Positions 1-64,000 of a DNA stretch of 64,000 bases are shown piece by piece. The DNA is from Pseudomonadota bacterium. GTDB taxonomy: Bacteria; Pseudomonadota; Gammaproteobacteria; Acidiferrobacterales; Acidiferrobacteraceae. Both the position numbers and the translations under genes were made by a program. The stretch is from the NCBI GenBank assembly GCA_021777535.1, contig JAJYDN010000002.1, positions 64,949 to 128,948 on the forward strand, in the 5' to 3' direction. Position 1 is the first letter of the stretch. Every line of letters begins with the position of its first letter. The notes under the pieces were generated by a model that was not told where the DNA came from, made no database searches, and saw only the letters and a program-made list of their open reading frames with translations.

Positions 1-582
1 CGGTCCCGGACCCATCTGCTGCCGTCCCGGGCCGGGTCCGTAGAAGGGCTGCGCAGCGCCCCCCCCAAAGCGCGGTCCCATTTGCGGACCGCCAGGCCGG
101 AAGAAGGGCCGCGACGGGTAGGGATGCGCAAAATGGCGCCGCCACATATCATAATGTCCCATGAATGGCCGGTGCTGGCGCCACCAGCCAGGATGATGTA
201 TGGAATACCAGGGCGCCGCGTGCTGGCGCCACCACAGGAAATAGGGACGATAGGCCACGGTTGGCGGCGGCGGTCCATACAAGAGCGCAGGTGGCAGGTA
301 GGTACCCCCCGTTACGGCAAACCAGGGTCCCCCGAAGTTGCGGGTGTAGAACCAGGCCCCGTTTGCCCAGCGGTAATAGACGCCGCCTTCGCCGTATACA
401 TAGGCACCATAGGCCGACATGTAGTACACATCGAGCCCGTTTTCGAAGGTGAACACCGGCGCGGGCATGCCGATCCCGAGGTCCGTGGTGACATACCCTC
501 CCCCCATGGGGCCGTAGTAGCAGGCAGACAGCAGGCTCACCGCCAGGGCGCCAATCAGGGCGCGAATGATTCTTTTCTTCAT
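1..582 (-). CDS. aromatic-rich lipoprotein, 3' end beyond the left edge
   Basis: Reading leftward from an ATG at 582, 194 codons stay open to base 1, so the C-terminus lies outside the window. The protein starts MKKRIIRALIGALAVSLLSAC, a signal peptide with an LSAC lipobox, which predicts a lipoprotein with a lipidated Cys21. The next part (about residues 50-100) is rich in Tyr and Trp with the pattern VYYRWANGAWFY...GPW, followed by a PPPP turn. Such YxxGxWY/GPW repeats occur in many small uncharacterised proteobacterial envelope proteins. The tail is rich in Gly, Pro, Arg and Phe (RPFFRPGGPQMGPRF). No family with a known function was recognised. The opposite-strand readings over the same bases are low-complexity shadows. 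Confidence 0.75.
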   Translation of the reverse strand, partial: MKKRIIRALIGALAVSLLSACYYGPMGGGYVTTDLGIGMPAPVFTFENGLDVYYMSAYGAYVYGEGGVYYRWANGAWFYTRNFGGPWFAVTGGTYLPPALLYGPPPPTVAYRPYFLWWRQHAAPWYSIHHPGWWRQHRPFMGHYDMWRRHFAHPYPSRPFFRPGGPQMGPRFGGGAAQPFYGPGPGRQQMGPGP

Positions 583-1117
583 AGGTTGGAAGATCCGTGA
601 TTCCTTACGCGGGGACATGTTCCCATGTCGGGGTTTTCCGGTCCGCCCCACAAGCCGGTCATGTGCTCAATATAGGTAAAGTAAACGGAGAGGTAAAGGA
701 TCCCCCAAGGCCGTAAATCCATCCGTGCGCAGGGCTATCGGGGTAGAGGACGCGGCCCATCCGGTTTCGTCTTCCCCGTGGCCCCGTTTCCGCCGCCAGT
801 GCGATATCGCGGCCGTACGGGCCGAAGAAGCGCTCGTTGGCGTCCATCACGCGTTCAGGCGGATCATGCATACAAGGACCAGGCGAACTGACCGGAAAAG
901 ACACTGGATTGTGCGTACCGGCAGAGGGCGTAACGGGGATGCGGCGCAAGGATGGCCCCGCTGCGGCGCAACGGGCACGCATCGGCCCGCTCCGCGGATC
1001 GGGCACTCGCTTCGGCCGCCGGCAAAAACAGCAAGACGCCTCTTCTCACCAGTGTAGCCGATTCCACCCCCCCATCCAGGTTGGTGGTCATCCCGAAGGG
1101 ATCGAAACCGGGGAGAG
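583..1117. other. intergenic stretch, no convincing gene
   Basis: About 535 bases between the left-edge lipoprotein and the PLD-like gene. Open frames exist on both strands, but none has a Shine-Dalgarno sequence with sensible spacing or a recognisable domain. The stretch should contain the lipoprotein promoter on the minus strand. I saw no clear terminator. Confidence 0.5.
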
Positions 1118-2110
1118 GTGCGGGGCCGCGCGGACTGGATGTCGGTTGGGGACAAGGCTATCCTTTCCAGGAGGCCGGGGATGGCGTGCTCAAGGCGCCG
1201 CGGCGAGCCGCTCTGCACTTCTTCTCTCGAAAAATGGGACAGGCCGATTATGTTGTGGATTGAGCCCCAGGCGGGTGTGGCACCCATCGTGCATTTCATC
1301 GAACGGGCTCACACGCAGCTCGATGTCAATGCCTATCTATTGACGGATCGCCGCGTCCTGCGCGCGTTGCGCATGGCTGTGCGGCGTGGGGTGCATGTGC
1401 GTATCATCGTCGAACGCAATCCCTATGGCGCGCGCCCGGCGGCAGAGCTCTTGCGCATCCGGGCGACCGGCGCGCGGCTGCGGTTTCCGCCCGGGCGTTT
1501 TGCGCACCGGTATGTTTTCGATCATGCAAAGTACATGGTGAGCGGGCACGCGCTCGAAATCGGATCCGCCAATTTCACCTGGTCAACGTTTCACCGCGAC
1601 CGGGATTACATCTGGACGACGCAAGCACCGGGATTGGTATCGGCGGCGCAGACTATTTTTAATGCCGATTGGCGGCGCAAGCCGGCAGGGCCCGGCGTGA
1701 GGGACCGCTTCGTGGTGTCCCCGGGAGCCACGGGCGACCTCGTTCGGGCGATTCGCCAGCCCGGCACCGTCTGCATCGAATCGGAGGAAATGGGACGTGA
1801 TCGGGCGGTGTTGGCGGCGCTCTATGCCAAGGGCCGGCTTGCGCGTGTCGTGTTGCCGGCGCATTTGAGCCGCTATGACCGGGCAGTGGCGAAGCTCGTG
1901 GCGCGGTCCGGAGTGCTGGTGCGTTATCTGCATACGCCCATCGTCCATGCAAAGCTGATCGCGGGCCGCGGGATCGTCTATATGGGTTCGCAGAATTTCA
2001 CCTGGTCCAGCCTCAACCGCAATCGCGAGCTCGGCGTTTTTCTGCCGGGGCGTACCGGCGCCGAGGCCCGGGACCGCTGTGAGCGGGACTGGGAGAGCGC
2101 GACGCCCTGA
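1118..2110 (+). CDS. phospholipase D-like protein with two degenerate HKD motifs
   Basis: The protein has the two-lobed layout of the PLD superfamily (PLDc_2 type). The first lobe has IERAHTQLDVNAYLLTD and RRGVHVRIIVERN, leading to a motif with HAKYMVSG and then GSANFT. The second lobe has HAKLIAGR and then GSQNFT. In both lobes the catalytic His and Lys of HxK(x)4D and the downstream GSxN are present, but the Asp is Gly in the first and Arg in the second. The start is uncertain: the GTG at 1118 gives 330 residues, an ATG lies at 1139, and an ATG at 1250 begins just before the conserved domain. Family members include endonucleases and phospholipases; this one could be either, or have lost activity. 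It stands alone upstream of an alcohol dehydrogenase. Confidence 0.75.
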   Translation: MRGRADWMSVGDKAILSRRPGMACSRRRGEPLCTSSLEKWDRPIMLWIEPQAGVAPIVHFIERAHTQLDVNAYLLTDRRVLRALRMAVRRGVHVRIIVERNPYGARPAAELLRIRATGARLRFPPGRFAHRYVFDHAKYMVSGHALEIGSANFTWSTFHRDRDYIWTTQAPGLVSAAQTIFNADWRRKPAGPGVRDRFVVSPGATGDLVRAIRQPGTVCIESEEMGRDRAVLAALYAKGRLARVVLPAHLSRYDRAVAKLVARSGVLVRYLHTPIVHAKLIAGRGIVYMGSQNFTWSSLNRNRELGVFLPGRTGAEARDRCERDWESATP

Positions 2111-2246
2111 TAAGAAGGATGTGTGTTCGGGGTTTTCGGAACGCGCTCTGGTCTCCTGCTCCTGCCGGATGTCCTGGATCCCCCGGGGAGAGCCAGGGCT
2201 GGTTTTCTTCCGCTGTCGACGACCCCAATGTTAAGGAGAAAAGACC

Positions 2247-3263
2247 ATGGGCGAGAAAATCCGTGCATATGCAGCGCCCGAGCCAGGCGCGCTTCTTGAG
2301 ACTTTTATGCTGGAAGTAGGTCCCCTCCCGCCAGACGAGGTGGATATCACAGTCGAGCATTGCGGCATCTGCCATTCGGATCTGTCGATGATAGACAACG
2401 AATGGGGGTATACCCGTTACCCTTTGGTCGCCGGTCATGAGGTCATCGGGCGCATCAATGCCTGTGGAAATGCCGTCAAGGGTCTGCAGGTTGGGCAGCG
2501 CGTGGGGGTGGGCTGGTTCTCGCGCAGTTGCATGGTCTGCAGGCATTGCATGGGCGGTGATTACCATCTTTGTCCGCAGGTGGAGACGTTGATGGTGGCA
2601 CGGCACGGCGGTTTCTCGGAGCGCATCCGCTGTCACTGGGCGTGGGCCTCCGTGTTGCCGGACGCGCTTCCCGCAGCCACCAGCGGGCCGCTTTTTTGCG
2701 CGGGGAGCACGGTCTTTAGCCCGATCGCCGATCTGGGCGTGCGGCCGACGGACCATGTCGGTGTCATCGGGGTCGGCGGGCTTGGCCATCTGGCCGTGCA
2801 GTTCCTGCGCGCCTGGGGCTGCGCGGTGACGGCGTTCTCGTCGAACAGCACAAAACAGTCCGAAATCCGGAAATTCGGCGCCCACGCGGTCGTCGACAGC
2901 CACGATGCCGCCGCCCTCGATCAGTTGGCCGGCACGCTGGATTTTCTGCTGGTGACCACGAATGTCGCTCTCGACTGGTCACGTTATCTGCGGGCGTTGG
3001 CGCCCCATGGACGCCTGCATTTCGTCGGCGCGGTGCTAAAGCCGCTCGACATCGACGTCTTCGGGCTCATCGGCGGCGGGCGGCAGGTCTCGGGCTCGCC
3101 GCTTGGGCGGCCGACAACCACCTGGAAGATGCTGGAGTTCGCCGGACGCCACAAGGTGGCCCCGCAGGTCGAGCATTTCCCGATGTCGCGCATCAACGAC
3201 GCGATCGCCCGCGTACGTGCCGGCAAGGCCCGTTATCGTGTCGTGCTCGACGCCGATTTCTGA
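2247..3263 (+). CDS. zinc-dependent alcohol dehydrogenase (CAD/YahK-like)
   Basis: A 338-residue medium-chain dehydrogenase that should oxidise alcohols or reduce aldehydes with NAD(P)H in the cytoplasm. The catalytic zinc site is visible as GICHSD (Cys42) and GHE (His64/Glu65) with a later Cys in LFCAGST. The structural zinc site is Cys95-x2-Cys98-x2-Cys101-x7-Cys109. The nucleotide-binding loop is GVGGLGHLAVQF near residue 177, followed by SSNSTKQ, a Ser-rich strand end that in this family often goes with NADP preference. An AAGGAG site 10 bases upstream supports the ATG at 2247. The closest family is the cinnamyl/aryl-alcohol dehydrogenase-like group with broad aldehyde reductase activity; the real substrate cannot be told. 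It is monocistronic and ends in a hairpin shared with the convergent hydrolase gene. Confidence 0.9.
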   Translation: MGEKIRAYAAPEPGALLETFMLEVGPLPPDEVDITVEHCGICHSDLSMIDNEWGYTRYPLVAGHEVIGRINACGNAVKGLQVGQRVGVGWFSRSCMVCRHCMGGDYHLCPQVETLMVARHGGFSERIRCHWAWASVLPDALPAATSGPLFCAGSTVFSPIADLGVRPTDHVGVIGVGGLGHLAVQFLRAWGCAVTAFSSNSTKQSEIRKFGAHAVVDSHDAAALDQLAGTLDFLLVTTNVALDWSRYLRALAPHGRLHFVGAVLKPLDIDVFGLIGGGRQVSGSPLGRPTTTWKMLEFAGRHKVAPQVEHFPMSRINDAIARVRAGKARYRVVLDADF

Positions 3264-3271
3264 GAAACGGA

Positions 3272-3297
3272 CCCGTGTGCCGGTCCAGGCACACGGG
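3272..3297. terminator. bidirectional hairpin between convergent genes
   Basis: A 10-bp perfect inverted repeat, CCCGTGTGCC with GGCACACGGG around a 6-base loop, lies between the alcohol dehydrogenase and hydrolase stop codons. It has no long T-run, so it may act as a weak intrinsic terminator or an mRNA-end stabiliser for both genes. Confidence 0.6.
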
Positions 3298-3308
3298 GAT
3301 CTTGCATG

Positions 3309-4028
3309 TCAGGCGAAGATCTCGCTGAAGAAAGCCAGCATCGCCTGCCAGCTCCGCTGTGCCGCCACGGCGTTGTAGGCGAAGCCCTTTTCGGGCTGGT
3401 TACCGGCGCCCGGATTCGTGAAGCTATGGACGGCGCCGCTGTATTGCACGAACTGCCAGTCGGCTCCTGCCTTGCGCATCTCGTCCTGGAAGGCGGCCAC
3501 CTCTGGCGCCGGGACGAAAGGATCCTCGGCGCCGTGGAGGGCAAGGATCTTGGCTTTCAGTTTGCCGGCGGCGGCAGGAGTCTGGGTATTGAGTCCGCCA
3601 TGGAAGGTGACGACGCCCCTGATGTCGGCGCCTGAACGCGCAAGTTCCAGGGCGACTGTGCCGCCGAAGCAAAAGCCGATGGCGGCGATCTTGCTGCCTT
3701 CGCAGAGCGGATGGGCGCGGAGCGCGGAGAGTGCCGCGGACGCGCGCTGGCGCATCAGGGTACGATCGCCGCCGCGATAGTGATTCGCAGTTTGTGCGGC
3801 TTCTTCCATGCTTGTCGGCCGTTTGCCCTTGCCGAAGATGTCGCCCGCAAGTGCGATGTAACCTGCCTTGGCGAGATCGTTGCAGGCCGCCTTCTCATGA
3901 TCGGCAACCCCCATCCATTCGTGGAATACGAGGACGCCCGGGCGTTTCTTCTGGTTGGACTGGTCTACGGCGAGGAAACCTTCGAGGATGGTGCTGCCAT
4001 CTTTGTATTCGAACGCTGAGCCGGCCAT
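3309..4028 (-). CDS. dienelactone hydrolase family protein
   Basis: An alpha/beta hydrolase of the DLH family, expected to be cytoplasmic and to hydrolyse lactones or esters. The nucleophile motif is GFCFGG with Cys in place of Ser, as in true dienelactone hydrolases. The acid is in HGAEDPFVP and the histidine in VHSFTN near the C-terminus, giving the Cys-Asp-His triad. The ATG at 4028 was chosen because GGAGG lies 6 bases upstream; longer in-frame starts add a hydrophobic leader with no ribosome site. The substrate is unknown: chlorocatechol pathway neighbours are absent, so a general detoxifying role is more likely than aromatic degradation. Confidence 0.88.
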   Translation of the reverse strand: MAGSAFEYKDGSTILEGFLAVDQSNQKKRPGVLVFHEWMGVADHEKAACNDLAKAGYIALAGDIFGKGKRPTSMEEAAQTANHYRGGDRTLMRQRASAALSALRAHPLCEGSKIAAIGFCFGGTVALELARSGADIRGVVTFHGGLNTQTPAAAGKLKAKILALHGAEDPFVPAPEVAAFQDEMRKAGADWQFVQYSGAVHSFTNPGAGNQPEKGFAYNAVAAQRSWQAMLAFFSEIFA

Positions 4029-4127
4029 GATATTCCTCCAAAATAAAGAGAACAGTATACCGCAGGCGGTGGGTGCCAAGAGAAGACCTTGCTGCGGACT
4101 TGCAGGAGCCGGGTCGTCAAATCGTCC

Positions 4128-4745
4128 CTAGTGCGTACGCCGGAACAGGCAGTACGTGAACGCCTGGACCTGGTCGCGCGGTGTGCGATGGTGGATCTTT
4201 ATATGTTTTTCCAGTGCAAAGTCTGCGCCCAACGCGGCTGCGAGTTCGCCCGCCGAATAGCGGCACACCGGTAAGGAACTGCATTGTGTGGGGCCATCTT
4301 CGGCGAACGTGGCCATGATGACAAAACCGTCGGGCCTTAAGGCCTGGCGCAACGCCCGTCCATATGCCGACCGCTGTTCGGCCGATGCCATGAAGTGAAA
4401 CACCGCCCGATCATGCCAAAGCGAGAAGGCCCCTGCCGGCAGGGCTGCTCGCGTGATGTCGTCGGCGATCCAGTGGATGCTGTCTGCACGGTCACCCAGG
4501 CGTTCTTTGGTGATCCCGATGGCCCGCATGGATATGTCGAGTGCCGTGACCGCAGAAAACCCGCGCCCCAGGAGATCGTCCACGAATGTCGAAGCTCCTG
4601 CGCCGACATCGATGATGGGGGTCGTGGGGGGGAGATGCAGGGTGTCCAGCATGGCAAGGGCCGCGTCGTCATGCGGCTGGAACCAGCTTACCGTGTCGAA
4701 AGGTTTATTGGTGTATACCTGTTCCCAGTGCGTTTTCGAGTTCAT
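4128..4745 (-). CDS. class I SAM-dependent methyltransferase
   Basis: A 205-residue protein with a Rossmann-type methyltransferase core. It opens with HWEQVYTNKPFDTVSWFQP, an N-terminus seen in small methyltransferases of the Methyltransf_25/TehB-like group. Motif I is IIDVGAGASTFVDDLL, the acidic end of strand 2 is ALDIS, and motif II is WIADDIT. SAM binding is therefore well supported, but the acceptor is not identifiable. It lies between the hydrolase and the aldolase on the same strand, with 99 and 250 bases of spacing, so it is probably transcribed separately. No clear Shine-Dalgarno site is visible before the ATG. Confidence 0.85.
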   Translation of the reverse strand: MNSKTHWEQVYTNKPFDTVSWFQPHDDAALAMLDTLHLPPTTPIIDVGAGASTFVDDLLGRGFSAVTALDISMRAIGITKERLGDRADSIHWIADDITRAALPAGAFSLWHDRAVFHFMASAEQRSAYGRALRQALRPDGFVIMATFAEDGPTQCSSLPVCRYSAGELAAALGADFALEKHIKIHHRTPRDQVQAFTYCLFRRTH

Positions 4746-4995
4746 GAAGTGATGCCCGCAAGCCCGCCGATACCTGGAGTATAGGAAAGGAGTCTATCCG
4801 GGCGCCAGCGGTCATTCTCTTCCGTTAGGCTGTTTTTGCGCAGTAGTTGGGCAACCGATGCGCGCGGGGAGAGCGGAGCTTGATGGGGCAACCAGTTCTG
4901 CGGCGCGTCAAGCGGGGCGGGCGCCCACGAGATCGCCGCCCAGGCTCGTAGAGGAACCGAGCCGCTGCATGATGCCGCGCGGCCTTTTCTTGCCG

Positions 4996-6030
4996 TCATG
5001 CAGGCGGCTGGTAGGCGCCACGGCGCGCCATGCCATTGGCCGTGGCGCGTTGGTAGAGCAGTCTCTGTGCTGCGGCAGCCTGGCTTGCGTCGCCTTTCCA
5101 GAGCTCCATGGCTGGCTGCTGGATCGCCCGCGAGAAGGAAAAGGTGAGGGCCCAGGGTGCCTTGTCACGCCAGCGGACGTTCATCGCGTTCAGGCGTACC
5201 GAAGCCATCTCGGCACTTTGGCCTCCCGAAAGAAAAGCGATACCCGGGACCGCCGCAGGTACCGCGCGCAACAGAACCTTTACCGTCGTGTCCGCTACTT
5301 CTTCTACGCCGGCCTGAACGGGGCAGTCCGCTCCCGAGAGCACCATGTTCGGCTTCAGGATCATGCCTTCGAGAAGAACGCGCTGTTCATACAATTGGGC
5401 AAACACGCTGCGCAGTGCAGCCTCCGTGACCTCGGCGCACCGTTCCAGTGTGTGGTCCCCGTCCATGAGCACTTCAGGCTCGACGATGGGCACGAGACCC
5501 GCTTCCTGACACAAGCCGGCGTAGCGCGCAAGCCCGTGGGCGTTGGCTTCGAGGCAGCCGCGGCTCGGGATACCCTTGCCGATCGCAATGACGGCGCGCC
5601 ACTTGGCGAAGCGGGCGCCCATCTGCCGGTATTCGGCCAGCCGCTCGCGCAGCCGGTCCAGCCCTTCGGTGACCTTCTCCCCGGGGTGTGCGGCGAGATC
5701 CTTGGCGCCTGCATCCACCTTGATGCCCGCTATGATGCCGGCCTTTGCAAGCAGCATCAAAAACGCCGTCCCATCGCTTGCCGTCTGGCGGATGGTTTCA
5801 TCATACAAAATGGCGCTACTGATATGTTCGCCCAGGCCGGGTGTGGTGAGGATCAGTTCGCGCCACGCGCGGCGCGCATCCACGGTTTCGGGAATTCCGA
5901 GCTTGGCGAAGCGCCGGTTGGCAGTCGGATTGCTTTCGTCCATGGCGAGTATTCCCTTGCCCGCCTGCATCATCATCCGCGCCGTGCTGGCAAGGTCCTG
6001 CGCCACGGGGGTAAGTTCAAGCAAACCCAT
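4996..6030 (-). CDS. class I fructose-bisphosphate aldolase
   Basis: A 344-residue metal-independent aldolase that cleaves fructose-1,6-bisphosphate to dihydroxyacetone phosphate and glyceraldehyde-3-phosphate, or runs the reaction in reverse in gluconeogenesis and the Calvin cycle. The family signature is clear: GKGILAMDESNPTANRRF near the N-terminus, KWRAVIAIG, and the Schiff-base lysine in GMILKPNMV near residue 227, followed by FLSGGQS. The length matches the eukaryote-like class I enzymes. AGGAGG lies 7 bases before the ATG at 6030. With iPGM, PEP synthase and PDH components elsewhere in the window, it supports active triose and hexose interconversion. The gene appears monocistronic. Confidence 0.93.
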   Translation of the reverse strand: MGLLELTPVAQDLASTARMMMQAGKGILAMDESNPTANRRFAKLGIPETVDARRAWRELILTTPGLGEHISSAILYDETIRQTASDGTAFLMLLAKAGIIAGIKVDAGAKDLAAHPGEKVTEGLDRLRERLAEYRQMGARFAKWRAVIAIGKGIPSRGCLEANAHGLARYAGLCQEAGLVPIVEPEVLMDGDHTLERCAEVTEAALRSVFAQLYEQRVLLEGMILKPNMVLSGADCPVQAGVEEVADTTVKVLLRAVPAAVPGIAFLSGGQSAEMASVRLNAMNVRWRDKAPWALTFSFSRAIQQPAMELWKGDASQAAAAQRLLYQRATANGMARRGAYQPPA

Positions 6031-7388
6031 CTCGCACCTCCTTTTGTTCAGAAGGTCATTTGCATCCTGGCAGGCTTGCTCCAGATCGGCATGCCTGCCG
6101 TTCCGCTCGAGCCATTATACGAGCGCCGCGTGTTTCTGCAAGGGATCCCTTGGTGTCCCGTATGGCGGCCACCCGCTTTTTAGCCTGTTCATTTCGATGG
6201 CAATGGATACGGCACATCCGTGCATCGTTTGCGCATCCGGTGTTGGTATGTCGCGGGTGCGGTATATCGTTTGGGTGCAGGCAAGGTGCCGGAGGGCGGT
6301 AGAGCGGTACGCACGGGAGCGCCCATTCCCTTCTTGCGTACACGGCACGATGCGGTACTCTGGGTGGGTGCGATCGCCGCTAGTGCTGTTGCCATGTGTG
6401 TGGCTATCCGCACCGGAGTTTTCGCGGCCGTTCCACATGCATGGTGGCGGTCGCGAGTTTGCGCGAAGGCCTCGCGGCGTTTCATGGCGCCTCGCAAGGG
6501 CGAACGACCGCGGACTGCGCGGTGTATCGAACTTTGCGGCAGAGATCGCTCATTCCACGCGATGGGGAAGGAATGTGATCTCCATGCAGCTCGACGCCGC
6601 AAGAAGATTGGGCCGCCGGCGCGAGACACAACATCCGGGAAAGGGCCGCTGGCTTGCCCAACCACGGCTGCCCCGGACCCTCTGTTCAGAAACTTGACAC
6701 TCCGCACTTACCGTAAAGCTCAGGAGAAATCATGAGTTACCCCTTTCTCATGCTGTCATGAGCCAACACCTTGTAATTTTCCAGAAACAGTTGGGTACGC
6801 ACCCCCGGAATTTGTGTCGAGCCCGCCTTTACACCATGACCGAGCTGGCTTCGCGCGCCTTTCTGCGCCAGTCGTCGCGTTGAAGTTTTCCTCGTAATAA
6901 CAAGGGCATAGAAAGGCATCTGCGGATTGGCACAAAATTTGATAGGGACGCATGCATAGGGGAACACGGGATGGCGAAAGTGCGTTGCCCATGGCTCCCG
7001 CATGAGGGGATTGGGCGCGCGGGTTATGCGTTTTTGCAGCAGAGGCAGCAGTCCAGGCCGGGATTCCTGGAAGTGATGGCCATTTCGGATGACATGGCAA
7101 TGGCGGAAATCCCTTCCCGGGCCGCCGCGGCAGGGCCGGAGGCCCTGAAGAAACCGGAGCCCGCGCGGTTACCGGCGCTGCGCGAAAGCAGGATCACCGA
7201 CGCCCCTGGGGGTCCTGACCGGCTCGCGAGTATCACCCGGTCCGGCAGGGCCGCCTGCGCGGGCAAATCGCCCCAGCAACGCGTTTCTCAGAGGCTTTCC
7301 ACGGCACGATCTGGCGGGACAAAAGGCCCCGTTCGGGGATAAAAAAACGGGCAGAGGCCCGCATTCCATCGACATAAGGAGACGTCTT
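6031..7388. other. 1.36-kb stretch without a convincing gene
   Basis: Long open frames exist on both strands at 6189-6735, and shorter ones at 6737-7342. None shows a domain, a signal peptide or a good ribosome site, and the overlapping frames have Arg/Pro/His-rich translations typical of GC-rich non-coding DNA. A TTGACA hexamer at 6694 precedes an AGGAG site and a nine-codon ORF (MSYPFLMLS, 6732-6761), which may be the start of a lost gene or a leader. The last 60 bases hold two short hairpins (CCCC/GGGG and CGGGC/GCCCG) and the AAGGAG of the amyloid-repeat gene, so its promoter is probably here. Confidence 0.5.
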
Positions 7389-9560
7389 ATGAGGCAGCTC
7401 AAACTTCAGGCACTAGCGGCCGCCATTGGTGTCGCATTGGCGCCGGCGGCATTGGCAACACCGTTGACCATGCCACCAGCCACTGCAACCGCGACCGTAA
7501 ATAGCACGCAAAAGAGCATGGGCAGTGTTACCGGCGCGGTGAACGAGACGGACAATGCCACGCTGCAGGGCTATGTGCTCGACGGCGCCGCCGGCAACGT
7601 CGGCGTCAACGTGGGCGCTGGTGAGAACAATCTGCAAGCCAACAATGCGGACATCGTGAAGAACGCGTCCGGTGCGGCAGTCGTCGATGCGAGCGCCATG
7701 GTCGATTCCGCGCAGTTGTCCAATGCCTGCGCGTTCAGCGCCGTCGTTTTTGCGCACAATACGGCAGGTGCCGATGGAGACGTGCTCGAAGGTGCGGCAG
7801 GCAACATAGGAGTGAATCTGGCGGCCGGCAACAACAATATGCAGGCCAACAACATGGCGCTCGCGCAGGGCGTTACTCTGGGGAACCTGAACGCCGCGGT
7901 GAAGAGCGTGCAGCAGTCCGGGCCATTCGCCTTCGCTGGCAGCATCGCCAACACGAACACCGCCTCGCTGAGCGACAACGTGCTGGAGGGGGCGAGCGGC
8001 AACGTCGGCGTCAATGTCGATGCGGGACAGCAAAACATGGCCGTGAACAACCTGGCGATGGCGGAAAATACCCTGACGACCCTGGTCACCGCCTCGGCGT
8101 CGAATTCGCAGGCAGCCGAGCTCGTCGGCGCCATCAGCCTCCATGATCACAATACCGCCTCGCTGAGCGACAATGTTCTGTATGCGGCGAGCGGCAACAT
8201 CAATGTGAACGTCGCCGCCGGCGAGCAGAACATGCAGGCCAACCTCCTTTCGTATGCAACGACCGCAAGATCCTCGCTCGCCGATCCGAGCGCCACGAGC
8301 GTGGCTACGCTCAGTAACACCCAGAGCGCCAGCATGTTAAGCGGTGTCGTGAGCGGTTTTTCGAAAAACACGGCCAGCATGAGTGATGACGTCCTGACGG
8401 GCGCAAGCGGCAATATCGGCGCCAATGTGGCCGCCGGCGTGCAGAACATGCAGGCCAACACCTTGTCCGACACCATGAATCCCATCGTGCCGGACGCCGA
8501 TGATGCCAGCTCCATGGCAAGTCTGATGAGCAATCAGGCATCCGGTCCGATGGCCTTTTCGGTTTCGTTCCTCGGTAACAACAACGCAGGCCTGGACGGT
8601 TATGTCCTTGAGAGCGCGCACGGCAATATCGGCGTCAATCTGGCCGCGGGCACCGAGAACCTGCAGGCGAACAACCTGGCATGGGCGGGCAGCCGAACCG
8701 CTTCTTCGGCGGACGCCTACCTGCGTAACGATCAGGGTGCGGGCTCCTATTTCGGCAATAGCGGCCTTATTAGCGGGTCCTTCCATTTAGCCGATTCGAC
8801 CGCTCTCACGAACGATGTCCTGATGGGTGCCGGGGGCAAGATCGGCGTCAACGTGGCAGCCGGCGCCCAGAATGGCCAAGCCAACAATCTGTCCATGGAC
8901 ACCGTTTTCGGGGTTCCAGAGGCCGGCCAGCACGCGAATGGAACGGCCGCCATTGATGACAATCAGGCCGCCAATGGCGCCTTCATATGGCCCTCTATCG
9001 CAGTCGGCGTGCGCGATACCGAAAGCAGCAGTATGCTCGACAACGTGCTACAGAGCGCCTCTGGCCAGATCGGTGTCAACATGGCTTCGGGCATGCAGAA
9101 CCTGCAGGCAAACAATACCGCGATCGCAGACAACGTGAGCAATTCTGGCAGTACGTCCAGTGCAAGCGTGGAAGGGCAACAGCAATCGGGCCCCTGGTCT
9201 GTCGGCATCAATCGGCATTCGACCAATTCGGCCGTGATCGGGGATAACGTCCTGAACGGTGCCGAAGGCGATATCGGTGTCAACATGGCTTCCGGCATGC
9301 AGAACATGCAGAGCAACGATCTGGCGATTGCCTTCGGCGGCCACGGCGGCAGCACCGCTGCGGCGACCACGGTGTCGCAGACGGCGCTCGGTGCCATCAG
9401 CGCAAGCGCGTCGCTGCCAATGCACATGCTGCCTGTCGCGAACACGGCGACCATTTCCGGGAATGCCATGCAGAACGTGTCCGGCAATGTCGATGTGAAC
9501 ATGGCGGCCGGTACTGGCAATCTCCAGCGCAACACGCTGACCATTGCCACTGTCCAGTAA
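7389..9560 (+). CDS. secreted protein of ten FapC-like amyloid repeats
   Basis: A 723-residue protein with an N-terminal signal peptide (cleavage near ALA-TPL, residue 23). The rest is almost entirely ten imperfect repeats of about 65-70 residues. Each has the core GNIGVNxAAGxxNxQANN preceded by an N-T-A-S-L-x-D-x-VL segment, linked by Ala/Ser/Gln-rich spacers. The core matches what I know of the Pseudomonas functional amyloid subunits FapC and FapB, where three such repeats build the fibre; the tenth repeat (QNVSGNVDVNMAAG) is especially close to the last FapC repeat. One Cys is present and the C-terminal CxxC of FapC is absent. No fapA, D, E or F lies nearby. AAGGAG precedes the ATG, and a strong hairpin follows the stop. 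Probable role: extracellular fibre or biofilm matrix protein. The family call is by motif memory, not a search. Confidence 0.75.
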   Translation: MRQLKLQALAAAIGVALAPAALATPLTMPPATATATVNSTQKSMGSVTGAVNETDNATLQGYVLDGAAGNVGVNVGAGENNLQANNADIVKNASGAAVVDASAMVDSAQLSNACAFSAVVFAHNTAGADGDVLEGAAGNIGVNLAAGNNNMQANNMALAQGVTLGNLNAAVKSVQQSGPFAFAGSIANTNTASLSDNVLEGASGNVGVNVDAGQQNMAVNNLAMAENTLTTLVTASASNSQAAELVGAISLHDHNTASLSDNVLYAASGNINVNVAAGEQNMQANLLSYATTARSSLADPSATSVATLSNTQSASMLSGVVSGFSKNTASMSDDVLTGASGNIGANVAAGVQNMQANTLSDTMNPIVPDADDASSMASLMSNQASGPMAFSVSFLGNNNAGLDGYVLESAHGNIGVNLAAGTENLQANNLAWAGSRTASSADAYLRNDQGAGSYFGNSGLISGSFHLADSTALTNDVLMGAGGKIGVNVAAGAQNGQANNLSMDTVFGVPEAGQHANGTAAIDDNQAANGAFIWPSIAVGVRDTESSSMLDNVLQSASGQIGVNMASGMQNLQANNTAIADNVSNSGSTSSASVEGQQQSGPWSVGINRHSTNSAVIGDNVLNGAEGDIGVNMASGMQNMQSNDLAIAFGGHGGSTAAATTVSQTALGAISASASLPMHMLPVANTATISGNAMQNVSGNVDVNMAAGTGNLQRNTLTIATVQ
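7554..9557 (+). repeat. ten protein-level tandem repeats
   Basis: Cores recur with VL-x-G-A-x-G-N/Q/K-I/V-G-V-N at about residues 63, 128, 196, 264, 334, 398, 472, 543, 613 and 688 of the encoded protein. The DNA copies are diverged, so this is old duplication under protein-level selection and not recent slippage. Confidence 0.75.
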
Positions 9561-9568
9561 CGGCGCAA

Positions 9569-9594
9569 GCGAGGGGGCCGAAAGACCCCCTCGC
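9569..9594 (+). terminator. hairpin after the amyloid-repeat gene
   Basis: GCGAGGGGG pairs perfectly with CCCCCTCGC around an 8-base loop, starting 8 bases after the stop codon. It lacks a long T-tract but has the position and stability of an intrinsic terminator. Confidence 0.7.
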
Positions 9595-9731
9595 ATTCCT
9601 GGCGGTCCGGCATTACGCAGAGCGGCGGGTGAATTCAGGTCTCGTCGGGCGAATGCCGCCCAGGGGGTCGCGACGACGCGGCCCTTGATGGACCCAAAAT
9701 TCTGAGCGGCGCAGGAAAAATTCAACAAAGG

Positions 9732-9779
9732 GGCGCGAAGACGCAAAGAGGGCAAGCGCCCTCTTTGCGTCTTCGCGCC
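9732..9779. repeat. 22-bp perfect inverted repeat with a 4-base loop
   Basis: The arms 9732-9753 and 9758-9779 are exact reverse complements around AAGC. Outside the arms, CAAAGG-like bases continue the pairing with a two-base bulge. It sits between two convergent genes (amyloid-repeat protein and DUF3050 protein), so it may be a bidirectional terminator. The arm text (CGAAGACGCAAAGAG) resembles dispersed repeat sequences of other genomes, so it may be a REP/MITE-like element. Confidence 0.85.
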
Positions 9780-9791
9780 TTTGCATGGAGA

Positions 9792-10568
9792 TCAGCCCGC
9801 CTGAAGGACCTTTAGCACACCATCCCAGAAACGGATGCGCGCCTGGATGGCCTGCGCACCGGCCTTCTCGGCCTCGTGCAGCCTGGCCTCGTCGCCGTCG
9901 CAGAGAATCTCCAGCAGTTTCAGCGAGAGCGGGCCGTGGAAGTCTGTGTCGAGGTGGATGTGGCGGTGCAGGTAGAAGTGGAAGATCGGTGCGGCGCTCT
10001 CGGCGATTCCCATGCGCCCGAGAAAGGCGCGGAACATGCCGGGGATCACATGCTCACGCCCCACGGCCAGCGCCGCGGCCACCACGTGAGACTTGCCGGA
10101 GTCGATAAAGTCGAAGGTAGTGGTGGTGAATGCGCGCGAGGGCGACGGCACCCCTTCCCAGCGCAAGGCGGCGCGGATGCCGTCGCCCTTTACCCGTTTC
10201 AGGAAGGCGAGCATGGTGGCCGGGTTGGCGCCCACCTCGCGCATGGCGCCGCAGTAGAGTGCAAAGTGGCTGGCGAACGCCGGCTTGCCGTCGGTCCCGG
10301 GAGGCGCCTCGTCGGACTCCTCCTCCAGTACCAGCGAGTTGATGAACCGGACTACTGCCGGGTCGGGTCCCGGCGTCCACGGGTACTCCGCCGGAGCGAT
10401 TGCGCGCTGCAGGTACTTCACCAGGGACATGAAGTCCCACACCGAGTAGATGTGGTGGGCCATGAAGAGCCGCAGCTGCTCTATGCTGTTCACTGCTCCG
10501 TAGACCGGGTGCTGGTCCAACTGTTGCTGATACTCACGGATCGCCTCGACGTTGAAGGAGCGGCTCAT
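9792..10568 (-). CDS. DUF3050 protein, heme-oxygenase-like fold
   Basis: A 258-residue protein matching the DUF3050 family along its length: HPVYGAVNSIEQLRLFMAHH followed by YSVWDFMSLVKYLQ and PWTPGPDP near the N-terminus. Later conserved parts include LEEESDE, HFALYCGAM, and a C-terminal FYLHRHIHLDTDFHG. The repeated His, Glu and Asp residues on predicted helices are like those of heme-oxygenase-like diiron proteins, so metal binding is plausible but not shown. No signal peptide is visible, so it should be cytoplasmic. It is monocistronic, with only a weak ribosome site before the ATG. Its function is unknown, and no neighbour suggests a pathway. Confidence 0.85.
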   Translation of the reverse strand: MSRSFNVEAIREYQQQLDQHPVYGAVNSIEQLRLFMAHHIYSVWDFMSLVKYLQRAIAPAEYPWTPGPDPAVVRFINSLVLEEESDEAPPGTDGKPAFASHFALYCGAMREVGANPATMLAFLKRVKGDGIRAALRWEGVPSPSRAFTTTTFDFIDSGKSHVVAAALAVGREHVIPGMFRAFLGRMGIAESAAPIFHFYLHRHIHLDTDFHGPLSLKLLEILCDGDEARLHEAEKAGAQAIQARIRFWDGVLKVLQAG

Positions 10569-11223
10569 GAAATGGGTCTCTTGAAAAGGATGGGGGGGTG
10601 AATTTTCGTATATTCAGGCAGAAACCCCCCATTCCGGTCAACAATCCCCTGTTGGCCAGAAGCCTGCCAGAATGGCGGATCGTCCCCGCATCACCCGTTG
10701 CTTCCAGATGGTCGACTGCGCCTGCGGCAATACGGACCGTTCTGCTCTTGCCCCTTTCGCAGCCTGCCCGCTGCCGGCCACGCTCGTTCCGGCCTGTCAA
10801 TGCCCCGGTCTGTCCCTGGTTGCAAGGTCGAACCCCGTCATGGTCTATACTGTATTATTCCGGTTCCTGAACGATTCCATTAAGGTGTGTGCTGTTTGAC
10901 GGCAAAGTATGCCTACTGGGACGATCGCGAAACAGTGCGTACTCCATCGGGCGGCACGACGAACATGCTTCTCCTGAAGCAGGTCCTTAGGTGATCTGCG
11001 GCTGTCGGACGGATAAAGGCTGCGCTTGCGGCTGCCCGTAACCAGGATTGCAGTGCCGTTTGTTGGAATGGTCTAAAAGGCTGGACCGACACGGGCAGGA
11101 GTGCTGGCCGTGTCCGTGCCATTCGGGATCTGCACTTTTTCGTATCCCGCGTCCGTGTGCGCGGCATATACCCCATCGGGCAGCCATGACTACGGACTTG
11201 GTTGCAAACAAGGAGGGTCATTC
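10569..11223. other. intergenic stretch, no convincing gene
   Basis: About 655 bases between divergent genes. It must hold the promoters of the DUF3050 gene (minus) and the small membrane protein (plus). A TATACTGTATTATT segment near 10846-10859 is the most promoter-like AT-rich patch. No ORF here has a recognisable product. Confidence 0.45.
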
Positions 11224-11577
11224 ATGTCTGGGAAAACATCCACGAAGTCCTGGTTGCAGATCATCTACGGCCTGTATGCCTTGTCATGGCTTTTCGGTAT
11301 CACAGCGATCGTTGCCATTATTCTGGACTACGTCAAGAAAGATGACGACGATGTCGCAGGAACCATACACGAAAGTCACTTTCGCTGGCAGATTCGCACC
11401 TTCTGGTTTGGGTTGCTCTATGGCGTTATCGGTGGGGTGACGGCGACCTTTCTGATCGGTATCCCGATTCTCATCGGCGCGGGCATTTGGATGCTATACC
11501 GGATCATCAAAGGCTGGATCTACCTGTATGACGACAAGCCGATGTACGCAAGAACGGGGTTTGCATCTGCCACATAA
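11224..11577 (+). CDS. small conserved membrane protein (COG3671-like)
   Basis: A 117-residue inner-membrane protein with three hydrophobic segments: IIYGLYALSWLFGITAIVAIIL, FGLLYGVIGGVTATFLIGIPILI, and a shorter one running into WMLYRIIKGW. Between the first two is the conserved pattern HESHFRWQIRTFW, and the end has YRIIKGWIYLYDDKPM. This arrangement matches a widespread family of uncharacterised proteobacterial membrane proteins. AAGGAGG lies 7 bases before the ATG at 11224; the reading frame is open further upstream, but those starts have no ribosome site. Function unknown. Confidence 0.82.
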   Translation: MSGKTSTKSWLQIIYGLYALSWLFGITAIVAIILDYVKKDDDDVAGTIHESHFRWQIRTFWFGLLYGVIGGVTATFLIGIPILIGAGIWMLYRIIKGWIYLYDDKPMYARTGFASAT

Positions 11578-12303
11578 GAGTATCGACCCGCCATTCCAGG
11601 ATTCTTTCTGGAAGCCCGGGTGGCGGGCGTACCCTGGCCTTCCCGGGTTTGTTGCGGCGCCAGTGCTGGGCGCCCGCGAAGCGCAGGCAATCTGTTGCGG
11701 GATCAGCCGTCCGGTCGGCAAGGGGCGTAGGTCCTGGCGGGTAGTGCGAGGTCACCCGCCCGGGACACCAGCCATGTGGCCGGCAGTGTCGATACGCCGC
11801 ATTGCGCGCTCCCAACGTACGGGAACCGCCGCAGGCACCGGCCAGCTGCGCGCCGTGCGCCGCGACAAGCCCGTTAAAGTGGAAATCAAAAGCATGTTGC
11901 CACTTGTCGGGCATGGCGGCACATCGGCAATTTTCGTCACGGGAAGAGGGGTGCGCGGCGGACCGAATCTCACAACGCGCGCCGCCATTCTGGCGCGGGG
12001 GATCACGCTCGAAGCCGCGTGTGCAACGCTGATTGCCGCAGCTGAACGGCTACTCGGCATACACGGCGGTGACGCCGAGGTCGCGCTGGCGGCGGTCGCG
12101 GGCCAGGCGCCGTAGTCGCTTCCCCTATACCTAACGAAATTCGACATCGCGCAGGGCTGGTGAGGCCGCCTCGTGCGCGATTTTGCGCGTTTTATCCCCG
12201 CCTTCAGTGCCCAGATCGTCCAATCCGGGCCGCTAACGGCGCTGGCGGTTTTTCGGTTTGGGGAAAAGCACGGTCATCAGTGGAGGTAGATAGGGTGTTT
12301 CGG
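11578..12303. other. intergenic stretch, possible gene debris
   Basis: About 725 bases. The last part of a plus-strand frame (about 11880-12115) reads like protein (GRGVRGGPNLTTRAA then ACATLIAAAERLLGIHGG) but has no start, ribosome site or recognised family. It may be the 3' remnant of a lost gene. The rest shows nothing I can support. Confidence 0.35.
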
Positions 12304-12329
12304 CGAATCGAACGTGCGACCTGCCGCTT
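12304..12329. repeat. distal attachment site (26-bp direct repeat)
   Basis: Identical over 26 bases to 13822-13847 inside tRNA-Arg(CCT); identity stops sharply on both sides. Interpreted as the distal att site left by integration. Confidence 0.82.
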
Positions 12330-12348
12330 GGGATGCACGGGAAGATCG

Positions 12349-12367
12349 CATGCGATGGCATCGCATG
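12349..12367. promoter_or_regulatory. perfect 9-bp palindrome near the distal att site
   Basis: CATGCGATG and CATCGCATG flank a single G. A second palindrome, TGCCATC-A-GATGGCA, lies at 12413-12427, and further ATGCCA copies lie at 12412 and 12431. Such clustered small repeats next to an att site could be integrase or excisionase arm sites or an operator. The function is inferred from position only. Confidence 0.4.
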
Positions 12368-12662
12368 ACGCGCCCTGGCATTGATTATTCAGTATTCCGG
12401 TGTGCCAACAAATGCCATCAGATGGCAACGAATGCCACGGCGTTACAGCGTAATTACAGTATGAAATGCCTCCGTTTTCGCACTCTATGATGCCTCCTGA
12501 AAGCGGCAGGTCGCGGGGTTCTGATCAGCGAAGCCGCCCGCAGCTATTAGCGTCAGCACTCACCGTGAATGCGAGAACACAATGCGAAAACAGCAGTAAC
12601 CAAGGATCACCCGGGTTATCGCCATATTGACATGGTGTGATGTAAAAACTACATTAGGTCCA

Positions 12663-12969
12663 ATGGTCGAGATCAAGCAGACGGAGGCCTTCCGGAAGTG
12701 GCGGGCAAAGCTTTAAGGACGAGCGCGGCCGTGCCGTTGTTGCCGCCCGGTTAGCCCGTCTGGCTTACGGTCATACGGGTGACGCCGAGCCGGTCGGTGA
12801 AGGGGTGAGCGAACTGCGCATCCATCACGGCCCCGGCTATCGTGTCTATTTCCAGAGGCGCGGTACAGCGATCATCGTTCTGCTTTGCGGTGGTGACAAG
12901 AGTACGCAGACCAAAGACATCAAGACCGCGAAGCGCCTTGCGCAGGAATGGGGTGAGCAAGATGAGTGA
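12663..12969 (+). pseudogene. HigB/RelE-type toxin, +1 frameshift at codon 18
   Basis: From the ATG at 12663 the protein begins MVEIKQTEAFRKWRAKL and meets TAA at 12714-12716. Reading resumes in the +1 frame as KDERGRAVVAARLARL, GEGVSELRIHHGPGYRVYFQ and IIVLLCGGDKSTQTKDI. This is a full COG3657-type addiction-module killer (RelE/HigB fold, an mRNA-cleaving toxin) split by one extra base. The shift site is CTT TAA G, the same P-site/stop context as the RF2 programmed frameshift (CTT TGA C), but no strong internal Shine-Dalgarno is seen upstream. It overlaps the antitoxin start by 8 bases. Either the toxin is a pseudogene with its antidote preserved, or it is made only at low level by +1 slippage. 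Confidence 0.8.
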
Positions 12970-13264
12970 AAAGTTGACGACTTACGATCCGGCAGAGGAT
13001 CTGATCTCCGACGAGGCCGTTGCGGCCTTCATGGCTGAGGCGTTTGAAACAGGTGATGCCGGTTTCATTGCGCATGCATTGGGTATCGTTGCGCGCGCCA
13101 AAGGTATGACAGAAATCGCCAAACAGACAGGATTGTCGCGCGAGCAGCTCTATCGCTCCTTTAGTGAGCGTGGCAACCCGACGCTGAAAACAACTCTGGC
13201 GGTCATGAAAGCGCTCGGGATAGATATGACAGCGAGAATGACGCAAGACACGAACCACCGGTAG
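12962..13264 (+). CDS. HigA-type antitoxin (COG3636)
   Basis: A 100-residue antitoxin that should bind the adjacent HigB-type toxin and its own promoter. It has the family hallmarks: YDPAEDLISDEAVAAFMAEAFE at the N-terminus, then ALGIVARAKGMTEIAKQTGLSREQLYRSFS, a helix-turn-helix, and NPTLKTTLAVMKALGIDM. The ATG at 12962 overlaps the end of the toxin frame, as usual for toxin-first modules of this class. The gene is intact although the toxin frame is interrupted. It lies inside the remnant element at tRNA-Arg. Confidence 0.88.
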   Translation: MSEKLTTYDPAEDLISDEAVAAFMAEAFETGDAGFIAHALGIVARAKGMTEIAKQTGLSREQLYRSFSERGNPTLKTTLAVMKALGIDMTARMTQDTNHR

Positions 13265-13442
13265 TAGTCGCCAATTACCCAAGCATCCATCACATTTTCT
13301 GGCCGTAGCAATGTACTGCGTCAGCGTCTGCGGAGTCTTGAGGCTTATGATGATTTGCCACCTGCATCGGATTCGACCCGGGCGGCGGGTTCGTACTGAT
13401 ACCAGCCATGACTGAGGATCAGCAAGCGAAGGGGTGTAACCG

Positions 13443-13742
13443 TCACGCGAAGACCGCATTGACAGCATCAGAATTTATAGCGGATGTCGGAAGAGGGCTT
13501 GTGGATGTCGTCAACGCGCGGTCAAGGGCGTCAGCCAGCGTTGTTTGTTCCGCCTCGGCACGCGCGACAAACACGCCTCGGTTCATTTCGCCTTCGACTT
13601 GCCGCGCCCATGCCTCGGCCTCGGCTTTTGAGTCGAAAGTCTGTGCAAGCTGTTCGTAGTTTTTTCTCTTGATGCGCGCTTGCCAAACGACTTGCCCACC
13701 GACGCACTTTCGCTTGCGAAACTCGCCATGTCCACCCCGCAA
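13443..13742 (-). pseudogene. tyrosine integrase, N-terminal stub
   Basis: About 70 residues match the arm-binding N-terminus of phage/island integrases: VVWQARIKRKNYEQLAQTFDSK, then AEAEAWARQVEGEMNRGVFV and AEQTTLADALDRAL. The catalytic domain with the R-H-R-Y residues is missing; the frame ends in an unrelated 22-residue tail. The ORF points away from tRNA-Arg, and its start is about 65 bases from the tRNA 3' end, the normal place for an integrase that uses this tRNA as target. Deletion of the integrase body has probably locked the element in place. Confidence 0.75.
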
Positions 13743-13807
13743 AAAAGCTCAGGTGGACATATTCGGCATTAAAAGGGAAGAGCGCGTTACTAAGTGATTG
13801 AGTTTAT

Positions 13808-13883
13808 TGGTGCCCCGAACACGAATCGAACGTGCGACCTGCCGCTTAGGAGGCGGCTGCTCTATCCACTGAGCTACCGGGGC
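13808..13883 (-). tRNA. tRNA-Arg (anticodon CCT)
   Basis: Read on the minus strand from 13883, the sequence folds as a complete tRNA: acceptor GCCCCGG with TCGGGGC, D-arm GCTC/GAGC, anticodon stem GCCGC/GCGGC with loop CTCCTAA (anticodon CCT), T-arm GCACG-TTCGATT-CGTGT, discriminator A and an encoded CCA. The 3' half holds the proximal copy of the 26-bp attachment repeat. Secondary structure was checked by eye. Confidence 0.95.
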
Positions 13884-13941
13884 GTGCGGGGGATTGTACC
13901 GCGCCTGTTGGCTCATCAAAAGACGCGCCCAGAGCGGTCCT

Positions 13942-14400
13942 CTATTGGGGCAGCAGCAGGCTCCGCAGGTGCGCCGTGAGTTCCTTGTGGGGGCGGGTGG
14001 TCAAGTCCTTGGGGATTTTCTCGGCAACCATTTTCGCGGTCTGTGCGGAGAGGGTGGCTTGCAAAGTACCCAGAAAGCCGGGTTCAGCCACGAGAATCAA
14101 GGATGCGTACATATGGTTGGCGCGGGCTTTGTCGAGCACGTCGGCTACGGATTTCGCGAAGCGCTCGGCGGCTTCTTCCTTTGGCGATACTTCCTTGGCG
14201 AGCGCATGCCTTCCTTTTCCCATGCTGTCGAACGAGCGTCCAGGCCGGTCTGCATTGAATGCCTGTTCGAGCGATCGGCCCTCGGGATAGACGAGCGACG
14301 GCAACTCTTCCCAATCGCCTCCTGCCGCGGTAGGGGTGCGGGGCTTAACCAAGATGCGCGCCCGGGTGCGGTCCGCAACGACGACCCATGTATGTTCCAT
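13942..14400 (-). CDS. host attachment family protein (PF10116)
   Basis: The N-terminus HTWVVVADRTRARIL is the first strand and turn of the host-attachment protein family, which resembles the eRF1 domain 1 fold. The middle has LPSLVYPEGRSLEQ and a Lys/Glu-rich linker (GRHALAKEVSPKEEAAERFAK), and the C-terminal half has LVAEPGFLGTLQATL and the closing KDLTTRPHKELTAHL. The family was named for Agrobacterium attachment, but biochemical function is unclear; members often sit beside stress genes. The ATG at 14400 puts the conserved strand at the very start; an in-frame start at 14433 is also possible. It is cytoplasmic and divergent from the PNPOx-like gene. Confidence 0.87.
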   Translation of the reverse strand: MEHTWVVVADRTRARILVKPRTPTAAGGDWEELPSLVYPEGRSLEQAFNADRPGRSFDSMGKGRHALAKEVSPKEEAAERFAKSVADVLDKARANHMYASLILVAEPGFLGTLQATLSAQTAKMVAEKIPKDLTTRPHKELTAHLRSLLLPQ

Positions 14401-14574
14401 GATGATCCGCTCGCTCCTAGCCGACATCAACAATGGTAACGGATGTGGCCAAAATCTCCTATCAGCCGTTTGTGTGGTTTACGCGGGCAGTGTTTGGGGA
14501 CCCTGCGCTACGGTTTTATCCCTTGGCACTGTCCCGTATGATCCCATCATAATCCATCCAGTGGATCAGTTACC

Positions 14575-15141
14575 ATGGCCAGACGCTACCCGTCCCTTAC
14601 GCCAGACCTCATGGAGTTCATTGCCGCGCAGCCGGTGTTTTTCGTTGCCACGGCGACCGCCCAAAGCCGCATCAATCTGTCGCCCAAGGGCTTGGATTCG
14701 TTGCGTGTTCTCGATCCGAATCGCATCGCATGGATGAATCTCACCGGCAGCGGGAACGAAACAGCGGCCCACGTCCGCCGTGCGTCTCGCATGACGATCA
14801 TGTTTTGTTCTTTTGGCAAGGAGCCGCTTATCCTGCGCTTGTATGGTGCGGCAACCGCAGTGCATCATGGGGATGCCGCGTGGGCGCAGCAAGTGGGTCT
14901 TTTTGGCGCATTGCCGGATGATGTGCGTACGGGTGCGCGGCAGATATTCGATATGCGCATCGATCTTGTCCAGACATCCTGTGGTTTTGGAGTGCCCTAT
15001 TGCGAGTCGATGCAGCCGCGTTCGCGTCTTGCGGACTGGATCCGCTCAAAAGGTGTTTCAGGAATCAGGCGCTATTGGCGGGAAAAGAACCGTTTCAGCA
15101 TCGATGGCGAGGAAACGGGCATCCCGGACGGTGAACCATGA
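14575..15141 (+). CDS. pyridoxamine 5'-phosphate oxidase-like protein
   Basis: A 188-residue split-barrel flavin-binding protein. The pattern FIAAQPVFFVATATAQSRINLSPKG, IAWMNLTGSGNETAAHV and MTIMFCSFG is typical of the PNPOx-like (general stress / FMN-binding) family that starts MARxYPSLTPDLxEFI. It probably binds FMN or F420 and acts as a small oxidoreductase; it is not the vitamin B6 enzyme PdxH, which is longer and has different motifs. It is monocistronic, with no strong ribosome site before the ATG. Confidence 0.85.
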   Translation: MARRYPSLTPDLMEFIAAQPVFFVATATAQSRINLSPKGLDSLRVLDPNRIAWMNLTGSGNETAAHVRRASRMTIMFCSFGKEPLILRLYGAATAVHHGDAAWAQQVGLFGALPDDVRTGARQIFDMRIDLVQTSCGFGVPYCESMQPRSRLADWIRSKGVSGIRRYWREKNRFSIDGEETGIPDGEP

Positions 15142-15236
15142 TGCAGAAGATGATCTGCGGCATCACCGCCATTGTAGGAAGGACAGTTCCCTGCAGGCGC
15201 CGCTCTTGCCGGATTGCGCAATACGAGGACGCCTCA

Positions 15237-15884
15237 TCAGGGTGCGTGGCGTACGGCAGATAGCGCCTGGCCCGAAAAGAGGATCCCGGTCGCGTGGACG
15301 GGCAGGCCCGCCTGATGCAGCGCAGTGATTGTCCAGGTATTGCACGTATAAAAGGCGTCATACGTACCACGTGCCCGGAAAAATGTGCCCGGGTAGCGTC
15401 CATGGACCCGCACGGGCTCGAGGTTATCATGGGCGCCATGCCGGAAGGTGCGCCAAAGGAACCGCTGCAGTCTGTGCAGGCCCGCGGCCGAAAGCGGTCG
15501 CCAGAGGATATGCGCGGCCGGCGGGCTGTGGCGAAAGCCCTGAACGTAAAGAACGCTCGGCGCGGGAAAGAGTGCGCGCAGTCCGGTCAGGATTCCCGGG
15601 TGGCTTTCTGTATAGAACCACCGCTCTCCCCATCCAATCATCAGGTAGCGCGCGCCGGGGAACCAGTGCTTGAGCGTGCGTAGCGGCCCCTCGAGCTCGC
15701 CGGATGGCACAACGAGCCCGCTGTGCCATCCCTGCTGGATGAACGCAACCCGGGGCCCATCGCGCTGCAAGGGAGGATGCGTAACGGCCGTGGCCGGGCG
15801 CGCCACCGGTTTGCAGCCCCCAATGAGCAGCGGGAACGCGACGGCGATGAAGACTGCGGTGCGCGGGAAGGGCTTCAGGTGCAT
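15237..15884 (-). CDS. DUF2459 family lipoprotein (TIGR02117)
   Basis: A 215-residue envelope protein. The ATG at 15884 follows AGGAG by 8 bases and begins MHLKPFPRTAVFIAVAFPLL with lipobox IGGC, predicting a lipoprotein; the longer open frame has no ribosome site. The body matches DUF2459: VAFIQQGWHSGLVVPSGEL, YLMIGWGERWFYTE, a proline-rich middle, and YDAFYTCNTWTITALHQAGLPV near the end. The conserved His, Cys and Trp residues suggest a papain-like/NlpC-like hydrolase fold, but activity is unproven. No partner gene is evident. Confidence 0.85.
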   Translation of the reverse strand: MHLKPFPRTAVFIAVAFPLLIGGCKPVARPATAVTHPPLQRDGPRVAFIQQGWHSGLVVPSGELEGPLRTLKHWFPGARYLMIGWGERWFYTESHPGILTGLRALFPAPSVLYVQGFRHSPPAAHILWRPLSAAGLHRLQRFLWRTFRHGAHDNLEPVRVHGRYPGTFFRARGTYDAFYTCNTWTITALHQAGLPVHATGILFSGQALSAVRHAP

Positions 15885-16203
15885 CTTCGCGTCTCCTGCT
15901 GGCGCGCTCGGGCACAAAATACGTGACGCGCCGTTCCCGCCCGCGGGCGTCTCGTCCTTTCGGGCGATTGGCGCGGACCTCATAATATACAAAATCCAAG
16001 GGGTGGAGACAGGAGGAGAGAACCTGAGCGTGCCAGCGGTGCGGGTAGAGGGTCCCGGCCTGTGCCGCGGGGCATGGGTGGGTCCGTTGTGTGCCGTCTG
16101 CACGGTTCGTTGCAAAAAATCACGTCTCGGGACGGGTATTCCCTGCTATCGTCCCTGTACGCGGCGAGACCGATCGCTGCGCCGACAAATGAAGGAGATT
16201 GCC

Positions 16204-16740
16204 ATGCGTAAACGCGCAACGCTTGCAGCTTTGGCACTTGCCGCGGTGACGGGAATCGCCTATGCCCAGCCGGGCCCGATGATGCCCCCTTGCGGTCCAA
16301 ATCACCATCCCTGCGGTCCCATGATGGGCCATCCGGGCATGATGAGGCATGCATGGATGCACGGGCGCCTCGGCGTGCCCATGCTGCTGCCGTTCGTGGA
16401 GCTGCATTCCTATGAACTGAAGCTTACCAATGATCAGGCGAGCAAACTCGCTGTCTGGCGTAACGAGCATCTGCGGCAGATGATTCCGGTCATGCGCGAT
16501 CTGTGGCGCGATCGCGAGACCCTGCACAAGGATTTGCTTGAGGGCAAGAGTGCCGGGGACGTACGGGACATCACTGCGCGCATAGAAAGGCAAAGTGCAA
16601 CCATCCTGCAGCTGAAGATCGCCCAGGTCGAAATCGTCCGCTCGACGCTGACGCCATCCCAATGGCGTGATGTCGTCCATATGTACCACGACATGCACCA
16701 GCGTTTCATGCATTCCGGCGGCAGGCCAGGCTGGCGGTGA
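16204..16740 (+). CDS. periplasmic CpxP/Spy-like chaperone
   Basis: A 178-residue secreted protein: signal peptide MRKRATLAALALAAVTGIAYA, then a Met/His/Pro-rich segment (MMPPCGPNHHPCGPMMGHPGMM) that could bind metal, then a helical part with LTNDQASKLAVWRNEH and TLTPSQW, the two LTxxQ-type motifs of CpxP/Spy family proteins. Such proteins prevent periplasmic aggregation and often respond to envelope or metal stress. AAGGAG lies 7 bases before the ATG. It ends 4 bases from the convergent MFS gene. Confidence 0.85.
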   Translation: MRKRATLAALALAAVTGIAYAQPGPMMPPCGPNHHPCGPMMGHPGMMRHAWMHGRLGVPMLLPFVELHSYELKLTNDQASKLAVWRNEHLRQMIPVMRDLWRDRETLHKDLLEGKSAGDVRDITARIERQSATILQLKIAQVEIVRSTLTPSQWRDVVHMYHDMHQRFMHSGGRPGWR

Positions 16741-16744
16741 AGCG

Positions 16745-18106
16745 CTAGGCGTCGTCTTTTGGCAGGCCGGCGCTCCTGGAGTGGTGTGTGGACTCCAGCC
16801 GCTCCAGGGTCTGGCCGGCCGGCTCCACGGCGTAGCGGTAGCTGATGAGCGCCCCGGCAAGGCTTACGGCGATCATCAGGACAAGGACGGTCGGAAGTCC
16901 GAAGTGTGCCGTCATGGTCGGAAAGATGACCGCGGAGAAGGCCGCACCCAGTCGCGAAACGGCGGTGGCGATACCACCTGCGCTTGCGCGCAATTCCGTG
17001 GGGAAGATCTCCACGGACAGTGCCATCGCCGTGACTCCCGGGCCCACGCCGGTACCGAAGCTGAAGAACGCGGCACCCGCATAGACGAACTCCGGCATCT
17101 GCGCGAGGAGTCCGCCTATGAAGAGAACGAGCCCGAACCCCATCAGGAGGAAGCCCGCGATCTGCAGGGGTATGCGGCCGATGCGATCGAGCCGGGGTGC
17201 CGCAAACAGCAGGCCGCCGATCGAGATGATGAGGAATATGGCGTTGATGGCGGCCGCTTCAACGTTCGTTCCGGCCAATTCCTCCGTGCGCAGGACGACG
17301 GGAAAATAAAGGCCGATTCCGAGACTGACCACATCCAGGCAGAACCAGGGGGCGACGCTGAGCCAGAGGCGGCGGCGCCATGGTGCGCGAAACAGGGTGC
17401 GCCAATCGCGAACGCTCTGTCCGTAGCTCTCGGTGGTCTTCTGGATCTCATCGGTACTCCAGGCCGGATGCAGGCGCGAAAGGGCCTCGCGGGCCTCGCG
17501 TGTGGCGCCCTTGCGCGTGAGCCAGCGCGGGGATTCCGGGATGTTGCGTCTTAGCCACAGAAGACCCAGCGCCGGCAGGGCGGCGGCAAGCAGCATGCCG
17601 CGCCATGCCGCTATTCCGGCATAAAAAAGGAGCAGGAGTCCGACGAGGGTAGAGGCGAGGGCTCCCGCGTACCACGCAATATTGGCTCCCGCAAAGTGAT
17701 TTCCCCGCTGTTCGGCATCGCTGTATTCGGCAATGACCGTGGCGACGAGGGGATAGTCCATCCCCACGGCGAGGCCTACGGCAAAGCGGCCGATCCAGAG
17801 AACAGAAAGGTCAGTGCTGGCGGCGCTGATAACGGCCCCGGCGATATAGAGCAGGATATTGGGGAGCAGCAGTGTCCGGCGGCCATAGCGGTCCACGAGC
17901 GGGCCGCCGATTGCGCCGCCGAGAAGCGAGCCCAGCAAGGCCGCCGCCATCAGGGTGCCGGTGGCGGCTGGCGTGAGCCGCCAGTCCTCCCGCAGCGACA
18001 GCAGTGCCACTGCCATGATGCTGAGATCGAAGCCATCCAGGAACATACCGAAAGCGGCGGCCAGCAGTGTTCGCCGGATGGTGCGCTTGTTTCTGTCCGT
18101 ATGCAC
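16745..18106 (-). CDS. MFS transporter, sugar/aromatic acid porter type
   Basis: A 453-residue inner-membrane protein with about 12 hydrophobic segments. It carries the MFS loop motif GGPLVDRYGRR between helices 2 and 3, GMDYPLVATVIAEY in helix 4, and PESPRWLTRKG before the central loop, a hallmark of the sugar porter and aromatic acid:H+ symporter families. The second half has a weaker repeat (FAAPRLDRIGRIP). It probably takes up a small organic solute with protons. The substrate cannot be told, and no catabolic genes are adjacent. Confidence 0.9.
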   Translation of the reverse strand: MHTDRNKRTIRRTLLAAAFGMFLDGFDLSIMAVALLSLREDWRLTPAATGTLMAAALLGSLLGGAIGGPLVDRYGRRTLLLPNILLYIAGAVISAASTDLSVLWIGRFAVGLAVGMDYPLVATVIAEYSDAEQRGNHFAGANIAWYAGALASTLVGLLLLFYAGIAAWRGMLLAAALPALGLLWLRRNIPESPRWLTRKGATREAREALSRLHPAWSTDEIQKTTESYGQSVRDWRTLFRAPWRRRLWLSVAPWFCLDVVSLGIGLYFPVVLRTEELAGTNVEAAAINAIFLIISIGGLLFAAPRLDRIGRIPLQIAGFLLMGFGLVLFIGGLLAQMPEFVYAGAAFFSFGTGVGPGVTAMALSVEIFPTELRASAGGIATAVSRLGAAFSAVIFPTMTAHFGLPTVLVLMIAVSLAGALISYRYAVEPAGQTLERLESTHHSRSAGLPKDDA

Positions 18107-18330
18107 GGTAATCCTCGAGCCGCGGCGCGGCCGCCTTCGTCAGTGAGACGGCACTATACCGGGGCGGGCGTTCCGGCGCACCGCGTATGCGGTCCCGGAT
18201 GTCCTGCAGGAAGGCGGAGGGCAAGGATGAGCGGGGTATGTTGTGCCACCCGGCTTTCAGAGGTTTTTGACCAGTAAGGAACCGGCGGCCACGGCAGATG
18301 CCGTAGCCAGCCAGCGGGGACGTGTGACGA

Positions 18331-18816
18331 TCAGGAGCCGGCCGCCAGATGGGAGGCGTTTTCGGCTACTTCCGCATCGAAGGTCTTGCGCAGGACTGCC
18401 TTGTGCACGTCACCTATGCTCAGGATTCCCACGAGTTTGCCCGCCGATGCCACTGGAATGCGGCGGATGCGATGCGCGAACATGACTGCCACCGCCCGCA
18501 AAATCGGATCATCCGGCGCCACCGTATAGACGTGCTTCGACATGTAGGTTTCCGTGGTTTCGCCGAGCACGTCCCGATATTCATGCTCGAGCTCCTCGAA
18601 GCGCGGCATCTGTCCCATCTGCATGGCATCGGCCACCTTGGGGTACATGGCCCCGAGCACGTCTTTTTCGGAGATCAGGCCGCGGATATTGCCCTGATCG
18701 TCGACTACAGGCAGGCCGCTTATGTGATAAAAGCACATCAGGACCGCGACATCACGAATCGTTGTGGCAGGCGTGACGGTCTTTACACGGGTCGTCATGA
18801 CATCTTTGACAAACAT
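18331..18816 (-). CDS. tandem CBS-domain protein
   Basis: A 161-residue cytoplasmic protein made of two CBS domains: VKDVMTTRVKTVTPATTIRDVA...ISGLPVVDD...GLISEKDVL, and MSKHVYTVAPDDPILRAVAVM...RRIPVASAGKLVGILSIGDV. A Bateman pair of this kind binds adenosyl ligands (AMP, ATP or SAM) and reports energy state. No catalytic domain is attached. AGGAGG precedes the ATG. It lies upstream of, and divergent from, the proton ATPase gene, which may suggest a joint role in acid or energy stress, but that is inference. Confidence 0.9.
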   Translation of the reverse strand: MFVKDVMTTRVKTVTPATTIRDVAVLMCFYHISGLPVVDDQGNIRGLISEKDVLGAMYPKVADAMQMGQMPRFEELEHEYRDVLGETTETYMSKHVYTVAPDDPILRAVAVMFAHRIRRIPVASAGKLVGILSIGDVHKAVLRKTFDAEVAENASHLAAGS

Positions 18817-19353
18817 GAAATAGCCTCCTTGTCAGCGAACGTTTCAAGTAGCCAAAAAAGCGAATGCACGAGCAGGAATGGCCGGCCGGTACCTCCACTG
18901 TTCTGTTCGTCACCAGGGTATTCCGCGCCCCAAAAGCGCTGCACCCCGACTTCTCCCGACTATAGTGCCCGAGGCATTTGTCGGCAAGAAACATTGTAGA
19001 ACGGCGAGCAAATAAACTTATGCGAATATACCGAAATAACGAAATTACGAATTGAACAAAAAGGATAAAAAAAATTGATTACACAACGAGGTGCGGCGTT
19101 TTATAGAGTGGTCATCCACACATGAATGTTCGTCGTGCATGGAAGTCTGTATAGACTGTGTCCAATATTGATGCAGATTGCGCAAGGAGTCGATGGATCC
19201 ACGCCGTCCGACGTGGGTGCGCGGGGCGCGGCAAAATGGGGCACTCGGGGTAAATCTGGAGACCGGGAAGTGGGGGTTCGGCGAATCACTTGCACAGAGT
19301 GCCATAAAACAGGGTAACCCGCCCGAAATTCAAAGGGCGTCTGGAGAAACAGG
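18817..19353. other. divergent promoter region, AT-rich patch
   Basis: About 540 bases between the CBS gene and the proton ATPase gene. Bases 19010-19090 are strikingly AT-rich (AAAAAGGATAAAAAAAATTG) against the GC-rich background, which fits a regulatory region or a histone-like-protein site. No ORF is supported. Confidence 0.5.
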
Positions 19354-21753
19354 ATGAACGAAGCGCAACAGGGTCTGACGAAGGAGCAAGTCGCTAAGCT
19401 GTTGAAGGAGTACGGGCCGAACGTCATCTCGGAGGAGAAGCCCCATCCCGTCCGCATGTTCCTGAAGAAACTCTGGGGACCTGTGCCGTGGATGCTCGAA
19501 GTCACCATGATTCTCGAGTTCATCATGCGCAACAATATCGAGGGTGGCATCATCTTCTTCCTCCTCGTATTCAACGCCTTCCTCGGGTTCGCCCACCAGC
19601 AAAAGGCCCAAAACGCCCTCAACATGCTGAGATCGCGCCTCCAGATCATGGCGCGCGTACTGCGCGACGGCGAATGGATGCAGGTGTCAGCGGCCGAGCT
19701 GGTCCCCGGCGACTATGTACACCTGCGGGTCGGTGATTTTGCGCCGGCCGACATGACGATCATCGAGGGGCATGTGCTGGTCGACCAGTCGGCCCTCACC
19801 GGCGAGTCGGTCCCGGTCGAGCGCGAGCCTTCGCAGATGGTGTATTCCGGTTCGGTTCTGGCGCGCGGCGAGGCGAGCGGAACGGTGATGGCCACCGGCA
19901 AAAACAGCTACTACGGCAAGACGGCTGAGCTCATGCGTACGGCCGGCAGCCGGTCACACGCCGAGGCGCTGGTCATGTCGATCGTCCGCTATCTGCTGCT
20001 GATGGATGGCGCGCTGGTGGTGGCGATCCTCGGCTATGCGGCCATGACGCACCTGCCGTTTGTGCAGGTTATGCCGTTTGCCCTGATCCTGCTCGTCGCG
20101 TCGGTGCCAGTGGCGCTTACCGCGACGTTTACGCTGACGAGTGCCGTGGCCTCATTGGATCTTACGAATCACGGTGTGCTGCTCACCCGTCTGGCTGCGA
20201 TCGAGGAAGCCGCAGCCATGAACGAGCTCTGCAGCGACAAGACCGGTACGCTCACGCTGAATCAGCTGACCTGCTCGGCGCTCCATCCGGCCGATGGCGT
20301 GAATGATGATGAGTTGCTGGTGATGGCAGCACTCGCAAGTGACGAGCGCACCCAGGATCCGCTCGACAAGGCGATCTTCGAGCGGGCCCGCGAAAAGGGT
20401 CTCGGCCTGCCCACGAAGGACAAGTTCGTGCCCTTCGATCCTGGCACAAAGCGGTCCGAAGCCTACTTCATGCGCAACGGCGAGACCTACAGGACCATCA
20501 AGGGAGCTCCGCACGTCGTCATGCAGCTGGTCGGTGTGGACCCGGCGACCTGGGATACGGCGCTCGAAGACCTGGCCGGGGCCGGTGCCCGTGTTCTGGG
20601 TGTGGCGGCCGGTCCGGAGGGAAGCCTCCGGTTCATGGGCCTGGTGGCGCTGGCGGATCCGCCGCGGCCCGAGGCCCGTGGCGTGATTGCCGAACTGAAC
20701 AAGCTCGGCGTGAAGGTCCGCATGGTGACCGGTGACAGCATGGCGACGGCGCGGGTCGTCGCGGCCGAACTGGGTATTCCGGGCACCAACATCGGCGGGC
20801 GCGAGGAGATCCAGAAGGGCCGCGCCTGTGACATCTACGCCGGCGTCTATCCGGAAGACAAATTCCAGCTGGTGAAGATCTTCCAGGGGCTGGGTCATAC
20901 GGTCGGCATGACCGGTGACGGCGTCAATGACGCGCCGGCGCTGAAGCAGGCGGAGGTCGGTATCGCGGTGGCAAGCGCCACGGACGTTGCCAAGGCCGCG
21001 GCCAGCATGGTGCTCACCCATGAAGGCTTGAGTGGCGTTGTCGAGGCCATCAAGACCGGCCGCCGTGTCTATCAGCGTCTTTTGACGTATACGATCAACA
21101 AGATCGTGAAGACCATCCAGGTGGCCGCGTTCCTGGCCCTGGGCCTGCTGATCTTCCGGCAGTTCGTGGTGACGCCGCTCCTCGTCCTGCTCCTCTTGTT
21201 TGCGAACGACTTCGTGACGATGTCGATTGCCAACGACCGGGTGCAGGTGTCGCCGGAGCCGGATATCTGGAACGTCAAGGTCCTTATCAGTTCCTCGCTC
21301 GTTATCGCGTTCGCATGGCTTGTGTACATTTTCGCGGTCTATACCGCAGGACGCTACGGGTTCGGTCTGAGTGTCTCCCAGTCACAGACGCTGAGCTTCC
21401 TCGGTCTGGTCTTCTCGGGCCTGCTGAACGTCATTCTGGTACGCGAGCGCAATCACTTCTGGGCCTCGCGGCCGGGGACCTACCTGCTGGCCGCTATCGT
21501 GGGCGATATCGTCTTCGTCTCGCTCTTTGCCCATTACGGCGTCCTGATGGCCCCGCTTTCGTGGCCGCTCGTGATTGGCCTGCTGCTCTTCACCTTCGCC
21601 TACATGGCGGTTCTCGACATGGTGAAGGTGCCGCTTTTGCGCAAACGCGAGCACGCCGCAGCGGCCCATGCCATGGCCGACGGGCACGCGCAGGCGGGTG
21701 AATCCGTGGTCGAGCGGTCCGCCCTGGAGGCGACGACCAGCACCACCGAGTAA
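19354..21753 (+). CDS. P3A-type plasma-membrane proton-efflux ATPase
   Basis: A 799-residue P-type ATPase matching the fungal/plant-like H+-ATPase class also found in acidophiles. The actuator motif is LTGESVPV, the phosphorylation site CSDKTGTLTLN, the nucleotide-domain loop KGAPHV, and the hinge MVTGDGVNDAPAL (here MTGDGVNDAPAL). The membrane helix 4 motif is ASVPVALTATFT: PVAL, not the PEGL of calcium or PCPC-like motif of metal pumps, as expected for P3A proton pumps. Expected role: ATP-driven proton export across the inner membrane, keeping cytoplasmic pH near neutral. No signal for metal-binding domains is seen. It ends in a hairpin terminator. Confidence 0.92.
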   Translation: MNEAQQGLTKEQVAKLLKEYGPNVISEEKPHPVRMFLKKLWGPVPWMLEVTMILEFIMRNNIEGGIIFFLLVFNAFLGFAHQQKAQNALNMLRSRLQIMARVLRDGEWMQVSAAELVPGDYVHLRVGDFAPADMTIIEGHVLVDQSALTGESVPVEREPSQMVYSGSVLARGEASGTVMATGKNSYYGKTAELMRTAGSRSHAEALVMSIVRYLLLMDGALVVAILGYAAMTHLPFVQVMPFALILLVASVPVALTATFTLTSAVASLDLTNHGVLLTRLAAIEEAAAMNELCSDKTGTLTLNQLTCSALHPADGVNDDELLVMAALASDERTQDPLDKAIFERAREKGLGLPTKDKFVPFDPGTKRSEAYFMRNGETYRTIKGAPHVVMQLVGVDPATWDTALEDLAGAGARVLGVAAGPEGSLRFMGLVALADPPRPEARGVIAELNKLGVKVRMVTGDSMATARVVAAELGIPGTNIGGREEIQKGRACDIYAGVYPEDKFQLVKIFQGLGHTVGMTGDGVNDAPALKQAEVGIAVASATDVAKAAASMVLTHEGLSGVVEAIKTGRRVYQRLLTYTINKIVKTIQVAAFLALGLLIFRQFVVTPLLVLLLLFANDFVTMSIANDRVQVSPEPDIWNVKVLISSSLVIAFAWLVYIFAVYTAGRYGFGLSVSQSQTLSFLGLVFSGLLNVILVRERNHFWASRPGTYLLAAIVGDIVFVSLFAHYGVLMAPLSWPLVIGLLLFTFAYMAVLDMVKVPLLRKREHAAAAHAMADGHAQAGESVVERSALEATTSTTE

Positions 21754-21766
21754 GCTGTCCGGTAAA

Positions 21767-21812
21767 GGCAACCCCGGGCGTCCCTCGCGGATGTCCGGGG
21801 TTTGCCGTTTTC
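21767..21812 (+). terminator. terminator after the proton ATPase
   Basis: GGCAACCCCGG pairs with CCGGGGTTTGCC (one bulged base), followed by GTTTTC. It lies between the convergent ATPase and hydrolase genes. Confidence 0.65.
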
Positions 21813-21823
21813 GGGACTGGTTT

Positions 21824-22510
21824 TCAGTATTCGGAAGCGAGATAGCGGTTGAACCAGGCGCTCGCGACGCGCGAGACCTCCTCCAGCTGGCCCGGCGCCT
21901 CGAAAAGGTGGCCCGCCCGTGGAATGATGACAGTTTCATGGGGGCAGTGCAGACGCGCCGCAGCCCAGCGATTGAGCTCGAGAACTTCCGTGTCGGCACC
22001 GCCGACGATGAAAAGGGTCGGTGCCTGCACCTGGCCCAGGGCGTCGTTGGCCAGATCGGGGCGGCCGCCCCGCGAGACCACGGCATGCACGAGGTGGGGC
22101 CGTTCGGATGCGCTGATGAGAGCGGCGGCGGCCCCGGTGCTCGCCCCGAACAATCCATACCGCAGGGTTTGGGTGACACCGTACCCGGCAAGCCAATCGA
22201 TGGTTCCCGTCAGGCGTCCGGCAAGCAGGCCGATGTCGAAGCGGTATTCGCTGGTCTCCACATCGCGGTCGTGCTCAAGGGGGGTGAGCAGGTCGAACAA
22301 AAGCGTGGCAAGGCCTGCCTGATTGAGGGCGGTGGCGACGCGCTGATTGCGGCCGCTAAAGCGCGAGCTGCCGCTGCCGTGCGCGAAGGCAACCAGGCCT
22401 TGCGCGGCCGCCGGGATCGCCAGCATCCCTTCGAGTTCCACGTCGCCGGCGAGAATGGTCACGTCATGAGTGAGCCGGGCGGGGGCGTATTCGGTCGTCT
22501 TGCTTGTCAT
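21824..22510 (-). CDS. alpha/beta hydrolase (dienelactone hydrolase-like)
   Basis: A 228-residue cytoplasmic hydrolase. The nucleophile is in FGASTGAAAA (Ser), the acid in VGGADTEV and the His in PRAGHLFE, giving the catalytic triad. VAFAHGSGSSRFSGRN forms the oxyanion strand region. Its ATG overlaps the stop of the upstream erythromycin-esterase-like gene by 4 bases, so the two are translationally coupled. This trio (hydrolase, esterase-like, phosphoribosyltransferase) recurs in many proteobacteria; its common function is not known to me. Confidence 0.88.
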   Translation of the reverse strand: MTSKTTEYAPARLTHDVTILAGDVELEGMLAIPAAAQGLVAFAHGSGSSRFSGRNQRVATALNQAGLATLLFDLLTPLEHDRDVETSEYRFDIGLLAGRLTGTIDWLAGYGVTQTLRYGLFGASTGAAAALISASERPHLVHAVVSRGGRPDLANDALGQVQAPTLFIVGGADTEVLELNRWAAARLHCPHETVIIPRAGHLFEAPGQLEEVSRVASAWFNRYLASEY

Positions 22511-23832
22511 GGGATCCTCACGGGTCTGATGTCGGGCGCGGGCCGCCAGTGGGCCGGCCGTGTGAGTGGCTCGACGGCGTCGGTTTCGTCGAGATGAAAG
22601 ACCGCATCGAATTGGCGGGCGAGGGAGGCCTCGAAATAGTGGCTCGCGCGCTCAGTCCGCGGCAAATAGATCACGCCGATGGCCCGTTCCAGCAACGGTT
22701 CCTTCAGGCGTTCGGCTTGCGGGCCTTTCAATGGCAGGAAAAAGCGGTCGAGCCGCGTGGTATGAAAGAGCCGCTCGTAACTGTCGGGAAGGGCTGGTCT
22801 CACCCTTTTCAGTTCCACTTCGCCGTCCCATTCGGAGGCCGCGCTGACATAGCCCGTGAAGGTCGTGAAGCCTACGAGCAACACCTGCTCACCGAGGTCC
22901 TGGCGCAAGAGCTGACCGAGATTGAGTTCGCCGCGGCCGTGCATCTCGGTGGCGCGGGCATCCCCCAGGTGCGAGTTGTGGGCCCATACGACGATGCGCC
23001 CGCTGCCATCACGCCGGCGCCGATAGGCCGACAAGGCGAACAACGTGTCCCGCATATGGGCGTCGCGGAGGTTCCATGTGTTGATGCGCCGGCCGAACAT
23101 GGCCCGGTAATAGCGTTCCGCCTGCACGACCACCGCGGCGTTGCGTTCCGCGAAAAAGTGGGCATCCGCCGCAGCAAGACCGTTACGCTCGATGTAGTCC
23201 TGCGCCTGCGTGCGCAGCTGGAGGAGTTGCGCGACCACCTCATCATGCGCCGGTGGGCGCCGCCCAAGGGCCACCTGGTAGCCATAGGTCTGGGGCTCGC
23301 GGACGTGATCGAGAGCGGCATAGCGTTCGCGCGCTATCTCGGCCTGCGCGGGATCGACCTCCTCGAGATAACGGATCACCGCATCGGCACTGCGGTAGAG
23401 GCTGTAGAGGTCGAGTCCATATATACCGGCACGGCTTGCCATGGGCCGGTCGGCATTGTAGGCGCGTAGCCAGCCGATGAATTCGACAATTTCTTCATTG
23501 CGCCACATCCACGAGGGGAAGCGCTCGAAATCGGCCAGCGCCGCATGGGCATCATCGGCGGTCTCGCCGTGCACGAACCGGTTTACCCGCCAGGTGTCGG
23601 GCCAGTCGCCTTCGACGGCGACCCCGTCGAACCCCGCTTCGGCGATCAGCCGGCGGGTGATGTCGGCGCGCATCCGGTAGAAATCCCGCGTCCCGTGAGT
23701 GGATTCGCCAAGCAGAACAAAGCGTTTGTCGGGCACCATCGCCATCAGCGCGTCATAGTCCCCCTGGTCGTCCTGCAGGCGCAACGCAAGACTTTGTGTT
23801 GCGGAGAAAGGTGTCAGCGCCATATGGTTCAT
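22507..23832 (-). CDS. erythromycin esterase family protein
   Basis: A 441-residue member of the EreA/EreB-like family. The catalytic region is visible as LGESTHGTRDFYRMR (Glu and His), VAVEGDWPD, MWRNEEIVEFIGWLR and VVWAHNSHLGDA. Clinical enzymes open macrolide lactones, but most chromosomal members are of unknown function and lie beside phosphoribosyltransferases, as here. Both ends overlap neighbours by 4 bases (ATGA), so it is the middle gene of a coupled trio. AGGAG lies 9 bases before the start. A macrolide role should not be assumed. Confidence 0.88.
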   Translation of the reverse strand: MNHMALTPFSATQSLALRLQDDQGDYDALMAMVPDKRFVLLGESTHGTRDFYRMRADITRRLIAEAGFDGVAVEGDWPDTWRVNRFVHGETADDAHAALADFERFPSWMWRNEEIVEFIGWLRAYNADRPMASRAGIYGLDLYSLYRSADAVIRYLEEVDPAQAEIARERYAALDHVREPQTYGYQVALGRRPPAHDEVVAQLLQLRTQAQDYIERNGLAAADAHFFAERNAAVVVQAERYYRAMFGRRINTWNLRDAHMRDTLFALSAYRRRRDGSGRIVVWAHNSHLGDARATEMHGRGELNLGQLLRQDLGEQVLLVGFTTFTGYVSAASEWDGEVELKRVRPALPDSYERLFHTTRLDRFFLPLKGPQAERLKEPLLERAIGVIYLPRTERASHYFEASLARQFDAVFHLDETDAVEPLTRPAHWRPAPDIRPVRIP

Positions 23833-24485
23833 CGTATGGGCTCCTTCGCCGATTCCGCGAGAAGTTCGTGTACCTCCTCGTCTTCTACCTGGCCGAAATC
23901 ATCGTAGAACTGGCCTACTGCGGCGAAATCACGGGGGGAGTGGACACTGACGAAATCGTCGGCAAGGTCGGCGAATCGCGCGCGCGCATCCGCCGGCGCC
24001 ACCGGAACGGCGACAATGACGCGGCCCGGTCTGCCGCTGCGCAGGGCAAGGAGGGCGGTACGCATCGACGCCCCGGTGGCAATGCCGTCGTCGACGACGA
24101 TCACCGTGCGTCCGAGGAGGCGCGCAGGGGGACGATCGCCGCGGTAGGATTTTTCACGCCGCCGCAACTCCGCGCGTTCCGCGGCCAGTACACGCTCGAA
24201 GTCCTCATCGCCGACGTGATAGGCCGCGCGTACCTGCTCGTTGATGTAAAGCGTACCACCCGATGCGATTGCGCCCATCGCCAGTTCCGGCTGGCCCGGT
24301 ACGCCGAGCTTGCGTACGAGCAGCACATCCAGCTCGCCGCCGAGCGCTTGCGCCACGGCATATCCGACGGGTACTCCGCCGCGCGGCAGCGCAAGGACCA
24401 GTACGTCTTCCTTTGCCAGATTGCCCGGCAGCGCCTGCGCGAGCCGTGCGCCGGCGTCCGCCCGATCCCGGAAATATCCGTTCAT
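23829..24485 (-). CDS. phosphoribosyltransferase
   Basis: First gene of the coupled trio. It has the PRPP-binding loop VIVVDDGIATGASMRTAL and the N-terminal LALPRGGVPVGYAVAQAL, both typical of the type I PRTase fold. A hood domain for a specific base is not recognisable, so the substrate is open. The ATG at 24485 is chosen because GGGG lies 7 bases upstream; a GTG at 24491 is also in frame. Related standalone PRTases with KLGVPGQPELAMGAIA occur near esterase and stress genes. Confidence 0.88.
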   Translation of the reverse strand: MNGYFRDRADAGARLAQALPGNLAKEDVLVLALPRGGVPVGYAVAQALGGELDVLLVRKLGVPGQPELAMGAIASGGTLYINEQVRAAYHVGDEDFERVLAAERAELRRREKSYRGDRPPARLLGRTVIVVDDGIATGASMRTALLALRSGRPGRVIVAVPVAPADARARFADLADDFVSVHSPRDFAAVGQFYDDFGQVEDEEVHELLAESAKEPIR

Positions 24486-24595
24486 GAGCACCCCGCATCA
24501 AGGGACGGGTTACCGGCGTAGCTTAATACGGCGCCGTAAAAAGGGGGAGGGCCGCGTGGCCCCGGAACACCCTGCGGCGGCGACCCCCCCGGCCG

Positions 24596-26497
24596 TCAGT
24601 GGCTTGCCGCCGGGGCCGGTGAAAGAGGGCCGACTATCCGCCGCATTTCATCGCCACTGATGACTTCACGGGCTTCGAGTTCGGCTGCCAGGCGTTCGAG
24701 TGCTGCGCGATTGGCTTCGAGGATGGCGCGGGCGCGCCGGTGTCCGTCCTCGACAAGGGAACGGACGGCGGTGTCGATTTCCTGTGCGGTCTGCTCGCTG
24801 TAGTTGGCCTCTTCCGTATATTCACCCCCAAGGTACAGGGACTGCTGGCGGCGCCCGTAGGCAAGCGGACCCAGGGTAGCGCTCATGCCGAGCCGCGTGA
24901 CCATGTCGCGGGCGATCTCCGTGGCCCGCTCGAGGTCGTTGGAAGCACCGCTCGAGATATTGCCGAAAACGAGTTCCTCTGCCGAGCGGCCACCGAGGAG
25001 GATGGCGATCTGGTCGCGCAGCTCGTCTTCGGTCGCGAGAAATTTTTCCGTGACCGGCAACTGCATCGTATAGCCCAACGCGGCCACGCCACGCGGGATG
25101 ATGGAGATCTTGTGGATCGGTTCTCCGGTTGGCACGCTGGCTGCTGTGAGCGCATGCCCGGATTCGTGGAAGGCGACGCGGCGCTTTTCGTCGGCGCTCA
25201 ATACGCGATGCTTTTTTTCCGGTCCGGCCATCACGCGGTCTATCGCCGCTTCGAAGTCGGCCATCGTCACGGCGTCGTGATTGTGACGGATCGCCAGTAT
25301 AGCGGCTTCGTTGGTGATATTGGCGAGGTCGGCCCCGACGAACCCCGGCGTTCTCTGCGCCACGACCGTCAGATCCACATCATCGGCCATGGTGATCTTG
25401 CGCGCATGCAGATTGAGGATTTTTATGCGCGCGCCGAGATCTGGCTTGTCGACGACGATCTGCCGGTCGAATCGTCCGGACCGCAGGAGTGCCTTATCCA
25501 GTACTTCGGGCCGGTTCGTTGCGGCCATCACCACCACGCCAGTCGACGGGTCGAAGCCATCCATTTCGGTGAGAAGCTGGTTCAGCGTCTGTTCGCGCTC
25601 GTCATGCCCGCCCATGAGGACGGGCCCGCCACGCGCACGGCCGATCGCATCGAGTTCGTCGACGAAAATGATGCAGGGCGCCTTTTCGCGCGCCTGATGG
25701 AACAGGTCGCGTACACGCGCAGCACCCACGCCGACGAACATCTCGATGAATTCGGATCCGCTGATGTTGAAGAACGGTACACCGGCCTCACCGGCCACGG
25801 CGCGCGCAAGCAGGGTCTTGCCGGTGCCGGGAGCGCCAAGCAGGAGTACGCCCTTTGGCATGTGGCCGCCAAAACGTTCGATACGCTTCGGGTTTTTCAG
25901 AAACTCGATGCTTTCCTTCAGCTCCTCCTTGGCTTCCTCGACTCCGGCGACGTCGTCGAAGGTGATTTTCGGCAGGGTGTCCGGGTGAATGTGGACGCGA
26001 TTGTCGCCGATGTTCAGGAAACTGCCGGCACCGCGCATACGGCGCGCGATCCAGCTCCATATGAGGAACATGATGGCGAACGGGAACACCCAGGTGAGCA
26101 CCAATGCGAGCCAGTGGGATTCGTGGCGGACCCGGTAAGGAATGTCGTGCGCCGCCATGAGGCTGGCGAGCTGGTTATTCTCCAGAGGTACCGTGGCGAA
26201 ATGGCGGAACTGCCCGCTGGGGGTCTTCAGTTTCAGGGTGCCGGTTATGAGCTGATCACCGACAACGGCGCTTTGAATCTCGTTTTTCTGGACGTATTGC
26301 AGAAACTGGCTGTACGGGATTTCTTCCTCCCGGACATTGGTGGCGCTTTGCCACATGAGAAAAAGGGCCGTGAAGAAGAGGATATAGAAAATCAGGTTTA
26401 TTTCTGGACGTTGCCAGAAGCTGGCGGGCTTGGCCGGCTTGTTCACTTCGATGTCGGGTTTCTTTTCCGGATCCAGACCAAATGATGCGCGGTTCAT
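24596..26497 (-). CDS. ftsH: ATP-dependent zinc metalloprotease FtsH
   Basis: A membrane-anchored AAA+ protease that extracts and degrades membrane and cytoplasmic proteins. Two N-terminal membrane helices ([17 protein letters not shown] and [19 protein letters not shown]) flank a periplasmic domain. Then come Walker A GAPGTGKT, Walker [12 protein letters not shown], the pore/second-region arginines, and the zinc site HESGH. At about 633 residues it is full length. Its neighbours are stress and carbon genes, not rlmE/folP as for the housekeeping ftsH of many gammaproteobacteria, so it may be an accessory copy; this cannot be checked without the genome. ATG 26497 begins MNRASF; the open frame continues 18 codons upstream. 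Confidence 0.92.
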
Positions 26498-26728
26498 ATG
26501 CGTTCCCAAGGCCCCGTTGCGGCCTGGGGGGCCGGTTCTGGTACGGGGCACGGTGATCGTGATCCAATGGATACACTACCAGCCCCAGGCAGCCTGTCAA
26601 TCGTCCGCACCCCGTGCGAGGATGCGCGGAGCGATACCTGTGGAATCGTGATGCTTCTTTAACATAGAGTCTAGCGCAGGAGACGGCCGGTTGCGGGCTG
26701 TGCGCGTCCAAAAAAAAGGGGGTATGCG

Positions 26729-28258
26729 ATGGAGCCGGTTGTTCTTGTCGTATTGGACGGTTTCGGCGTCAATCCAAGCCGCCTGCATAACGGCTGGGCC
26801 CAGGCACGGACCCCTCATCTCGATGGGTACTTCGCGTCGTGGTCGCACGGCGTTCTGCAGGCATCGGGGGCTGCGGTCGGTCTGCCGGACTGTCAGTTTG
26901 GGAATTCCGAGGTCGGCCACATGACGCTCGGCGCCGGTCGTATTCTCGAGCAGGATCTTATGCGCATCGGGCAGGCGATCGAAAGCGGCGCCCTTGACGC
27001 ATCGCCGGCGTGGCGGGACCTCGTAAACGGGGTCGGCCGGCTGCATCTTGTTGGTCTCGTGTCGGATGGTGGAGTGCATGCGCATATCGATCATCTCCTG
27101 GGCCTCCTGCGCATTCTGCAAAAAGACGGCATCGAGACCGTCGTTCACATGATTACGGATGGCCGCGATACGCCACCGCGTTCCGCGGGCCGGTATCTTG
27201 CCCGCGTGGAGGAGGTGCTCAAGGGCGGCAGGGGCCATGTCGCCAGTATCAGCGGGCGCTATTACGCCATGGACAGGGCCCAGCACTGGGACCGCACCAT
27301 GCGCGCATGGCGGGCGATCGTGCGCGGCGAGGGGCGGCGCGCGGCCACCGCGCAAGAGGCGCTCGCGGAGGCGTACAGGCGCGGTGAGACGGATGAATTC
27401 ATTGTGCCGACGGTGATCGGGGACACGGCCTTGGCGCGCGTCGCTCCCACCGAGAAGGTCCTGGATTTCAATTTCCGCAGTGACCGGGCGCGCCAGTTGG
27501 TCGCGGCCATCGGCCTGCCGGATTTTCCGGAGCCGGATCGCGGTGCAGAGGGGCCGCGCCCGGTGGCCTGTATGACGCAGTATGATGCCGCATTTCCGTT
27601 TCCCGTCCTTTTCCCGCCGGAGCCTCTGCGCAAGGTGCTCGCCGAGGTCTTGAGCGAGAGGGGTTTGCGGCAGTTTCATTGCGCGGAGACGGAGAAATAT
27701 CCGCACGTGACGTATTTCTTCAACGGCGGCCGCGAAGCGCCGTTCCCGCTGGAGGAGCGCGCCATCGTTCCCTCGCCCAGGGTCGCCACCTACGACCTGG
27801 CGCCGCAGATGAGCGCGGCACCGGTCGCCGATCGTGTCGTGGCGGCGATCGAGAGCGAAAGATTTGCCTTCATGCTGGTGAATTTCGCCAATGCCGACAT
27901 GGTCGGCCATACTGCGGTGCGCCACGCCATCATCGAGGCAGTGGAAACGCTCGATGCGCAGGTGCACCGGATAATGGACGCGGCGCTTGCCCACAAATGC
28001 CGCGTCTTGCTGACGGCAGACCATGGCAATTGTGACGAGATGGTTGATCCGCTCACCGGCGAGCCGCATACGCGGCATACGGCCTATCCCGTGCCGCTCC
28101 TGTTGGTGGGCTATCGGAGCGAGGTCTGTGCGTCGGGCGGCGGGCTTGCCGATGTGGCGCCCACGATCCTTGATCTCATGGGCATCCCGCAGCCGCCGGA
28201 GATGTCGGGCCGCAGCCTCCTTGTAGGGTCCAAGGCCTCCGTCAGGACCGGGCCATGA
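26729..28258 (+). CDS. gpmI: 2,3-bisphosphoglycerate-independent phosphoglycerate mutase
   Basis: A 509-residue Mn2+-dependent enzyme converting 3-phosphoglycerate to 2-phosphoglycerate. Hallmarks: VLVVLDGFG (metal Asp), the phosphoserine site FGNSEVGHM, HMITDGRDTPP, DFNFRSDRARQ, NFANADMVGHT and TADHGNCDEM. The length and motif order match the family. It is transcribed divergently from ftsH across 231 bases and converges on pdhB, whose coding end overlaps it by 17 bases. It fits with PEP synthase, PDH components and the class I aldolase as part of glycolysis or gluconeogenesis. Confidence 0.95.
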   Translation: MEPVVLVVLDGFGVNPSRLHNGWAQARTPHLDGYFASWSHGVLQASGAAVGLPDCQFGNSEVGHMTLGAGRILEQDLMRIGQAIESGALDASPAWRDLVNGVGRLHLVGLVSDGGVHAHIDHLLGLLRILQKDGIETVVHMITDGRDTPPRSAGRYLARVEEVLKGGRGHVASISGRYYAMDRAQHWDRTMRAWRAIVRGEGRRAATAQEALAEAYRRGETDEFIVPTVIGDTALARVAPTEKVLDFNFRSDRARQLVAAIGLPDFPEPDRGAEGPRPVACMTQYDAAFPFPVLFPPEPLRKVLAEVLSERGLRQFHCAETEKYPHVTYFFNGGREAPFPLEERAIVPSPRVATYDLAPQMSAAPVADRVVAAIESERFAFMLVNFANADMVGHTAVRHAIIEAVETLDAQVHRIMDAALAHKCRVLLTADHGNCDEMVDPLTGEPHTRHTAYPVPLLLVGYRSEVCASGGGLADVAPTILDLMGIPQPPEMSGRSLLVGSKASVRTGP

Positions 28259-29225
28259 GGTGGCGTACTGCGTCCGCGACACCCTCCTCGGTGGGGATGC
28301 TCGCCGCCTCGAGGGCGCCATTGAACGGAACGGGGATATCCAGGCCGGCCACGCGCGCGATCGGCGCGTCGAGACTGAAAAAGCAGCGCTCGTGGAGGGT
28401 AGCCACGATCTCGGCCCCGGCGCCGGCAAAGCGCGAGGATTCGTCGACGATGAGACCGTGATGGGTCTTCTCGACGGACGCCTGGCAGATGGCCCAATCG
28501 ATGGGGAGCAGGCTGCGCAAATCGATGATCTCCGCGTCGATGTGATCGGCCTTCAGGAGCTCGGCCGCGGCAAGCGCCACTTCGGTCATGCGTGACCACG
28601 CGATGATCGTGACATCCGTGCCCTGGCGCCGGACGGCGGCCTGGTGGGGTGGCGGTGGTGCGGCCTCCTCGTCCAGGGGGCCTTTGGAGAAGTAGAGCCG
28701 TTCGTGCTCGAGGATGATGACCGGATCATCGCTGCGGACGGCCTGGCGCACCTGCCAATAGGCGTCCTGTGGGGTCGACGGGACGACGATCCGCAGACCG
28801 GGGACATTCATGAACATTTGTTCGAGGCGCTGCGAGTGCTGGGCCCCAAGCTGGCGGGCGACGCCGCCTGGCATGCGGATCGTGAGCGGCAGGGCGAACT
28901 GTCCACCCGACATGAATGGGACTTTCGCCGCTATGTTGACGATGGCATCCATGGCAAGCAACGCGAAATTCACGGTCATGATCTCGACGATGGGGCGCAG
29001 GCCCGCAAGGGCTGCGCCCACGCCAAGCCCAACGAAGCTGTTCTCGGAGATCGGCGTGTCGCGGACGCGCCATTCCCCGTACTTGGCCATCAATCCTTCC
29101 GTGACCCGGTAGGTGCCGCCGAAGAGACCGACGTCTTCCCCGAGCGTGATGATGTCATCATCGAGAGCCATCTCGGCATCAAGGGCGCGGTTAAGCGCCT
29201 GCCAGTAGAAGACCGGCCCGTTCAT
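28242..29225 (-). CDS. pdhB: pyruvate dehydrogenase E1 component, beta subunit
   Basis: A 327-residue transketolase-like subunit: ITLGEDVGLFGGTYRVTEGL, DTPISENSFVGLGVGAALAGLRPI, MPGGVARQLGAQHSQ and the C-terminal LRSLLPID. With the alpha subunit it forms the thiamine-dependent decarboxylase. ATG 29225 overlaps the TGA of pdhA (ATGA), so the subunits are coupled; a longer open frame upstream is Arg-rich shadow. Its 3' end overlaps the convergent gpmI by 17 bases. Branched-chain or acetoin substrate use cannot be excluded from sequence. Confidence 0.92.
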   Translation of the reverse strand: MNGPVFYWQALNRALDAEMALDDDIITLGEDVGLFGGTYRVTEGLMAKYGEWRVRDTPISENSFVGLGVGAALAGLRPIVEIMTVNFALLAMDAIVNIAAKVPFMSGGQFALPLTIRMPGGVARQLGAQHSQRLEQMFMNVPGLRIVVPSTPQDAYWQVRQAVRSDDPVIILEHERLYFSKGPLDEEAAPPPPHQAAVRRQGTDVTIIAWSRMTEVALAAAELLKADHIDAEIIDLRSLLPIDWAICQASVEKTHHGLIVDESSRFAGAGAEIVATLHERCFFSLDAPIARVAGLDIPVPFNGALEAASIPTEEGVADAVRHLMARS

Positions 29226-30280
29226 GGCGCAGAGGGGCCGTCTGGCATGCGGTTGCGGCGGAACGCATGCCAGGCGTCTTCCATGGTGGGGGCGGGACTC
29301 GCCTCGGCGAAACGGACGGCGTCGTCGACGACGGCCGCGGCTTCGGCGCGCAGGCTCTCGATGTCGGGCGCGGTGAGCGATTCCCATGCGGGCCCCCGAA
29401 AAGGCGACGGGGGGCTGCCCTGTGCACGGATCGGCGCCTGTTTCCCGGGGGTCGGGTCGGCAGTTTCGGCGGCGCGAATGACGCTGTCGACGGGATCGTC
29501 GTGCAAATAGGCCTGCAGCTCGGCGGCTGGCCGGTAGGCGCCGGGGTCCGCCATAGAGTGGCCGCGGAACCGGTAGGTCTCGAATTCCAGAAAGCGCGGA
29601 CCGCCTTCGTTGCGGATGGCGTCGAGCGCGCGGCGCGCCGCTTCATACACGGCAAGGACATCCATGCCATCGATCTTTTCGGCCGGGATGGCGTAGCCGC
29701 AGGCGCGCTTGTGGATGTCGGCCACGGCCGAATGGCGGTGTATTTCGGTGCCGATCTGGTAGTGGTTGTTCTCGCACACGAACAGGATCGGTATGCGCCA
29801 CAAGGCCGCCATGTTCAGCGATTCATGGAACGTTCCCTGATTGACGGCACCATCGCCGAAGAAACAGATGACGGCTTCCGGAAGGCCCCTGTACGCGATG
29901 GCATAGCCGACGCCGAGGGCGATCGGGAAGGTCTCGCCCACGATGGCGTACCCGCCCATGAAGCGGCGTGTGCCGTCGAAGATGTGCATCGATCCGCCCA
30001 TGCCGCCGCTCACCCCGTCTTTCTTGCCAAAGAGCTCTGCCATGATCTGGCGGGCACTGATGCCGCGTGCCAGGGCATGAACGTGCTCCCGGTAGGTGCT
30101 GACCACGTAGTCGGCGGGTTCTGCCGCATGCAGCACGCCGACGGCGACCGCTTCCTCTCCCGGGTAGAGATGCAAAAAGCCGCTGATGCGGCCGTTGGCG
30201 TATTCCTGGGCCGCCCGCTCCTCGAAGGTCCGGGCAAGCAGCATGTCATAGACGAGACTGCGCAAGAGGTCCCGGTTCAT
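29222..30280 (-). CDS. pdhA: pyruvate dehydrogenase E1 component, alpha subunit
   Basis: A 352-residue E1 alpha subunit with the thiamine diphosphate motif GDGAVNQGTFHESLN...NN, RISGFLHLYPGEEAVAVGV, GSMHIFDGTRRFMGG and FLEFETYRFRGHSMADPG with the regulatory-loop serine. It decarboxylates pyruvate (or a related 2-oxo acid) and passes the acyl group to a lipoyl E2. The E1 subunits are of the heterotetrameric type. No E2 gene lies beside them; the lpd gene is further upstream beyond ppsA. Confidence 0.92.
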   Translation of the reverse strand: MNRDLLRSLVYDMLLARTFEERAAQEYANGRISGFLHLYPGEEAVAVGVLHAAEPADYVVSTYREHVHALARGISARQIMAELFGKKDGVSGGMGGSMHIFDGTRRFMGGYAIVGETFPIALGVGYAIAYRGLPEAVICFFGDGAVNQGTFHESLNMAALWRIPILFVCENNHYQIGTEIHRHSAVADIHKRACGYAIPAEKIDGMDVLAVYEAARRALDAIRNEGGPRFLEFETYRFRGHSMADPGAYRPAAELQAYLHDDPVDSVIRAAETADPTPGKQAPIRAQGSPPSPFRGPAWESLTAPDIESLRAEAAAVVDDAVRFAEASPAPTMEDAWHAFRRNRMPDGPSAP

Positions 30281-30535
30281 GAGCAGACCCGCGCACTGAT
30301 CCCGTAGAGCGTGACGAGGCGCGCCAAGGCCTTTTGCGGTCTCCCCTTTGATGAACCGGGCAGGGAATGGCTTGCCGCCGCCGCGCCGGTCATCCTTCCC
30401 GCAGGCTGGATGGCCGGGTGGATCCTGTTTCTCGTGTAACCCATATGCCGCCCCCTTGTTTGCCGCCCGGTCCGCGATCCGCGGGATGGCGCCTCATCGT
30501 GCACCATCGGCCGGAAAGGGCCCGGTGCGGACTTT

Positions 30536-32968
30536 TCAGCGCATCCCGGCCCGTGGCGCACGCCCGAGGCGTTTCTCGATCTCGAGTACATGCAGCGTCG
30601 TGGCCACGACGGCATCGGGATTCAGGCTTATGGAGTCGATGCCGAGCTCCACAAGGAATTCTGCCATTTCAGGATAGTCCGATGGGGCCTGGCCGCACAG
30701 CCCCGAGTGGCGCCCCGTGCGCTTGCAACCCTCGACGGCCATGCGGATCATGGCCTTCACGCCGGCGTCGCGCTCGTCATAGTCGAAGGCTACCGTCTGC
30801 GCATCCCGGTCCACGCCGAGTATGAGCTGGGTGAGATCGTTCGAGCCGATGGAAAAACCGTCGAAGTAGCGGGCGAAATCATCCAGCAGCAGGACATTAT
30901 TGGGTATTTCACACATCATGTAGATTTCCAGCCCGTCCGTGCCGCGCCGAAGGCCGAGTTCGGCCATGCGGGAGATCACGCGCTCGGCTTCGTCGACCCG
31001 GCGGCAGAACGGGATCATGAGTTTGATGTTGGAAAGCCCCATGTCGTTGCGCGCCCGCCGCATGGCAGCGCACTCGAGGGCGAATCCATCGGCATAGTCC
31101 GGGTGCGTATAGCGGGACGCCCCGCGAAAGCCGAGCATGGGGTTGTCTTCGTGGGCCTCGAACCAGCGTCCGCCGATGAGGTTCGCATATTCGTTGGTCT
31201 TGAAGTCCGACATGCGCACGATGACGGGATCCGGATAGAATGCCGCCGCAATGGTGCCTACGCCTTCCGAGAGCCGCTCGATCAGAAAATCACCCGGGTG
31301 CGCATAGCCGCGGGTCCGCTGCATGATCGCATCCCTTTCGGCAGCATCCTGCACCTTGTCGGGGTGGGCGAGAGCCATCGGGTGGATGCCGATCGCCTGG
31401 CCGATGATGAATTCCATGCGCGCAAGGCCGACGCCGTCGTTGGGCAAGAAGCGGGTCTTGAAGGCGAGATCGGGGTTGCCGAGATTTATCATGATCGCGG
31501 TGGCCGGCCGCGGGATCGCGGCGAGATCGTGGTGCGCGACGGTAAAGGGGATGGCGCCGCGGTAGACCTTGCCCGTGTTGCCCTCGGCGCAGGACATGGT
31601 GATCGTCTCGCCGTTGGTGACAATGCGTGTGGCGTTGTCGGTTCCGACAATGGCGGGTATGCCCAGCTCGCGGGCGATGATGGCCGCGTGGCAGGTCCGC
31701 CCGCCACGGTTGGTGATGATGCCCGCCGCTTGTTTCATGATCGGCTCCCAGTCCGGCGTGGTGGTGTCGGCTATGAGAATCTCGCCTGCCTGGAAGCTCG
31801 CTATTTCCGTTGCGTGGGGGATGATATGCGCGCGGCCCGTGGCGATGCGGCTGCCCACGGCGCGCCCCTGGGTCACAAGCGGACCCTTACCCTGCAGCTG
31901 GTATTCCTCGAGGACGCGGCCGGTTTTGCGGGAAGCGACGGTTTCCGGACGCGCCTGCACGAGATAGATATGGCCATCCAGGCCATCTTTTGCCCATTCC
32001 ATGTCCATCGGTTTGGGATGGCCCGCCTGTTCGCTGTAATGGCGCTCGATCTTGATTGCGTAATCGGCAAGCGTAAGGACGTCTTCGTCCGTGATGGAAA
32101 ATTGCTCCTGAGCCTCGCGCGGAACGGGTACATTGCGCGTGGTCGCACGGATATCGCCGTCTGTGTAGACCATCTTGATCTTCTTGGAACCCAATACCCT
32201 GCGGAGAACACGGTGGTGACCGGCGAGGAAGGTGGGCTTGAAAACCGTGAATTCGTCCGGGTCGACGGCGCCCTGGACGATGTTTTCGCCCAATCCGTAG
32301 GCCGCGGTGATGAATACGACGTCGCGGAACCCGGATTCCGTATCGAGCGAAAACATGACGCCGGAGGCGGCCTGGTCGGAGCGGACCATCTTCATGACGC
32401 CGATCGAAAGGGCCACCTTGAAGTGATCGAATCCCTGATCGGTACGGTAGTGAATGGCCCGGTCTATGAAGAGGCTGGCAAAGCACCGGCGGCAGGAATC
32501 GAGCAGCATCTCGTCGCCGCGCACATTGAGATAGGTATCCTGTTGCCCGGCGAAACTCGCATTGGGGAGGTCCTCTGCAGTCGCCGACGAGCGAACGGCG
32601 ACGGACATGTCGTCGCCGTATTGGGCCTGCAGCTGCCGGTAGGCCTGCAGGATCTCGTCTCGCATGCCCGACGGTATGGGGGCGCTGTAGACGATGCTGC
32701 GCGCGGCCTGTGCGCGCTGGGCGAGGTCGCGGAGGTTGCCCGGGTCGAGCCCGTCGAGCGCGCGGTGCAATTCTTCCCAGGCGCCGGCCTCGGTCAGGCG
32801 ATCGCGGTAGGCGTCGGCCGTGATGGCAAACCCGTTGGGAACACGAACGCCGGCCGGCGTCAGATAGCGGTACATCTCGCCCAAGGACGCATTCTTGCCG
32901 CCCACGAGGGGCACATCGTCGATGCCGATGTCAGAGAAAAAACGGACGTAGCGGGCCTTTACGATCAT
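30536..32968 (-). CDS. ppsA: phosphoenolpyruvate synthase
   Basis: An 810-residue enzyme making PEP, AMP and phosphate from pyruvate and ATP. N-terminal ATP-grasp part: GGKNASLGEMYRYL and AVRSSATAEDLPNASFAGQQDTYLN. Phosphohistidine swivel domain: GGRTCHAAIIARELGIPAIVG. C-terminal TIM barrel: PMLGFRGASRY, FSIGSNDLTQLILGVDRD and GLCGQAPSDYPE. AGGAG precedes the ATG by 7 bases. Sharing a strand with pdhA, pdhB and lpd, it marks a pyruvate branch point: PDH drains pyruvate to acetyl-CoA while PpsA returns it to gluconeogenesis, useful in an autotroph. Confidence 0.95.
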   Translation of the reverse strand: MIVKARYVRFFSDIGIDDVPLVGGKNASLGEMYRYLTPAGVRVPNGFAITADAYRDRLTEAGAWEELHRALDGLDPGNLRDLAQRAQAARSIVYSAPIPSGMRDEILQAYRQLQAQYGDDMSVAVRSSATAEDLPNASFAGQQDTYLNVRGDEMLLDSCRRCFASLFIDRAIHYRTDQGFDHFKVALSIGVMKMVRSDQAASGVMFSLDTESGFRDVVFITAAYGLGENIVQGAVDPDEFTVFKPTFLAGHHRVLRRVLGSKKIKMVYTDGDIRATTRNVPVPREAQEQFSITDEDVLTLADYAIKIERHYSEQAGHPKPMDMEWAKDGLDGHIYLVQARPETVASRKTGRVLEEYQLQGKGPLVTQGRAVGSRIATGRAHIIPHATEIASFQAGEILIADTTTPDWEPIMKQAAGIITNRGGRTCHAAIIARELGIPAIVGTDNATRIVTNGETITMSCAEGNTGKVYRGAIPFTVAHHDLAAIPRPATAIMINLGNPDLAFKTRFLPNDGVGLARMEFIIGQAIGIHPMALAHPDKVQDAAERDAIMQRTRGYAHPGDFLIERLSEGVGTIAAAFYPDPVIVRMSDFKTNEYANLIGGRWFEAHEDNPMLGFRGASRYTHPDYADGFALECAAMRRARNDMGLSNIKLMIPFCRRVDEAERVISRMAELGLRRGTDGLEIYMMCEIPNNVLLLDDFARYFDGFSIGSNDLTQLILGVDRDAQTVAFDYDERDAGVKAMIRMAVEGCKRTGRHSGLCGQAPSDYPEMAEFLVELGIDSISLNPDAVVATTLHVLEIEKRLGRAPRAGMR

Positions 32969-33030
32969 AAAAGCTCCTCATTTGAGGCGCGGCTCATCCT
33001 CAAACCGCGCACATGGCACCGGTGCGTCGC

Positions 33031-34413
33031 CTATACGATGGCCCGTGCCGCCTGTGTAATGCCCTCGGCAGCCATCGGATGCTGGTTGGGGAACCGTGCC
33101 AGGTCGTAAGCCGACAGGCCGGCGGCGACCGCAAGACCGATCTCCCCGACGAGCTGGTCGGCATCAATGCCCACGATCCATCCGCCGCGTAGCCGCAGGT
33201 TGCCAGGTTCGAAAAAGAGATGTATGCCGCCACCTGTACTCCCGGCAATTTGGGCGCGGGCGTCACCATGGAAATCGTAGACGGATTCGATCAGTTCCAT
33301 GTCGGACCGGGTTGCCGCAAGACTGCGCGTAACGCCCACCTGGGCCGCGCCCGGTATCGTAAAAAGGGCGCTTGGCACCGCCGCATAATCCATATAGTCG
33401 CATGGTGTATCGCCGGAGAGTATGTTGTGGGCGGCTATGAGGGATTCGCGCTGCGCGACATGAAAGAGCGGCAGACGGCCATTGACGTCGCCGCAGGCAT
33501 AGACATGCGGCAGCTTGGTGCGCATGGCACTGTCGACGCTGATGCCGTGCCGGTCATATGCGAGGCCGAGTTGGGCGAATCCTTCCGGGATTACGGGCGC
33601 CCGGCCGATGGCCATGATCGCTACCGCCGCCTCCACATGGGCGGCAGCGCCCTCGCGCGTGTAATGTACCCGCATGCCCCCGTCCGCGCTGCGCTCTATC
33701 GCGCTCACGTCGGCATTGGTGACGATCTGGATCCGGGGGTCAAGGAGCCCTGTGAGCGTCGCCACCATGTCCGTGTCCATGCCAGGCAGCAGCGCCGCCG
33801 CCCGCTGCAGTATGGTCACCTGGCTGCCGAGTGCCGCGAAAAAGGATGCCGTTTCCACGCCAATGGCACCACCACCGATGACAATCATCGAGGCGGGGCG
33901 CTCTTTGAGGGTTGGATCGCGGCGGAACAAGTCACGGCTGGTGAGGCACAGTGCGGCGCCCGGCAGGGACGGAATCAGCACATCCGCGCCGCTTGCCACA
34001 ATGAGATAGCGGGTCTTTATGGTCGCGGTGCCGGAGTCATCATCGACGGTAACCGTATGCGCATCCCGGATGCGCGCAAGACCCTTGCGCATCGTGACGA
34101 GGGGACTTTGCGCAAGCTCCCTTGCATGTTGCGCATAGCGCGCGTCCTGAACAGCATCCTTGTGGGCGATTATGCGCGTGTAATCAATGCGTTCGGAAGG
34201 ATCTCCGGCGAGGCGCGCATGCGTGCCGGCAAGGGCGGCCATTTCACGGATCGCCTTGGAAGGCACGCAACCTTCGGCCAGGCAGTTTCCGCCGAGTGTT
34301 CCCTTGGGGTCGATCATCAGTACGCGCATGCCGGCGCGCGCGAGCCGCAAAGCCCCTGGATAGCCGCCACCACCGGCGCCGATCGTGACGACATCGAATT
34401 CCGTGTCAGGCAC
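33031..34413 (-). CDS. dihydrolipoamide dehydrogenase-like flavoprotein
   Basis: An FAD/NAD-binding disulfide oxidoreductase. FAD site VTIGAGGGGYPGALRLA, redox-active pair GGNCLAEGCVPSK, NAD site MIVIGGGAIGVETASF, and second FAD part VYACGDVNGRLPL. The C-terminal active-site segment reads NQHPMAAEGI where true E3 proteins have HAHPTLSE; the HP dipeptide and Glu are kept. It would serve as E3 for the PDH complex, but a related reductase role is possible. I chose the GTG at 34413, 7 bases after GGGAGG; an ATG at 34443 has no ribosome site. Confidence 0.85.
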   Translation of the reverse strand: MPDTEFDVVTIGAGGGGYPGALRLARAGMRVLMIDPKGTLGGNCLAEGCVPSKAIREMAALAGTHARLAGDPSERIDYTRIIAHKDAVQDARYAQHARELAQSPLVTMRKGLARIRDAHTVTVDDDSGTATIKTRYLIVASGADVLIPSLPGAALCLTSRDLFRRDPTLKERPASMIVIGGGAIGVETASFFAALGSQVTILQRAAALLPGMDTDMVATLTGLLDPRIQIVTNADVSAIERSADGGMRVHYTREGAAAHVEAAVAIMAIGRAPVIPEGFAQLGLAYDRHGISVDSAMRTKLPHVYACGDVNGRLPLFHVAQRESLIAAHNILSGDTPCDYMDYAAVPSALFTIPGAAQVGVTRSLAATRSDMELIESVYDFHGDARAQIAGSTGGGIHLFFEPGNLRLRGGWIVGIDADQLVGEIGLAVAAGLSAYDLARFPNQHPMAAEGITQAARAIV

Positions 34414-34718
34414 CACAGGACCTCCCGAGAGCCAACGATCCATCAGCCAGTCTTTGTGTGCGGTGGTGAATCCCCGAGAGGGGCGGGCTTACCAAGCCTC
34501 GCCCTCTTTTATAAGATTAGAAAAATATAAGTTCTATGACAACCATCAAACATGGTGCCGTGCGTGGGCCGCGGGCGAATCTGACGGCCTGCCGCGCAGG
34601 ACCAAATGGGTCTGTACGTAACCTTGTGCGGCGATCGAAACAAATTGAAACATGGTCTGGGCGCGAAGGGGATCGTCCGGCCGTTTCCTTTGCGCCGCCA
34701 AATGGGTAGGCTTAAGGC

Positions 34719-36077
34719 ATGGCGCTGAGTTCCCTTGGCCGGGCCGTCGCAGTATGCACCTGCCTGCTTGTGGCAGGTCCGCCTGTGCGGGCGGCAGACC
34801 TGCTGCGGATCTATCGGGCGGCGGTGGCGCATGATCCCGTGCTGGCCCAGGCGCGGGCGCAGCTTGCCGAAGACCGCGCGGGACTGCCCGTGGCCCGGTC
34901 GGCCCTGTATCCGCATGTGAGTGCGGCAGCAAGTGTCGGTGGCAACCGGGCGCATGTGACGGGTATCGGCCTGCCGATCCTTGCAGATTACCTCTCCGAC
35001 AGCTACAGCGTGACCCTGACCCAGCCCCTTTTCAATGGACAGGCGCTGAGCGCGCTCGGGGTTGCCCGCGCCCAGGTGCGCGCCGGAGAGGCCGGGCTGG
35101 TCCAGGCGGAGCAGCATCTCATGCTGGCAGTGACGGACGCGTATTTCAGTGTTCTGGAGGCGCAGGCGGACGCCCGTGTGGCGGAAAAGCAACGGCGGCT
35201 CCTTGGCGCCATCTACCGGCAGACACGGGCGTTCCTGCGGGTCGGCACGGGCGACGCCATCGCCGTCCAGGAGGCGCGCGCAAACTTCCAGGCATCCCGG
35301 GCAAGCGAGATCGTTGCGCGCAATGCGGTGCGCGTGGCACGCCAGAAACTCTGGCGGCTTACGCACCGCACGTTCCGCCATTTGCGGGACCTCGGGCCGA
35401 TACGGGCCCAACTGCCGCATCCCGACGTGGTAGGACCGTGGCTTGCGGCGGCCTTTGCCAATCAGCCCCTCCTGCACGAGGCGCAGGCGAATGTCCGCGC
35501 GGCCCGGGCGACTGTACACTTCGAGGAGCGGGCCGCCTGGCCGACGCTGACTGTGGTCGGTGTGGCCCAGCACGGATTGGGCCTCTTGTTGCCCCGGGTG
35601 GAGGTAAACCAGGTGGGCGCGAGCCTCGATCTGTCCTTTCCCATTTACCAGGGTGGCGGCGTATCGGCGCAGACCGAGCGGGCGCAGGCCGCGGCCGCGG
35701 TCACCAGCAACCGGCTGCGCGATATCCGCGATTCCATTCGTGTGGATACGAAGACGGCATTTCTCGATCTGCAAAGCAGCGCGTCTGAACTCCATGCGGC
35801 GCGCGCCGCCGATACCGCTGCGCGTGTTTCCCTGCGCGCGACCCGCAAGGGATATGAAGTGGGGACGCGCTCGATCATCGATGTCCTGAATACGGCGACA
35901 GAAGACGCGGCAGCCGAGCGCAGCTACAACCTCGCCCTCTATAATCAGGTTATGGCGCGCGTGGCCCTCAAAGCCGCGGCGGGGATCCTGAAACCGCAGG
36001 ACATCCTGGCAATCAATGCGCTGCTTTCGCGTACGCCTGTTAGATCGGTGCGGCGGCGCCAAGCAGAAAATCCTTAG
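34719..36077 (+). CDS. TolC-family outer-membrane efflux protein
   Basis: A 452-residue outer-membrane channel. The signal peptide ends near PPVRAAD. Two repeated helical parts have the OEP pattern YRAAVAHDPVLAQARAQL, YSVTLTQPLFNGQ, LSFPIYQGGG and GTRSIIDVLNTATE. It is the first gene of a five-gene exporter operon with HlyD, ATPase and two permeases. The TolC subunit would trimerise and dock with the periplasmic adaptor. The start is supported by the signal peptide; the ribosome site is weak. Confidence 0.92.
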   Translation: MALSSLGRAVAVCTCLLVAGPPVRAADLLRIYRAAVAHDPVLAQARAQLAEDRAGLPVARSALYPHVSAAASVGGNRAHVTGIGLPILADYLSDSYSVTLTQPLFNGQALSALGVARAQVRAGEAGLVQAEQHLMLAVTDAYFSVLEAQADARVAEKQRRLLGAIYRQTRAFLRVGTGDAIAVQEARANFQASRASEIVARNAVRVARQKLWRLTHRTFRHLRDLGPIRAQLPHPDVVGPWLAAAFANQPLLHEAQANVRAARATVHFEERAAWPTLTVVGVAQHGLGLLLPRVEVNQVGASLDLSFPIYQGGGVSAQTERAQAAAAVTSNRLRDIRDSIRVDTKTAFLDLQSSASELHAARAADTAARVSLRATRKGYEVGTRSIIDVLNTATEDAAAERSYNLALYNQVMARVALKAAAGILKPQDILAINALLSRTPVRSVRRRQAENP

Positions 36078-36095
36078 AAGAGTGTCTGGCGGGGA

Positions 36096-37130
36096 GTGAG
36101 CGTGAAGCGCAAAATCATGATACCGGTGGCTATCGGTGCGATTGCCATTGTAGCGGTCGGACTCTATCTCCTGGTGAGCGGCCGCCGGGGTCAGGGGCGG
36201 GCGATCGAAATCTACGGCAACATCGATATCCGCCAGGTGCAGCTTGCGTTCAACGACGCGGGGCGGATCAGGCGGCTCGACGTGGAAGAGGGGGCCGCAG
36301 TGCGTCCGGGCGAGCTGCTTGCGGAAATGGATGCCGCGCGCTTCAAGGATGCGGTCAACCGCGCCCAGGGCCAGATGAGGCAGCAAAGGCAGATTCTGGC
36401 CAAGCTTTTGGCCGGCAGCCGTCCTGAGGAGATCACCGCGGCCCGGGCGCAGGTAGCGGGGGCACAAGCCGACTGGCGCAACGCAGCCATCAATTATCAC
36501 CGGATGCGGGTGCTCTATGGCGGCCATTACGTCTCCCGCGAGGCCGTCGATAATGCGCGGCGTACCCTCGATGCGGCAGCGGCAAGCCTAAAGGAGGCGC
36601 GCCAGACGTGGATACTGGCGGTCAAGGGCCCGCGCAAGGAAGACATTGCCGCGGCGCGTGCCGCGTTACAGGCCGATCAGGGCGCCCTGGCACTTGCGCG
36701 CCGCGAGCTTGCCGATACGCATCTCCATGCGACCGCAGACGGTGTCGTCGAAGACCGTATTCTCGAGGTGGGGGACATGGCGACCCCGGCAACACCGGTG
36801 TTCACGATTGCGCTCAATAACCCCGTGTGGGCACGCGCCTATCTCCCGGAGACGGAACTTGCGCGTGTCGAGCCGGGCATGCGCGCCTATATCGAGAACA
36901 AGGATCTGCCGAACCGGCGGTATGTGGGCTGGGTCGGCTATGTGTCGCCGACTGCGGAATTCACGCCCAAGACGGTGGAGACGACGGAACTGCGCAGCCA
37001 GCTCGTCTACACCGTGCGCATCTATGCCTGTAACCCGACTGGCGCCTTGCGGCTCGGGATGCCTGTGACCGTACTCATTCCGGCACAGAAAGGGCCGCGC
37101 CCGCTGCCGGCGCACCCCTGCGGGTCTTGA
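36096..37130 (+). CDS. HlyD-family periplasmic adaptor (YbhG-like)
   Basis: A 344-residue membrane-fusion protein: one N-terminal membrane helix (IPVAIGAIAIVAVGLYLLV), an N-terminal lipoyl half AFNDAGRIRRLDVEEGAAVRPGE, a long coiled coil (about residues 85-190), the second lipoyl half LHATADGVVEDRILEVGDMATP, and a beta-barrel end. It links the ABC permeases to TolC. It begins with GTG near a GGGGAG site and follows the TolC gene by 18 bases. Confidence 0.92.
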   Translation: MSVKRKIMIPVAIGAIAIVAVGLYLLVSGRRGQGRAIEIYGNIDIRQVQLAFNDAGRIRRLDVEEGAAVRPGELLAEMDAARFKDAVNRAQGQMRQQRQILAKLLAGSRPEEITAARAQVAGAQADWRNAAINYHRMRVLYGGHYVSREAVDNARRTLDAAAASLKEARQTWILAVKGPRKEDIAAARAALQADQGALALARRELADTHLHATADGVVEDRILEVGDMATPATPVFTIALNNPVWARAYLPETELARVEPGMRAYIENKDLPNRRYVGWVGYVSPTAEFTPKTVETTELRSQLVYTVRIYACNPTGALRLGMPVTVLIPAQKGPRPLPAHPCGS

Positions 37131-37132
37131 TC

Positions 37133-38881
37133 ATGGCCGCCGGGGCACCCCTTCTCGAGGTGCATGACGTGCGCAAGACTTTCCGCGCGGCAAAGGAAGT
37201 CATTACGGCCGTATCGGATGTGAGCTTCACGGTGCCGGCGGGCGCGATCACCGGGCTTTTGGGCCCTGACGGGGCGGGCAAGACGACACTCATGCGCCTG
37301 TGCGCCGGGTTGCTGCTGCCAGACAGCGGCCGTGTCGTGGCGCTCGGCTTTGACAGCCGCCAGGCCGCCTACCGTATCCAGCAGTCGGTCGGCTACATGC
37401 CGCAGCGCTTCGGTTTGTACGAGGATCTCACGGTACAGGAGAACCTCGATCTATTCGCCGATCTGAACGGTGTGGCGAGGGCCCTGCGCCCCGCGCGCTA
37501 CGCCGACCTGCTGCGGCTTACGGGACTCGGGCCTTTTGGTAAAAGGCTCGCCAGGGATCTGTCCGGCGGCATGAAGCAGAAACTGGGCCTTGCCTGTACG
37601 CTCGTTCGGCCGCCGCGCCTGCTCGTACTGGACGAGCCTACCGTCGGTGTCGATCCGATTTCCCGGCGCGAACTCTGGGCCATCGTCAGCGATCTCGTGT
37701 CCGGGAGCGGCACCGGAATCCTGGTCAGCACCGCTTATCTTGACGAGGCCGAGCGTTGCCAGAATGTCCTGCTCGTGCACCGCGGCAAAGTGCTCGATCA
37801 GGGGCCGCCTGGGGATTTCCGTGCGCGGATGGCCGGGCGCAGCTTTTTTGCAACCGGCGCGGGTGCGTCGGGGCGCGCGATCCAGGCGAGCCTTGCCGGT
37901 CACGGGGAATTCGTCGATGCGGTCGTGCAGCGCGACGGCGTGCGCGTTGTGCTGCGGCCCGATGCCCCCATGCCCGTGTTGCCGGGTATCGCCTTTACAC
38001 CCGTCCCGCCGCGATTCGAGGACGCTTTCGTGGAGCGTCTGCGGGAGGCTGCACCGGGGCCCGCCGGGGCAATGGCGTCGATGGTGCCGGCGCAAGGAGG
38101 CCCGCAGGACGGATCTCCCGAAGTGATGATCGAGGTGCATGATCTGCGGCGTCTGTTCGGTTCATTTGAAGCGGTTCGCGGCATAAGCTTTCGCGTCCAC
38201 CGCGGCCAGATATTCGGGCTCCTCGGCGCCAACGGCGCCGGCAAGACGACGACGTTCCGCATGCTGTGCGGTCTGCTGCCGCCGTCTTCGGGAACCCTGA
38301 CGGTGGCCGGGGTCGATGTGCGCAGCGCGGCAGCCGCCGCGCGTGCCCGGATGGGCTATATGTCGCAGAAGTTTTCCCTTTACGGGGATCTCAGTGTCGC
38401 CCAGAACCTGGCGTTTTTTTCCGCAGCTTACGGCTTGCGGGGGGCGCGGCGCGCACAAAGATTGCGCTGGGCCGCCGAGGTCTTCGAACTCGATCCATTC
38501 TGGGATATCAATACCACCGAGCTGGCTTTGGGCTTCAAGCAGCGGCTGGCCCTCGCTTGCGCCCTGATCCATGAGCCCCGGATCCTCTTTCTGGACGAAC
38601 CGACGTCGGGCGTGGATCCCCTTGCGCGCCGTGAATTCTGGGGACGCATCAACGCGCTCGCCGAACAGGGGGTCACCATCATGGTGACGACCCATTTCAT
38701 GGAAGAAGCGGAATACTGCGATGAGCTCGTGCTGATGTCGCTTGGGAGCATTCTGGCAGCGGGCCCGCCCGCACAGATCCGGGCCCGCGCGAAGACTGAG
38801 GCGATGCCGGATCCCACGATGGATGACGCCTTTATCGCCCTGATCGCGGCGCACGAGGCGCAGACCAGGCGCGCATCATGA
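37133..38881 (+). CDS. ABC transporter ATPase with two fused NBDs (YbhF-like)
   Basis: A 582-residue protein of two ATP-binding domains. NBD1: Walker A GPDGAGKTT, signature LSGGMKQKLGLA, Walker B LLVLDEPTVGVDP. NBD2: GANGAGKTTT, a degenerate signature ALGFKQRLALA, and ILFLDEPTSGVDP. A degenerate second signature is usual in the YbhF family, so it is not a local defect. It energises the two ABC-2 permeases encoded next, with which it overlaps by 4 bases. The ATG at 37133 lies just after the hlyD stop. Confidence 0.92.
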   Translation: MAAGAPLLEVHDVRKTFRAAKEVITAVSDVSFTVPAGAITGLLGPDGAGKTTLMRLCAGLLLPDSGRVVALGFDSRQAAYRIQQSVGYMPQRFGLYEDLTVQENLDLFADLNGVARALRPARYADLLRLTGLGPFGKRLARDLSGGMKQKLGLACTLVRPPRLLVLDEPTVGVDPISRRELWAIVSDLVSGSGTGILVSTAYLDEAERCQNVLLVHRGKVLDQGPPGDFRARMAGRSFFATGAGASGRAIQASLAGHGEFVDAVVQRDGVRVVLRPDAPMPVLPGIAFTPVPPRFEDAFVERLREAAPGPAGAMASMVPAQGGPQDGSPEVMIEVHDLRRLFGSFEAVRGISFRVHRGQIFGLLGANGAGKTTTFRMLCGLLPPSSGTLTVAGVDVRSAAAAARARMGYMSQKFSLYGDLSVAQNLAFFSAAYGLRGARRAQRLRWAAEVFELDPFWDINTTELALGFKQRLALACALIHEPRILFLDEPTSGVDPLARREFWGRINALAEQGVTIMVTTHFMEEAEYCDELVLMSLGSILAAGPPAQIRARAKTEAMPDPTMDDAFIALIAAHEAQTRRAS

Positions 38882-39993
38882 ATGGCGAGCGGCTGTTGGC
38901 GCTGATGCGCAAGGAGATGCTGCAGATCGTCCGCGACCCTTCGTCGATCGCAATCGCGTTCGTCATGCCGCTCTTTCTGCTTTTGCTGTTCGGTTATGGG
39001 GTGTCGCTGGACGCGCGGCACGTCCCCATCGCACTGGTCGCGTCCCATCCGACGCCGCAGACAAGTGCGTTCTTTGCCGGTTTCCAGGGGTCTCCCTATT
39101 TCAATCCGCGCCTTTATCCGGACATGCCGCTTGCACGGCGTGCACTGATGGGGCGGGACGTCGATGGCATCGTGTGGCTGCGCGCGGACTTCAGCCGCGG
39201 GACGCTGCAGGGTGCGGCGGCCCCCGTGAGCGTGATCGTCAACGGCGTCAATGCAAACAATGCACGGATCATCGAGGGTTATGTTCAGGGGGTGTGGGCA
39301 AGCTGGCTTGCCACGCAGGCGCAACGGCGCGGCAGTCCGCTGATACTGCCGGTCGATGTGCGCAGCCGCGTGTGGTTCAACCCGGCGTTGCGCAGCCACG
39401 ACTATCTCGTGCCAGGCCTCATTGCGGTCATCATGACGTTGATCGGCGCCCTTCTTACGGCGCTGGTGGTCGCTCGCGAGTGGGAACGCGGGACCATGGA
39501 AGCCCTCATGGCGTCGCCTGCCACCATGGCAGAGATACTGGTCGGCAAGCTGATTCCTTACTTTCTTCTCGGTATGGGTGGCATGGGGATTACGCTGGTG
39601 CTGGCCATGGGGTTGTTCTCCGTGCCGCTGGTCGGGTCCTTCTGGGTCCTGGTTCTGTGTTCGGCCCTTTTTCTGATGACCGCTCTCGGGATGGGGCTTT
39701 TGATCTCGACGATCGCGAAGAACCAGTTCGTGGCCGGCATGATCGCGCTCGTTGCCACCTATCTTCCGGCCTTCATTCTCTCGGGCTTCATATTCGATAT
39801 CCATTCGATGCCCTGGCCGATCCGCGCGGTCACGCATCTCATTGCCGCACGCTACTTCGTGTCGATACTGCAGACCCTGTTTCTGGCAGGCGACGTGTGG
39901 CCGGTCATCGCCCGCAATAGCGGAGCACTCGTGCTCATAGCGGCCTTCTTTCTCGCGCTCGTGGCCCGTATCTCACGCAAGAGGCTTGACTGA
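38878..39993 (+). CDS. ABC-2 permease (YbhS-like)
   Basis: A 371-residue membrane subunit: one N-terminal helix (AIAFVMPLFLLLLFGYGVSLDA), a large periplasmic domain, then five C-terminal helices with EWERGTMEALMASP, the ABC-2 coupling-helix motif, and FILSGFIFDIHSMPWPIRAVTHLIAARYF. It starts 4 bases inside the ATPase gene and shares its last base with the next permease gene. Probably half of a heterodimeric exporter for drugs or cationic compounds. Confidence 0.93.
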   Translation: MNGERLLALMRKEMLQIVRDPSSIAIAFVMPLFLLLLFGYGVSLDARHVPIALVASHPTPQTSAFFAGFQGSPYFNPRLYPDMPLARRALMGRDVDGIVWLRADFSRGTLQGAAAPVSVIVNGVNANNARIIEGYVQGVWASWLATQAQRRGSPLILPVDVRSRVWFNPALRSHDYLVPGLIAVIMTLIGALLTALVVAREWERGTMEALMASPATMAEILVGKLIPYFLLGMGGMGITLVLAMGLFSVPLVGSFWVLVLCSALFLMTALGMGLLISTIAKNQFVAGMIALVATYLPAFILSGFIFDIHSMPWPIRAVTHLIAARYFVSILQTLFLAGDVWPVIARNSGALVLIAAFFLALVARISRKRLD

Positions 39994-41108
39994 TGGGATG
40001 GTACGGAAGAGTGAGAGCGCTGGTGATGAAGGAGTTTCTGGCGCTCTTGCGGAGCAAGGCAAGCCGCACAGTCCTGATCGTGCCACCTCTGGTCCAGCTC
40101 ATCGTGTTCAGTTTTGCGGCAACCTTCAATCTCCAGCATGTTCCTGTCGTAATCTACGATCAGGACCAGGGCGGGGCTTCGCGGGAGCTGATCGCGCGTT
40201 TCGCCGGGTCGCGATATTTTTCGATCGAGAAGATGCTGGCGAGCAGCCAGCATATTGCGCGGATGATAAGCGACAAGGAGGCGCTGCTTGCGATCCGCAT
40301 CGGGCCCCGGTTCAGCCAGGATCTGGCCTTGCACCGGAGCGCCCGCGTGGCAGTGCTGGTCGACGGCCGCAATTCGAATACGGCGCTTGTCGCGCTGGGG
40401 GACGTGAACGCCGTCATCCAGTCTTTCGATAACCGGTGGGCGGCAACGCATGGCTGGCATGCGGCACCGGCCGTTTTGGTCGAGCGCGCGTGGTTCAATC
40501 CGGATCTGCGGTCGCGCTGGTTCATCGTGCCGGGAATCGTGGGCCTCCTGACCCTGGTGGTGGCCCTGCTCGTGACCGGCCTTTCGGTTGCGCGGGAGCG
40601 GGAAGCGGGCACCTTCGATCAACTGCTGGTGACCCCCCTGGCGCCGTGGGAGATCCTGGTGGGCAAGGCCTTTCCCGGATTTCTGATCGGGACGCTCGAG
40701 GCCACGCTCATCATCCTCGTCGCGGTGTTCGGGTTCGGGGTTCCCTTTGTGGGCAGTATTTGGGCACTCTATCTCGGCCTTCTTCTGTTTCTGCTGGCCG
40801 CGATCGGCGTGGGTCTTGCGATCTCGTCGGCATCGGCCACCCAGCAGCAGGGCCTGCTCGGGGTCTTTCTCTTCATGGTGCCCGCCGTGATCCTGTCGGG
40901 GTTTGCAACCCCCATCGCGAACATGCCCCGTGCCGTGCAATATCTCACCTATCTCAATCCCCTGCGGTACTTCCTCATCATTCTCCGCGGCGTGTTCCTG
41001 GAGGGCGACGGGATTGCCATTCTCTGGACGCAGTATGTCCCGCTGATTTTCATAGGTCTGGTGACCATGACGATTGCCACCTTTCTGTTCCGGCACCGCC
41101 TGACGTAG
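39993..41108 (+). CDS. ABC-2 permease (YbhR-like)
   Basis: A 371-residue paralogue of the preceding permease with the same layout: N-terminal helix, periplasmic domain, and C-terminal helices with EREAGTFDQLLVTPLAPWEILVGK and SGFATPIANMPRAVQYLTYLNPLRYFL. Together with the ATPase, HlyD and TolC proteins it completes a tripartite exporter. The operon ends here; no clear hairpin was found directly after. Confidence 0.93.
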   Translation: MGWYGRVRALVMKEFLALLRSKASRTVLIVPPLVQLIVFSFAATFNLQHVPVVIYDQDQGGASRELIARFAGSRYFSIEKMLASSQHIARMISDKEALLAIRIGPRFSQDLALHRSARVAVLVDGRNSNTALVALGDVNAVIQSFDNRWAATHGWHAAPAVLVERAWFNPDLRSRWFIVPGIVGLLTLVVALLVTGLSVAREREAGTFDQLLVTPLAPWEILVGKAFPGFLIGTLEATLIILVAVFGFGVPFVGSIWALYLGLLLFLLAAIGVGLAISSASATQQQGLLGVFLFMVPAVILSGFATPIANMPRAVQYLTYLNPLRYFLIILRGVFLEGDGIAILWTQYVPLIFIGLVTMTIATFLFRHRLT

Positions 41109-41660
41109 TGCTCCGGATCGGAAATCCTGCACAATACTCGGCAGCCATCCTTTTTTGAGTATGGGGTTCGCGTGGGCCAGCCGTTGCCGGAATGGGCACT
41201 GCCGCAGCAAGGGCCTAAAAGGCCGGGTCTCCCGTTTCGGGGCGCGCCGCCGGCGGGCGGTGATGGCGGCCCCGGGATTTCATGGGTGGGCGCCTGCGGG
41301 CAAGGGGCCGTGTCCTGCGCATGCGCGCGATGCGGATGCAGGCCGCATCAGGCCGGTGTCTTCTTCCTTTTCATGGCGGCGGGGGCGTTGGATGCCGCTT
41401 GCCGCGGTGGCCGTTTTCCGGCGGCAGAATGTGCCGGTTTGCGGCCGCGAGTGGCCATGTTCTCTTCTCTCTATCTCGCGGTTCAACCACGCGAGATCCT
41501 TTGCTCAAGCCCAGCCGGCGCCCCAAGTCATCCCGCATTCGGGTGAGGTCTTGCCGGGTGATCCGGATTCGGCTCCAGTCCTTCTCGGTCATGGCCATCA
41601 GCTCGTCGATGGTCGGCGTCATGCGGGCCAACTCTTCGTCCGTCACTCGAAGGACTGACC
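41109..41660. other. stretch without a supported gene
   Basis: About 550 bases after the exporter operon. A minus-strand frame at 41371-41676 reads fairly protein-like (TDEELARMTPTIDELMAM, DDLGRRLGL) but has no recognised family. It may be a small gene or recombination debris. Nothing else is supported. Confidence 0.4.
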
Positions 41661-41993
41661 GTGCTGGTACGCACATGCCGCAAGGAAGTCGCCACTGCCA
41701 GCCACGACAAACTCGAAGTCACCTGCGCTGCGATGCGTGGCAATGCGCGCCGCATGCTCGATACCCTGTTCGACTCCGGCACGTTCAAGAGTGTGGTCGA
41801 GATCGCCCGGGTTGAAGGATTGATGCCGGCCACGGTGGGGCGGCTACTGCGGTTGGCGCGGTGGGCCCCCTGCATCGTCGAGCAGTTCATGATGGGGTGC
41901 CAGCCACGAAGACCGACCCTGTCGTGGCTGATGCGTAACGACATCCCCGCGCTTTGGCCAGACCAGCGTCAGTTGCTTGAACGCTTCAAGTAG
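41661..41993 (+). pseudogene. recombinase-associated protein, probable fragment
   Basis: A 110-residue frame whose second half (GTFKSVVEIARVEGLMPATV, GRLLRLARWAPCIVEQFMMG, LSWLMRNDIPALWPDQRQLL) matches small proteins found next to serine-recombinase and DUF2924 genes. Those have a pattern of HTH-like SIxEIAxAEGIxxSYVxRxLRLTxLAPDIVEAILDG. Here the N-terminal part is shortened and several family residues are changed. The recombinase itself is missing. Start uncertain. Confidence 0.55.
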
Positions 41994-42001
41994 GAGGCGG
42001 G

Positions 42002-42438
42002 ATGTCCAAGAAACACTACGGCAGGCAGACAGGCCGCCCAATCGCTCATACGCTCCCAACACGCGCCGCCGGCGTGCGACTGGAAACCTTTGTCCCCTGG
42101 ACGCTGGTGAGGTGAGGATGGAAGAAGCGGATCATCACGCCATTGGGCGCGCCGCAGGAATTTCTGTCGGAGGCCACTCAGAAGTGGACGGCTCGGGCGG
42201 CGGCGCAGGACAGTGCGCTGATGCGGGCGCCCGGACTGGCGCACCATTGGCCGTGATCTCCAGGGTCGAGGGTATGGACGTGACGCAGGTGCGCCGGGTC
42301 ATGCGGCTTACCCTGTCGGCCACGGGGGTCATCGGACGGTTGGTGGGTGCATCCGACATCGTGCCGGAACAGGTAATGTGCCGGCCCTGGCCCAACGGCT
42401 GGAGTGACCAGATGCGGGTGCTCTCGCCGCCAGCGTGA
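42002..42438 (+). pseudogene. second recombinase-associated protein, decayed
   Basis: Starts MSKKHYGRQTGRPIAHTLPT, then a TGA interrupts at codon 38, after which the same frame goes on as KKRIITPLGAPQEFLSEATQ and ALMRAPGLAHHW. A frameshift then moves the match to another frame: VISRVEGMDVTQVRRVMRLT and VMCRPWPNGWSDQMRVL. Together these rebuild one member of the recombinase-associated family seen just upstream. The stop and frameshift show that it is a dead gene. It ends just before a strong terminator. Confidence 0.7.
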
Positions 42439-42460
42439 CCACATCGAGCCCAGTGCCAGC

Positions 42461-42485
42461 AACCGCCTCCGGGCGGTTTTTTTTT
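42461..42485 (+). terminator. strong intrinsic terminator
   Basis: AACCGCC pairs with GGCGGTT around TCCG, followed by a run of nine T. It isolates the following secretion operon from upstream transcription. Confidence 0.88.
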
Positions 42486-42848
42486 GCGTCTCCTCCGTTC
42501 TCTGTCGCCACCGCTACCGGAGTTGCCAACCACAACCGACCGCCTCTAACCCTTTGTCGGCAAAGGACGTGACCTCAAGGACGCGCGCGAGACCACCAGA
42601 GAAAACGGAGAACGGAGAGGCGTTGGCAGGTGTGGAAACAGGGGGTTCGGTAGGGCGGCGCTCGCGAGGCTATGCGCGGAATCCGCGCCAACACTGGAGG
42701 GAACAGACGAAAAAACCAACCGGGAACGATTGGTTTTGGGGACTCTGGTGGACCAGAATTACATCGTAAAACCGCCACGCGGATCCTCCCGGTAGCGGCG
42801 CGGGGCCTGACGCTTTAAGGTGTCGCTCCGCTTCAGGGAGGGAACCAC
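42486..42848. other. leader region of the secretion operon, with inverted repeats
   Basis: About 360 bases. CTCCGTTCTC at 42493-42502 is inverted as GAGAACGGAG at 42608-42617. A second hairpin, AAAACCAA/TTGGTTTT, lies near 42713-42738. No ORF is supported. The operon promoter is probably here, and the GGAGGG ribosome site of the first gene is at its end. Confidence 0.5.
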
Positions 42849-43154
42849 ATGCGACACTGGTCTGCGTTGCTGCTTTTGATTGCGAGCCCCTGTGCATGGG
42901 CATCCTTGCAGTTGCCGGACTATGCGCAGGGCGCCGATCTGCAAATGGCGCTCGAAACAAGGGCGCGCGCCATCACGGACGTCATCGCGCTTATCGTGAG
43001 CATCCTCGCCATCATCGGCATCTTTATTGGCGCCGGATATTTTGCGACCGGCCAGAGTGAGAGGGGCCGCAGCTACGTCGTCGGCAGTGTCATAGGTCTC
43101 GTGCTGGCGGCCTGCGCCTACGGAATCGCTAATCTCGTAGCGGGTCCGGTGTAA
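42849..43154 (+). CDS. VirB2/TrbC-like pilin
   Basis: A 101-residue protein with a signal peptide (MRHWSALLLLIASPCAWA) and two membrane helices (ITDVIALIVSILAIIGIFIGAGYFA and SYVVGSVIGLVLAACAYGIANLV), the size and layout of VirB2/TrbC pilin precursors. The mature subunit would be about 83 residues. It is the first gene of the operon, with GGAGGG 6 bases before its ATG. Identification rests on layout and gene order; the sequence itself is weakly conserved. Confidence 0.7.
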   Translation: MRHWSALLLLIASPCAWASLQLPDYAQGADLQMALETRARAITDVIALIVSILAIIGIFIGAGYFATGQSERGRSYVVGSVIGLVLAACAYGIANLVAGPV

Positions 43155-43411
43155 TGTCGGCCTTCAACCGCCGGTTGTCGTTGCCGCGCGTGGCCGGGCT
43201 GCCGCTTCCCGTCGCCATCGGATGGCTGGTCGCGGGTACCACGCTTTTGCTCGCGGTGATTACGCGGCTCCCTGTCTTGTTCTGCGCCACGGCGGCGTCT
43301 GCACTTTTTGCGCTTGCCTGCCTGCGTCTTGGCGAGGATCTGCGCCTGTGGCGCGTCATGATCTGCGCCATTTCAGAAAAGCGCCGGGTCCTGGCAGAGG
43401 GGCGCATATGA
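43154..43411 (+). CDS. VirB3/TrbD-like membrane protein
   Basis: An 85-residue protein with a basic N-terminus, two adjacent hydrophobic stretches (PVAIGWLVAGTTLLLAVITRLPVLFCATAASALFALACL) and a cytoplasmic end. VirB3 proteins have the same size and a helical hairpin, and normally precede VirB4. Its ATG shares one base with the pilin stop, and its stop overlaps the VirB4 start (ATGA). Confidence 0.68.
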   Translation: MSAFNRRLSLPRVAGLPLPVAIGWLVAGTTLLLAVITRLPVLFCATAASALFALACLRLGEDLRLWRVMICAISEKRRVLAEGRI

Positions 43412-45711
43412 GTGCGCGCCGCTACTGCGACCTGTACACCTGGTCGCATCCGCTCACCCCCCATGTGCTGGCGCACACGGACGGCGCCGTGTCGGCCGCG
43501 ATCGCCTGGGCGGGCCTCGACTGTGAGTTTGCCGTTTTGGCCGCGCGCAGCCAGGCATTCGCGGCGATCGAAAAACTTTTAAAGGAAATGCCGCAGGGCT
43601 GTTGGCTGGAATTTCACTTGTGGCGCCAGGCGGACCCAAAGGCAGTGGATCCCTACCGGGCCCATTATGCCAGGGCCGCCCGGCCTAGCCCCTTTGCCAA
43701 GGCCATCCGCACCGCGTTGGCCGATCATCTCGCGGGCCTCGTGTTCGTCAATCAGCTGGCGGCAATCGCCGGTGTCTTGCCGCCCCCGCGCCTGCAAAGG
43801 GCCAAGCGGGCCCTGGCGGCGCAATGTGCGCGGGCAGAGGAACTCGAGGAGCAGATCGCCGCTCTTGCGCAGGCGCTGCCGGGGGCGCGGCTGCTGGCCG
43901 CCGACGACTATGTGGCGCTCATCCGCGCAAGCTACGACGGATCGGCTGCCGTCTGCCGTGATCCGTGGCTGTCGCTTGCCGAGCAAATCGCCGCAGTGCC
44001 TCCCGTCCCCGATGGCCAGGGCCTGCAGGCCGGCGAATGCGCATGGCGCATCCTCTATCTGCAGGCCTATGCCGACGCGGAGCCCGGGTGGGTCATGCCG
44101 CTCGTATCGGTACCGATACCGCTCCACATAAGCCAGATCGTCGTCGCCGCCGATACCGAACACACTCTGCGCGCGCTGGAGCGGGCCGACCGCCTGGCCA
44201 TGGGCACCATCGGCCACCGCGGACGCGAGCGGCAACTGGAAGTGCTTGCGGACATGCAGGCATTCCGCCGCCTGGTGGCGCAGAAGGATCTCAGTGTCCA
44301 TCGCAACGCCTATATTCTGGCGGTTCCGGGGGATGCCGCCCATGCGGCGCCGGTGAGGGAGTTGCTGGCCGCCCTGCATCGCGGCGGCAGCCAGGTTCGC
44401 ACCGATCGTTTCGTTCAACTGCCGTTTTTCCGGGCGGCGCAGCCCGGACAGGGCTACCGCGCGCCCGCATGGCGCCCGGATCATGCCCGCCAGATCGCAT
44501 CGATGGCTCCCGTTCAGGGCTTCCGTGCCGGCGCGGACCGCCCGGAAAGCCTGCGCATAGGCATGGCGAGCCAGCCTGTGTCCTTCGATTACAGCGGGCA
44601 GGTCGTAGGGCACGCGTTTACGGTCGCCATGACCGGCGCCGGCAAGGGCGTGGACAAGGTTGCGACCATCGCTGAAACCTATCCCTTCGGTATCGATTGG
44701 TATGTCCTCGAGGTCGGCGGAACCTACAGGTGGGTCGTCGAGGCCCTTGGCGGCACGTACACCTGTCTCGATCCGGAACGTTCGGCCGTCAATCCGCTGC
44801 CCGCCCGCGCCGCCGCAGCGAACGGCTTGCCACCGGCGTTGGCGTCGGCCACGCTCAACATCCTCTCCTTCCTGTTGACCGACGGGCGCACGACGCTTGA
44901 TTTTCACGAAGCAGCGGCTGCCGGACAGGCGCTGGCGGCACTCTACGCAGTCCCGGCGGCAAGTGATCCCGGCCTCGTCGATCTGCTCGCCTCCCTGCAG
45001 GGTCTGGCCGCCGTTCCCAGGGATCAACGGCGGGCGGCGGCGCGCATGGCGGCCAACCTGCAAAGCTTCCTGTCGACGCCCGAGGGCGCGATCTTTGCCG
45101 GTTCCGACAATGTGACCTTGAGCACGGGGATAAGCGGTGTCGATCTGAAGGAGATCGACCGGGCAGGCGGCAAGATGCTCACGTTCTACCTGGTCTTCCT
45201 GTGCCTGCGCTTCCTGAACATGGCATTTTCCAAGCGTACACCATCACGCATCCTGCTAGACGAGATCCATCGCTTTGTGGCCCATGCGCCTGACGTGCTG
45301 CGCCGGCTGGTATCGGAGGTGGCGCGCATGGGCCGCAAGGAGAACGCCTCGATAGATATCGTCACGCAGGGCTTGCAGGAGATCGACGTCATGGAAGCGG
45401 AGATTGTCAATTCCATGCCCATCCGGTCGCTTCTGTACCGGACCGATGGCTGGGAGGAGATCGGAAGCCGCATCGGCATGCCACCGGCGGCGCTCGCCAT
45501 CTGGAAGAGTTTTCCTTTTCCGCTGGCCATGCCCTGGCGGCCCGCGATCCGCTCGGTCGGGCCGGAATATTTTGCGGTGCGGCTTACTTTTCCGCGGCTG
45601 CTCCTCGATCTGGCGGATACCACTCCGCAGGGTCTGGCCGCCAAGGCCGATATCGGGGCGCGCGTCGCCGATCCGCTCGAGCGCCTGCGCCGGCTGCGGG
45701 AGAGACTGTGA
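43408..45711 (+). CDS. virB4: VirB4/TrbE-like secretion ATPase with altered Walker A
   Basis: A 767-residue ATPase of the VirB4/TraC family that would energise pilus assembly or substrate transfer at the inner membrane. The C-terminal motor has the family context VGHAFTVAMTGAGKGVDK, WYVLEVGGTYRWVVEALGGTY, NPLP and Walker B RILLDEIHRF near residue 613, then VTQGLQEI. The Walker A (about residues 406-413) reads AMTGAGKG: Gly replaces the Ser/Thr that binds Mg2+. The ATG at 43408 is the ATGA overlap with VirB3; the longer open frame has no support. Either the motor is weakened or it uses an unusual P-loop. Confidence 0.85.
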   Translation: MSARRYCDLYTWSHPLTPHVLAHTDGAVSAAIAWAGLDCEFAVLAARSQAFAAIEKLLKEMPQGCWLEFHLWRQADPKAVDPYRAHYARAARPSPFAKAIRTALADHLAGLVFVNQLAAIAGVLPPPRLQRAKRALAAQCARAEELEEQIAALAQALPGARLLAADDYVALIRASYDGSAAVCRDPWLSLAEQIAAVPPVPDGQGLQAGECAWRILYLQAYADAEPGWVMPLVSVPIPLHISQIVVAADTEHTLRALERADRLAMGTIGHRGRERQLEVLADMQAFRRLVAQKDLSVHRNAYILAVPGDAAHAAPVRELLAALHRGGSQVRTDRFVQLPFFRAAQPGQGYRAPAWRPDHARQIASMAPVQGFRAGADRPESLRIGMASQPVSFDYSGQVVGHAFTVAMTGAGKGVDKVATIAETYPFGIDWYVLEVGGTYRWVVEALGGTYTCLDPERSAVNPLPARAAAANGLPPALASATLNILSFLLTDGRTTLDFHEAAAAGQALAALYAVPAASDPGLVDLLASLQGLAAVPRDQRRAAARMAANLQSFLSTPEGAIFAGSDNVTLSTGISGVDLKEIDRAGGKMLTFYLVFLCLRFLNMAFSKRTPSRILLDEIHRFVAHAPDVLRRLVSEVARMGRKENASIDIVTQGLQEIDVMEAEIVNSMPIRSLLYRTDGWEEIGSRIGMPPAALAIWKSFPFPLAMPWRPAIRSVGPEYFAVRLTFPRLLLDLADTTPQGLAAKADIGARVADPLERLRRLRERL

Positions 45712-46328
45712 GCCGCATCATTGCAGTCGTCGTCTTGTCGCTTCTTGCATCGGCACCCTGCCAGGCCTTCCTGGGTGTCGGCGATATCACTTTTGATCCG
45801 GCCGTGCACACGGAACTCCTTACCATGTACCAGCAAGCCATGCGTCTCTACCAGACCACGATTCGCCAGCTTGACCGGCTGAACCGGATCCAGTCGGCGC
45901 TGCAATCGGCACAAGCCAATATCCATCGCGTCCTCAATACGCAGCTCGTCCAGTATGCGCAAAAAACGCTCACTCTCGCCGTTCCGCCGGGACTCTCCCG
46001 ATTGCTGCGCGCGCCCGCGACCATCTTGAGTTCGGCGCGCCGCACGATTCTCTATTACGACGGCCAGTTGCACCGGCTTGCCCGCGCAGCCCGTCTGCGT
46101 ATTCTGAGTCATGGCGTGCGCGCCAACGTCAGCAAGGCCGCCAGTGATCTGGGGGTGCGCAGCAGCGGCGATATCACCGCGCAATCGACGGCCACGCTGG
46201 CCTCTCTTGCCGCGCAAAGGGCACGTCAGGGGGCCCGGCGGGCCGTGCGGCGGGCAGCCGGCCGCCACAATGACGCCCATGTTTCGGCCGAGACGGCAGC
46301 CCTTTACGGGGCGCTCGCGAGCCCATGA
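45708..46328 (+). CDS. VirB5/TrbJ-like protein
   Basis: A 206-residue secreted protein. Signal peptide MSRIIAVVVLSLLASAPCQA, then FLGVGDITFDPAVHTELLTMYQQAMRLYQTTIRQLDRL, a pattern typical of TrbJ/VirB5 (FDPTNLxQN...YxxQxxQL). The rest is helical with Arg-rich segments near the end. VirB5 proteins sit at the pilus tip or help pilin assembly. It starts at a GTG overlapping the VirB4 stop and ends in an ATGA overlap with the next gene. Confidence 0.72.
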   Translation: MSRIIAVVVLSLLASAPCQAFLGVGDITFDPAVHTELLTMYQQAMRLYQTTIRQLDRLNRIQSALQSAQANIHRVLNTQLVQYAQKTLTLAVPPGLSRLLRAPATILSSARRTILYYDGQLHRLARAARLRILSHGVRANVSKAASDLGVRSSGDITAQSTATLASLAAQRARQGARRAVRRAAGRHNDAHVSAETAALYGALASP

Positions 46329-47380
46329 CGGCGGCGTCGCTGGTCGGTTCGCTGTTGGCGGCCTTGGATCCCGGCGTCATCGAGAAGCTGGTAAAACCCG
46401 CCATGGCCATGTTGCTGGAAACGGTGACCCCGACTTTGTTTCTGATCGCACTCTATGGGCGGCTCCTTGAGGCCCAGATGGCGGTAGTCGGAGGGGCGGG
46501 CCGCTATGCGGTGGCGTTGCGGGACATGGGACTCTATGGCGTCCTCATTGTTTCCTACGCCATGCTCGGGGGTCTCGTCGGCCACTACCTGAACAGTCTC
46601 TACAGGGCCCTTGGGAGTCTCGGATCGCTGCACGCCGTCAGCATCGAGATGACCGCATTGCTGAAGCAGGCGGCCGTGCGTCCGCATGGGGCGCTTGCGA
46701 CCATCGAGGAAATAGACAGTCTGCCCATGCAGATCGTGACGATGGGGATCTACTACCTGACGCTCGTCATCACGGCCTTCCTGGTCGCGCTCCTGCGGAT
46801 TGCGCAGGTGCTCGGCTACGAGTTCGCCTTTCTGTACGGACTGATCGCGCTGCCCCTGGCGCTGAGCAACATCCTGAGCCTGGTCCGCGGATGGGCGAAA
46901 CTCATGGGGTTCTTCCTTCTGTGGCCTGTCGTGGAAGCGCTTTTGCTGGCCGTGTTTGCGCCGCTTTTCACGCACGCGCTGAAGGCGCTCATGCAGGTGG
47001 CGGGACCGAGCGGCTACATGGTGGTCTACGCGCACATGATCTTCACGATCCTGAACCTGATTCTGTGCGCCGTTCTCCTTGCCGCGCCCTATGTGACGGC
47101 GACGTTGATCGACAACGCCGGCAGTGCGCAGCCATTGTTCGCCCCCTATGTCACATCGCTCGGTGGTACCGGTCAGGCGATGGCGGCGAGTCTCGAGGCA
47201 CGCGTGCGCCAGATGCTGGACAGCATCCCGCAGGACCGCGCGCCCATGACCTCCGATGCGCGCCGCATGCCCGAGCTCCATATCCCGCCGGATCCGGATT
47301 ACCACCCGAGCATCGCCACGGGCGATGTGCCAAAAACCAATTATCTCGATCCGCGTTTCGACGGCCCGCCCAAGGAGTGA
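46325..47380 (+). CDS. VirB6/TrbL-like polytopic membrane protein
   Basis: A 351-residue protein with about five to six hydrophobic segments (for example GLYGVLIVSYAMLGGLVGHYL, IYYLTLVITAFLVALLRIAQVL, LMGFFLLWPVVEALLLAVF, MIFTILNLILCAVLLAAPYV) and a soluble Pro-rich tail. VirB6/TrbL forms part of the inner-membrane channel. Position right after the VirB5-like gene supports the assignment; the sequence is too diverged for a firm family call. Confidence 0.7.
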   Translation: MTAASLVGSLLAALDPGVIEKLVKPAMAMLLETVTPTLFLIALYGRLLEAQMAVVGGAGRYAVALRDMGLYGVLIVSYAMLGGLVGHYLNSLYRALGSLGSLHAVSIEMTALLKQAAVRPHGALATIEEIDSLPMQIVTMGIYYLTLVITAFLVALLRIAQVLGYEFAFLYGLIALPLALSNILSLVRGWAKLMGFFLLWPVVEALLLAVFAPLFTHALKALMQVAGPSGYMVVYAHMIFTILNLILCAVLLAAPYVTATLIDNAGSAQPLFAPYVTSLGGTGQAMAASLEARVRQMLDSIPQDRAPMTSDARRMPELHIPPDPDYHPSIATGDVPKTNYLDPRFDGPPKE

Positions 47381-47385
47381 GCGCG

Positions 47386-48015
47386 ATGCGTCCCGATGAA
47401 AATCCGTGGCTCAAGCACGGCCCCCAGGGCTTTCTCGTACGCAGGCTCGCGCGGCATGCGCTGACCGGATGGCTGCTCTTTGCCGCAAGCGGCCTTGCTC
47501 TGACCATCGAGAGCCTCGCCGCCGTCCTGAAAAGTCCGGCCATTGTCGTCGCAAGCCCAAACGGCCGCATCCTCGGCCGTATCCGCTGGGAGGGCCATGG
47601 CGTGCGCTCGAACCGGCAGATGGTGCGCGCCGCGGTCCGTTTTACGCGTGACTACCTGAGCGTCAACAGTGGCACGATCGTCCACGATTATGCGAGCGCG
47701 CTTGGCATGATGTCGGGCCGTTTGCTTGCGCGGACGGTAAAGGCGTTGCGCGCGACCCATTATCTGGCGCGAGTCCGCCTGGATCGAACACGCTCCTGGC
47801 TTACGCTTGGACGGGGTCCGCAGATGCCCCACCTGGCGGCCTGGTCCGGGCATACCGCTTTGGTGCGCGTGCAGGGTGTCCTTCATGTGATTCTGGCCAA
47901 TGGCCACGAGATACACGAGGCCTTCGGCGTTCTTTTGCGCCTCGTGCCCGCGCGGCGCACGGTGCGCAACGCAAGTGGAGCCTGCGTGACCGCGATCCGT
48001 TTCATCCGCGCATGA
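47386..48015 (+). CDS. VirB8/TrbF-like protein
   Basis: A 209-residue bitopic protein: cytoplasmic N-terminus, one membrane helix (ALTGWLLFAASGLALTI), then a periplasmic domain with VVASPNGRILGRIRWEG, VRFTRDYLSVNSGTIVHDYASAL, like the NTF2-fold VirB8/TrbF domain. AAGGAG lies 9 bases before the ATG at 47386; the frame is open upstream through the VirB6-like gene but without a start signal. VirB8 is the assembly hub between inner-membrane and outer-membrane parts. Confidence 0.68.
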   Translation: MRPDENPWLKHGPQGFLVRRLARHALTGWLLFAASGLALTIESLAAVLKSPAIVVASPNGRILGRIRWEGHGVRSNRQMVRAAVRFTRDYLSVNSGTIVHDYASALGMMSGRLLARTVKALRATHYLARVRLDRTRSWLTLGRGPQMPHLAAWSGHTALVRVQGVLHVILANGHEIHEAFGVLLRLVPARRTVRNASGACVTAIRFIRA

Positions 48016-48752
48016 TGACGCCACCGCCTGTGGGTGTGATAAGTCCGCGTGCGCGGTATGTGGTGCTGCGGCCCTATACTGCGGCGAGGGCGGTGATGAT
48101 CCCCAATCTGGGTTTGCGGCTCGTCTTCCCTTCGTCGCAGGCGCGGTCGCTCGTCCTTGCGGTGACCAACCCCCTCTTTCATGCCACGGTCCTGCCGCGC
48201 GGCGGCGGTGTCGTGCTGACGGCAGGCGGCGGTTTTCATCATCATTACTGCACCAACGTGTTCGCGGCGCTCGGTGCCTATCGTGTCTCCCTCTTTGTCT
48301 GCACGGCGTATGCGCCGCACCGGTACACGAGTGATCTCCTGTTCGTCATGCCACGCGCGCCGGGGCCGCCGCCTGTAGTGCGCCACGCGCCGTGGGCGGC
48401 CCTTGCCGCGCGGCTTGCGTGGACGAGGCCGCGCGTGCACCCGATCCGCAAGCGCGCCGCCGCGCAATGGGCGGTGGGGCAAGTGGCGCTCGATGTCCGT
48501 TCCCGCGTGGCGGCCGGGGCACACGAGGTGTTTACGGTGCGCATCCGCACGCAGTCCCGCCAGATCAGGATCCTCGGCCTTGCGCTGTATGCCGGCCGCC
48601 CGTGGCGGGTACTGCGGTCCCATTTTTACTGCAGCGCCCCGGCGGGTACGGCGGTGCGTTGCGTAGTCATTGCCCCGCGAGGGCGCCCGCCGGTGGGCCA
48701 CTGGCACATGGTGCTGGCTGCCTCCGGCGGGAGCCTGCGGGTCTCATGGTAG
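48012..48752 (+). CDS. VirB9/TrbG/TraK-position protein
   Basis: A 246-residue protein of beta-strand character. Segments such as VVLRPYTAARAVMIPNLGLRLVF and YCTNVFAALGAYRVSLFVCTA resemble the strand pattern of the VirB9/TraK outer-ring proteins, where a TN dipeptide precedes a conserved YxxxL strand. No clear signal peptide is seen at the N-terminus (MMTPPPVGVISPRARYVV), which is unusual for a VirB9. The assignment leans on gene order: it lies between the VirB8-like and VirB10-like genes with short overlaps on both sides. Confidence 0.5.
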   Translation: MMTPPPVGVISPRARYVVLRPYTAARAVMIPNLGLRLVFPSSQARSLVLAVTNPLFHATVLPRGGGVVLTAGGGFHHHYCTNVFAALGAYRVSLFVCTAYAPHRYTSDLLFVMPRAPGPPPVVRHAPWAALAARLAWTRPRVHPIRKRAAAQWAVGQVALDVRSRVAAGAHEVFTVRIRTQSRQIRILGLALYAGRPWRVLRSHFYCSAPAGTAVRCVVIAPRGRPPVGHWHMVLAASGGSLRVSW

Positions 48753-49462
48753 GCCACCTGCCGGCGCAGGAGGTGCGCCGCCTGGCCCATGCCCCGGCAC
48801 CTGCGCGCGCCCCGTGGATGCGCCTCTTGCGGGTGTTGCCGCTTGCGCCAGGGCCGGTGCGGATGCCGGCGCGCCGACGCGTGCGCCGCCACCGCGCGGC
48901 CGCCTTTTCGTATTACCGGCATGCAGGGCGCCTGCAGGTGGTGGGAAGCAAGGCGCGCAGCTTCGGCATCCCCGCCGGTACCTGGATTGCCGCCCGGCTC
49001 ACCCGTGTGGCCACGAGCGCCAATACGGCGCTCATCGTGTTGCGCACGCGGGTGGCGGTACGCGGCCGTGCCGGCACTCTTGCGGCCGGATCGGTGCTGC
49101 TTGCGCGCGCCGAACAGGTGGTGGGGGATCGTCTCATGCTGAGTGTGCGTGAGGCCGTGACGCCGCATGGCGACGCAATCCCCATGTCCGGGGTCGTGTT
49201 CGATGGCGCCTATCACATAGGGCTTTGCGGTTTCGTGAAAGGCAGGCAGGCGTCGCGTTCGTGGCTTGCGCTTGGCCGGTCGCTCGTGCAAAGCGCCGAT
49301 CAGGCGCTATCGTTGGTCGGAGGCGGCGGATCGACGCCAGCCGCGGCGCTTGGGCGCGCCGGCCGCTCGGTCCTGGGCGCCTCCATACGCTGGCGTCGCG
49401 TGCGCAGGATTCTGTACGTACCGCCCCAATTCGTCGAAGTCCAACTGGAAAAGCCCATATGA
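48746..49462 (+). CDS. VirB10/TrbI-like core protein without a visible membrane anchor
   Basis: A 238-residue protein whose last 165 residues match the TrbI/VirB10 beta-barrel core: FGIPAGTWIAARLTRVATSANT, VRGRAGTLAAGSVLLARAEQV, GDAIPMSGVVFDGAYHIGLCGFV. Normal VirB10 proteins begin with a cytoplasmic part, a membrane helix and a long Pro-rich linker that spans the periplasm. Here only about 70 basic, Pro/Arg-rich residues precede the core and no membrane helix is visible. The ATG overlaps the end of the preceding gene by 7 bases. Confidence 0.65.
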   Translation: MVGHLPAQEVRRLAHAPAPARAPWMRLLRVLPLAPGPVRMPARRRVRRHRAAAFSYYRHAGRLQVVGSKARSFGIPAGTWIAARLTRVATSANTALIVLRTRVAVRGRAGTLAAGSVLLARAEQVVGDRLMLSVREAVTPHGDAIPMSGVVFDGAYHIGLCGFVKGRQASRSWLALGRSLVQSADQALSLVGGGGSTPAAALGRAGRSVLGASIRWRRVRRILYVPPQFVEVQLEKPI

Positions 49463-49998
49463 AAAAGACCGTTGTGCTGTTGTGCGTGGTGGCCGCCAGG
49501 GCGCATGCCTGGCAGTTCTCCGTCGGAACCGGTGCGGACTGGGCACAGGCGCCGGCCCTGGGTGGTGTGGCCGCGATGACCGGCGTAAGCGGGGAAGCAG
49601 TCCTTTCGCGCCAGCCGTTCGCCGGGCGCCGGTGGGCGCTGGTTCTGGGTGAGTCGAATCTGGGCACGGCGCTCGGCGCGCGGCATGTCGAGGCCATCAC
49701 GGCGTGGCGTGCCCGCGTTCTGTGGGAATGGCGGTTGCCGTTGTTTTACCGGTTCCGGCCGTGGTGGGGCGCCGGCATCGGCGCCGACTGGCTTGAGCGC
49801 AGCGACCGCTACATAACGGATGCGCTCGGTTACGCGCAGAGCCATAGCGCAAACCAGAGGGATTGGCTGCCGACGTGGAGCATCGTGGCGGTGGCGCCTT
49901 TGCCGGCGCACCTTGCCCTGCAGCTGGCACTGACATCCGGCGTGGGGCCGCATCCGCTGTCGACGGTGACGGCATCTTTGCTGTGGCGGATTTTCTAA
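49459..49998 (+). CDS. outer-membrane beta-barrel-like protein
   Basis: A 179-residue secreted protein: signal-like start MKKTVVLLCVVAARAHA, then alternating-hydrophobic strands rich in Trp and Gly (WQFSVGTGADWAQAP, WWGAGIGADWLERS) and a C-terminal Phe (SLLWRIF), the usual end of outer-membrane beta-barrels. The pattern resembles small eight-strand barrels such as acyloxyacyl-hydrolase/PagL-like proteins, without visible catalytic residues. Its ATG overlaps the VirB10-like stop by 4 bases, so it belongs to the operon. Confidence 0.6.
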   Translation: MKKTVVLLCVVAARAHAWQFSVGTGADWAQAPALGGVAAMTGVSGEAVLSRQPFAGRRWALVLGESNLGTALGARHVEAITAWRARVLWEWRLPLFYRFRPWWGAGIGADWLERSDRYITDALGYAQSHSANQRDWLPTWSIVAVAPLPAHLALQLALTSGVGPHPLSTVTASLLWRIF

Positions 49999-50009
49999 AG
50001 GGAGGGCGT

Positions 50010-51404
50010 ATGCGTGTCAAGCGATGGGCGTGGTGGCCGTTGTGTGCATGGCTTTGTGGTTGCCAGCTGGGACAGGTATCGGCGCCGCCGCTGCTGCCGA
50101 CGGGCGTCGTGAGCGGGGTCGTCACAGGGGGCCAGCCACTGGCTGGCGCGCCGGTGGAAATATTCGCCAACGGGGTGATGGTAGGCGGCACCCGCACCGA
50201 CGACAGCGGACGATTCGCCGTCGATTTGGCGATTCCGAGCGCAACGCTCGCCGTGCGCACGCCCGGTGTGGCGTATGTCCGGGCAGCGGATAACGCGGAG
50301 GTGGTGAGCGGGCCGTTGCAGGCGCAAATCGCCTACCAGCAGGGGCAAAACGCAACCGCTGCGGTGTCGCCCTTTAGCACCGTGGCGAGCGCCATCGCGG
50401 CTTATCTGGAGGGGACGGGCATTGGCACGGCCGCGGCGCTCAGTGATGCCGACCAGGAACTGGCGGAGTGGATCGGAGTTTCGCCGCTCACCGTACCGCA
50501 GTTTCCTGTAGCGGGCACCAGCACGCTGTCGCCGGCGGCGGAACTGGGGCTTGCCCTGGGGGGCCTGTCTTTCTGGGCGCATGCGCAGGGGCAGACCACG
50601 GCTGTAGTGACGGCGCTCATGTTGAGTGACATCGCCCACAATGGCCTGCTGGACGGGGCCGGAACGAACGGGCCGCTGCAGTTGGGCACAGAACCGCTGT
50701 CGGCGAACGCCTATCGTCAGGGATTGGCCGATGGCGTACTGCAGGCGGCGGCCGCAAGCGGTTTGCTCGGTACGCCGCAGACACCGTTGGCGCGCGCCAT
50801 CACGGCGTATGCCGACACGCTTGCCATTAGCACCTCGCCGCTCTTTGGCGGGGCTGCGGTGGTCCCCTTCGGGCAAGCGCCCATTTCGGTAACCCTTTCA
50901 CCGCAGCCGCACTGGACGCGCGGCACGCTCACGCTTGCGGGCACGGTAAGCGATCCCTTGTCCTTGCCGGTGTCGGTGACACTGGCCATCGACGGCACGG
51001 CCAGCCAAAACGTGGTCACGCCGGGGCCGTTTGCCTTCTCGATCAATACCGCCGCCTTCGCCGATGGCATGCACAGCCTTGCCGTGGCGGCCGCCGACGG
51101 GGCCGGAGAGCTGGGTCAGGCAGAGACCGAGGTGGGTTTCGACAACGGCGGCCCCCAAGCCTGTGTCCGCTCGTTCATTGCCGGGTCGCCGCTTGGCACA
51201 TTGCAGGGGAACTGGTCGGATCCGGCGGGCATCACCCGCGCAATCTTCGCCGGGGGCCCGCTGCATATCCTGCCAAACGGCACCTGGTCGGTCATTACGC
51301 TGCCGCTTTTCGTGCAGCCGGCGCGGCTTATGTTGAGCGACGCGGCCGGCAATGTGCGGACGTTTGTGTGGAATGTGCGGCTCGGCCAGGGCGGCTGCGG
51401 CTGA
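50010..51404 (+). CDS. large lipoprotein with a carboxypeptidase-regulatory-like domain
   Basis: A 464-residue envelope protein. A short signal peptide ends in LCGC-QL (Cys18), a lipobox-like site. Residues 32-75 (GVVSGVVTGGQPLAGAPVEIFANG...TDDSGRFAVDL) form a CarbopepD_reg-like beta-sandwich. The middle is Ala/Leu-rich helical, and the C-terminal third (VSVTLAIDGTASQNVV, MHSLAVAAADGAGE) looks Ig-like. AAAGGGAGGG precedes the ATG at 50010. As the last gene of the operon it could be the outer-membrane anchor or surface-exposed tip of the secretion apparatus, in the place of the small VirB7 lipoprotein. This is inference. Confidence 0.68.
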   Translation: MRVKRWAWWPLCAWLCGCQLGQVSAPPLLPTGVVSGVVTGGQPLAGAPVEIFANGVMVGGTRTDDSGRFAVDLAIPSATLAVRTPGVAYVRAADNAEVVSGPLQAQIAYQQGQNATAAVSPFSTVASAIAAYLEGTGIGTAAALSDADQELAEWIGVSPLTVPQFPVAGTSTLSPAAELGLALGGLSFWAHAQGQTTAVVTALMLSDIAHNGLLDGAGTNGPLQLGTEPLSANAYRQGLADGVLQAAAASGLLGTPQTPLARAITAYADTLAISTSPLFGGAAVVPFGQAPISVTLSPQPHWTRGTLTLAGTVSDPLSLPVSVTLAIDGTASQNVVTPGPFAFSINTAAFADGMHSLAVAAADGAGELGQAETEVGFDNGGPQACVRSFIAGSPLGTLQGNWSDPAGITRAIFAGGPLHILPNGTWSVITLPLFVQPARLMLSDAAGNVRTFVWNVRLGQGGCG

Positions 51405-51420
51405 CGCCACTGGTTCGGCC

Positions 51421-51452
51421 ATCCGGGCGGGCCCGAGGGGCCGCGCCCGGAT
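51421..51452. terminator. bidirectional terminator between secretion operon and rpoH
   Basis: ATCCGGGCG pairs with CGCCCGGAT; an inner GGCCC/GGGCC stem extends it. ATTTTC follows on the plus strand. It separates the convergent operon and rpoH. Confidence 0.78.
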
Positions 51453-51456
51453 TTTC

Positions 51457-52326
51457 TCAGACCGGTTCGGGAAGCGCCATCAGCCCCTTCATGGTATCAA
51501 GGGCCTTCTTCTCGATCTGGCGGATGCGCTCCGCCGATACGCCATACTCGGCGGCGAGCTCATGGAGCGTGGGCTTGTCGGTGCTCAACCAGCGCCGCTT
51601 GATGATGTCGCGGCTGCGGTCGTCGAGGGCCACCAGCGCGGTCTGCAGCTGGTTATGCTGTGACGCCTCGGTATCGGCCCGCGAAAGCAGCATTTCCGGA
51701 TTGTAGCGCATGTCCTGCAGGTAGCCGGCCGGGCTTGCCCGGTATTCCTCGTCATCGGCGTCTTCATGGGCATCGAACGAGACGTCCGGGTAGGACATCC
51801 GCGACTCCATCTCCTTGACCGTCGCGGTCGGCACGTCGAGTTCGGCGGCCAGCGAATCGATCTCGTTCTGGTTCATCCAGCCGATCCGGGCGCGGGACTG
51901 GCGCAGATTGAAGAACAGTTTGCGCTGCGCCTTGGTCGTGGCCACCTTGACGATGCGCCAGTTACGCAAGATGTAGTCGTAGATCTCGGCACGGATCCAG
52001 TGGACGGCGAACGACACCAGCCGGACGCCGTGTGCCGGATCGAAATGCTTGACCGCCTTCATCAGGCCGATGTTTCCTTCCTGGATGAGATCGGCCTGTG
52101 GCAAGCCATAACCGGCAAAGGCACGCGCTACGCGAATGACGTAGCGCAACTGCGACAGGACGAGCCGGCGGGCCGCCTCCAGGTCGCCCTGCTGGCGATA
52201 GTTGACGGCGAGTGCGCGCTCTTCGTCGGCGCTTAAGACGGGTGCTGTGCTGGCAAGGCGCACATACGCGGCAAGTCCGCCTTCCGCCTGGATATTGATG
52301 GCAACCGGTAGTGCTTGTGTCGTCAT
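51457..52326 (-). CDS. rpoH: heat-shock sigma factor sigma-32
   Basis: A 289-residue group 3 sigma factor that directs RNA polymerase to heat-shock promoters. Region 2 has DLIQEGNIGLMKAVKHFDP and VRLVSFAVHWIRAEIYDYI; the RpoH box QRKLFFNLR, specific to sigma-32, follows; region 4 has DRSRDIIKRRWL and YGVSAERIRQIEKKA. It lies just downstream of ftsX, as in many gammaproteobacteria, but has its own promoter overlapped by a CIRCE element. Confidence 0.96.
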   Translation of the reverse strand: MTTQALPVAINIQAEGGLAAYVRLASTAPVLSADEERALAVNYRQQGDLEAARRLVLSQLRYVIRVARAFAGYGLPQADLIQEGNIGLMKAVKHFDPAHGVRLVSFAVHWIRAEIYDYILRNWRIVKVATTKAQRKLFFNLRQSRARIGWMNQNEIDSLAAELDVPTATVKEMESRMSYPDVSFDAHEDADDEEYRASPAGYLQDMRYNPEMLLSRADTEASQHNQLQTALVALDDRSRDIIKRRWLSTDKPTLHELAAEYGVSAERIRQIEKKALDTMKGLMALPEPV

Positions 52327-52369
52327 GGACGTACCCCCTGGCTTGAGCTGTCCCTACTCCGTTCGCATT

Positions 52370-52396
52370 TTAGCATTCTCCGCTTGAGAGTGCTAA
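52370..52396 (-). promoter_or_regulatory. CIRCE operator (HrcA site) over the rpoH promoter
   Basis: On the minus strand the sequence is TTAGCACTC-N9-GAATGCTAA, one mismatch from the CIRCE consensus TTAGCACTC-N9-GAGTGCTAA. It is 44 bases upstream of the rpoH start. The second arm runs into TGCTAAAAT, an extended -10 element, and the first arm supplies a -35-like TTAGCA with an 18-base spacer, so a bound HrcA would cover the promoter. CIRCE is normally before groESL and dnaK/hrcA operons. Confidence 0.88.
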
Positions 52397-52424
52397 TGTC
52401 CGCGAAAGTTCCTGGCAATACGGC

Positions 52425-53327
52425 CTAGGTCAGGCGCCGGCGGCGGAGTTCGCGGGCCACGGCCAGCCGCGACCCGCTCCAGCCGAGCGCCGCGCCGCCT
52501 GCCAGCAGCCACCAGAATCCATGGAGGCCGAGGCCCTCCAGGCGGTAGCCGCTGCCATAGAGTTCGGCCAGCTGCCGGGCCGGGCCGTCGATGGCCCAGA
52601 TGGCGAGGTTGACGATCAGGAAGGCCAGCAACGCCCCGAGTGCCCCCTGCAGGGCCCCCGCGTAGAGAAACGGGCGCCGAATGAAGCGGTCGGTCCCGCC
52701 GACGAGCTGGATCACTTCTATTTCCGTGGCGCGGTTCATCACCGCGACGCGGATGATATTGCCGAGGATCAGGAGCACCGCCAGGCCGAGCAGGACGGTG
52801 AGCAGGATGGCCAGACGGTGTCCGAGGATAAGCCCGGCATGCAGGCGCTCGAGCCAGCGCAGGTCCGACTGGACAAGGGCCACGCCCGGCGTGGCCTTGA
52901 GTGTCTGGACCAGGCCCTTGAGTGCGGCTGGTGTTTCGCGGCGGGGGGTGACCAGCACCACCGGCGGCAACGGGTTGCGTTTAAGCGTCGTGAGGGCCGC
53001 GCCAAACCCCGACAGGCGCTGGAACGCGGCGAGGCCGGCTGCGGGACTTACGTAGGTGGCCGCCTGCACGCCGGGCAGACGGCCGATGGCGGCCGCCACC
53101 TGGCGCGGGGCCGCCGTTTGGCGATGCAAGTAGACGGAGAAGGCGGCGCTGCGGTGCCAGCCTTCGCTCAGGCGATCGAGGTTGCCGAGGGCCGCGAAAA
53201 GGCCCGCCGGCAGCGCCAGCGTGATGCCGATCACGGCGATGGTCAGTGCGCTCCCCACCGGATCGCGCACGATGTCGCCAATCGTGGCGAGCAGCACCTG
53301 CGCATGCCGGCTGAAGTACCCCCTCAT
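52425..53327 (-). CDS. ftsX: cell division protein FtsX
   Basis: A 300-residue permease-like protein with four membrane helices (one after the N-terminus, three at the C-terminus) and a periplasmic domain that controls peptidoglycan hydrolase activators. Motifs: VRDPVGSALTIAVIGITLALPAG at the first helix, AVMNRATEIEVIQLVGGTDRFIRRPFLYAG before the third. The ATG overlaps the ftsE stop by 4 bases. Length and position are normal. Confidence 0.95.
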   Translation of the reverse strand: MRGYFSRHAQVLLATIGDIVRDPVGSALTIAVIGITLALPAGLFAALGNLDRLSEGWHRSAAFSVYLHRQTAAPRQVAAAIGRLPGVQAATYVSPAAGLAAFQRLSGFGAALTTLKRNPLPPVVLVTPRRETPAALKGLVQTLKATPGVALVQSDLRWLERLHAGLILGHRLAILLTVLLGLAVLLILGNIIRVAVMNRATEIEVIQLVGGTDRFIRRPFLYAGALQGALGALLAFLIVNLAIWAIDGPARQLAELYGSGYRLEGLGLHGFWWLLAGGAALGWSGSRLAVARELRRRRLT

Positions 53328-53983
53328 GCCGTCGCCAGGCTGTGCGCGCGGCTGAGCGCGATGACCCGTTTACCCAGACGCTGTATATGCCGCTTTTCAT
53401 GGGTTGCGATCACGACCGTGGTGCCATGCTCGTGGAATTCGCGGAACAGGTCGATCACCTCGTCCGACAACGCGGTGTCGAGATTGCCGGTCGGCTCGTC
53501 GGCGATCAAAAGCGGCGGGCGGTTGGTTATGGCGCGGGCGATACCCACCCGCTGCTGTTCGCCGCCGGAGAGTGTCAGTGGATAACTGTGCGCCCGGGCG
53601 AGGAGTCCTACCTTGTCGAGCGCGGCCTGGACGCGGTGGCGCAACTCATGGCCGCCGATGCCGCGGACGATGAGCGGCAAGGCGACATTGTCGAACAGCG
53701 TGCGGTCATTCAGCAGCTTGTTGTCCTGAAAGACGACGCCGATCTCGCGGCGGAACCCGGGGATGCGCCAGCGCGAAAGCTTGGTAAGGTCATGTCCGTT
53801 GACCGTAATCCGCCCCCGGGTGGGCCGCTCGATGAGGGCGATGAGTTTAAGGAGCGTGCTCTTGCCGGCGCCCGATGGCCCGGTGAGGAACACCATCTCG
53901 CCTTCTTCGATCGTGAAATTGATGTCGGCCAGCACGTCGGCGCCCCCGCGGTAGCGTTTGAAGACGTGCCGCAGTTCGATCAT
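53324..53983 (-). CDS. ftsE: cell division ATP-binding protein FtsE
   Basis: A 219-residue ABC ATPase: Walker A LTGPSGAGKSTLLKLIA, signature LTLSGGEQQRVGIARA, Walker B LLIADEPTGNLD, and H-loop IATHE. It starts MIELRHVFKRYRGGADVL; ATG 53983 overlaps the ftsY stop (ATGA). A longer open frame upstream is shadow of ftsY. With FtsX it forms the divisome ABC complex. Confidence 0.95.
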   Translation of the reverse strand: MIELRHVFKRYRGGADVLADINFTIEEGEMVFLTGPSGAGKSTLLKLIALIERPTRGRITVNGHDLTKLSRWRIPGFRREIGVVFQDNKLLNDRTLFDNVALPLIVRGIGGHELRHRVQAALDKVGLLARAHSYPLTLSGGEQQRVGIARAITNRPPLLIADEPTGNLDTALSDEVIDLFREFHEHGTTVVIATHEKRHIQRLGKRVIALSRAHSLATA

Positions 53984-54945
53984 GTGTCGTTTCCAGGCGG
54001 GAGGATCGCATCTATGAAGTTTGCAGGATCGAAGGGCCGCAGATCCTCCTCCCCTTCGCCCACCCCGAGGAAGTAGATGGGCAGGCCGGTCTTTTTGGCG
54101 ATCGCAAAGAGCACGCCGCCTTTGGCCGTGCCGTCGAGTTTGGTGATGCAAAGGCCGGTGATGCCGATGGCCTTGTGAAAGTGTTCCAGCTGGGCGAGCG
54201 CGTTCTGGCCGATCCCGCCGTCCAGGACCAGGATCACTTCGTGCGGCGCGGTGGGATCGAGGCGTGCGAGCACGCGGCGGATCTTGCCGAGTTCGTCCAT
54301 GAGGCCCGATTGCGTATGCAGGCGGCCTGCCGTGTCGATCAGCAGGACGTCGATGCCCCGCGCCTGGGCGGCCTGCAGGGCGTCATGCGCAACCGCGGCG
54401 GCGTCGGCGCCCCGCGGCTGACTGATGAGGCTCGCTCCTGCGCGTTCGGCCCAGGTGGCGAGCTGTTCGATGGCGGCGGCCCGGAAGGTGTCGCCGGCGG
54501 CCACCATGACCTTCAGTCCCTGTTCGCGGAAATAGAGGATCATCTTGCCGATGGTGGTGGTCTTGCCGGCGCCGTTGATGCCGACCATCAGCACGACCTG
54601 GGGCGGCGTGCCGTGCGGCCAGGGCTTTGCGCAGGGCTTCAGGATGTCGAGCAGGATGCCGCGCAGTGCGGCGTACACGGCGCGCGAGTCGCCGATCTCG
54701 CGGCGGGAGATGCGGCGGCCCACCTCGTCCATGACGGATTGAACCGTGTCGACGCCCAGATCGGCGCCAATCAGCGTGGTTTCGATGTCTTCGAGCAGCG
54801 CGGCATCGACTGGCCGCCGCAGGCGCAAAAGTTGCCCGAGATTCTGGCCGAGCGCCTGGCGGGTGTTGGCCAGCCGCTCCGTAAGCCGCGCAAAGACCCC
54901 GGGCTTGCCGCCCTCATCCTGGGGTGCACGGCCAAAAAACGCCAT
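53980..54945 (-). CDS. ftsY: signal recognition particle receptor FtsY
   Basis: A 321-residue SRP-receptor GTPase. Short N domain, then the NG GTPase: MVGINGAGKTTTIGK (G1), DTFRAAAIEQL, IDTAGRLHTQ (G3), CITKLDGTAKGG (G4) and GVGEGEEDLRPFDP. It lacks the long acidic A domain of E. coli FtsY, as is common in other lineages. ATG 54945 (MAFFGRAP) chosen because the longer open frame overlaps the ferredoxin gene. The G-domain loop LDGGIGQNALAQ differs from the usual DATTGQNA. Confidence 0.93.
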   Translation of the reverse strand: MAFFGRAPQDEGGKPGVFARLTERLANTRQALGQNLGQLLRLRRPVDAALLEDIETTLIGADLGVDTVQSVMDEVGRRISRREIGDSRAVYAALRGILLDILKPCAKPWPHGTPPQVVLMVGINGAGKTTTIGKMILYFREQGLKVMVAAGDTFRAAAIEQLATWAERAGASLISQPRGADAAAVAHDALQAAQARGIDVLLIDTAGRLHTQSGLMDELGKIRRVLARLDPTAPHEVILVLDGGIGQNALAQLEHFHKAIGITGLCITKLDGTAKGGVLFAIAKKTGLPIYFLGVGEGEEDLRPFDPANFIDAILPPGNDT

Positions 54946-54953
54946 CGCTGGCG

Positions 54954-55226
<273 letters not shown>

Positions 55227-55231
55227 TTAGT

Positions 55232-55711
<480 letters not shown>

Positions 55712-56272
55712 CTACTCCTCATGCACCGCCAGGCCGAAGGCAACCTGCCCGGCCTGGCCCTGACGATGCCAGCGGAACCCCCCGGGCAGTGCGCAGGGGT
55801 TGTCGCGGCGCGTTTCAATATAGAGAAAGCCCCGCCCGGGCACAATGTTTCGTGCGCAAGCGAGCGCCAGCGCCGGTGCCATGAGTCCGGCGTCGAAGGG
55901 GGGATCGAGGAATACGATGTCGAAGCTTCCGGCCTCCTGTTTTCCCAGAAAGGCGAGCGCGTCGCCTTCCCATACAGGCGCATCCAGGCCAAGGCGCATC
56001 AGCGTCGCGCGCAGGGAGCGGGCCGTGGCGGGGTCTTGCTCCACGAATGTCACGGTCCCTGCGCCGCGGGAGAGGGCTTCGATGCCGAGGGCGCCCGAGC
56101 CAGCGAAGAGGTCGAGGCAGCGGCTCCCGGGCATCACGGGCGCAAGCCAGTTGAACAGGGTTTCGCGCACCCGGTCGGGCGTGGGCCGCAGCGCGGCGTT
56201 GGCCGGCAGCGCGATGCGCCGTCCCCGGAGCGTGCCGCCGATGATGCGCAGGCCGCCTGAGCGCGCGTTCAC
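55712..56272 (-). CDS. rsmD: 16S rRNA m2G966 methyltransferase RsmD
   Basis: A 186-residue SAM-dependent methyltransferase for 16S rRNA guanine-966. Motifs: LRIIGGTLRGRRI, RPTPDRVRETLFNWL, CLDLFAGSGALGIEALSRGA (SAM site) and the catalytic FLDPPF. It starts at a GTG (56272) that overlaps the clcA stop by 4 bases. A longer frame upstream is a shadow of clcA. Confidence 0.93.
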   Translation of the reverse strand: MNARSGGLRIIGGTLRGRRIALPANAALRPTPDRVRETLFNWLAPVMPGSRCLDLFAGSGALGIEALSRGAGTVTFVEQDPATARSLRATLMRLGLDAPVWEGDALAFLGKQEAGSFDIVFLDPPFDAGLMAPALALACARNIVPGRGFLYIETRRDNPCALPGGFRWHRQGQAGQVAFGLAVHEE

Positions 56273-57591
56273 GGGGAAGGCGGCGCGAGGTTCAGAAAGC
56301 GCACCGCCAAAGCCTGGTAGACCGGTTCGCGGCAGATCAGGCGCGAGGTGAAGGAGGCGATGAAGGAGGTCGCGATCAGCGGAAAGACCATGTCGTGGTT
56401 GCCGGTCATCTCGGCGACGATGATAAACGCCGTGAGGGGCGTCTGCACGACGCCGCTCAGATAGGCGGCCATGCCGAGGAGAGCGGCCGCCTGTGGCGGT
56501 CCATAGGGAAACAGGCGGCCCAGGTCGGCACCGATGCCGGCGCCTGTCGCGAGCGCCGGCGCAAAAAGACCCCCTGGAATGCCGCACAGGTACGAGGCGA
56601 GGTTGCCGAGCCAGCGGGCGACGGGGAACCACCAGGGATACCGCAGGGTATTGTGCACAAGGGCATGCGCTTCACTGTAACCCGTGCCGTAGGTCGTACC
56701 GTGCGCCAGCGTGCCAAGGCCCGCGATGAGGAGCGCGAGCAGAACGACGAAGCGGTATGGTTTGGGTCTTGTGTGTATCTGCAGGCGCGCGCTCAAGTCG
56801 AGCAGCAGGCGGCTGAAGATGCCGCCGGCCAGTCCGCCGGCCACCGCGCACGCCGGCACCAGTATCCACTGCCGGATGGTGAGTGCGGCATGTACCGTGC
56901 CGAGGTAGGCGGTGTCACCCTCGATGGCGGTTGCCACGAGCCCCGAGATCAGGATGGTCACGATGATGATGCCGCTGTCGCTTTCCTTGAATCCCCGCGC
57001 AAGCTCCTCGATGGCGAACATGAAACCGGCAATCGGAGCATTGAAGGCCGCCGCGATGCCGGCGGCACCGCCCGCGAGCACCAGGGCGCGTTCCAGCGGG
57101 CGCCGGTTTTGGGCCCCGCAGAGCCGTCCCGCCACCGCCGCTATCGAGGCACCGACATGCACGGTGGGCCCTTCGCGGCCGATGGAGGCCCCCGAGAAGA
57201 GGCTAAGGCCGGTCAGGAGGATCTTGCCGATCGCGATGCGCAAGGACACGAGGCGGCGTTGTTCCGGCCGCGATTCGTGCATGGCCGCGATGACCTGCGG
57301 GATGCCGCTGCCTTGGGAGCCCCAGAAGAACCGGCGTGTCAGCCAGAAAGAGAGCACAAGCCCCATCGGCGAGAGGAGAAAGGGGGCCCACGGCCAGTGC
57401 TGCTGGAGTTCCCGCAAACCCTGTGCGGCGGCGGTGGCCATCATCGCGAGCGCCACGGCGCCGACCCCGATCATCGCCGCGCCGCCCCAGAGTGCCAGCC
57501 GCAGGCGCCAGTAACGGGGGTGCATAAGCGCGCGCAGCCGCCGCGCAGGCGACCTCGTCCGCCGCAAGAGCGGCCGCGCATGACGCGCCAC
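56269..57591 (-). CDS. clcA: ClC-family H+/Cl- exchanger
   Basis: A 440-residue channel/transporter with the three selectivity motifs GSGIPQ, GREGPTVHVGAS (external gating Glu) and GIPGGLFAPALATGAGIG. The FAIEELARGF segment keeps the internal proton Glu of CLC-ec1 (E203 position), which predicts a 2Cl-/1H+ antiporter and not a channel. Such exchangers relieve charge in acid stress. Its stop overlaps the rsmD start, and a dynamin-like gene ends 2 bases before it. This placement inside a housekeeping operon is unusual. Confidence 0.92.
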   Translation of the reverse strand: MARHARPLLRRTRSPARRLRALMHPRYWRLRLALWGGAAMIGVGAVALAMMATAAAQGLRELQQHWPWAPFLLSPMGLVLSFWLTRRFFWGSQGSGIPQVIAAMHESRPEQRRLVSLRIAIGKILLTGLSLFSGASIGREGPTVHVGASIAAVAGRLCGAQNRRPLERALVLAGGAAGIAAAFNAPIAGFMFAIEELARGFKESDSGIIIVTILISGLVATAIEGDTAYLGTVHAALTIRQWILVPACAVAGGLAGGIFSRLLLDLSARLQIHTRPKPYRFVVLLALLIAGLGTLAHGTTYGTGYSEAHALVHNTLRYPWWFPVARWLGNLASYLCGIPGGLFAPALATGAGIGADLGRLFPYGPPQAAALLGMAAYLSGVVQTPLTAFIIVAEMTGNHDMVFPLIATSFIASFTSRLICREPVYQALAVRFLNLAPPSP

Positions 57592-57593
57592 CC

Positions 57594-59525
57594 TCAGGGA
57601 ACCTGATTCAGTTTACCGCGGATACGGGCGAGCCTGTTGTGGGTTGCCTGCCGCTGTTCCGTGATTTCCTCGAGGATCTGTTTCAATTCGGCCATGCGCG
57701 CCTCAAGCGTGTCGCTGGCCTGGTGGATGCGCTTGACGCTTTCGAGGCGCCGGCGCAATTGCGCCTGGTGTTCGCGCACTTGCGATTCCATGGGCGCCAT
57801 CATGTCTTTTAGCCAATCGTCGGCATCGCGGTTCATGCTCACATAGATGGCGCGGACCTTGCTGATGACGGATTCGAAAAATCCCTTCACGACATTGTGC
57901 TGCTCGGTCATGAACAGCGACAAACCGCCAATGAAGGCCTCGTGCTTGTCCTCGATCCGCCGGATTTCACGGGTGTAGCGCAGTACCGAAAAGGCGCTGG
58001 GACGGATATTGGCGAGGCCGTGTTCCTGCTGGAACTTCTGGTAGACGCCATCCATCAGCGTCTTGATTTCCTGCGCATGACGGGTGACGGCGTCGATCTG
58101 GCTGACCGTCTGCGCGAGAAAACCCTGCATTGCCGCCTTCAGGCCGGCCGTCGTCAGGCTGCGCTCCATGCTTTTCTTGGTTTCGGCAATCGAACGGTCC
58201 AGCTGCTTGATGCTCAGGCAGTCGTAGAGCGTGGCGCTTTGCTGCGAGAAAATGTTGCGGGTCGCATGGAAGCGCTGCATGGAGCGGTCGAACTCCGCTT
58301 TGTCGGCACGGACCTTGTTCATCATGTGATCGATGACGTCCATGTTCTTGCCGTTTAGTCCGTTTAGCTCATCGAAATGCTCGCGCAGTCCCTGCAGCCG
58401 CTGATCGACCAGCTGGCGAACGCTCATGTCCACTTCATTGAATTCTGCCGCCACGGTCTCGGCAACGATGCCGCCTTTGCTCGGCAACAGTTCCCCGGCG
58501 AGCGCGTGCTCGAGGAGTTCGATGCCGCTGCGGCTGACGAGCGCCGTGTCGCCCTTGATCTTGCCGCTCAAGGCCTTCTGGGCCGATACCGGATAGACGC
58601 GGTTGGCGGCGACATTCAGGTGGCGGGCCGTTTCCTCGACCTGGCGGCCCACTTCCTTTTGCACCTCGGCTTCCGATTTGATGTCGTCCCAGAGACCGTC
58701 GACCTTGTTCAGGACGACCAGGCGGCCCTTGTGGCTGCCCTCGACATGCTGCCGCCAGACGGCAATTTCGGATTGGGTGACGCCCGTATCGGCGGCGAGC
58801 ACGAACAACACCGCGTGCGCGCTCGGCAGCGTATTCAGGGTCAGTTCCGGCTCCGCGCCCAGGGCGTTCAGTCCCGGCGTGTCGAGGATCACGAGGCCAT
58901 CCTTGAGGAGGGGATGCGGGTAATTGATGAGGGCGTAGCGCCAGCGCGGGATGTCCACTTCACCGTCGCTGTTGGGGCTGATCCCGTTCTGGCTGATATC
59001 CTTTGTCACGCTAAAACCGAGCGCCCGCGCGCGGGCGACGCTCACGGGTTTGGTTTCCGCGACGTGCCGCAGGGCCGCCGCGATCGCCGCCGGGTCCTCG
59101 AGCGGCAGTGGCAGGGTCTCCCACTGCTCGGTGAAATTCTTCAACTCGGCGATCGGGACGCCATTTTCCCGCGACTCGATCGCGAGCAGCCGTATGGATG
59201 GCGGGCTGTCCGCGTCATGGAAAAGTTCGGTCGGACACATCGTCGTGCGCCCGGCGCTGGACGGCAGCAGCCGCTGACCGCTGCCGCCGAAAAAGAGGGC
59301 GTTGATGAGTTCGGATTTGCCGCGCGAAAATTCGGCGACGAAGGCCAGATACAGGCGGTCGTCGTGCAGGGAGTTCAGCATGCGGCCGATGTGGGTCTCG
59401 ATCTGGCCCTGCGTCAGTCCCTGTTCGCCGAGCCAGCTCCGCAGCTGCTGAAGTTCCTCGGCAAGGTTCGTCCGCCAGCGGCTATAGGCCTCAAAGCGTG
59501 CTTCGATCGCGGAATTTGCGCTCAT
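57594..59525 (-). CDS. dynamin-like GTPase
   Basis: A 643-residue large GTPase of the bacterial dynamin-like type. GTPase: P-loop AEFSRGKSELINAL near residue 65, switch AGRTTMCPTELF, G3 VILDTPGLNAL, G4 VVLNKVDGLWD. The rest is long helical and coiled-coil (about residues 330-640), ending with EQRQATHNRLARIRGK. Family members remodel or protect membranes, in stress and phage defence. ATG 59525 follows GAGGGGGG. No membrane helix or partner dynamin is seen here. Confidence 0.88.
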   Translation of the reverse strand: MSANSAIEARFEAYSRWRTNLAEELQQLRSWLGEQGLTQGQIETHIGRMLNSLHDDRLYLAFVAEFSRGKSELINALFFGGSGQRLLPSSAGRTTMCPTELFHDADSPPSIRLLAIESRENGVPIAELKNFTEQWETLPLPLEDPAAIAAALRHVAETKPVSVARARALGFSVTKDISQNGISPNSDGEVDIPRWRYALINYPHPLLKDGLVILDTPGLNALGAEPELTLNTLPSAHAVLFVLAADTGVTQSEIAVWRQHVEGSHKGRLVVLNKVDGLWDDIKSEAEVQKEVGRQVEETARHLNVAANRVYPVSAQKALSGKIKGDTALVSRSGIELLEHALAGELLPSKGGIVAETVAAEFNEVDMSVRQLVDQRLQGLREHFDELNGLNGKNMDVIDHMMNKVRADKAEFDRSMQRFHATRNIFSQQSATLYDCLSIKQLDRSIAETKKSMERSLTTAGLKAAMQGFLAQTVSQIDAVTRHAQEIKTLMDGVYQKFQQEHGLANIRPSAFSVLRYTREIRRIEDKHEAFIGGLSLFMTEQHNVVKGFFESVISKVRAIYVSMNRDADDWLKDMMAPMESQVREHQAQLRRRLESVKRIHQASDTLEARMAELKQILEEITEQRQATHNRLARIRGKLNQVP

Positions 59526-59569
59526 GGACCCCCCTCGTTTTTGAGCGGCCGGTACGGTTGCGCGTCGCC

Positions 59570-60385
59570 TCAACGCTGGCAGTGCCGGCAGAAAAAACAG
59601 CTACGCCCGGAGAGCGTCTGCCGCATCACCGGCGCGCCGCATCCGGGACAAGGTTCCCCCGCCCGTCCGTACACCCGTAGCGCCATCTGAAAATGGCCGG
59701 GCCGTCCATCCCCTCCCGCGAAATCCCGCAGGGTGGTGCCCCCCTGGGCAATGGCATCTTCAAGAACCCTGATCACTGCATATGATAAGCGACGATAGCG
59801 GGTTCGTCCAATGCGGCCCGCCGCCCGCCGCGGGTCGATGCCGGCGGTAAACAGCGCCTCGTTCGCGTAGATGTTGCCGATACCGGCGATGACGTGGCTG
59901 TCGATGAGGAAATCGCGAACCGCCACCGTACGCCGCCGCGATGCCTCGTAGAGCAGGTCGCCGGCGAGCGCCCCGCCGAGCGGTTCGGGGCCCAGGTGGG
60001 CAAGGAGGGGGTGTGCGCGCGCATCCGCGGCCCACAAAAGCGCCCCGAAGCGCCGGGGATCGCGCATGCGCAGGCACCAGCCCGAATCAAGGCACAGGTC
60101 GAAGGCTTCGTGTGCGGCCGGCGGCTCGGCCGCGCGGACCGCACGCAGGCTGCCAGACATGCCGAGATGGACGATGAGGCTGCTGGCATCGTCCAGGTCG
60201 AAGAGGAGATATTTGCCGCGGCGCGTAAGCGTCTCGATCCGGTGCCCCCGCACGCGTGCCGGCAGCGTGGCGGGAACGGGCCAGCGCAGCCGCGGGTCCC
60301 GGATCACGACCTGTTTGATGTGCCGGCCGGCGGCCAGGGGCAGCAGTCCGCGGCGGGTGGTCTCGACCTCGGGGAGTTCCGGCAT
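59570..60385 (-). CDS. mutM: formamidopyrimidine-DNA glycosylase
   Basis: A 271-residue Fpg repair enzyme that removes 8-oxoguanine. Hallmarks: PELPEVETTRRGL at the N-terminus (catalytic Pro1/Glu2), LVHLGMSGSL, VIAGIGNIYANEALF (helix-two-turn-helix) and the zinc finger CPGCGAP...CFFCRHCQR. Its start shares one base with the DUF4340 stop. Standard length. Confidence 0.96.
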   Translation of the reverse strand: MPELPEVETTRRGLLPLAAGRHIKQVVIRDPRLRWPVPATLPARVRGHRIETLTRRGKYLLFDLDDASSLIVHLGMSGSLRAVRAAEPPAAHEAFDLCLDSGWCLRMRDPRRFGALLWAADARAHPLLAHLGPEPLGGALAGDLLYEASRRRTVAVRDFLIDSHVIAGIGNIYANEALFTAGIDPRRAAGRIGRTRYRRLSYAVIRVLEDAIAQGGTTLRDFAGGDGRPGHFQMALRVYGRAGEPCPGCGAPVMRQTLSGRSCFFCRHCQR

Positions 60386-61245
60386 CAGGGCGCAATGTGG
60401 AGCATGCGCTCGCCGATTTCCTGCGGGAAGTGATAGGCGAGACGTTCACGGGGTCTCAGCAGCACGACTTCCGGCGTGGTCGACAGGATGTCGACGTGCA
60501 GGAGACGGCTATGCGCCCGCCCGCCCACGCCTTCCCTGTACCGGATGGTGATCTGGCCGATGACCGGCTGTCTGCCGTGATAGCGGGTGACCCGGAGGGC
60601 GCGCGCGTAGCGCCATTTGTCGACGAAGCTGTTGATGTGGTCGTTCGAGATCTTGTTCGATGCCGGCGCAAGGCGCCAGATGCCTTTCACGCGCGTGACC
60701 GAGAAGGCGGGCATGATGAAGGCGGTCGGCTGGATCTGGCGGCCCAACAGGCGCGTCGACAGGAAGCTGTCGAGGGTCAGGCGCGCCGGATGCAGGGCCT
60801 GGGCCGCGATCAGGTCGACCGTACCGCCGTTCAGGACATAGCGCAGCGGCGCGAAGGGGTGGCGCGCGCCGATCTCCAGCGCGACGCCGTTCAGGTGCAG
60901 GATCGTCTGCGGCGGCGCCAGGCCAAAGCGCGCGAGGTCCGCGGGCGCCGCAAAGTGATCCTCTACCGCTGCATCCGCCATGTTGGCGATCGCTTCGGCC
61001 CGGAAGCGGTCGGCCCGCGCCGCCAACGGCGTGGTGAGCCGCCAGCGGTTACGTGCCGTGCGTTCGAGGCCGATCGTTGGGTAACCGGGACGCTCTATCG
61101 TGATCCGGGTGATTGCGGCGGGCTTTAGTGCCGTAAGAACCGGCGGGGCGGATCTCACCGCAGGCTTTGGATGCGACCACAAGGCCGCGGCGAGAACGAG
61201 TGCTGCGGCCAGCAGGGCGAGATTGACGAGCCATCGTTTACGCAT
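60385..61245 (-). CDS. DUF4340 membrane-anchored protein
   Basis: A 286-residue protein with an N-terminal membrane helix (WLVNLALLAAALVLAAALW) and a periplasmic body of the DUF4340 type: ITRITIERPGYPTIGLER, WRLTTPLAARADRFRAEAI, FGLAPPQTILHLNG. DUF4340 proteins follow Gld-type ABC genes in many proteobacteria. The ATG overlaps the GldG-like stop by one base (TGATG). The function of the system (gliding-like or envelope polymer transport) is unknown. Confidence 0.87.
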   Translation of the reverse strand: MRKRWLVNLALLAAALVLAAALWSHPKPAVRSAPPVLTALKPAAITRITIERPGYPTIGLERTARNRWRLTTPLAARADRFRAEAIANMADAAVEDHFAAPADLARFGLAPPQTILHLNGVALEIGARHPFAPLRYVLNGGTVDLIAAQALHPARLTLDSFLSTRLLGRQIQPTAFIMPAFSVTRVKGIWRLAPASNKISNDHINSFVDKWRYARALRVTRYHGRQPVIGQITIRYREGVGGRAHSRLLHVDILSTTPEVVLLRPRERLAYHFPQEIGERMLHIAP

Positions 61246-62570
61246 CAGCGATTGCGCCTCCTCCACCATACCAGGACGCCATTGCCAACAAAGATCAGCG
61301 GCAACACGACCATGAACCCGAAGGCCATGACCGACAGCTGGTCTTGCGAAAGGCGCAGGGTCAGATCGGCTGATGCCCGATTCGGTATGTTGATGAACGC
61401 TTCGTCGTTGGCGACCCAGTTGGCGATGTTCATGGCGAGCGCGAGGTTGCCGCCGTCACCCAGGAAACCGTTGGACACGAAGTCGCTGTCGCCGATGACC
61501 ACTGCGCGGTTTGCCGGCGTTCCCTGCGTCCCCACGAAGGTCGCTCCGAGGATGCGGGGCGCGAGCGTGGCACCGCGGGGCGGCGTGATGACATTGCCAA
61601 GCCGGGTCGTCTGCCGCCAGGCGCTGCCATCGGTGCGCAGGATCGGCGTGCCGCGGAATGACCCCTGCGGGCGCAACGCGAGGGCGGCGGCGGTCGGGAA
61701 CAGGGTGATGAGGTGCATGCCGCGCACCGGATCCACGGCGGGATAGTGATCGACCGTCACAAAGTTCGGCAGTTTGCCGGTCAGCAGCGAAGAGGCCGGA
61801 TCGACGAGAAAGCCGGGCCTGATCCGCAGGCCGAGCAGGCGGGCAAGGGGCTTTAGTCCTTCGGCGTGGTTGGGTTCGGCAAGCCAGACGAGGTTGCCGC
61901 CGCCCTGTACATAGGCCGTGAGCAGTTGCGTCTCGCCGGGCAGGAAGCGGCTGCGCGGGTCGGCAATGACGACCACCGCCGTGCCCGGTTTCGGCAGGGC
62001 GCCCTCGCCCATGTTCAGCATGCGGACGCGAAAGCCCCGATCGCGCAGCTCGGTTGCCCACGCAGACAGGCCAAAGGGTGCGGTGTCCAGGGGGCTGCGT
62101 TCGCCGTTGCCGGTCAGGAACACCATGTCGCGCAGTCCGGTGCGCTCGAGGCCAAAAAGCGTATTGGTGATCGCGGTCTGGCCTGGCGTCACGACCGTCG
62201 CCTGCCGTCCTTTGTAGCGGATACGCAGTTCGCCGTCATAGCTGATGTTGTCGCGGCGCACGGTCTGCGGATGCTTGTCGGGGTCGACGAACTGCAGATG
62301 GATGGCGGGATTGACGCGCTGGTAGCGGGCGACGAGGAGACGGATTTCCCGGCGCAGGGTGCCTGGCGGCGCAAATGCCCGGATCAGTACCGGCCCCTTC
62401 AGGCGCTTGACGACGGCCATGCTGGGGTTGGCGAGACTGTTGCGGCCGTTGGCGGTCCAGTCGGCCTCGTAGCGGAACCGATGGGTGGCGTAGAGGGCGA
62501 GTCCCATGACCGCAAGCCAGAGCACGATGAAACCGAGATTGGCGGCAAGCAGGTTGCGGCGCGCCGACAT
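61245..62570 (-). CDS. GldG-like ABC-type auxiliary protein
   Basis: A 441-residue protein with helices at both ends (LGFIVLWLAVMGLALYATHRF and FMVVLPLIFVGNGVLVWW) and a large periplasmic domain of the ABC_transp_aux (GldG) type: LKGPVLIRAFAPPGTLRREIRLLV, FLTGNGERSPLD, VVVIADPRSRFLPGE and VVIGDSDFVSNGFLG. It is part of the three-gene Gld-type transporter with the permease and ATPase genes upstream. Confidence 0.9.
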   Translation of the reverse strand: MSARRNLLAANLGFIVLWLAVMGLALYATHRFRYEADWTANGRNSLANPSMAVVKRLKGPVLIRAFAPPGTLRREIRLLVARYQRVNPAIHLQFVDPDKHPQTVRRDNISYDGELRIRYKGRQATVVTPGQTAITNTLFGLERTGLRDMVFLTGNGERSPLDTAPFGLSAWATELRDRGFRVRMLNMGEGALPKPGTAVVVIADPRSRFLPGETQLLTAYVQGGGNLVWLAEPNHAEGLKPLARLLGLRIRPGFLVDPASSLLTGKLPNFVTVDHYPAVDPVRGMHLITLFPTAAALALRPQGSFRGTPILRTDGSAWRQTTRLGNVITPPRGATLAPRILGATFVGTQGTPANRAVVIGDSDFVSNGFLGDGGNLALAMNIANWVANDEAFINIPNRASADLTLRLSQDQLSVMAFGFMVVLPLIFVGNGVLVWWRRRNR

Positions 62571-62573
62571 GGC

Positions 62574-63326
62574 CTAGGCCCCCACGCGATCGGCGTCGAG
62601 CCGGCGCACGCTGAGACCGAGGAAGGCCGCTGTCACGAACAGGTAGTAGCTGAGCGCGGAGGTGTCGAACAGGCCGCGCAAAAATGGCTCGTAGTGGTTC
62701 AGTGCCGATAGGTAGGCGACCACGCTGCCGGCGGTCCCGTGACTGCGTCCCGCCCAGTCGATGATCCAGAAGAGGAACAGTACGCCGAAGGTGCTGATGG
62801 CGGCGAGCGTCGGGTGGGTCGTCAGCGTCGACATGAAAAGTCCGACGGCCGCGAAGCTCATGATGAGCAGCACGAGCCCCAGTGTGCCGCAGGCGAGCAT
62901 GCCGAGATCGAGATGGCCGCCGACGAGCAGCGACAAAGGCATCAGCACGGTGAGGGCGACGATGAGGAGAAAGAATGCGAGTACGCCCAGATATTTGCCG
63001 AGGACGATCGTAAGCCGCGACACCGGGGCCGTATAGAGCAGCGTCAGGGTGTGGTTGCGCCGTTCCTCGGCCACCACCCGCATGGTGATGATGGGCGCGA
63101 TCAGCAGCATCAGCACCGCCGCGTTGCCGAGTGTGGGCGCGGCGATCAGCCCCGTGAGCCCCGGCGCATTATGGATCATCGGCAACCGCGGTTCGACCTG
63201 CAGGAACAGGTTGACGTGGCTCAAAAACAGAAAGCCCATGATGAGCTGCACGATGCCGAGGACGATCCAGGCGAGTGGCGACAGAAACAGGTTGCGCAGT
63301 TCACGGCGCGCGATCACGAATATCAT
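62574..63326 (-). CDS. GldF-like ABC permease
   Basis: A 250-residue inner-membrane permease with six hydrophobic segments. It begins MIFVIARRELRNLFLSPLAWIVLGI, typical of the NosY/GldF-type ABC-2 permeases, and has APIITMRVVAEERRNHTLTLLYTAPVSRLTIVLGKYLG. It overlaps the ATPase gene by 4 bases and is followed by the GldG-like gene after 3 bases. Confidence 0.9.
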   Translation of the reverse strand: MIFVIARRELRNLFLSPLAWIVLGIVQLIMGFLFLSHVNLFLQVEPRLPMIHNAPGLTGLIAAPTLGNAAVLMLLIAPIITMRVVAEERRNHTLTLLYTAPVSRLTIVLGKYLGVLAFFLLIVALTVLMPLSLLVGGHLDLGMLACGTLGLVLLIMSFAAVGLFMSTLTTHPTLAAISTFGVLFLFWIIDWAGRSHGTAGSVVAYLSALNHYEPFLRGLFDTSALSYYLFVTAAFLGLSVRRLDADRVGA

Positions 63327-64000
63327 GCCTCACCTGCCGGTCCGGTCAGTTCGACGAAGAGTGCCTCGAGGGATTGCCGCTCGGGGCCGATTTCGTAGAT
63401 ACCCCAGTCGTGTTCGGTCGCAAGCCGGATCAGGGCCTCCGTCGGATCCGCCGATGGTTCATGAAAGAGCCTGAAGCGTGTCTCGTTTTCCGGGGTCACG
63501 GCGCCCACGCCGGGCAGCGCCGCCAGCACCTCCATCGCAGGGCGCCGCCGGAAGGTGACGGCGAGCACCGACGACTGCATGCGGCGGTCCAGATCCGCAA
63601 TGGTTTCGTTCAGGATCAGGTGTCCGCGGTTTATGATCTGTACGCGATCGCAGCTTGCCCGCACCTCCGACAGGATGTGCGTAGAGAGGATCACGGCGTG
63701 GTCGCGGCCGAGTTCGCGGATGAGGATTCTGATCTCGCGCATCTGGATGGGATCGAGGCCACCGGTCGGTTCGTCCAGGATGACGAGATCCGGGTCGTGG
63801 ATGATGGCCTGTGCCAGTCCGGTGCGCTGCTGGAAGCCCTTCGACAGGTGTCCCGTGAGGCGGCGCCCGACCTCGGTGAGTCCGCAGCGTGTCTTGGCGC
63901 GTTCGCGCGCCGCCACCCGCTCTTTCTTCGGCAGGCCATGCAGCGCCGCACAATAATCGAGGAATTCATCGACCGTGAGTTCCCGGTACAGCGGCGGGTT
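63323..64000 (-). CDS. GldA-like ABC ATPase, 5' end beyond the right edge
   Basis: The frame runs in from the right edge without a start: NPPLYRELTVDEFLDYCAAL is followed by LSKGFQQRTGLAQAIIHDP (signature), LVILDEPTGGLDP (Walker B) and ILSTHILSEV (H-loop). The Walker A lies outside the window. A C-terminal domain of about 90 residues is typical of GldA/NatA-type subunits. It heads the Gld-type operon that reads leftward into DUF4340 and mutM. Confidence 0.9.
   Translation of the reverse strand, partial: NPPLYRELTVDEFLDYCAALHGLPKKERVAARERAKTRCGLTEVGRRLTGHLSKGFQQRTGLAQAIIHDPDLVILDEPTGGLDPIQMREIRILIRELGRDHAVILSTHILSEVRASCDRVQIINRGHLILNETIADLDRRMQSSVLAVTFRRRPAMEVLAALPGVGAVTPENETRFRLFHEPSADPTEALIRLATEHDWGIYEIGPERQSLEALFVELTGPAGEA

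Follow-up and report, generated by a model that had tools for sequence, protein, structure and literature searches.

The stretch of Acidiferrobacteraceae DNA analysed here (64,000 nucleotides, hereafter the window) carries a second, stand-alone fapC gene, fapC2, whose product belongs to the FapC family and contains ten Fap repeats. The same genome holds a complete fap operon with a single fapF on another contig, and a related lone fapC is found at an unrelated site in a genome of a different genus (G010). This second fapC, far from the operon and common to two genera at unrelated sites, is the unusual part of the system. Taking the observations jointly, we consider it fairly probable that FapC2 is an alternative, separately regulated subunit of the Fap fibre, exported in trans by the operon machinery.

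The fapC2 gene and its product

The reading frame of fapC2 runs uninterrupted from ATG to TAA and encodes a protein of 723 amino acids. Its neighbours, both on the reverse strand, encode a class I fructose-bisphosphate aldolase (4996-6030) on one side and, on the other, a DUF3050 protein (9792-10568); the G+C content of fapC2 is slightly low. The gene and its parts are as follows:

7389..9560, + strand: fapC2, stand-alone second fapC, 723 aa, ten imperfect Fap repeats (NF058558, PDB 9u4u, AlphaFold2 superposition)
7389..7457, + strand: Sec signal-peptide-like start, residues 1-23, with a charged n-region, Ala/Leu core and ALA end (by eye; aligned with other FapC starts)
7548..7664, + strand: Fap repeat 1 (motif scan)
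7755..7871, + strand: Fap repeat 2 (motif scan)
7953..8069, + strand: Fap repeat 3, core Gln replaced by Ala (motif scan)
8148..8264, + strand: Fap repeat 4 (motif scan)
8364..8480, + strand: Fap repeat 5 (motif scan)
8577..8693, + strand: Fap repeat 6 (motif scan)
8790..8906, + strand: Fap repeat 7 (motif scan)
9018..9134, + strand: Fap repeat 8 (motif scan)
9222..9338, + strand: Fap repeat 9 (motif scan)
9438..9554, + strand: Fap repeat 10, with a C-terminal NLQRNTLTIA shared with operon FapCs (motif scan, alignment)

The scan used the minimal Fap repeat, G-x4-N-x3-G-x6-N (PMC3792158), and finds exactly the ten repeats that an earlier note on this DNA had read directly, at residues 69, 138, 204, 269, 341, 412, 483, 559, 627, and 699; when FapC2 was shuffled 2000 times the mean was 0.116 and the maximum three. 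The spacing of 65-76 aa corresponds to a 39-aa repeat and a linker of 26-37 aa, and within the conserved core of G, N, and Q the Gln is retained in nine of the ten. The core proposed earlier, GNIGVNxAAGxxNxQANN, holds as a consensus but not as an exact motif, since repeats 7, 8, and 9 read GGKIGVN, GQIGVN, and GDIGVN and the Gln of repeat 3 is Ala. At the DNA level the repeats have 61-72% similarity to the reference copy; a tandem duplication at this level is rejected, as Tandem Repeats Finder reports no array in fapC2. Together this indicates old, diverged repeats. Between fapC2 and the DUF3050 gene lies a perfect 22-base inverted repeat with a 4-base loop (9732-9779), a single site in the genome with one two-mismatch match in a relative.

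Judged by sequence, the membership of FapC2 in the FapC family is firm. The NCBIfam FapC model NF058558 matches with 213.2 bits (E 7.2e-63; cut-off 195), which bears out the FapC-like protein first proposed and disposes of the other outcome then envisaged, that of no significant Fap match. The NCBIfam FapB model scores 68.5 bits, far under its cut-off of 190. A Pfam profile search gives no meaningful match, and curlin families are absent at E up to 10 in both Pfam and NCBIfam. A sequence search of the PDB returns two FapC entries and no others (9u4u at E 4e-13), and FapC2 aligns over its full length with 10 relatives, sharing the C-terminal QRNTL.

The fold of FapC2 is predicted, with support from modelling, to be the Greek-key beta-solenoid of FapC with one layer per repeat. 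The AlphaFold2 model, built from an 11-row alignment of related sequences, has a mean pLDDT of 79.9, a pTM of 0.85, and a strand pattern that recurs along its length. With VIA-align, 150 of 150 residues of 9u4u_A, the FapC of Pseudomonas sp. UK4, superpose at 1.7 A (Z 11.1) on residues 38-225 of the model; the two share the repeat motif and the Greek-key core, but the Pseudomonas protein has three repeats instead of ten. Foldseek also returns FapC 9u4u as its top row (probability 0.99), at an E of only 0.08. Curli CsgA, likewise a multi-repeat solenoid amyloid, reaches Z 14.2 at an rmsd of 8.5 A, but its repeat sequence is different and the profile match of FapC2 is to FapC; unrelated solenoids score Z 7-12. 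Because of the Foldseek E-value, the scores of CsgA and other solenoids, and the 11-row alignment, the long stack is to be read as a solenoid prediction.

Repeat number and the fap operon of the same genome

Ten repeats are typical of this lineage. Among 15 FapCs counted, ten repeats occur in 12, nine in one, and three and four in two outgroups, and all 10 operon-type FapCs counted in the Acidiferrobacteraceae have nine or ten. The CxxC motif, reported as conserved in FapC (PMC6173800), is missing from FapC2 and from every one of the 15 FapCs compared, and is therefore not diagnostic here. The earlier note was right about the ten repeats and the lack of a CxxC tail, but both, taken there as distinctive, are also found in the operon FapC of this genome and its relatives, and more than three repeats are already in print (PMC3792158, PMC12392863). 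Three repeats were counted in 1031 of 1094 operon FapCs (94.2%), and models with 4, 6, 8, 10, and 16 repeats are given as well (PMC12392863); three is a usual but not obligatory feature of FapC, and FapC2 has ten instead. The same kind of expansion is described for Acidithiobacillus (4-8 repeats) and Vibrio (16), where FapB has two repeats or one, but these proteins are described within fap systems, and the one lone protein reported there, from A. ferrivorans, has two repeats and is likely an operon remnant (PMC3792158). In G317 (L085 and L086), from another gammaproteobacterial family, a ten-repeat FapC lies beside fapB, fapD, and fapE, and elsewhere a three-repeat FapC has FapB-like and FapD-like neighbours.

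The closest parallels are the operon FapCs of the Acidiferrobacteraceae, that of this genome among them (724-776 aa, nine or ten repeats, no CxxC, the same C-terminal end), which are 44-46% identical to FapC2 over the whole length. Their genes are located between fapB and fapD, in operons with a sigma54-like element ahead of fapB; fapC2, by contrast, has no fap neighbours and has a 5' region and a hairpin of its own. In this genome (2.30 Mb in 76 contigs, 99.6% complete) contig C76 carries fapB-C-D-E-F in a row, followed by a sigma54 activator with a VpsR domain, and fapC2 is indeed outside the fap operon, as the earlier note had it. A tblastn search with the genome's own FapB-F finds no homologue of fapB, fapD, fapE, or fapF in the 64 kb window, where weak FapB matches fall only on fapC2 and its 3' edge; the absence of fapD/E/F near the gene had been noticed before. 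The operon FapB has two strict repeats, FapC has 776 aa and ten repeats and scores 264 against the NCBIfam cut-off of 195, and FapD is a C39 peptidase. The remaining scores are under their cut-offs (FapB 68/190, FapD 197/330, FapE 89/250, FapF 318/700), and the identities of these four are given by the best family of each and by the gene order, which agree. The operon fapF lies within 0.5 kb of fapE, vs. several kb in related operons (L048:12069-17373), about 5 kb in G010. In G003 the operon fapC is divided between two frames (634 + 162 aa; L033:10568-12984), owing either to a true frameshift or to a fault in the assembly.

Secretion of FapC is reported to depend on FapD, with FapF as the pore (PMC5557850), so that a lone FapC would most simply use the operon machinery; the genome has one FapF-like gene. 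The homologues of fapD and fapF for which a genome search had been suggested are both in the C76 operon, and the distant or different secretion route proposed earlier is rejected as unnecessary because fapB-F are present. With a lineage-typical repeat number and the export machinery at hand, FapC2 is less strange than first proposed.

Putative transcription signals and the second lone copy

The sequences around fapC2 indicate that it is probably its own, monocistronic transcription unit:

7293..7388, + strand: conserved stretch 5' of fapC2; AAGGAG at 7376-7381 read by eye as its ribosome-binding site (identity with the other lone copy)
7302..7315, + strand: degenerate element CGGCACGATCTGGC, resembling a sigma54 site but short by one base, of doubtful function (pattern scan)
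9569..9594, + strand: hairpin directly after the fapC2 stop, 9-bp stem, terminator-like (fold z -2.14)

Over the 96 bases 5' of fapC2, 73 of 102 alignment columns (72%) agree with the corresponding region of the other lone copy, against a mean of 50% and a maximum of 58% in shuffles, and identity over the next 100 bases outward is 54%. The hairpin of fapC2 has no T run; that of the other lone copy (L029; fold z -4.16) is followed by TTTTTT. Since a hairpin lies directly 3' of both, each lone fapC looks monocistronic.

A sigma54-like element, TGGCAYRGNTCTTGW, precedes the longest fapB frame or stands at its start in nine of ten distinct family operons (L005:4196-10222 and nine related operons) and is absent in G006. 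It fits the sigma54/VpsR-domain regulator whose gene adjoins fapF in this genome, and suggests sigma54 control of Fap in the Acidiferrobacteraceae. The pattern was derived from the same sequences that were scanned and is hence descriptive: across 15 sources it occurs at 10 of the 11 operon loci of the family (L030 and L049 being the same genome), in neither of the two G317 clusters, in neither lone-copy source, and at one other site (L033:3764). The best sigma54 consensus site in eight operon upstream regions clearly beats shuffles (<=18/300) in G000, G013, G007, and G012, but not in the other four. In the window there is no TGGCAYRGNTCTTGW-type element, only the one-base-short look-alike at 7302-7315, and the other lone copy is also without one, its counterpart of CGGCACGATCTGGC being TGGCATAGCCTGGC at L029:9909. 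A sigma54 promoter for fapC2 was rejected: its candidate element is degenerate, and the best consensus site of the window is matched by 226 of 300 shuffles. These signals are consistent with fapC2 being regulated separately from the operon.

FapC was searched for in 60 relatives, including 18 genomes of Acidiferrobacteraceae. It is present in 11 of these 18, and a second full-length FapC occurs in two, this genome and G010, so that the lone gene is dispensable. The two lone FapCs, from different genera, both have ten repeats and are 78% identical as proteins. Comparison by blastn of window 1-24000 with the 22 kb around the G010 lone copy reveals similarity only at 7293-9575 and no shared neighbours; these limits are not transfer ends, as diverged non-coding DNA would be lost anyway. 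Both copies are intact and under purifying selection, with a dN/dS of about 0.17-0.21 by NG86 and YN00 (NG86: dN 0.134, dS 0.776, ratio about 0.17). Between the same two genomes the operon FapCs are 50% identical over aligned codons (dN 0.468, dS 0.944 by NG86), and dS is 1.45 for FapD, 1.55 for FapF, and about 1.03 for IleRS. The lone pair has diverged about as much as the operon FapCs of G010 and G007, which both belong to the other genus (79% identity, dN 0.133), and identity in repeats and linkers is alike in the two pairs (82%/74% in the lone pair, 84%/73% in the operon pair).

The closeness of the lone pair suggests that the gene was transferred horizontally once the genera had separated, or that the lone gene is under much stronger constraint. 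Fourfold-site identity in the lone pair (196/334, all counts being rebuilt from rounded fractions) exceeds that in IleRS (210/412, p 0.039) and in FapD and FapF together (93/217, p 0.0003) but does not differ from that in the operon FapC (109/209, p 0.16); this gives only moderate support for, not proof of, a transfer. In the FapC tree the lone pair forms one clade (100/100), placed beside the operon FapC of this genome at only 83/85 and on long branches, so that the duplication looks old; alignment A1 and the tree exclude the two-frame FapC of G003, and G014 is in the tree only. The best match of a FapC2 repeat has the same index in 3 of 10 repeats against the operon FapCs of G000, G317, and G010, in 6 of 10 against G013, and in 10 of 10 only against the other lone copy, so that a position-by-position homology with operon FapCs is weak. 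The neighbouring aldolase, present in 5 of 18 family genomes, is 88% identical to its G010 counterpart (dS 0.67), and exchange between the lineages may therefore exceed fapC2. Viral or plasmid cargo was considered for fapC2 and rejected: viral contigs contain no relative, and plasmids yield one weak, partial Aeromonas match on a 4.9 Mb record.

FapC2 as a probable alternative subunit of the Fap fibre

As an alternative major subunit of the Fap functional-amyloid fibre, FapC2 would be made from its own transcription unit, cross the inner membrane by Sec, and stay unfolded in the periplasm until its export in trans through the FapF pore with FapD and FapE from the C76 operon. Outside the cell its repeats would stack into ten cross-beta layers and may co-assemble with, cap, or replace the ten-repeat operon FapC, which would change the biofilm fibre.

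FapC2 might also build a fibre or surface layer distinct from the operon fibre, one that nucleates itself and has its own putative ligand or mineral specificity, although it leaves by the same pore; we regard this as unlikely, yet it deserves consideration. Its linkers are 33% identical to those of the operon FapC of the same genome vs. 74% to those of the other lone copy, which indicates that the two types of FapC have kept separate linker surfaces. Self-nucleation by expanded repeats, a hypothesis put forward in PMC3792158, does not separate the two readings, since the operon FapC is likewise a ten-repeat protein and FapB has two. It seems improbable that fapC2 is a relic, left behind by duplication or transfer, whose product has ceased to be exported or to serve a function: the lone copy is confined to 2 of 18 family genomes and has no adjoining fap genes, but the frame is intact in both genomes, dN/dS is low (about 0.17-0.21), the 5' region and the downstream hairpin are kept at both copies, and ten of ten repeat cores are retained. 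Convergent resemblance to FapC by a solenoid adhesin from a different family is scarcely credible, for although other solenoids including CsgA reach Z 7-14 on the model, the FapC profile scores 213 bits, above its cut-off, Pfam has no other meaningful match, the protein is alignable over its full length with operon FapCs, and the Pfam, NCBIfam, and VIA results together do not favour a beta-helix adhesin.

Surveys of Fap systems counted FapB and FapC only within less than 5 kb of other fap genes (PMC12392863, PMC12822426), so lone FapC genes would have been missed by design. Three genomes with two fap clusters are reported, and horizontal transfer is called rare in Fap (PMC12392863). A literature search by titles and abstract openings returned nothing on a stand-alone FapC paralogue. 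More tentatively, and with the odds in our view against it, fapC2 could be a horizontally exchanged monocistronic cassette, through which hosts with a resident Fap export machine would gain interchangeable FapCs that differ in their linkers, and could thereby change or combine the surfaces of their fibres.

FapC2 offers a ten-layer building block, likely from an acid environment, for work on amyloid materials. If FapC2 is truly a second FapC under separate control, a single export machine is able to supply several kinds of fibre. Should fapC2 prove to be an exchanged cassette, this would break with the published view of Fap as one fixed operon with rare horizontal transfer.

Follow-up and report, generated by a model that had tools for sequence, protein, structure and literature searches.

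Conjugation machines are generally regarded as belonging to mobile elements. The gonococcal genetic island carries a chromosomal type IV secretion system (T4SS) that, together with a relaxase and a coupling protein, exports chromosomal single-stranded DNA (PMC4207684, PMC8716806), and the ComB system of Helicobacter pylori takes DNA up and needs an unlinked VirB11-family ATPase, HP1421/ComB11 (PMC13395361). The system described here resembles the gonococcal one in being a chromosomally encoded T4SS with a relaxase and a coupling protein. However, the gonococcal system is F-type, has all its genes in one island, and is absent from some strains, whereas that of the Acidiferrobacteraceae has a VirB-like gene order, occupies two separate loci, and is found in nearly the whole family. 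It shares with ComB a chromosomal, lineage-fixed VirB channel without a linked VirD4 and differs from it in the presence of a relaxase-VirD4 pair and in that no VirB11 was found. Plasmids offer further comparisons. CP013100.1 from "Candidatus Tenderia electrophaga" has the same order (virB2-3-4-5-6-8-9-10, then barrel-like and lipoprotein genes downstream) and no VirB11, but it has a VirD4-like gene upstream of the operon and signal peptides on VirB9 and VirB10. Cassettes of Aquicella (NZ_LR699118.1) and Xanthomonas citri (pXAS25) pair divergent relaxase and VirD4 genes, the VirD4 proteins being 41 to 48% identical to the chromosomal one; these cassettes are on plasmids and encode larger relaxases, whereas the chromosomal pair has a 248-aa relaxase domain and no adjoining plasmid genes.

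We analyzed a 64,000-nt stretch of an Acidiferrobacteraceae genome (G000:C3:64949-128948), termed the window, in which ten open reading frames (ORFs) on the plus strand occupy positions 42849 to 51404 (Table 1). The nine junctions between them vary between an overlap of 7 bp and a gap of 11 bp, most being ATGA overlaps of 4 bp, and all ten genes, order included, are kept across related genomes. This operon encodes a very divergent VirB-type T4SS channel. The original prediction of ten compact genes in VirB order agrees with the ORFs, the junctions, the conserved order, and the identities of VirB4, VirB9, and VirB10, and its statement that relaxase, VirD4, and VirB11 are absent from the window also holds, as searches with the VirB11/T2SSE, VirD4, and relaxase families gave no match there.

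Table 1 Features of the VirB-type operon (window coordinates) and of the relaxase-VirD4 pair (contig C76)
Feature	Product	Length (aa)	Coordinates	Strand	Basis
g01	VirB2/TrbC-like pilin with signal peptide and transmembrane segments	101	42849..43154	+	Pfam TrbC, E = 8e-5, below cut-off
g02	VirB3-like small membrane protein	85	43154..43411	+	Order, size, conserved in family
g03	VirB4-type ATPase	767	43408..45711	+	NCBIfam VirB4_CagE, E = 3.6e-19, far below the model's equivalence cut-off; TraC-F, E = 1.2e-16
g04	VirB5/TrbJ-like exported protein	206	45708..46328	+	Signal peptide, order, conservation
g05	VirB6/TrbL-like polytopic membrane protein	351	46325..47380	+	Order and conservation only
g06	VirB8-like protein with one N-terminal transmembrane segment	209	47386..48015	+	Order, weak Pfam VirB8
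g07	VirB9-like protein	246	48012..48752	+	AlphaFold model matching TrwF/VirB9
g08	VirB10/TrbI-like protein	238	48746..49462	+	CagY profile, TrwE/VirB10 fold, TrbI
g09	Small exported protein, possible outer-membrane barrel	179	49459..49998	+	Signal peptide, conservation
g10	Ig-domain lipoprotein, lipobox LCGC	464	50010..51404	+	Pfam Big_7, E = 3.4e-6, over cut-off
VirD4	VirD4-type ATPase	531	G000:C76:4008-5603		TrwB_AAD_bind, E = 8.1e-11, over cut-off
Relaxase	MobA/MobL relaxase	248	C76:5737-6483	Divergent from VirD4	MobA_MobL, E = 4.7e-34 (slightly extended reading)

The components were named on different grounds: a profile match for VirB4, profile and fold matches for VirB10, a fold match for VirB9, a profile match below cut-off for VirB2, and order, size, membrane segments, and conservation for VirB3, VirB5, VirB6, and VirB8. 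Pfam was nearly empty over the operon, with TrbC (g01) and Big_7 (g10) as given in Table 1, no match for the VirB6-like g05, and a weak VirB8 match (E = 0.016) in 2 of 16 members of the g06 family. The VirB2-like gene is retained in every relative, and the lipobox of g10 is conserved among relatives. In one metagenome-assembled genome (G319; L088:about 4490-5230), g10 appears as two ORFs; apart from this case, none of the full-length operon genes is cut short across up to 17 genomes.

We then analyzed the sequences of the VirB4, VirB9, and VirB10 proteins. An alignment of 24 VirB4 members (window 43408-45711 and 23 homologues) showed that the Walker A motif of the window copy, TGAGKG, lacks Ser/Thr, its Walker B reading LLDE, and that TGxGKG replaces GKS/T across the clade, plasmid copies included, with GKD in L010. 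The Pfam VirB4 model (PF03135) found nothing in the genome of the window despite the presence of this protein, so the model misses the VirB4 of this clade. The profiles of VirB4, VirB8, and VirB9 had no match in the PDB. For g07, an AlphaFold model (pLDDT, 86) had TrwF/VirB9 as its top match (E = 5e-8), with a target TM score of 0.69 to 0.73 for the N-terminal domain, and the protein is thus VirB9-like by fold. The g08 profile (20 homologues) matched CagY structures (E = 1e-5), Pfam TrbI was matched by 11 of 18 members (best, 2.4e-9), and the g08 model (mean pLDDT, 65; central barrel, >80) matched TrwE/VirB10 (E = 3.8e-7); CagY profile, TrbI matches, and predicted fold together identify the protein as VirB10. 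The alignments behind both structure predictions were made without the row from the plasmid collection.

The VirB9 and VirB10 proteins of the Acidiferrobacteraceae have no signal peptide, and VirB10 also has no N-terminal transmembrane segment. This loss is restricted to the family: the plasmid and f77 homologues keep their signal peptides, and the family proteins start just past that position. Upstream of the VirB9 start, the frame overlaps VirB8 and, by inspection, encodes nothing hydrophobic in 16 of 16 loci. The signals of VirB2, VirB5, the barrel protein, and the lipoprotein are retained in nearly all loci. VirB9 and VirB10 without signal peptides fit an ordinary envelope channel poorly, and the absence of these peptides, like the VirB4 Walker A motif without Ser/Thr, is a puzzle.

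We then looked into the distribution and genomic position of the operon. VirB4 was present in 17 of the 18 Acidiferrobacteraceae genomes (3/3 in the genus of the window, 14/14 in the sister genus, and 0/1 in a third genus) and, elsewhere in the order, in two genomes of family f77, and a set of 299 genomes spread across the phylum gave a strong match in the window's own genome only. A VirB4 scan of genome contigs yielded 12 loci, with 61 to 75% identity for six (L001 to L006) and 45 to 48% for the remaining relatives. In these six loci, the operon is flanked by bioF-bioH-bioC and rpoH-ftsX, with bioD as well in L001 (the bio, rpoH, and fts names come from homology to the window and from reading of the sequences). 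In the window, the bio genes are gone from their side and the rpoH-ftsX-ftsE side is unchanged; a TolC/HlyD/ABC-type efflux cluster, by reading of the ORFs, lies at 34719-41108, where relatives carry the bio genes. Among 15 further family loci, bioF/bioH/bioC lie on one side wherever the flank suffices and rpoH on the other in most; L083 and L082 (from G310 and G312) have three additional opposite-strand genes between bioC and virB2.

The chromosomal VirB4 proteins are monophyletic (support, 100/100), and the T4SS and bio trees have 12 of 13 splits in common, with a distance correlation of 0.991. Median dN/dS was 0.08 to 0.24 for operon genes versus 0.04 to 0.17 for flanking genes, operon dS equaled flank dS in close pairs, and GC content was 0.664 in the operon versus 0.638 in the window. 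The operon is thus a chromosomal fixture of the Acidiferrobacteraceae, inherited vertically under purifying selection, and the original prediction of a chromosomal machine of this lineage is borne out. A conjugative element would combine relaxase, coupling protein (T4CP), and T4SS in one element and would show an integrase or attachment sites and a sporadic presence; here relaxase and VirD4 are on another contig, the location is fixed, and inheritance is vertical. By reading, no integrase-like gene was noticed at the operon or at the relaxase-VirD4 locus. A literature search on such a system in Acidiferrobacter returned nothing relevant.

Relatives of the operon also occur on plasmids. Two of the loci are plasmid-like: L010 encodes TrfA (E = 4e-45) and ParA/ParB and has a coupling protein that matches TraG-D_C over cut-off (E = 2.3e-6), and L012, which likewise encodes ParA and ParB, has a protein whose TraG-D_C match is below cut-off. 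In the plasmid collection, the sole match was CP013100.1 (L018), a 107-kb plasmid whose VirB4 is 43% identical to the window copy; its VirD4-like gene, directly upstream of the operon and with a TraG-D_C match below cut-off (E = 0.012), was named from its position and its kinship. All three have the operon in the window's order. No relatives of the operon were found among viral contigs. Systems of the CP013100.1 type are conjugation-type (mating-pair-formation [MPF]) T4SSs that form an unnamed divergent clade, and the VirD4-like protein directly upstream in the plasmid-like relatives implies that the channel module descends from conjugation. The original prediction, which took the locus not to be a conjugation module but possibly a protein- or DNA-export machine or a surface pilus, is in this respect partly right: DNA export is plausible, but the module has a conjugative origin. 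It had named a relaxase and VirD4 linked to the operon in relatives as the finding that would speak against it, and of these two the VirD4-like gene is indeed there. Nor are the barrel and lipoprotein lineage-specific additions, as CP013100.1 and further relatives have them too; their presence on the plasmid relative implies that they are not a new specialization. PLSDB classes CP013100.1 as only mobilizable (MOBP) despite its full VirB2-B10 set and VirD4-like gene. VirB4 models of the PF03135 type can miss whole T4SS families, and plasmids carrying them may consequently be mistyped.

A genome-wide search for VirB11 bore out its predicted absence: none was found near the operon, and of seven T2SSE-family matches in the genome, two (the PF00437 matches on C3 and C33) were profiled and rejected as PilT family (NCBIfam), the other five being assessed solely from the length of their frames and their gene context. 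CP013100.1 has no PF00437 protein either, so the lack is probably ancestral in the clade. F-type systems likewise have no VirB11.

The outcome was different for the relaxase and coupling protein, whose absence, as noted in the original prediction, is an effect of the window and does not extend to the genome. The L010 coupling protein, used as a query, gave a distant match in the window's own genome, on contig C76, to a VirD4-type ATPase that also matched TraD/VirD4 models below their cut-offs. Searches of this genome with the relaxase families PF03432 and PF13814 were negative, and the relaxase beside the VirD4 match was recognized as MobA/MobL; it matched a MobQ-like NCBIfam model below cut-off (E = 8.6e-35) and resembles the NES and R1162 MobA nickases of known structure. 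The VirD4 gene is conserved in 15 of the 17 T4SS-bearing family genomes (65 to 69% identity to the copy in the window genome), and the relaxase occurs in the same 15, always with VirD4. The pair occupies one conserved site, and an acetolactate-synthase-like gene adjoins it wherever contigs reach far enough. In the other two genomes (G322 and G323), the contigs stop at the gene neighboring the site, so a gap in assembly may account for the missing pair, and we dropped these as cases of absence. G324, which does not have this T4SS, has the neighborhood without the pair. The VirD4 Walker A (GGIGSGKTT) and Walker B motifs are invariant in 15/15 genomes, as are the AAY and HxHxD...N.H.H motifs of the relaxase, with a mean divergence between relaxases of 50% of sites; dN/dS was 0.16 for VirD4 and 0.39 for the relaxase. 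The genome thus encodes what conjugative DNA export calls for, a relaxase with the catalytic Tyr and His triad and a VirD4 ATPase.

Other observations bear on the origin of the pair and its relation to the operon. On the single contig of G308, the two loci are ∼0.4 Mb apart. The chromosomal VirD4 and the VirD4-like protein of the plasmid relatives belong to different T4CP lineages (30% over 200 aa). The related VirD4 proteins beside a divergent relaxase on the small Aquicella and Xanthomonas plasmids, among whose annotated genes there is no VirB channel, suggest that such cassettes are where the chromosomal pair came from. The f77 genomes G361 and G359 (L096 and L097) have the operon without the pair and no VirD4 beside it; several TraG-D_C proteins are encoded elsewhere in both. 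The T4SS-VirD4 distance correlation (0.95) is not above that of VirD4 and bio (0.98) and thus gives no sign of co-evolution beyond shared descent, and co-occurrence, coming from one clade only, is weak evidence for function. No oriT was identified on inspection of the virD4-relaxase intergenic sequence; this region (L025:5604-5736) and its homologues in most Acidiferrobacter genomes contain a conserved GATAAA...GAGCCTA.CA, a candidate oriT or promoter. A second VirD4, F-type TraD-like (545 aa), lies with a tyrosine-recombinase-like gene on a 3.3-kb contig (G000:C63; L117:1-3259), an arrangement found in G324 (L118) with a 987-aa MobF relaxase in addition; it looks like an integrative mobilizable element (IME), and we rejected this VirD4 as part of the operon's system.

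We infer that the operon and the pair cooperate and that the cargo is DNA. The best and simplest reading, to which we give an even chance, is a domesticated conjugation machine split over two chromosomal loci and exporting chromosomal DNA. In its favor are the kinship with conjugative elements, the fixation of the operon, and the conserved pair with intact motifs, which is missing together with the T4SS from G324. The channel (MPF) module would have been captured on the chromosome before the sampled genomes of Acidiferrobacter and its sister genus diverged, in their ancestor, and then inherited vertically as a core operon. VirB4 would power the assembly of the inner-membrane platform (VirB3, VirB6, and VirB8), the pilus (VirB2 and VirB5), and the core (VirB9 and VirB10). 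The Ig-domain lipoprotein would lie at the surface, along with a possible outer-membrane barrel. The substrate would be supplied in trans: the C76 MOBQ-type relaxase would nick a chromosomal site near its own gene, and the adjacent VirD4-type ATPase would dock the strand with its relaxase at the channel. Chromosomal DNA would in this way pass out of the cell, either into a partner or into the medium as with the gonococcal island (PMC4207684). Against a split machine stand the distance between the loci, the different T4CP lineage, and the f77 operon without the pair, as well as the missing signal peptides of VirB9 and VirB10, the VirB4 Walker A without Ser/Thr, the missing VirB11, and the lack of an identified oriT.

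The operon could instead be a channel repurposed, without a coupling protein, as a surface pilus or for adhesion or protein export, the relaxase-VirD4 pair being an unrelated relic or having another role. The conserved Ig-domain lipoprotein and possible barrel at the end of the operon, its retention without the pair in f77, and a relaxase that evolves faster (dN/dS, 0.39) than the operon would fit; yet the barrel-like and lipoprotein genes are on the plasmid relative too, and relaxase and VirD4 are intact in 15 genomes with invariant motifs, which makes this explanation somewhat unlikely. We consider it distinctly less probable that the operon is a shared mating pore, maintained or exploited in trans for mobilizable elements (plasmids or IMEs) with their own relaxase and VirD4. 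Such elements exist, in the form of the IME-like C63 contig in the window genome, its G324 version with a MobF relaxase, and the Aquicella and Xanthomonas plasmids, whose VirD4 is related to the chromosomal one and which have no annotated VirB channel, but hosting parasites leaves strong purifying selection for the host's sake unexplained, and the IME is present in G324, which does not have this channel.

A chromosomal, lineage-fixed VirB channel without linked VirD4 also recalls a ComB-like machine for DNA uptake (competence). ComB, however, requires a VirB11-family ATPase (PMC13395361), and none was found here (five T2SSE matches being judged by length and context); moreover, the relaxase-VirD4 pair is of the export type, and the type IV pilus ATPases suggest that the usual uptake route exists, so that competence seems improbable. 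Least credible, and very improbable in our view, is a decaying remnant of an integrated conjugative element: the operon does have no relaxase, VirD4, or VirB11, its VirB9 and VirB10 signal peptides are missing, and the G319 lipoprotein is split, but the selection data (dN/dS, 0.08 to 0.24) and the otherwise untruncated full-length genes in up to 17 genomes disfavor decay.

Returning to the split conjugation machine, the more far-reaching proposal that it is a family-wide, vertically inherited two-locus system exporting or exchanging the cells' own chromosomal DNA, and built from a divergent T4SS class missed by the standard VirB4 Pfam model, is one that we put forward tentatively, as possible rather than probable. 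In an acid-loving family, a DNA-transfer machine that is normally plasmid-borne is now chromosomal, fixed, and inherited. With channel, relaxase, and coupling protein under purifying selection at two separate chromosomal sites in two genera, it would amount to an endogenous system for gene exchange or DNA secretion.
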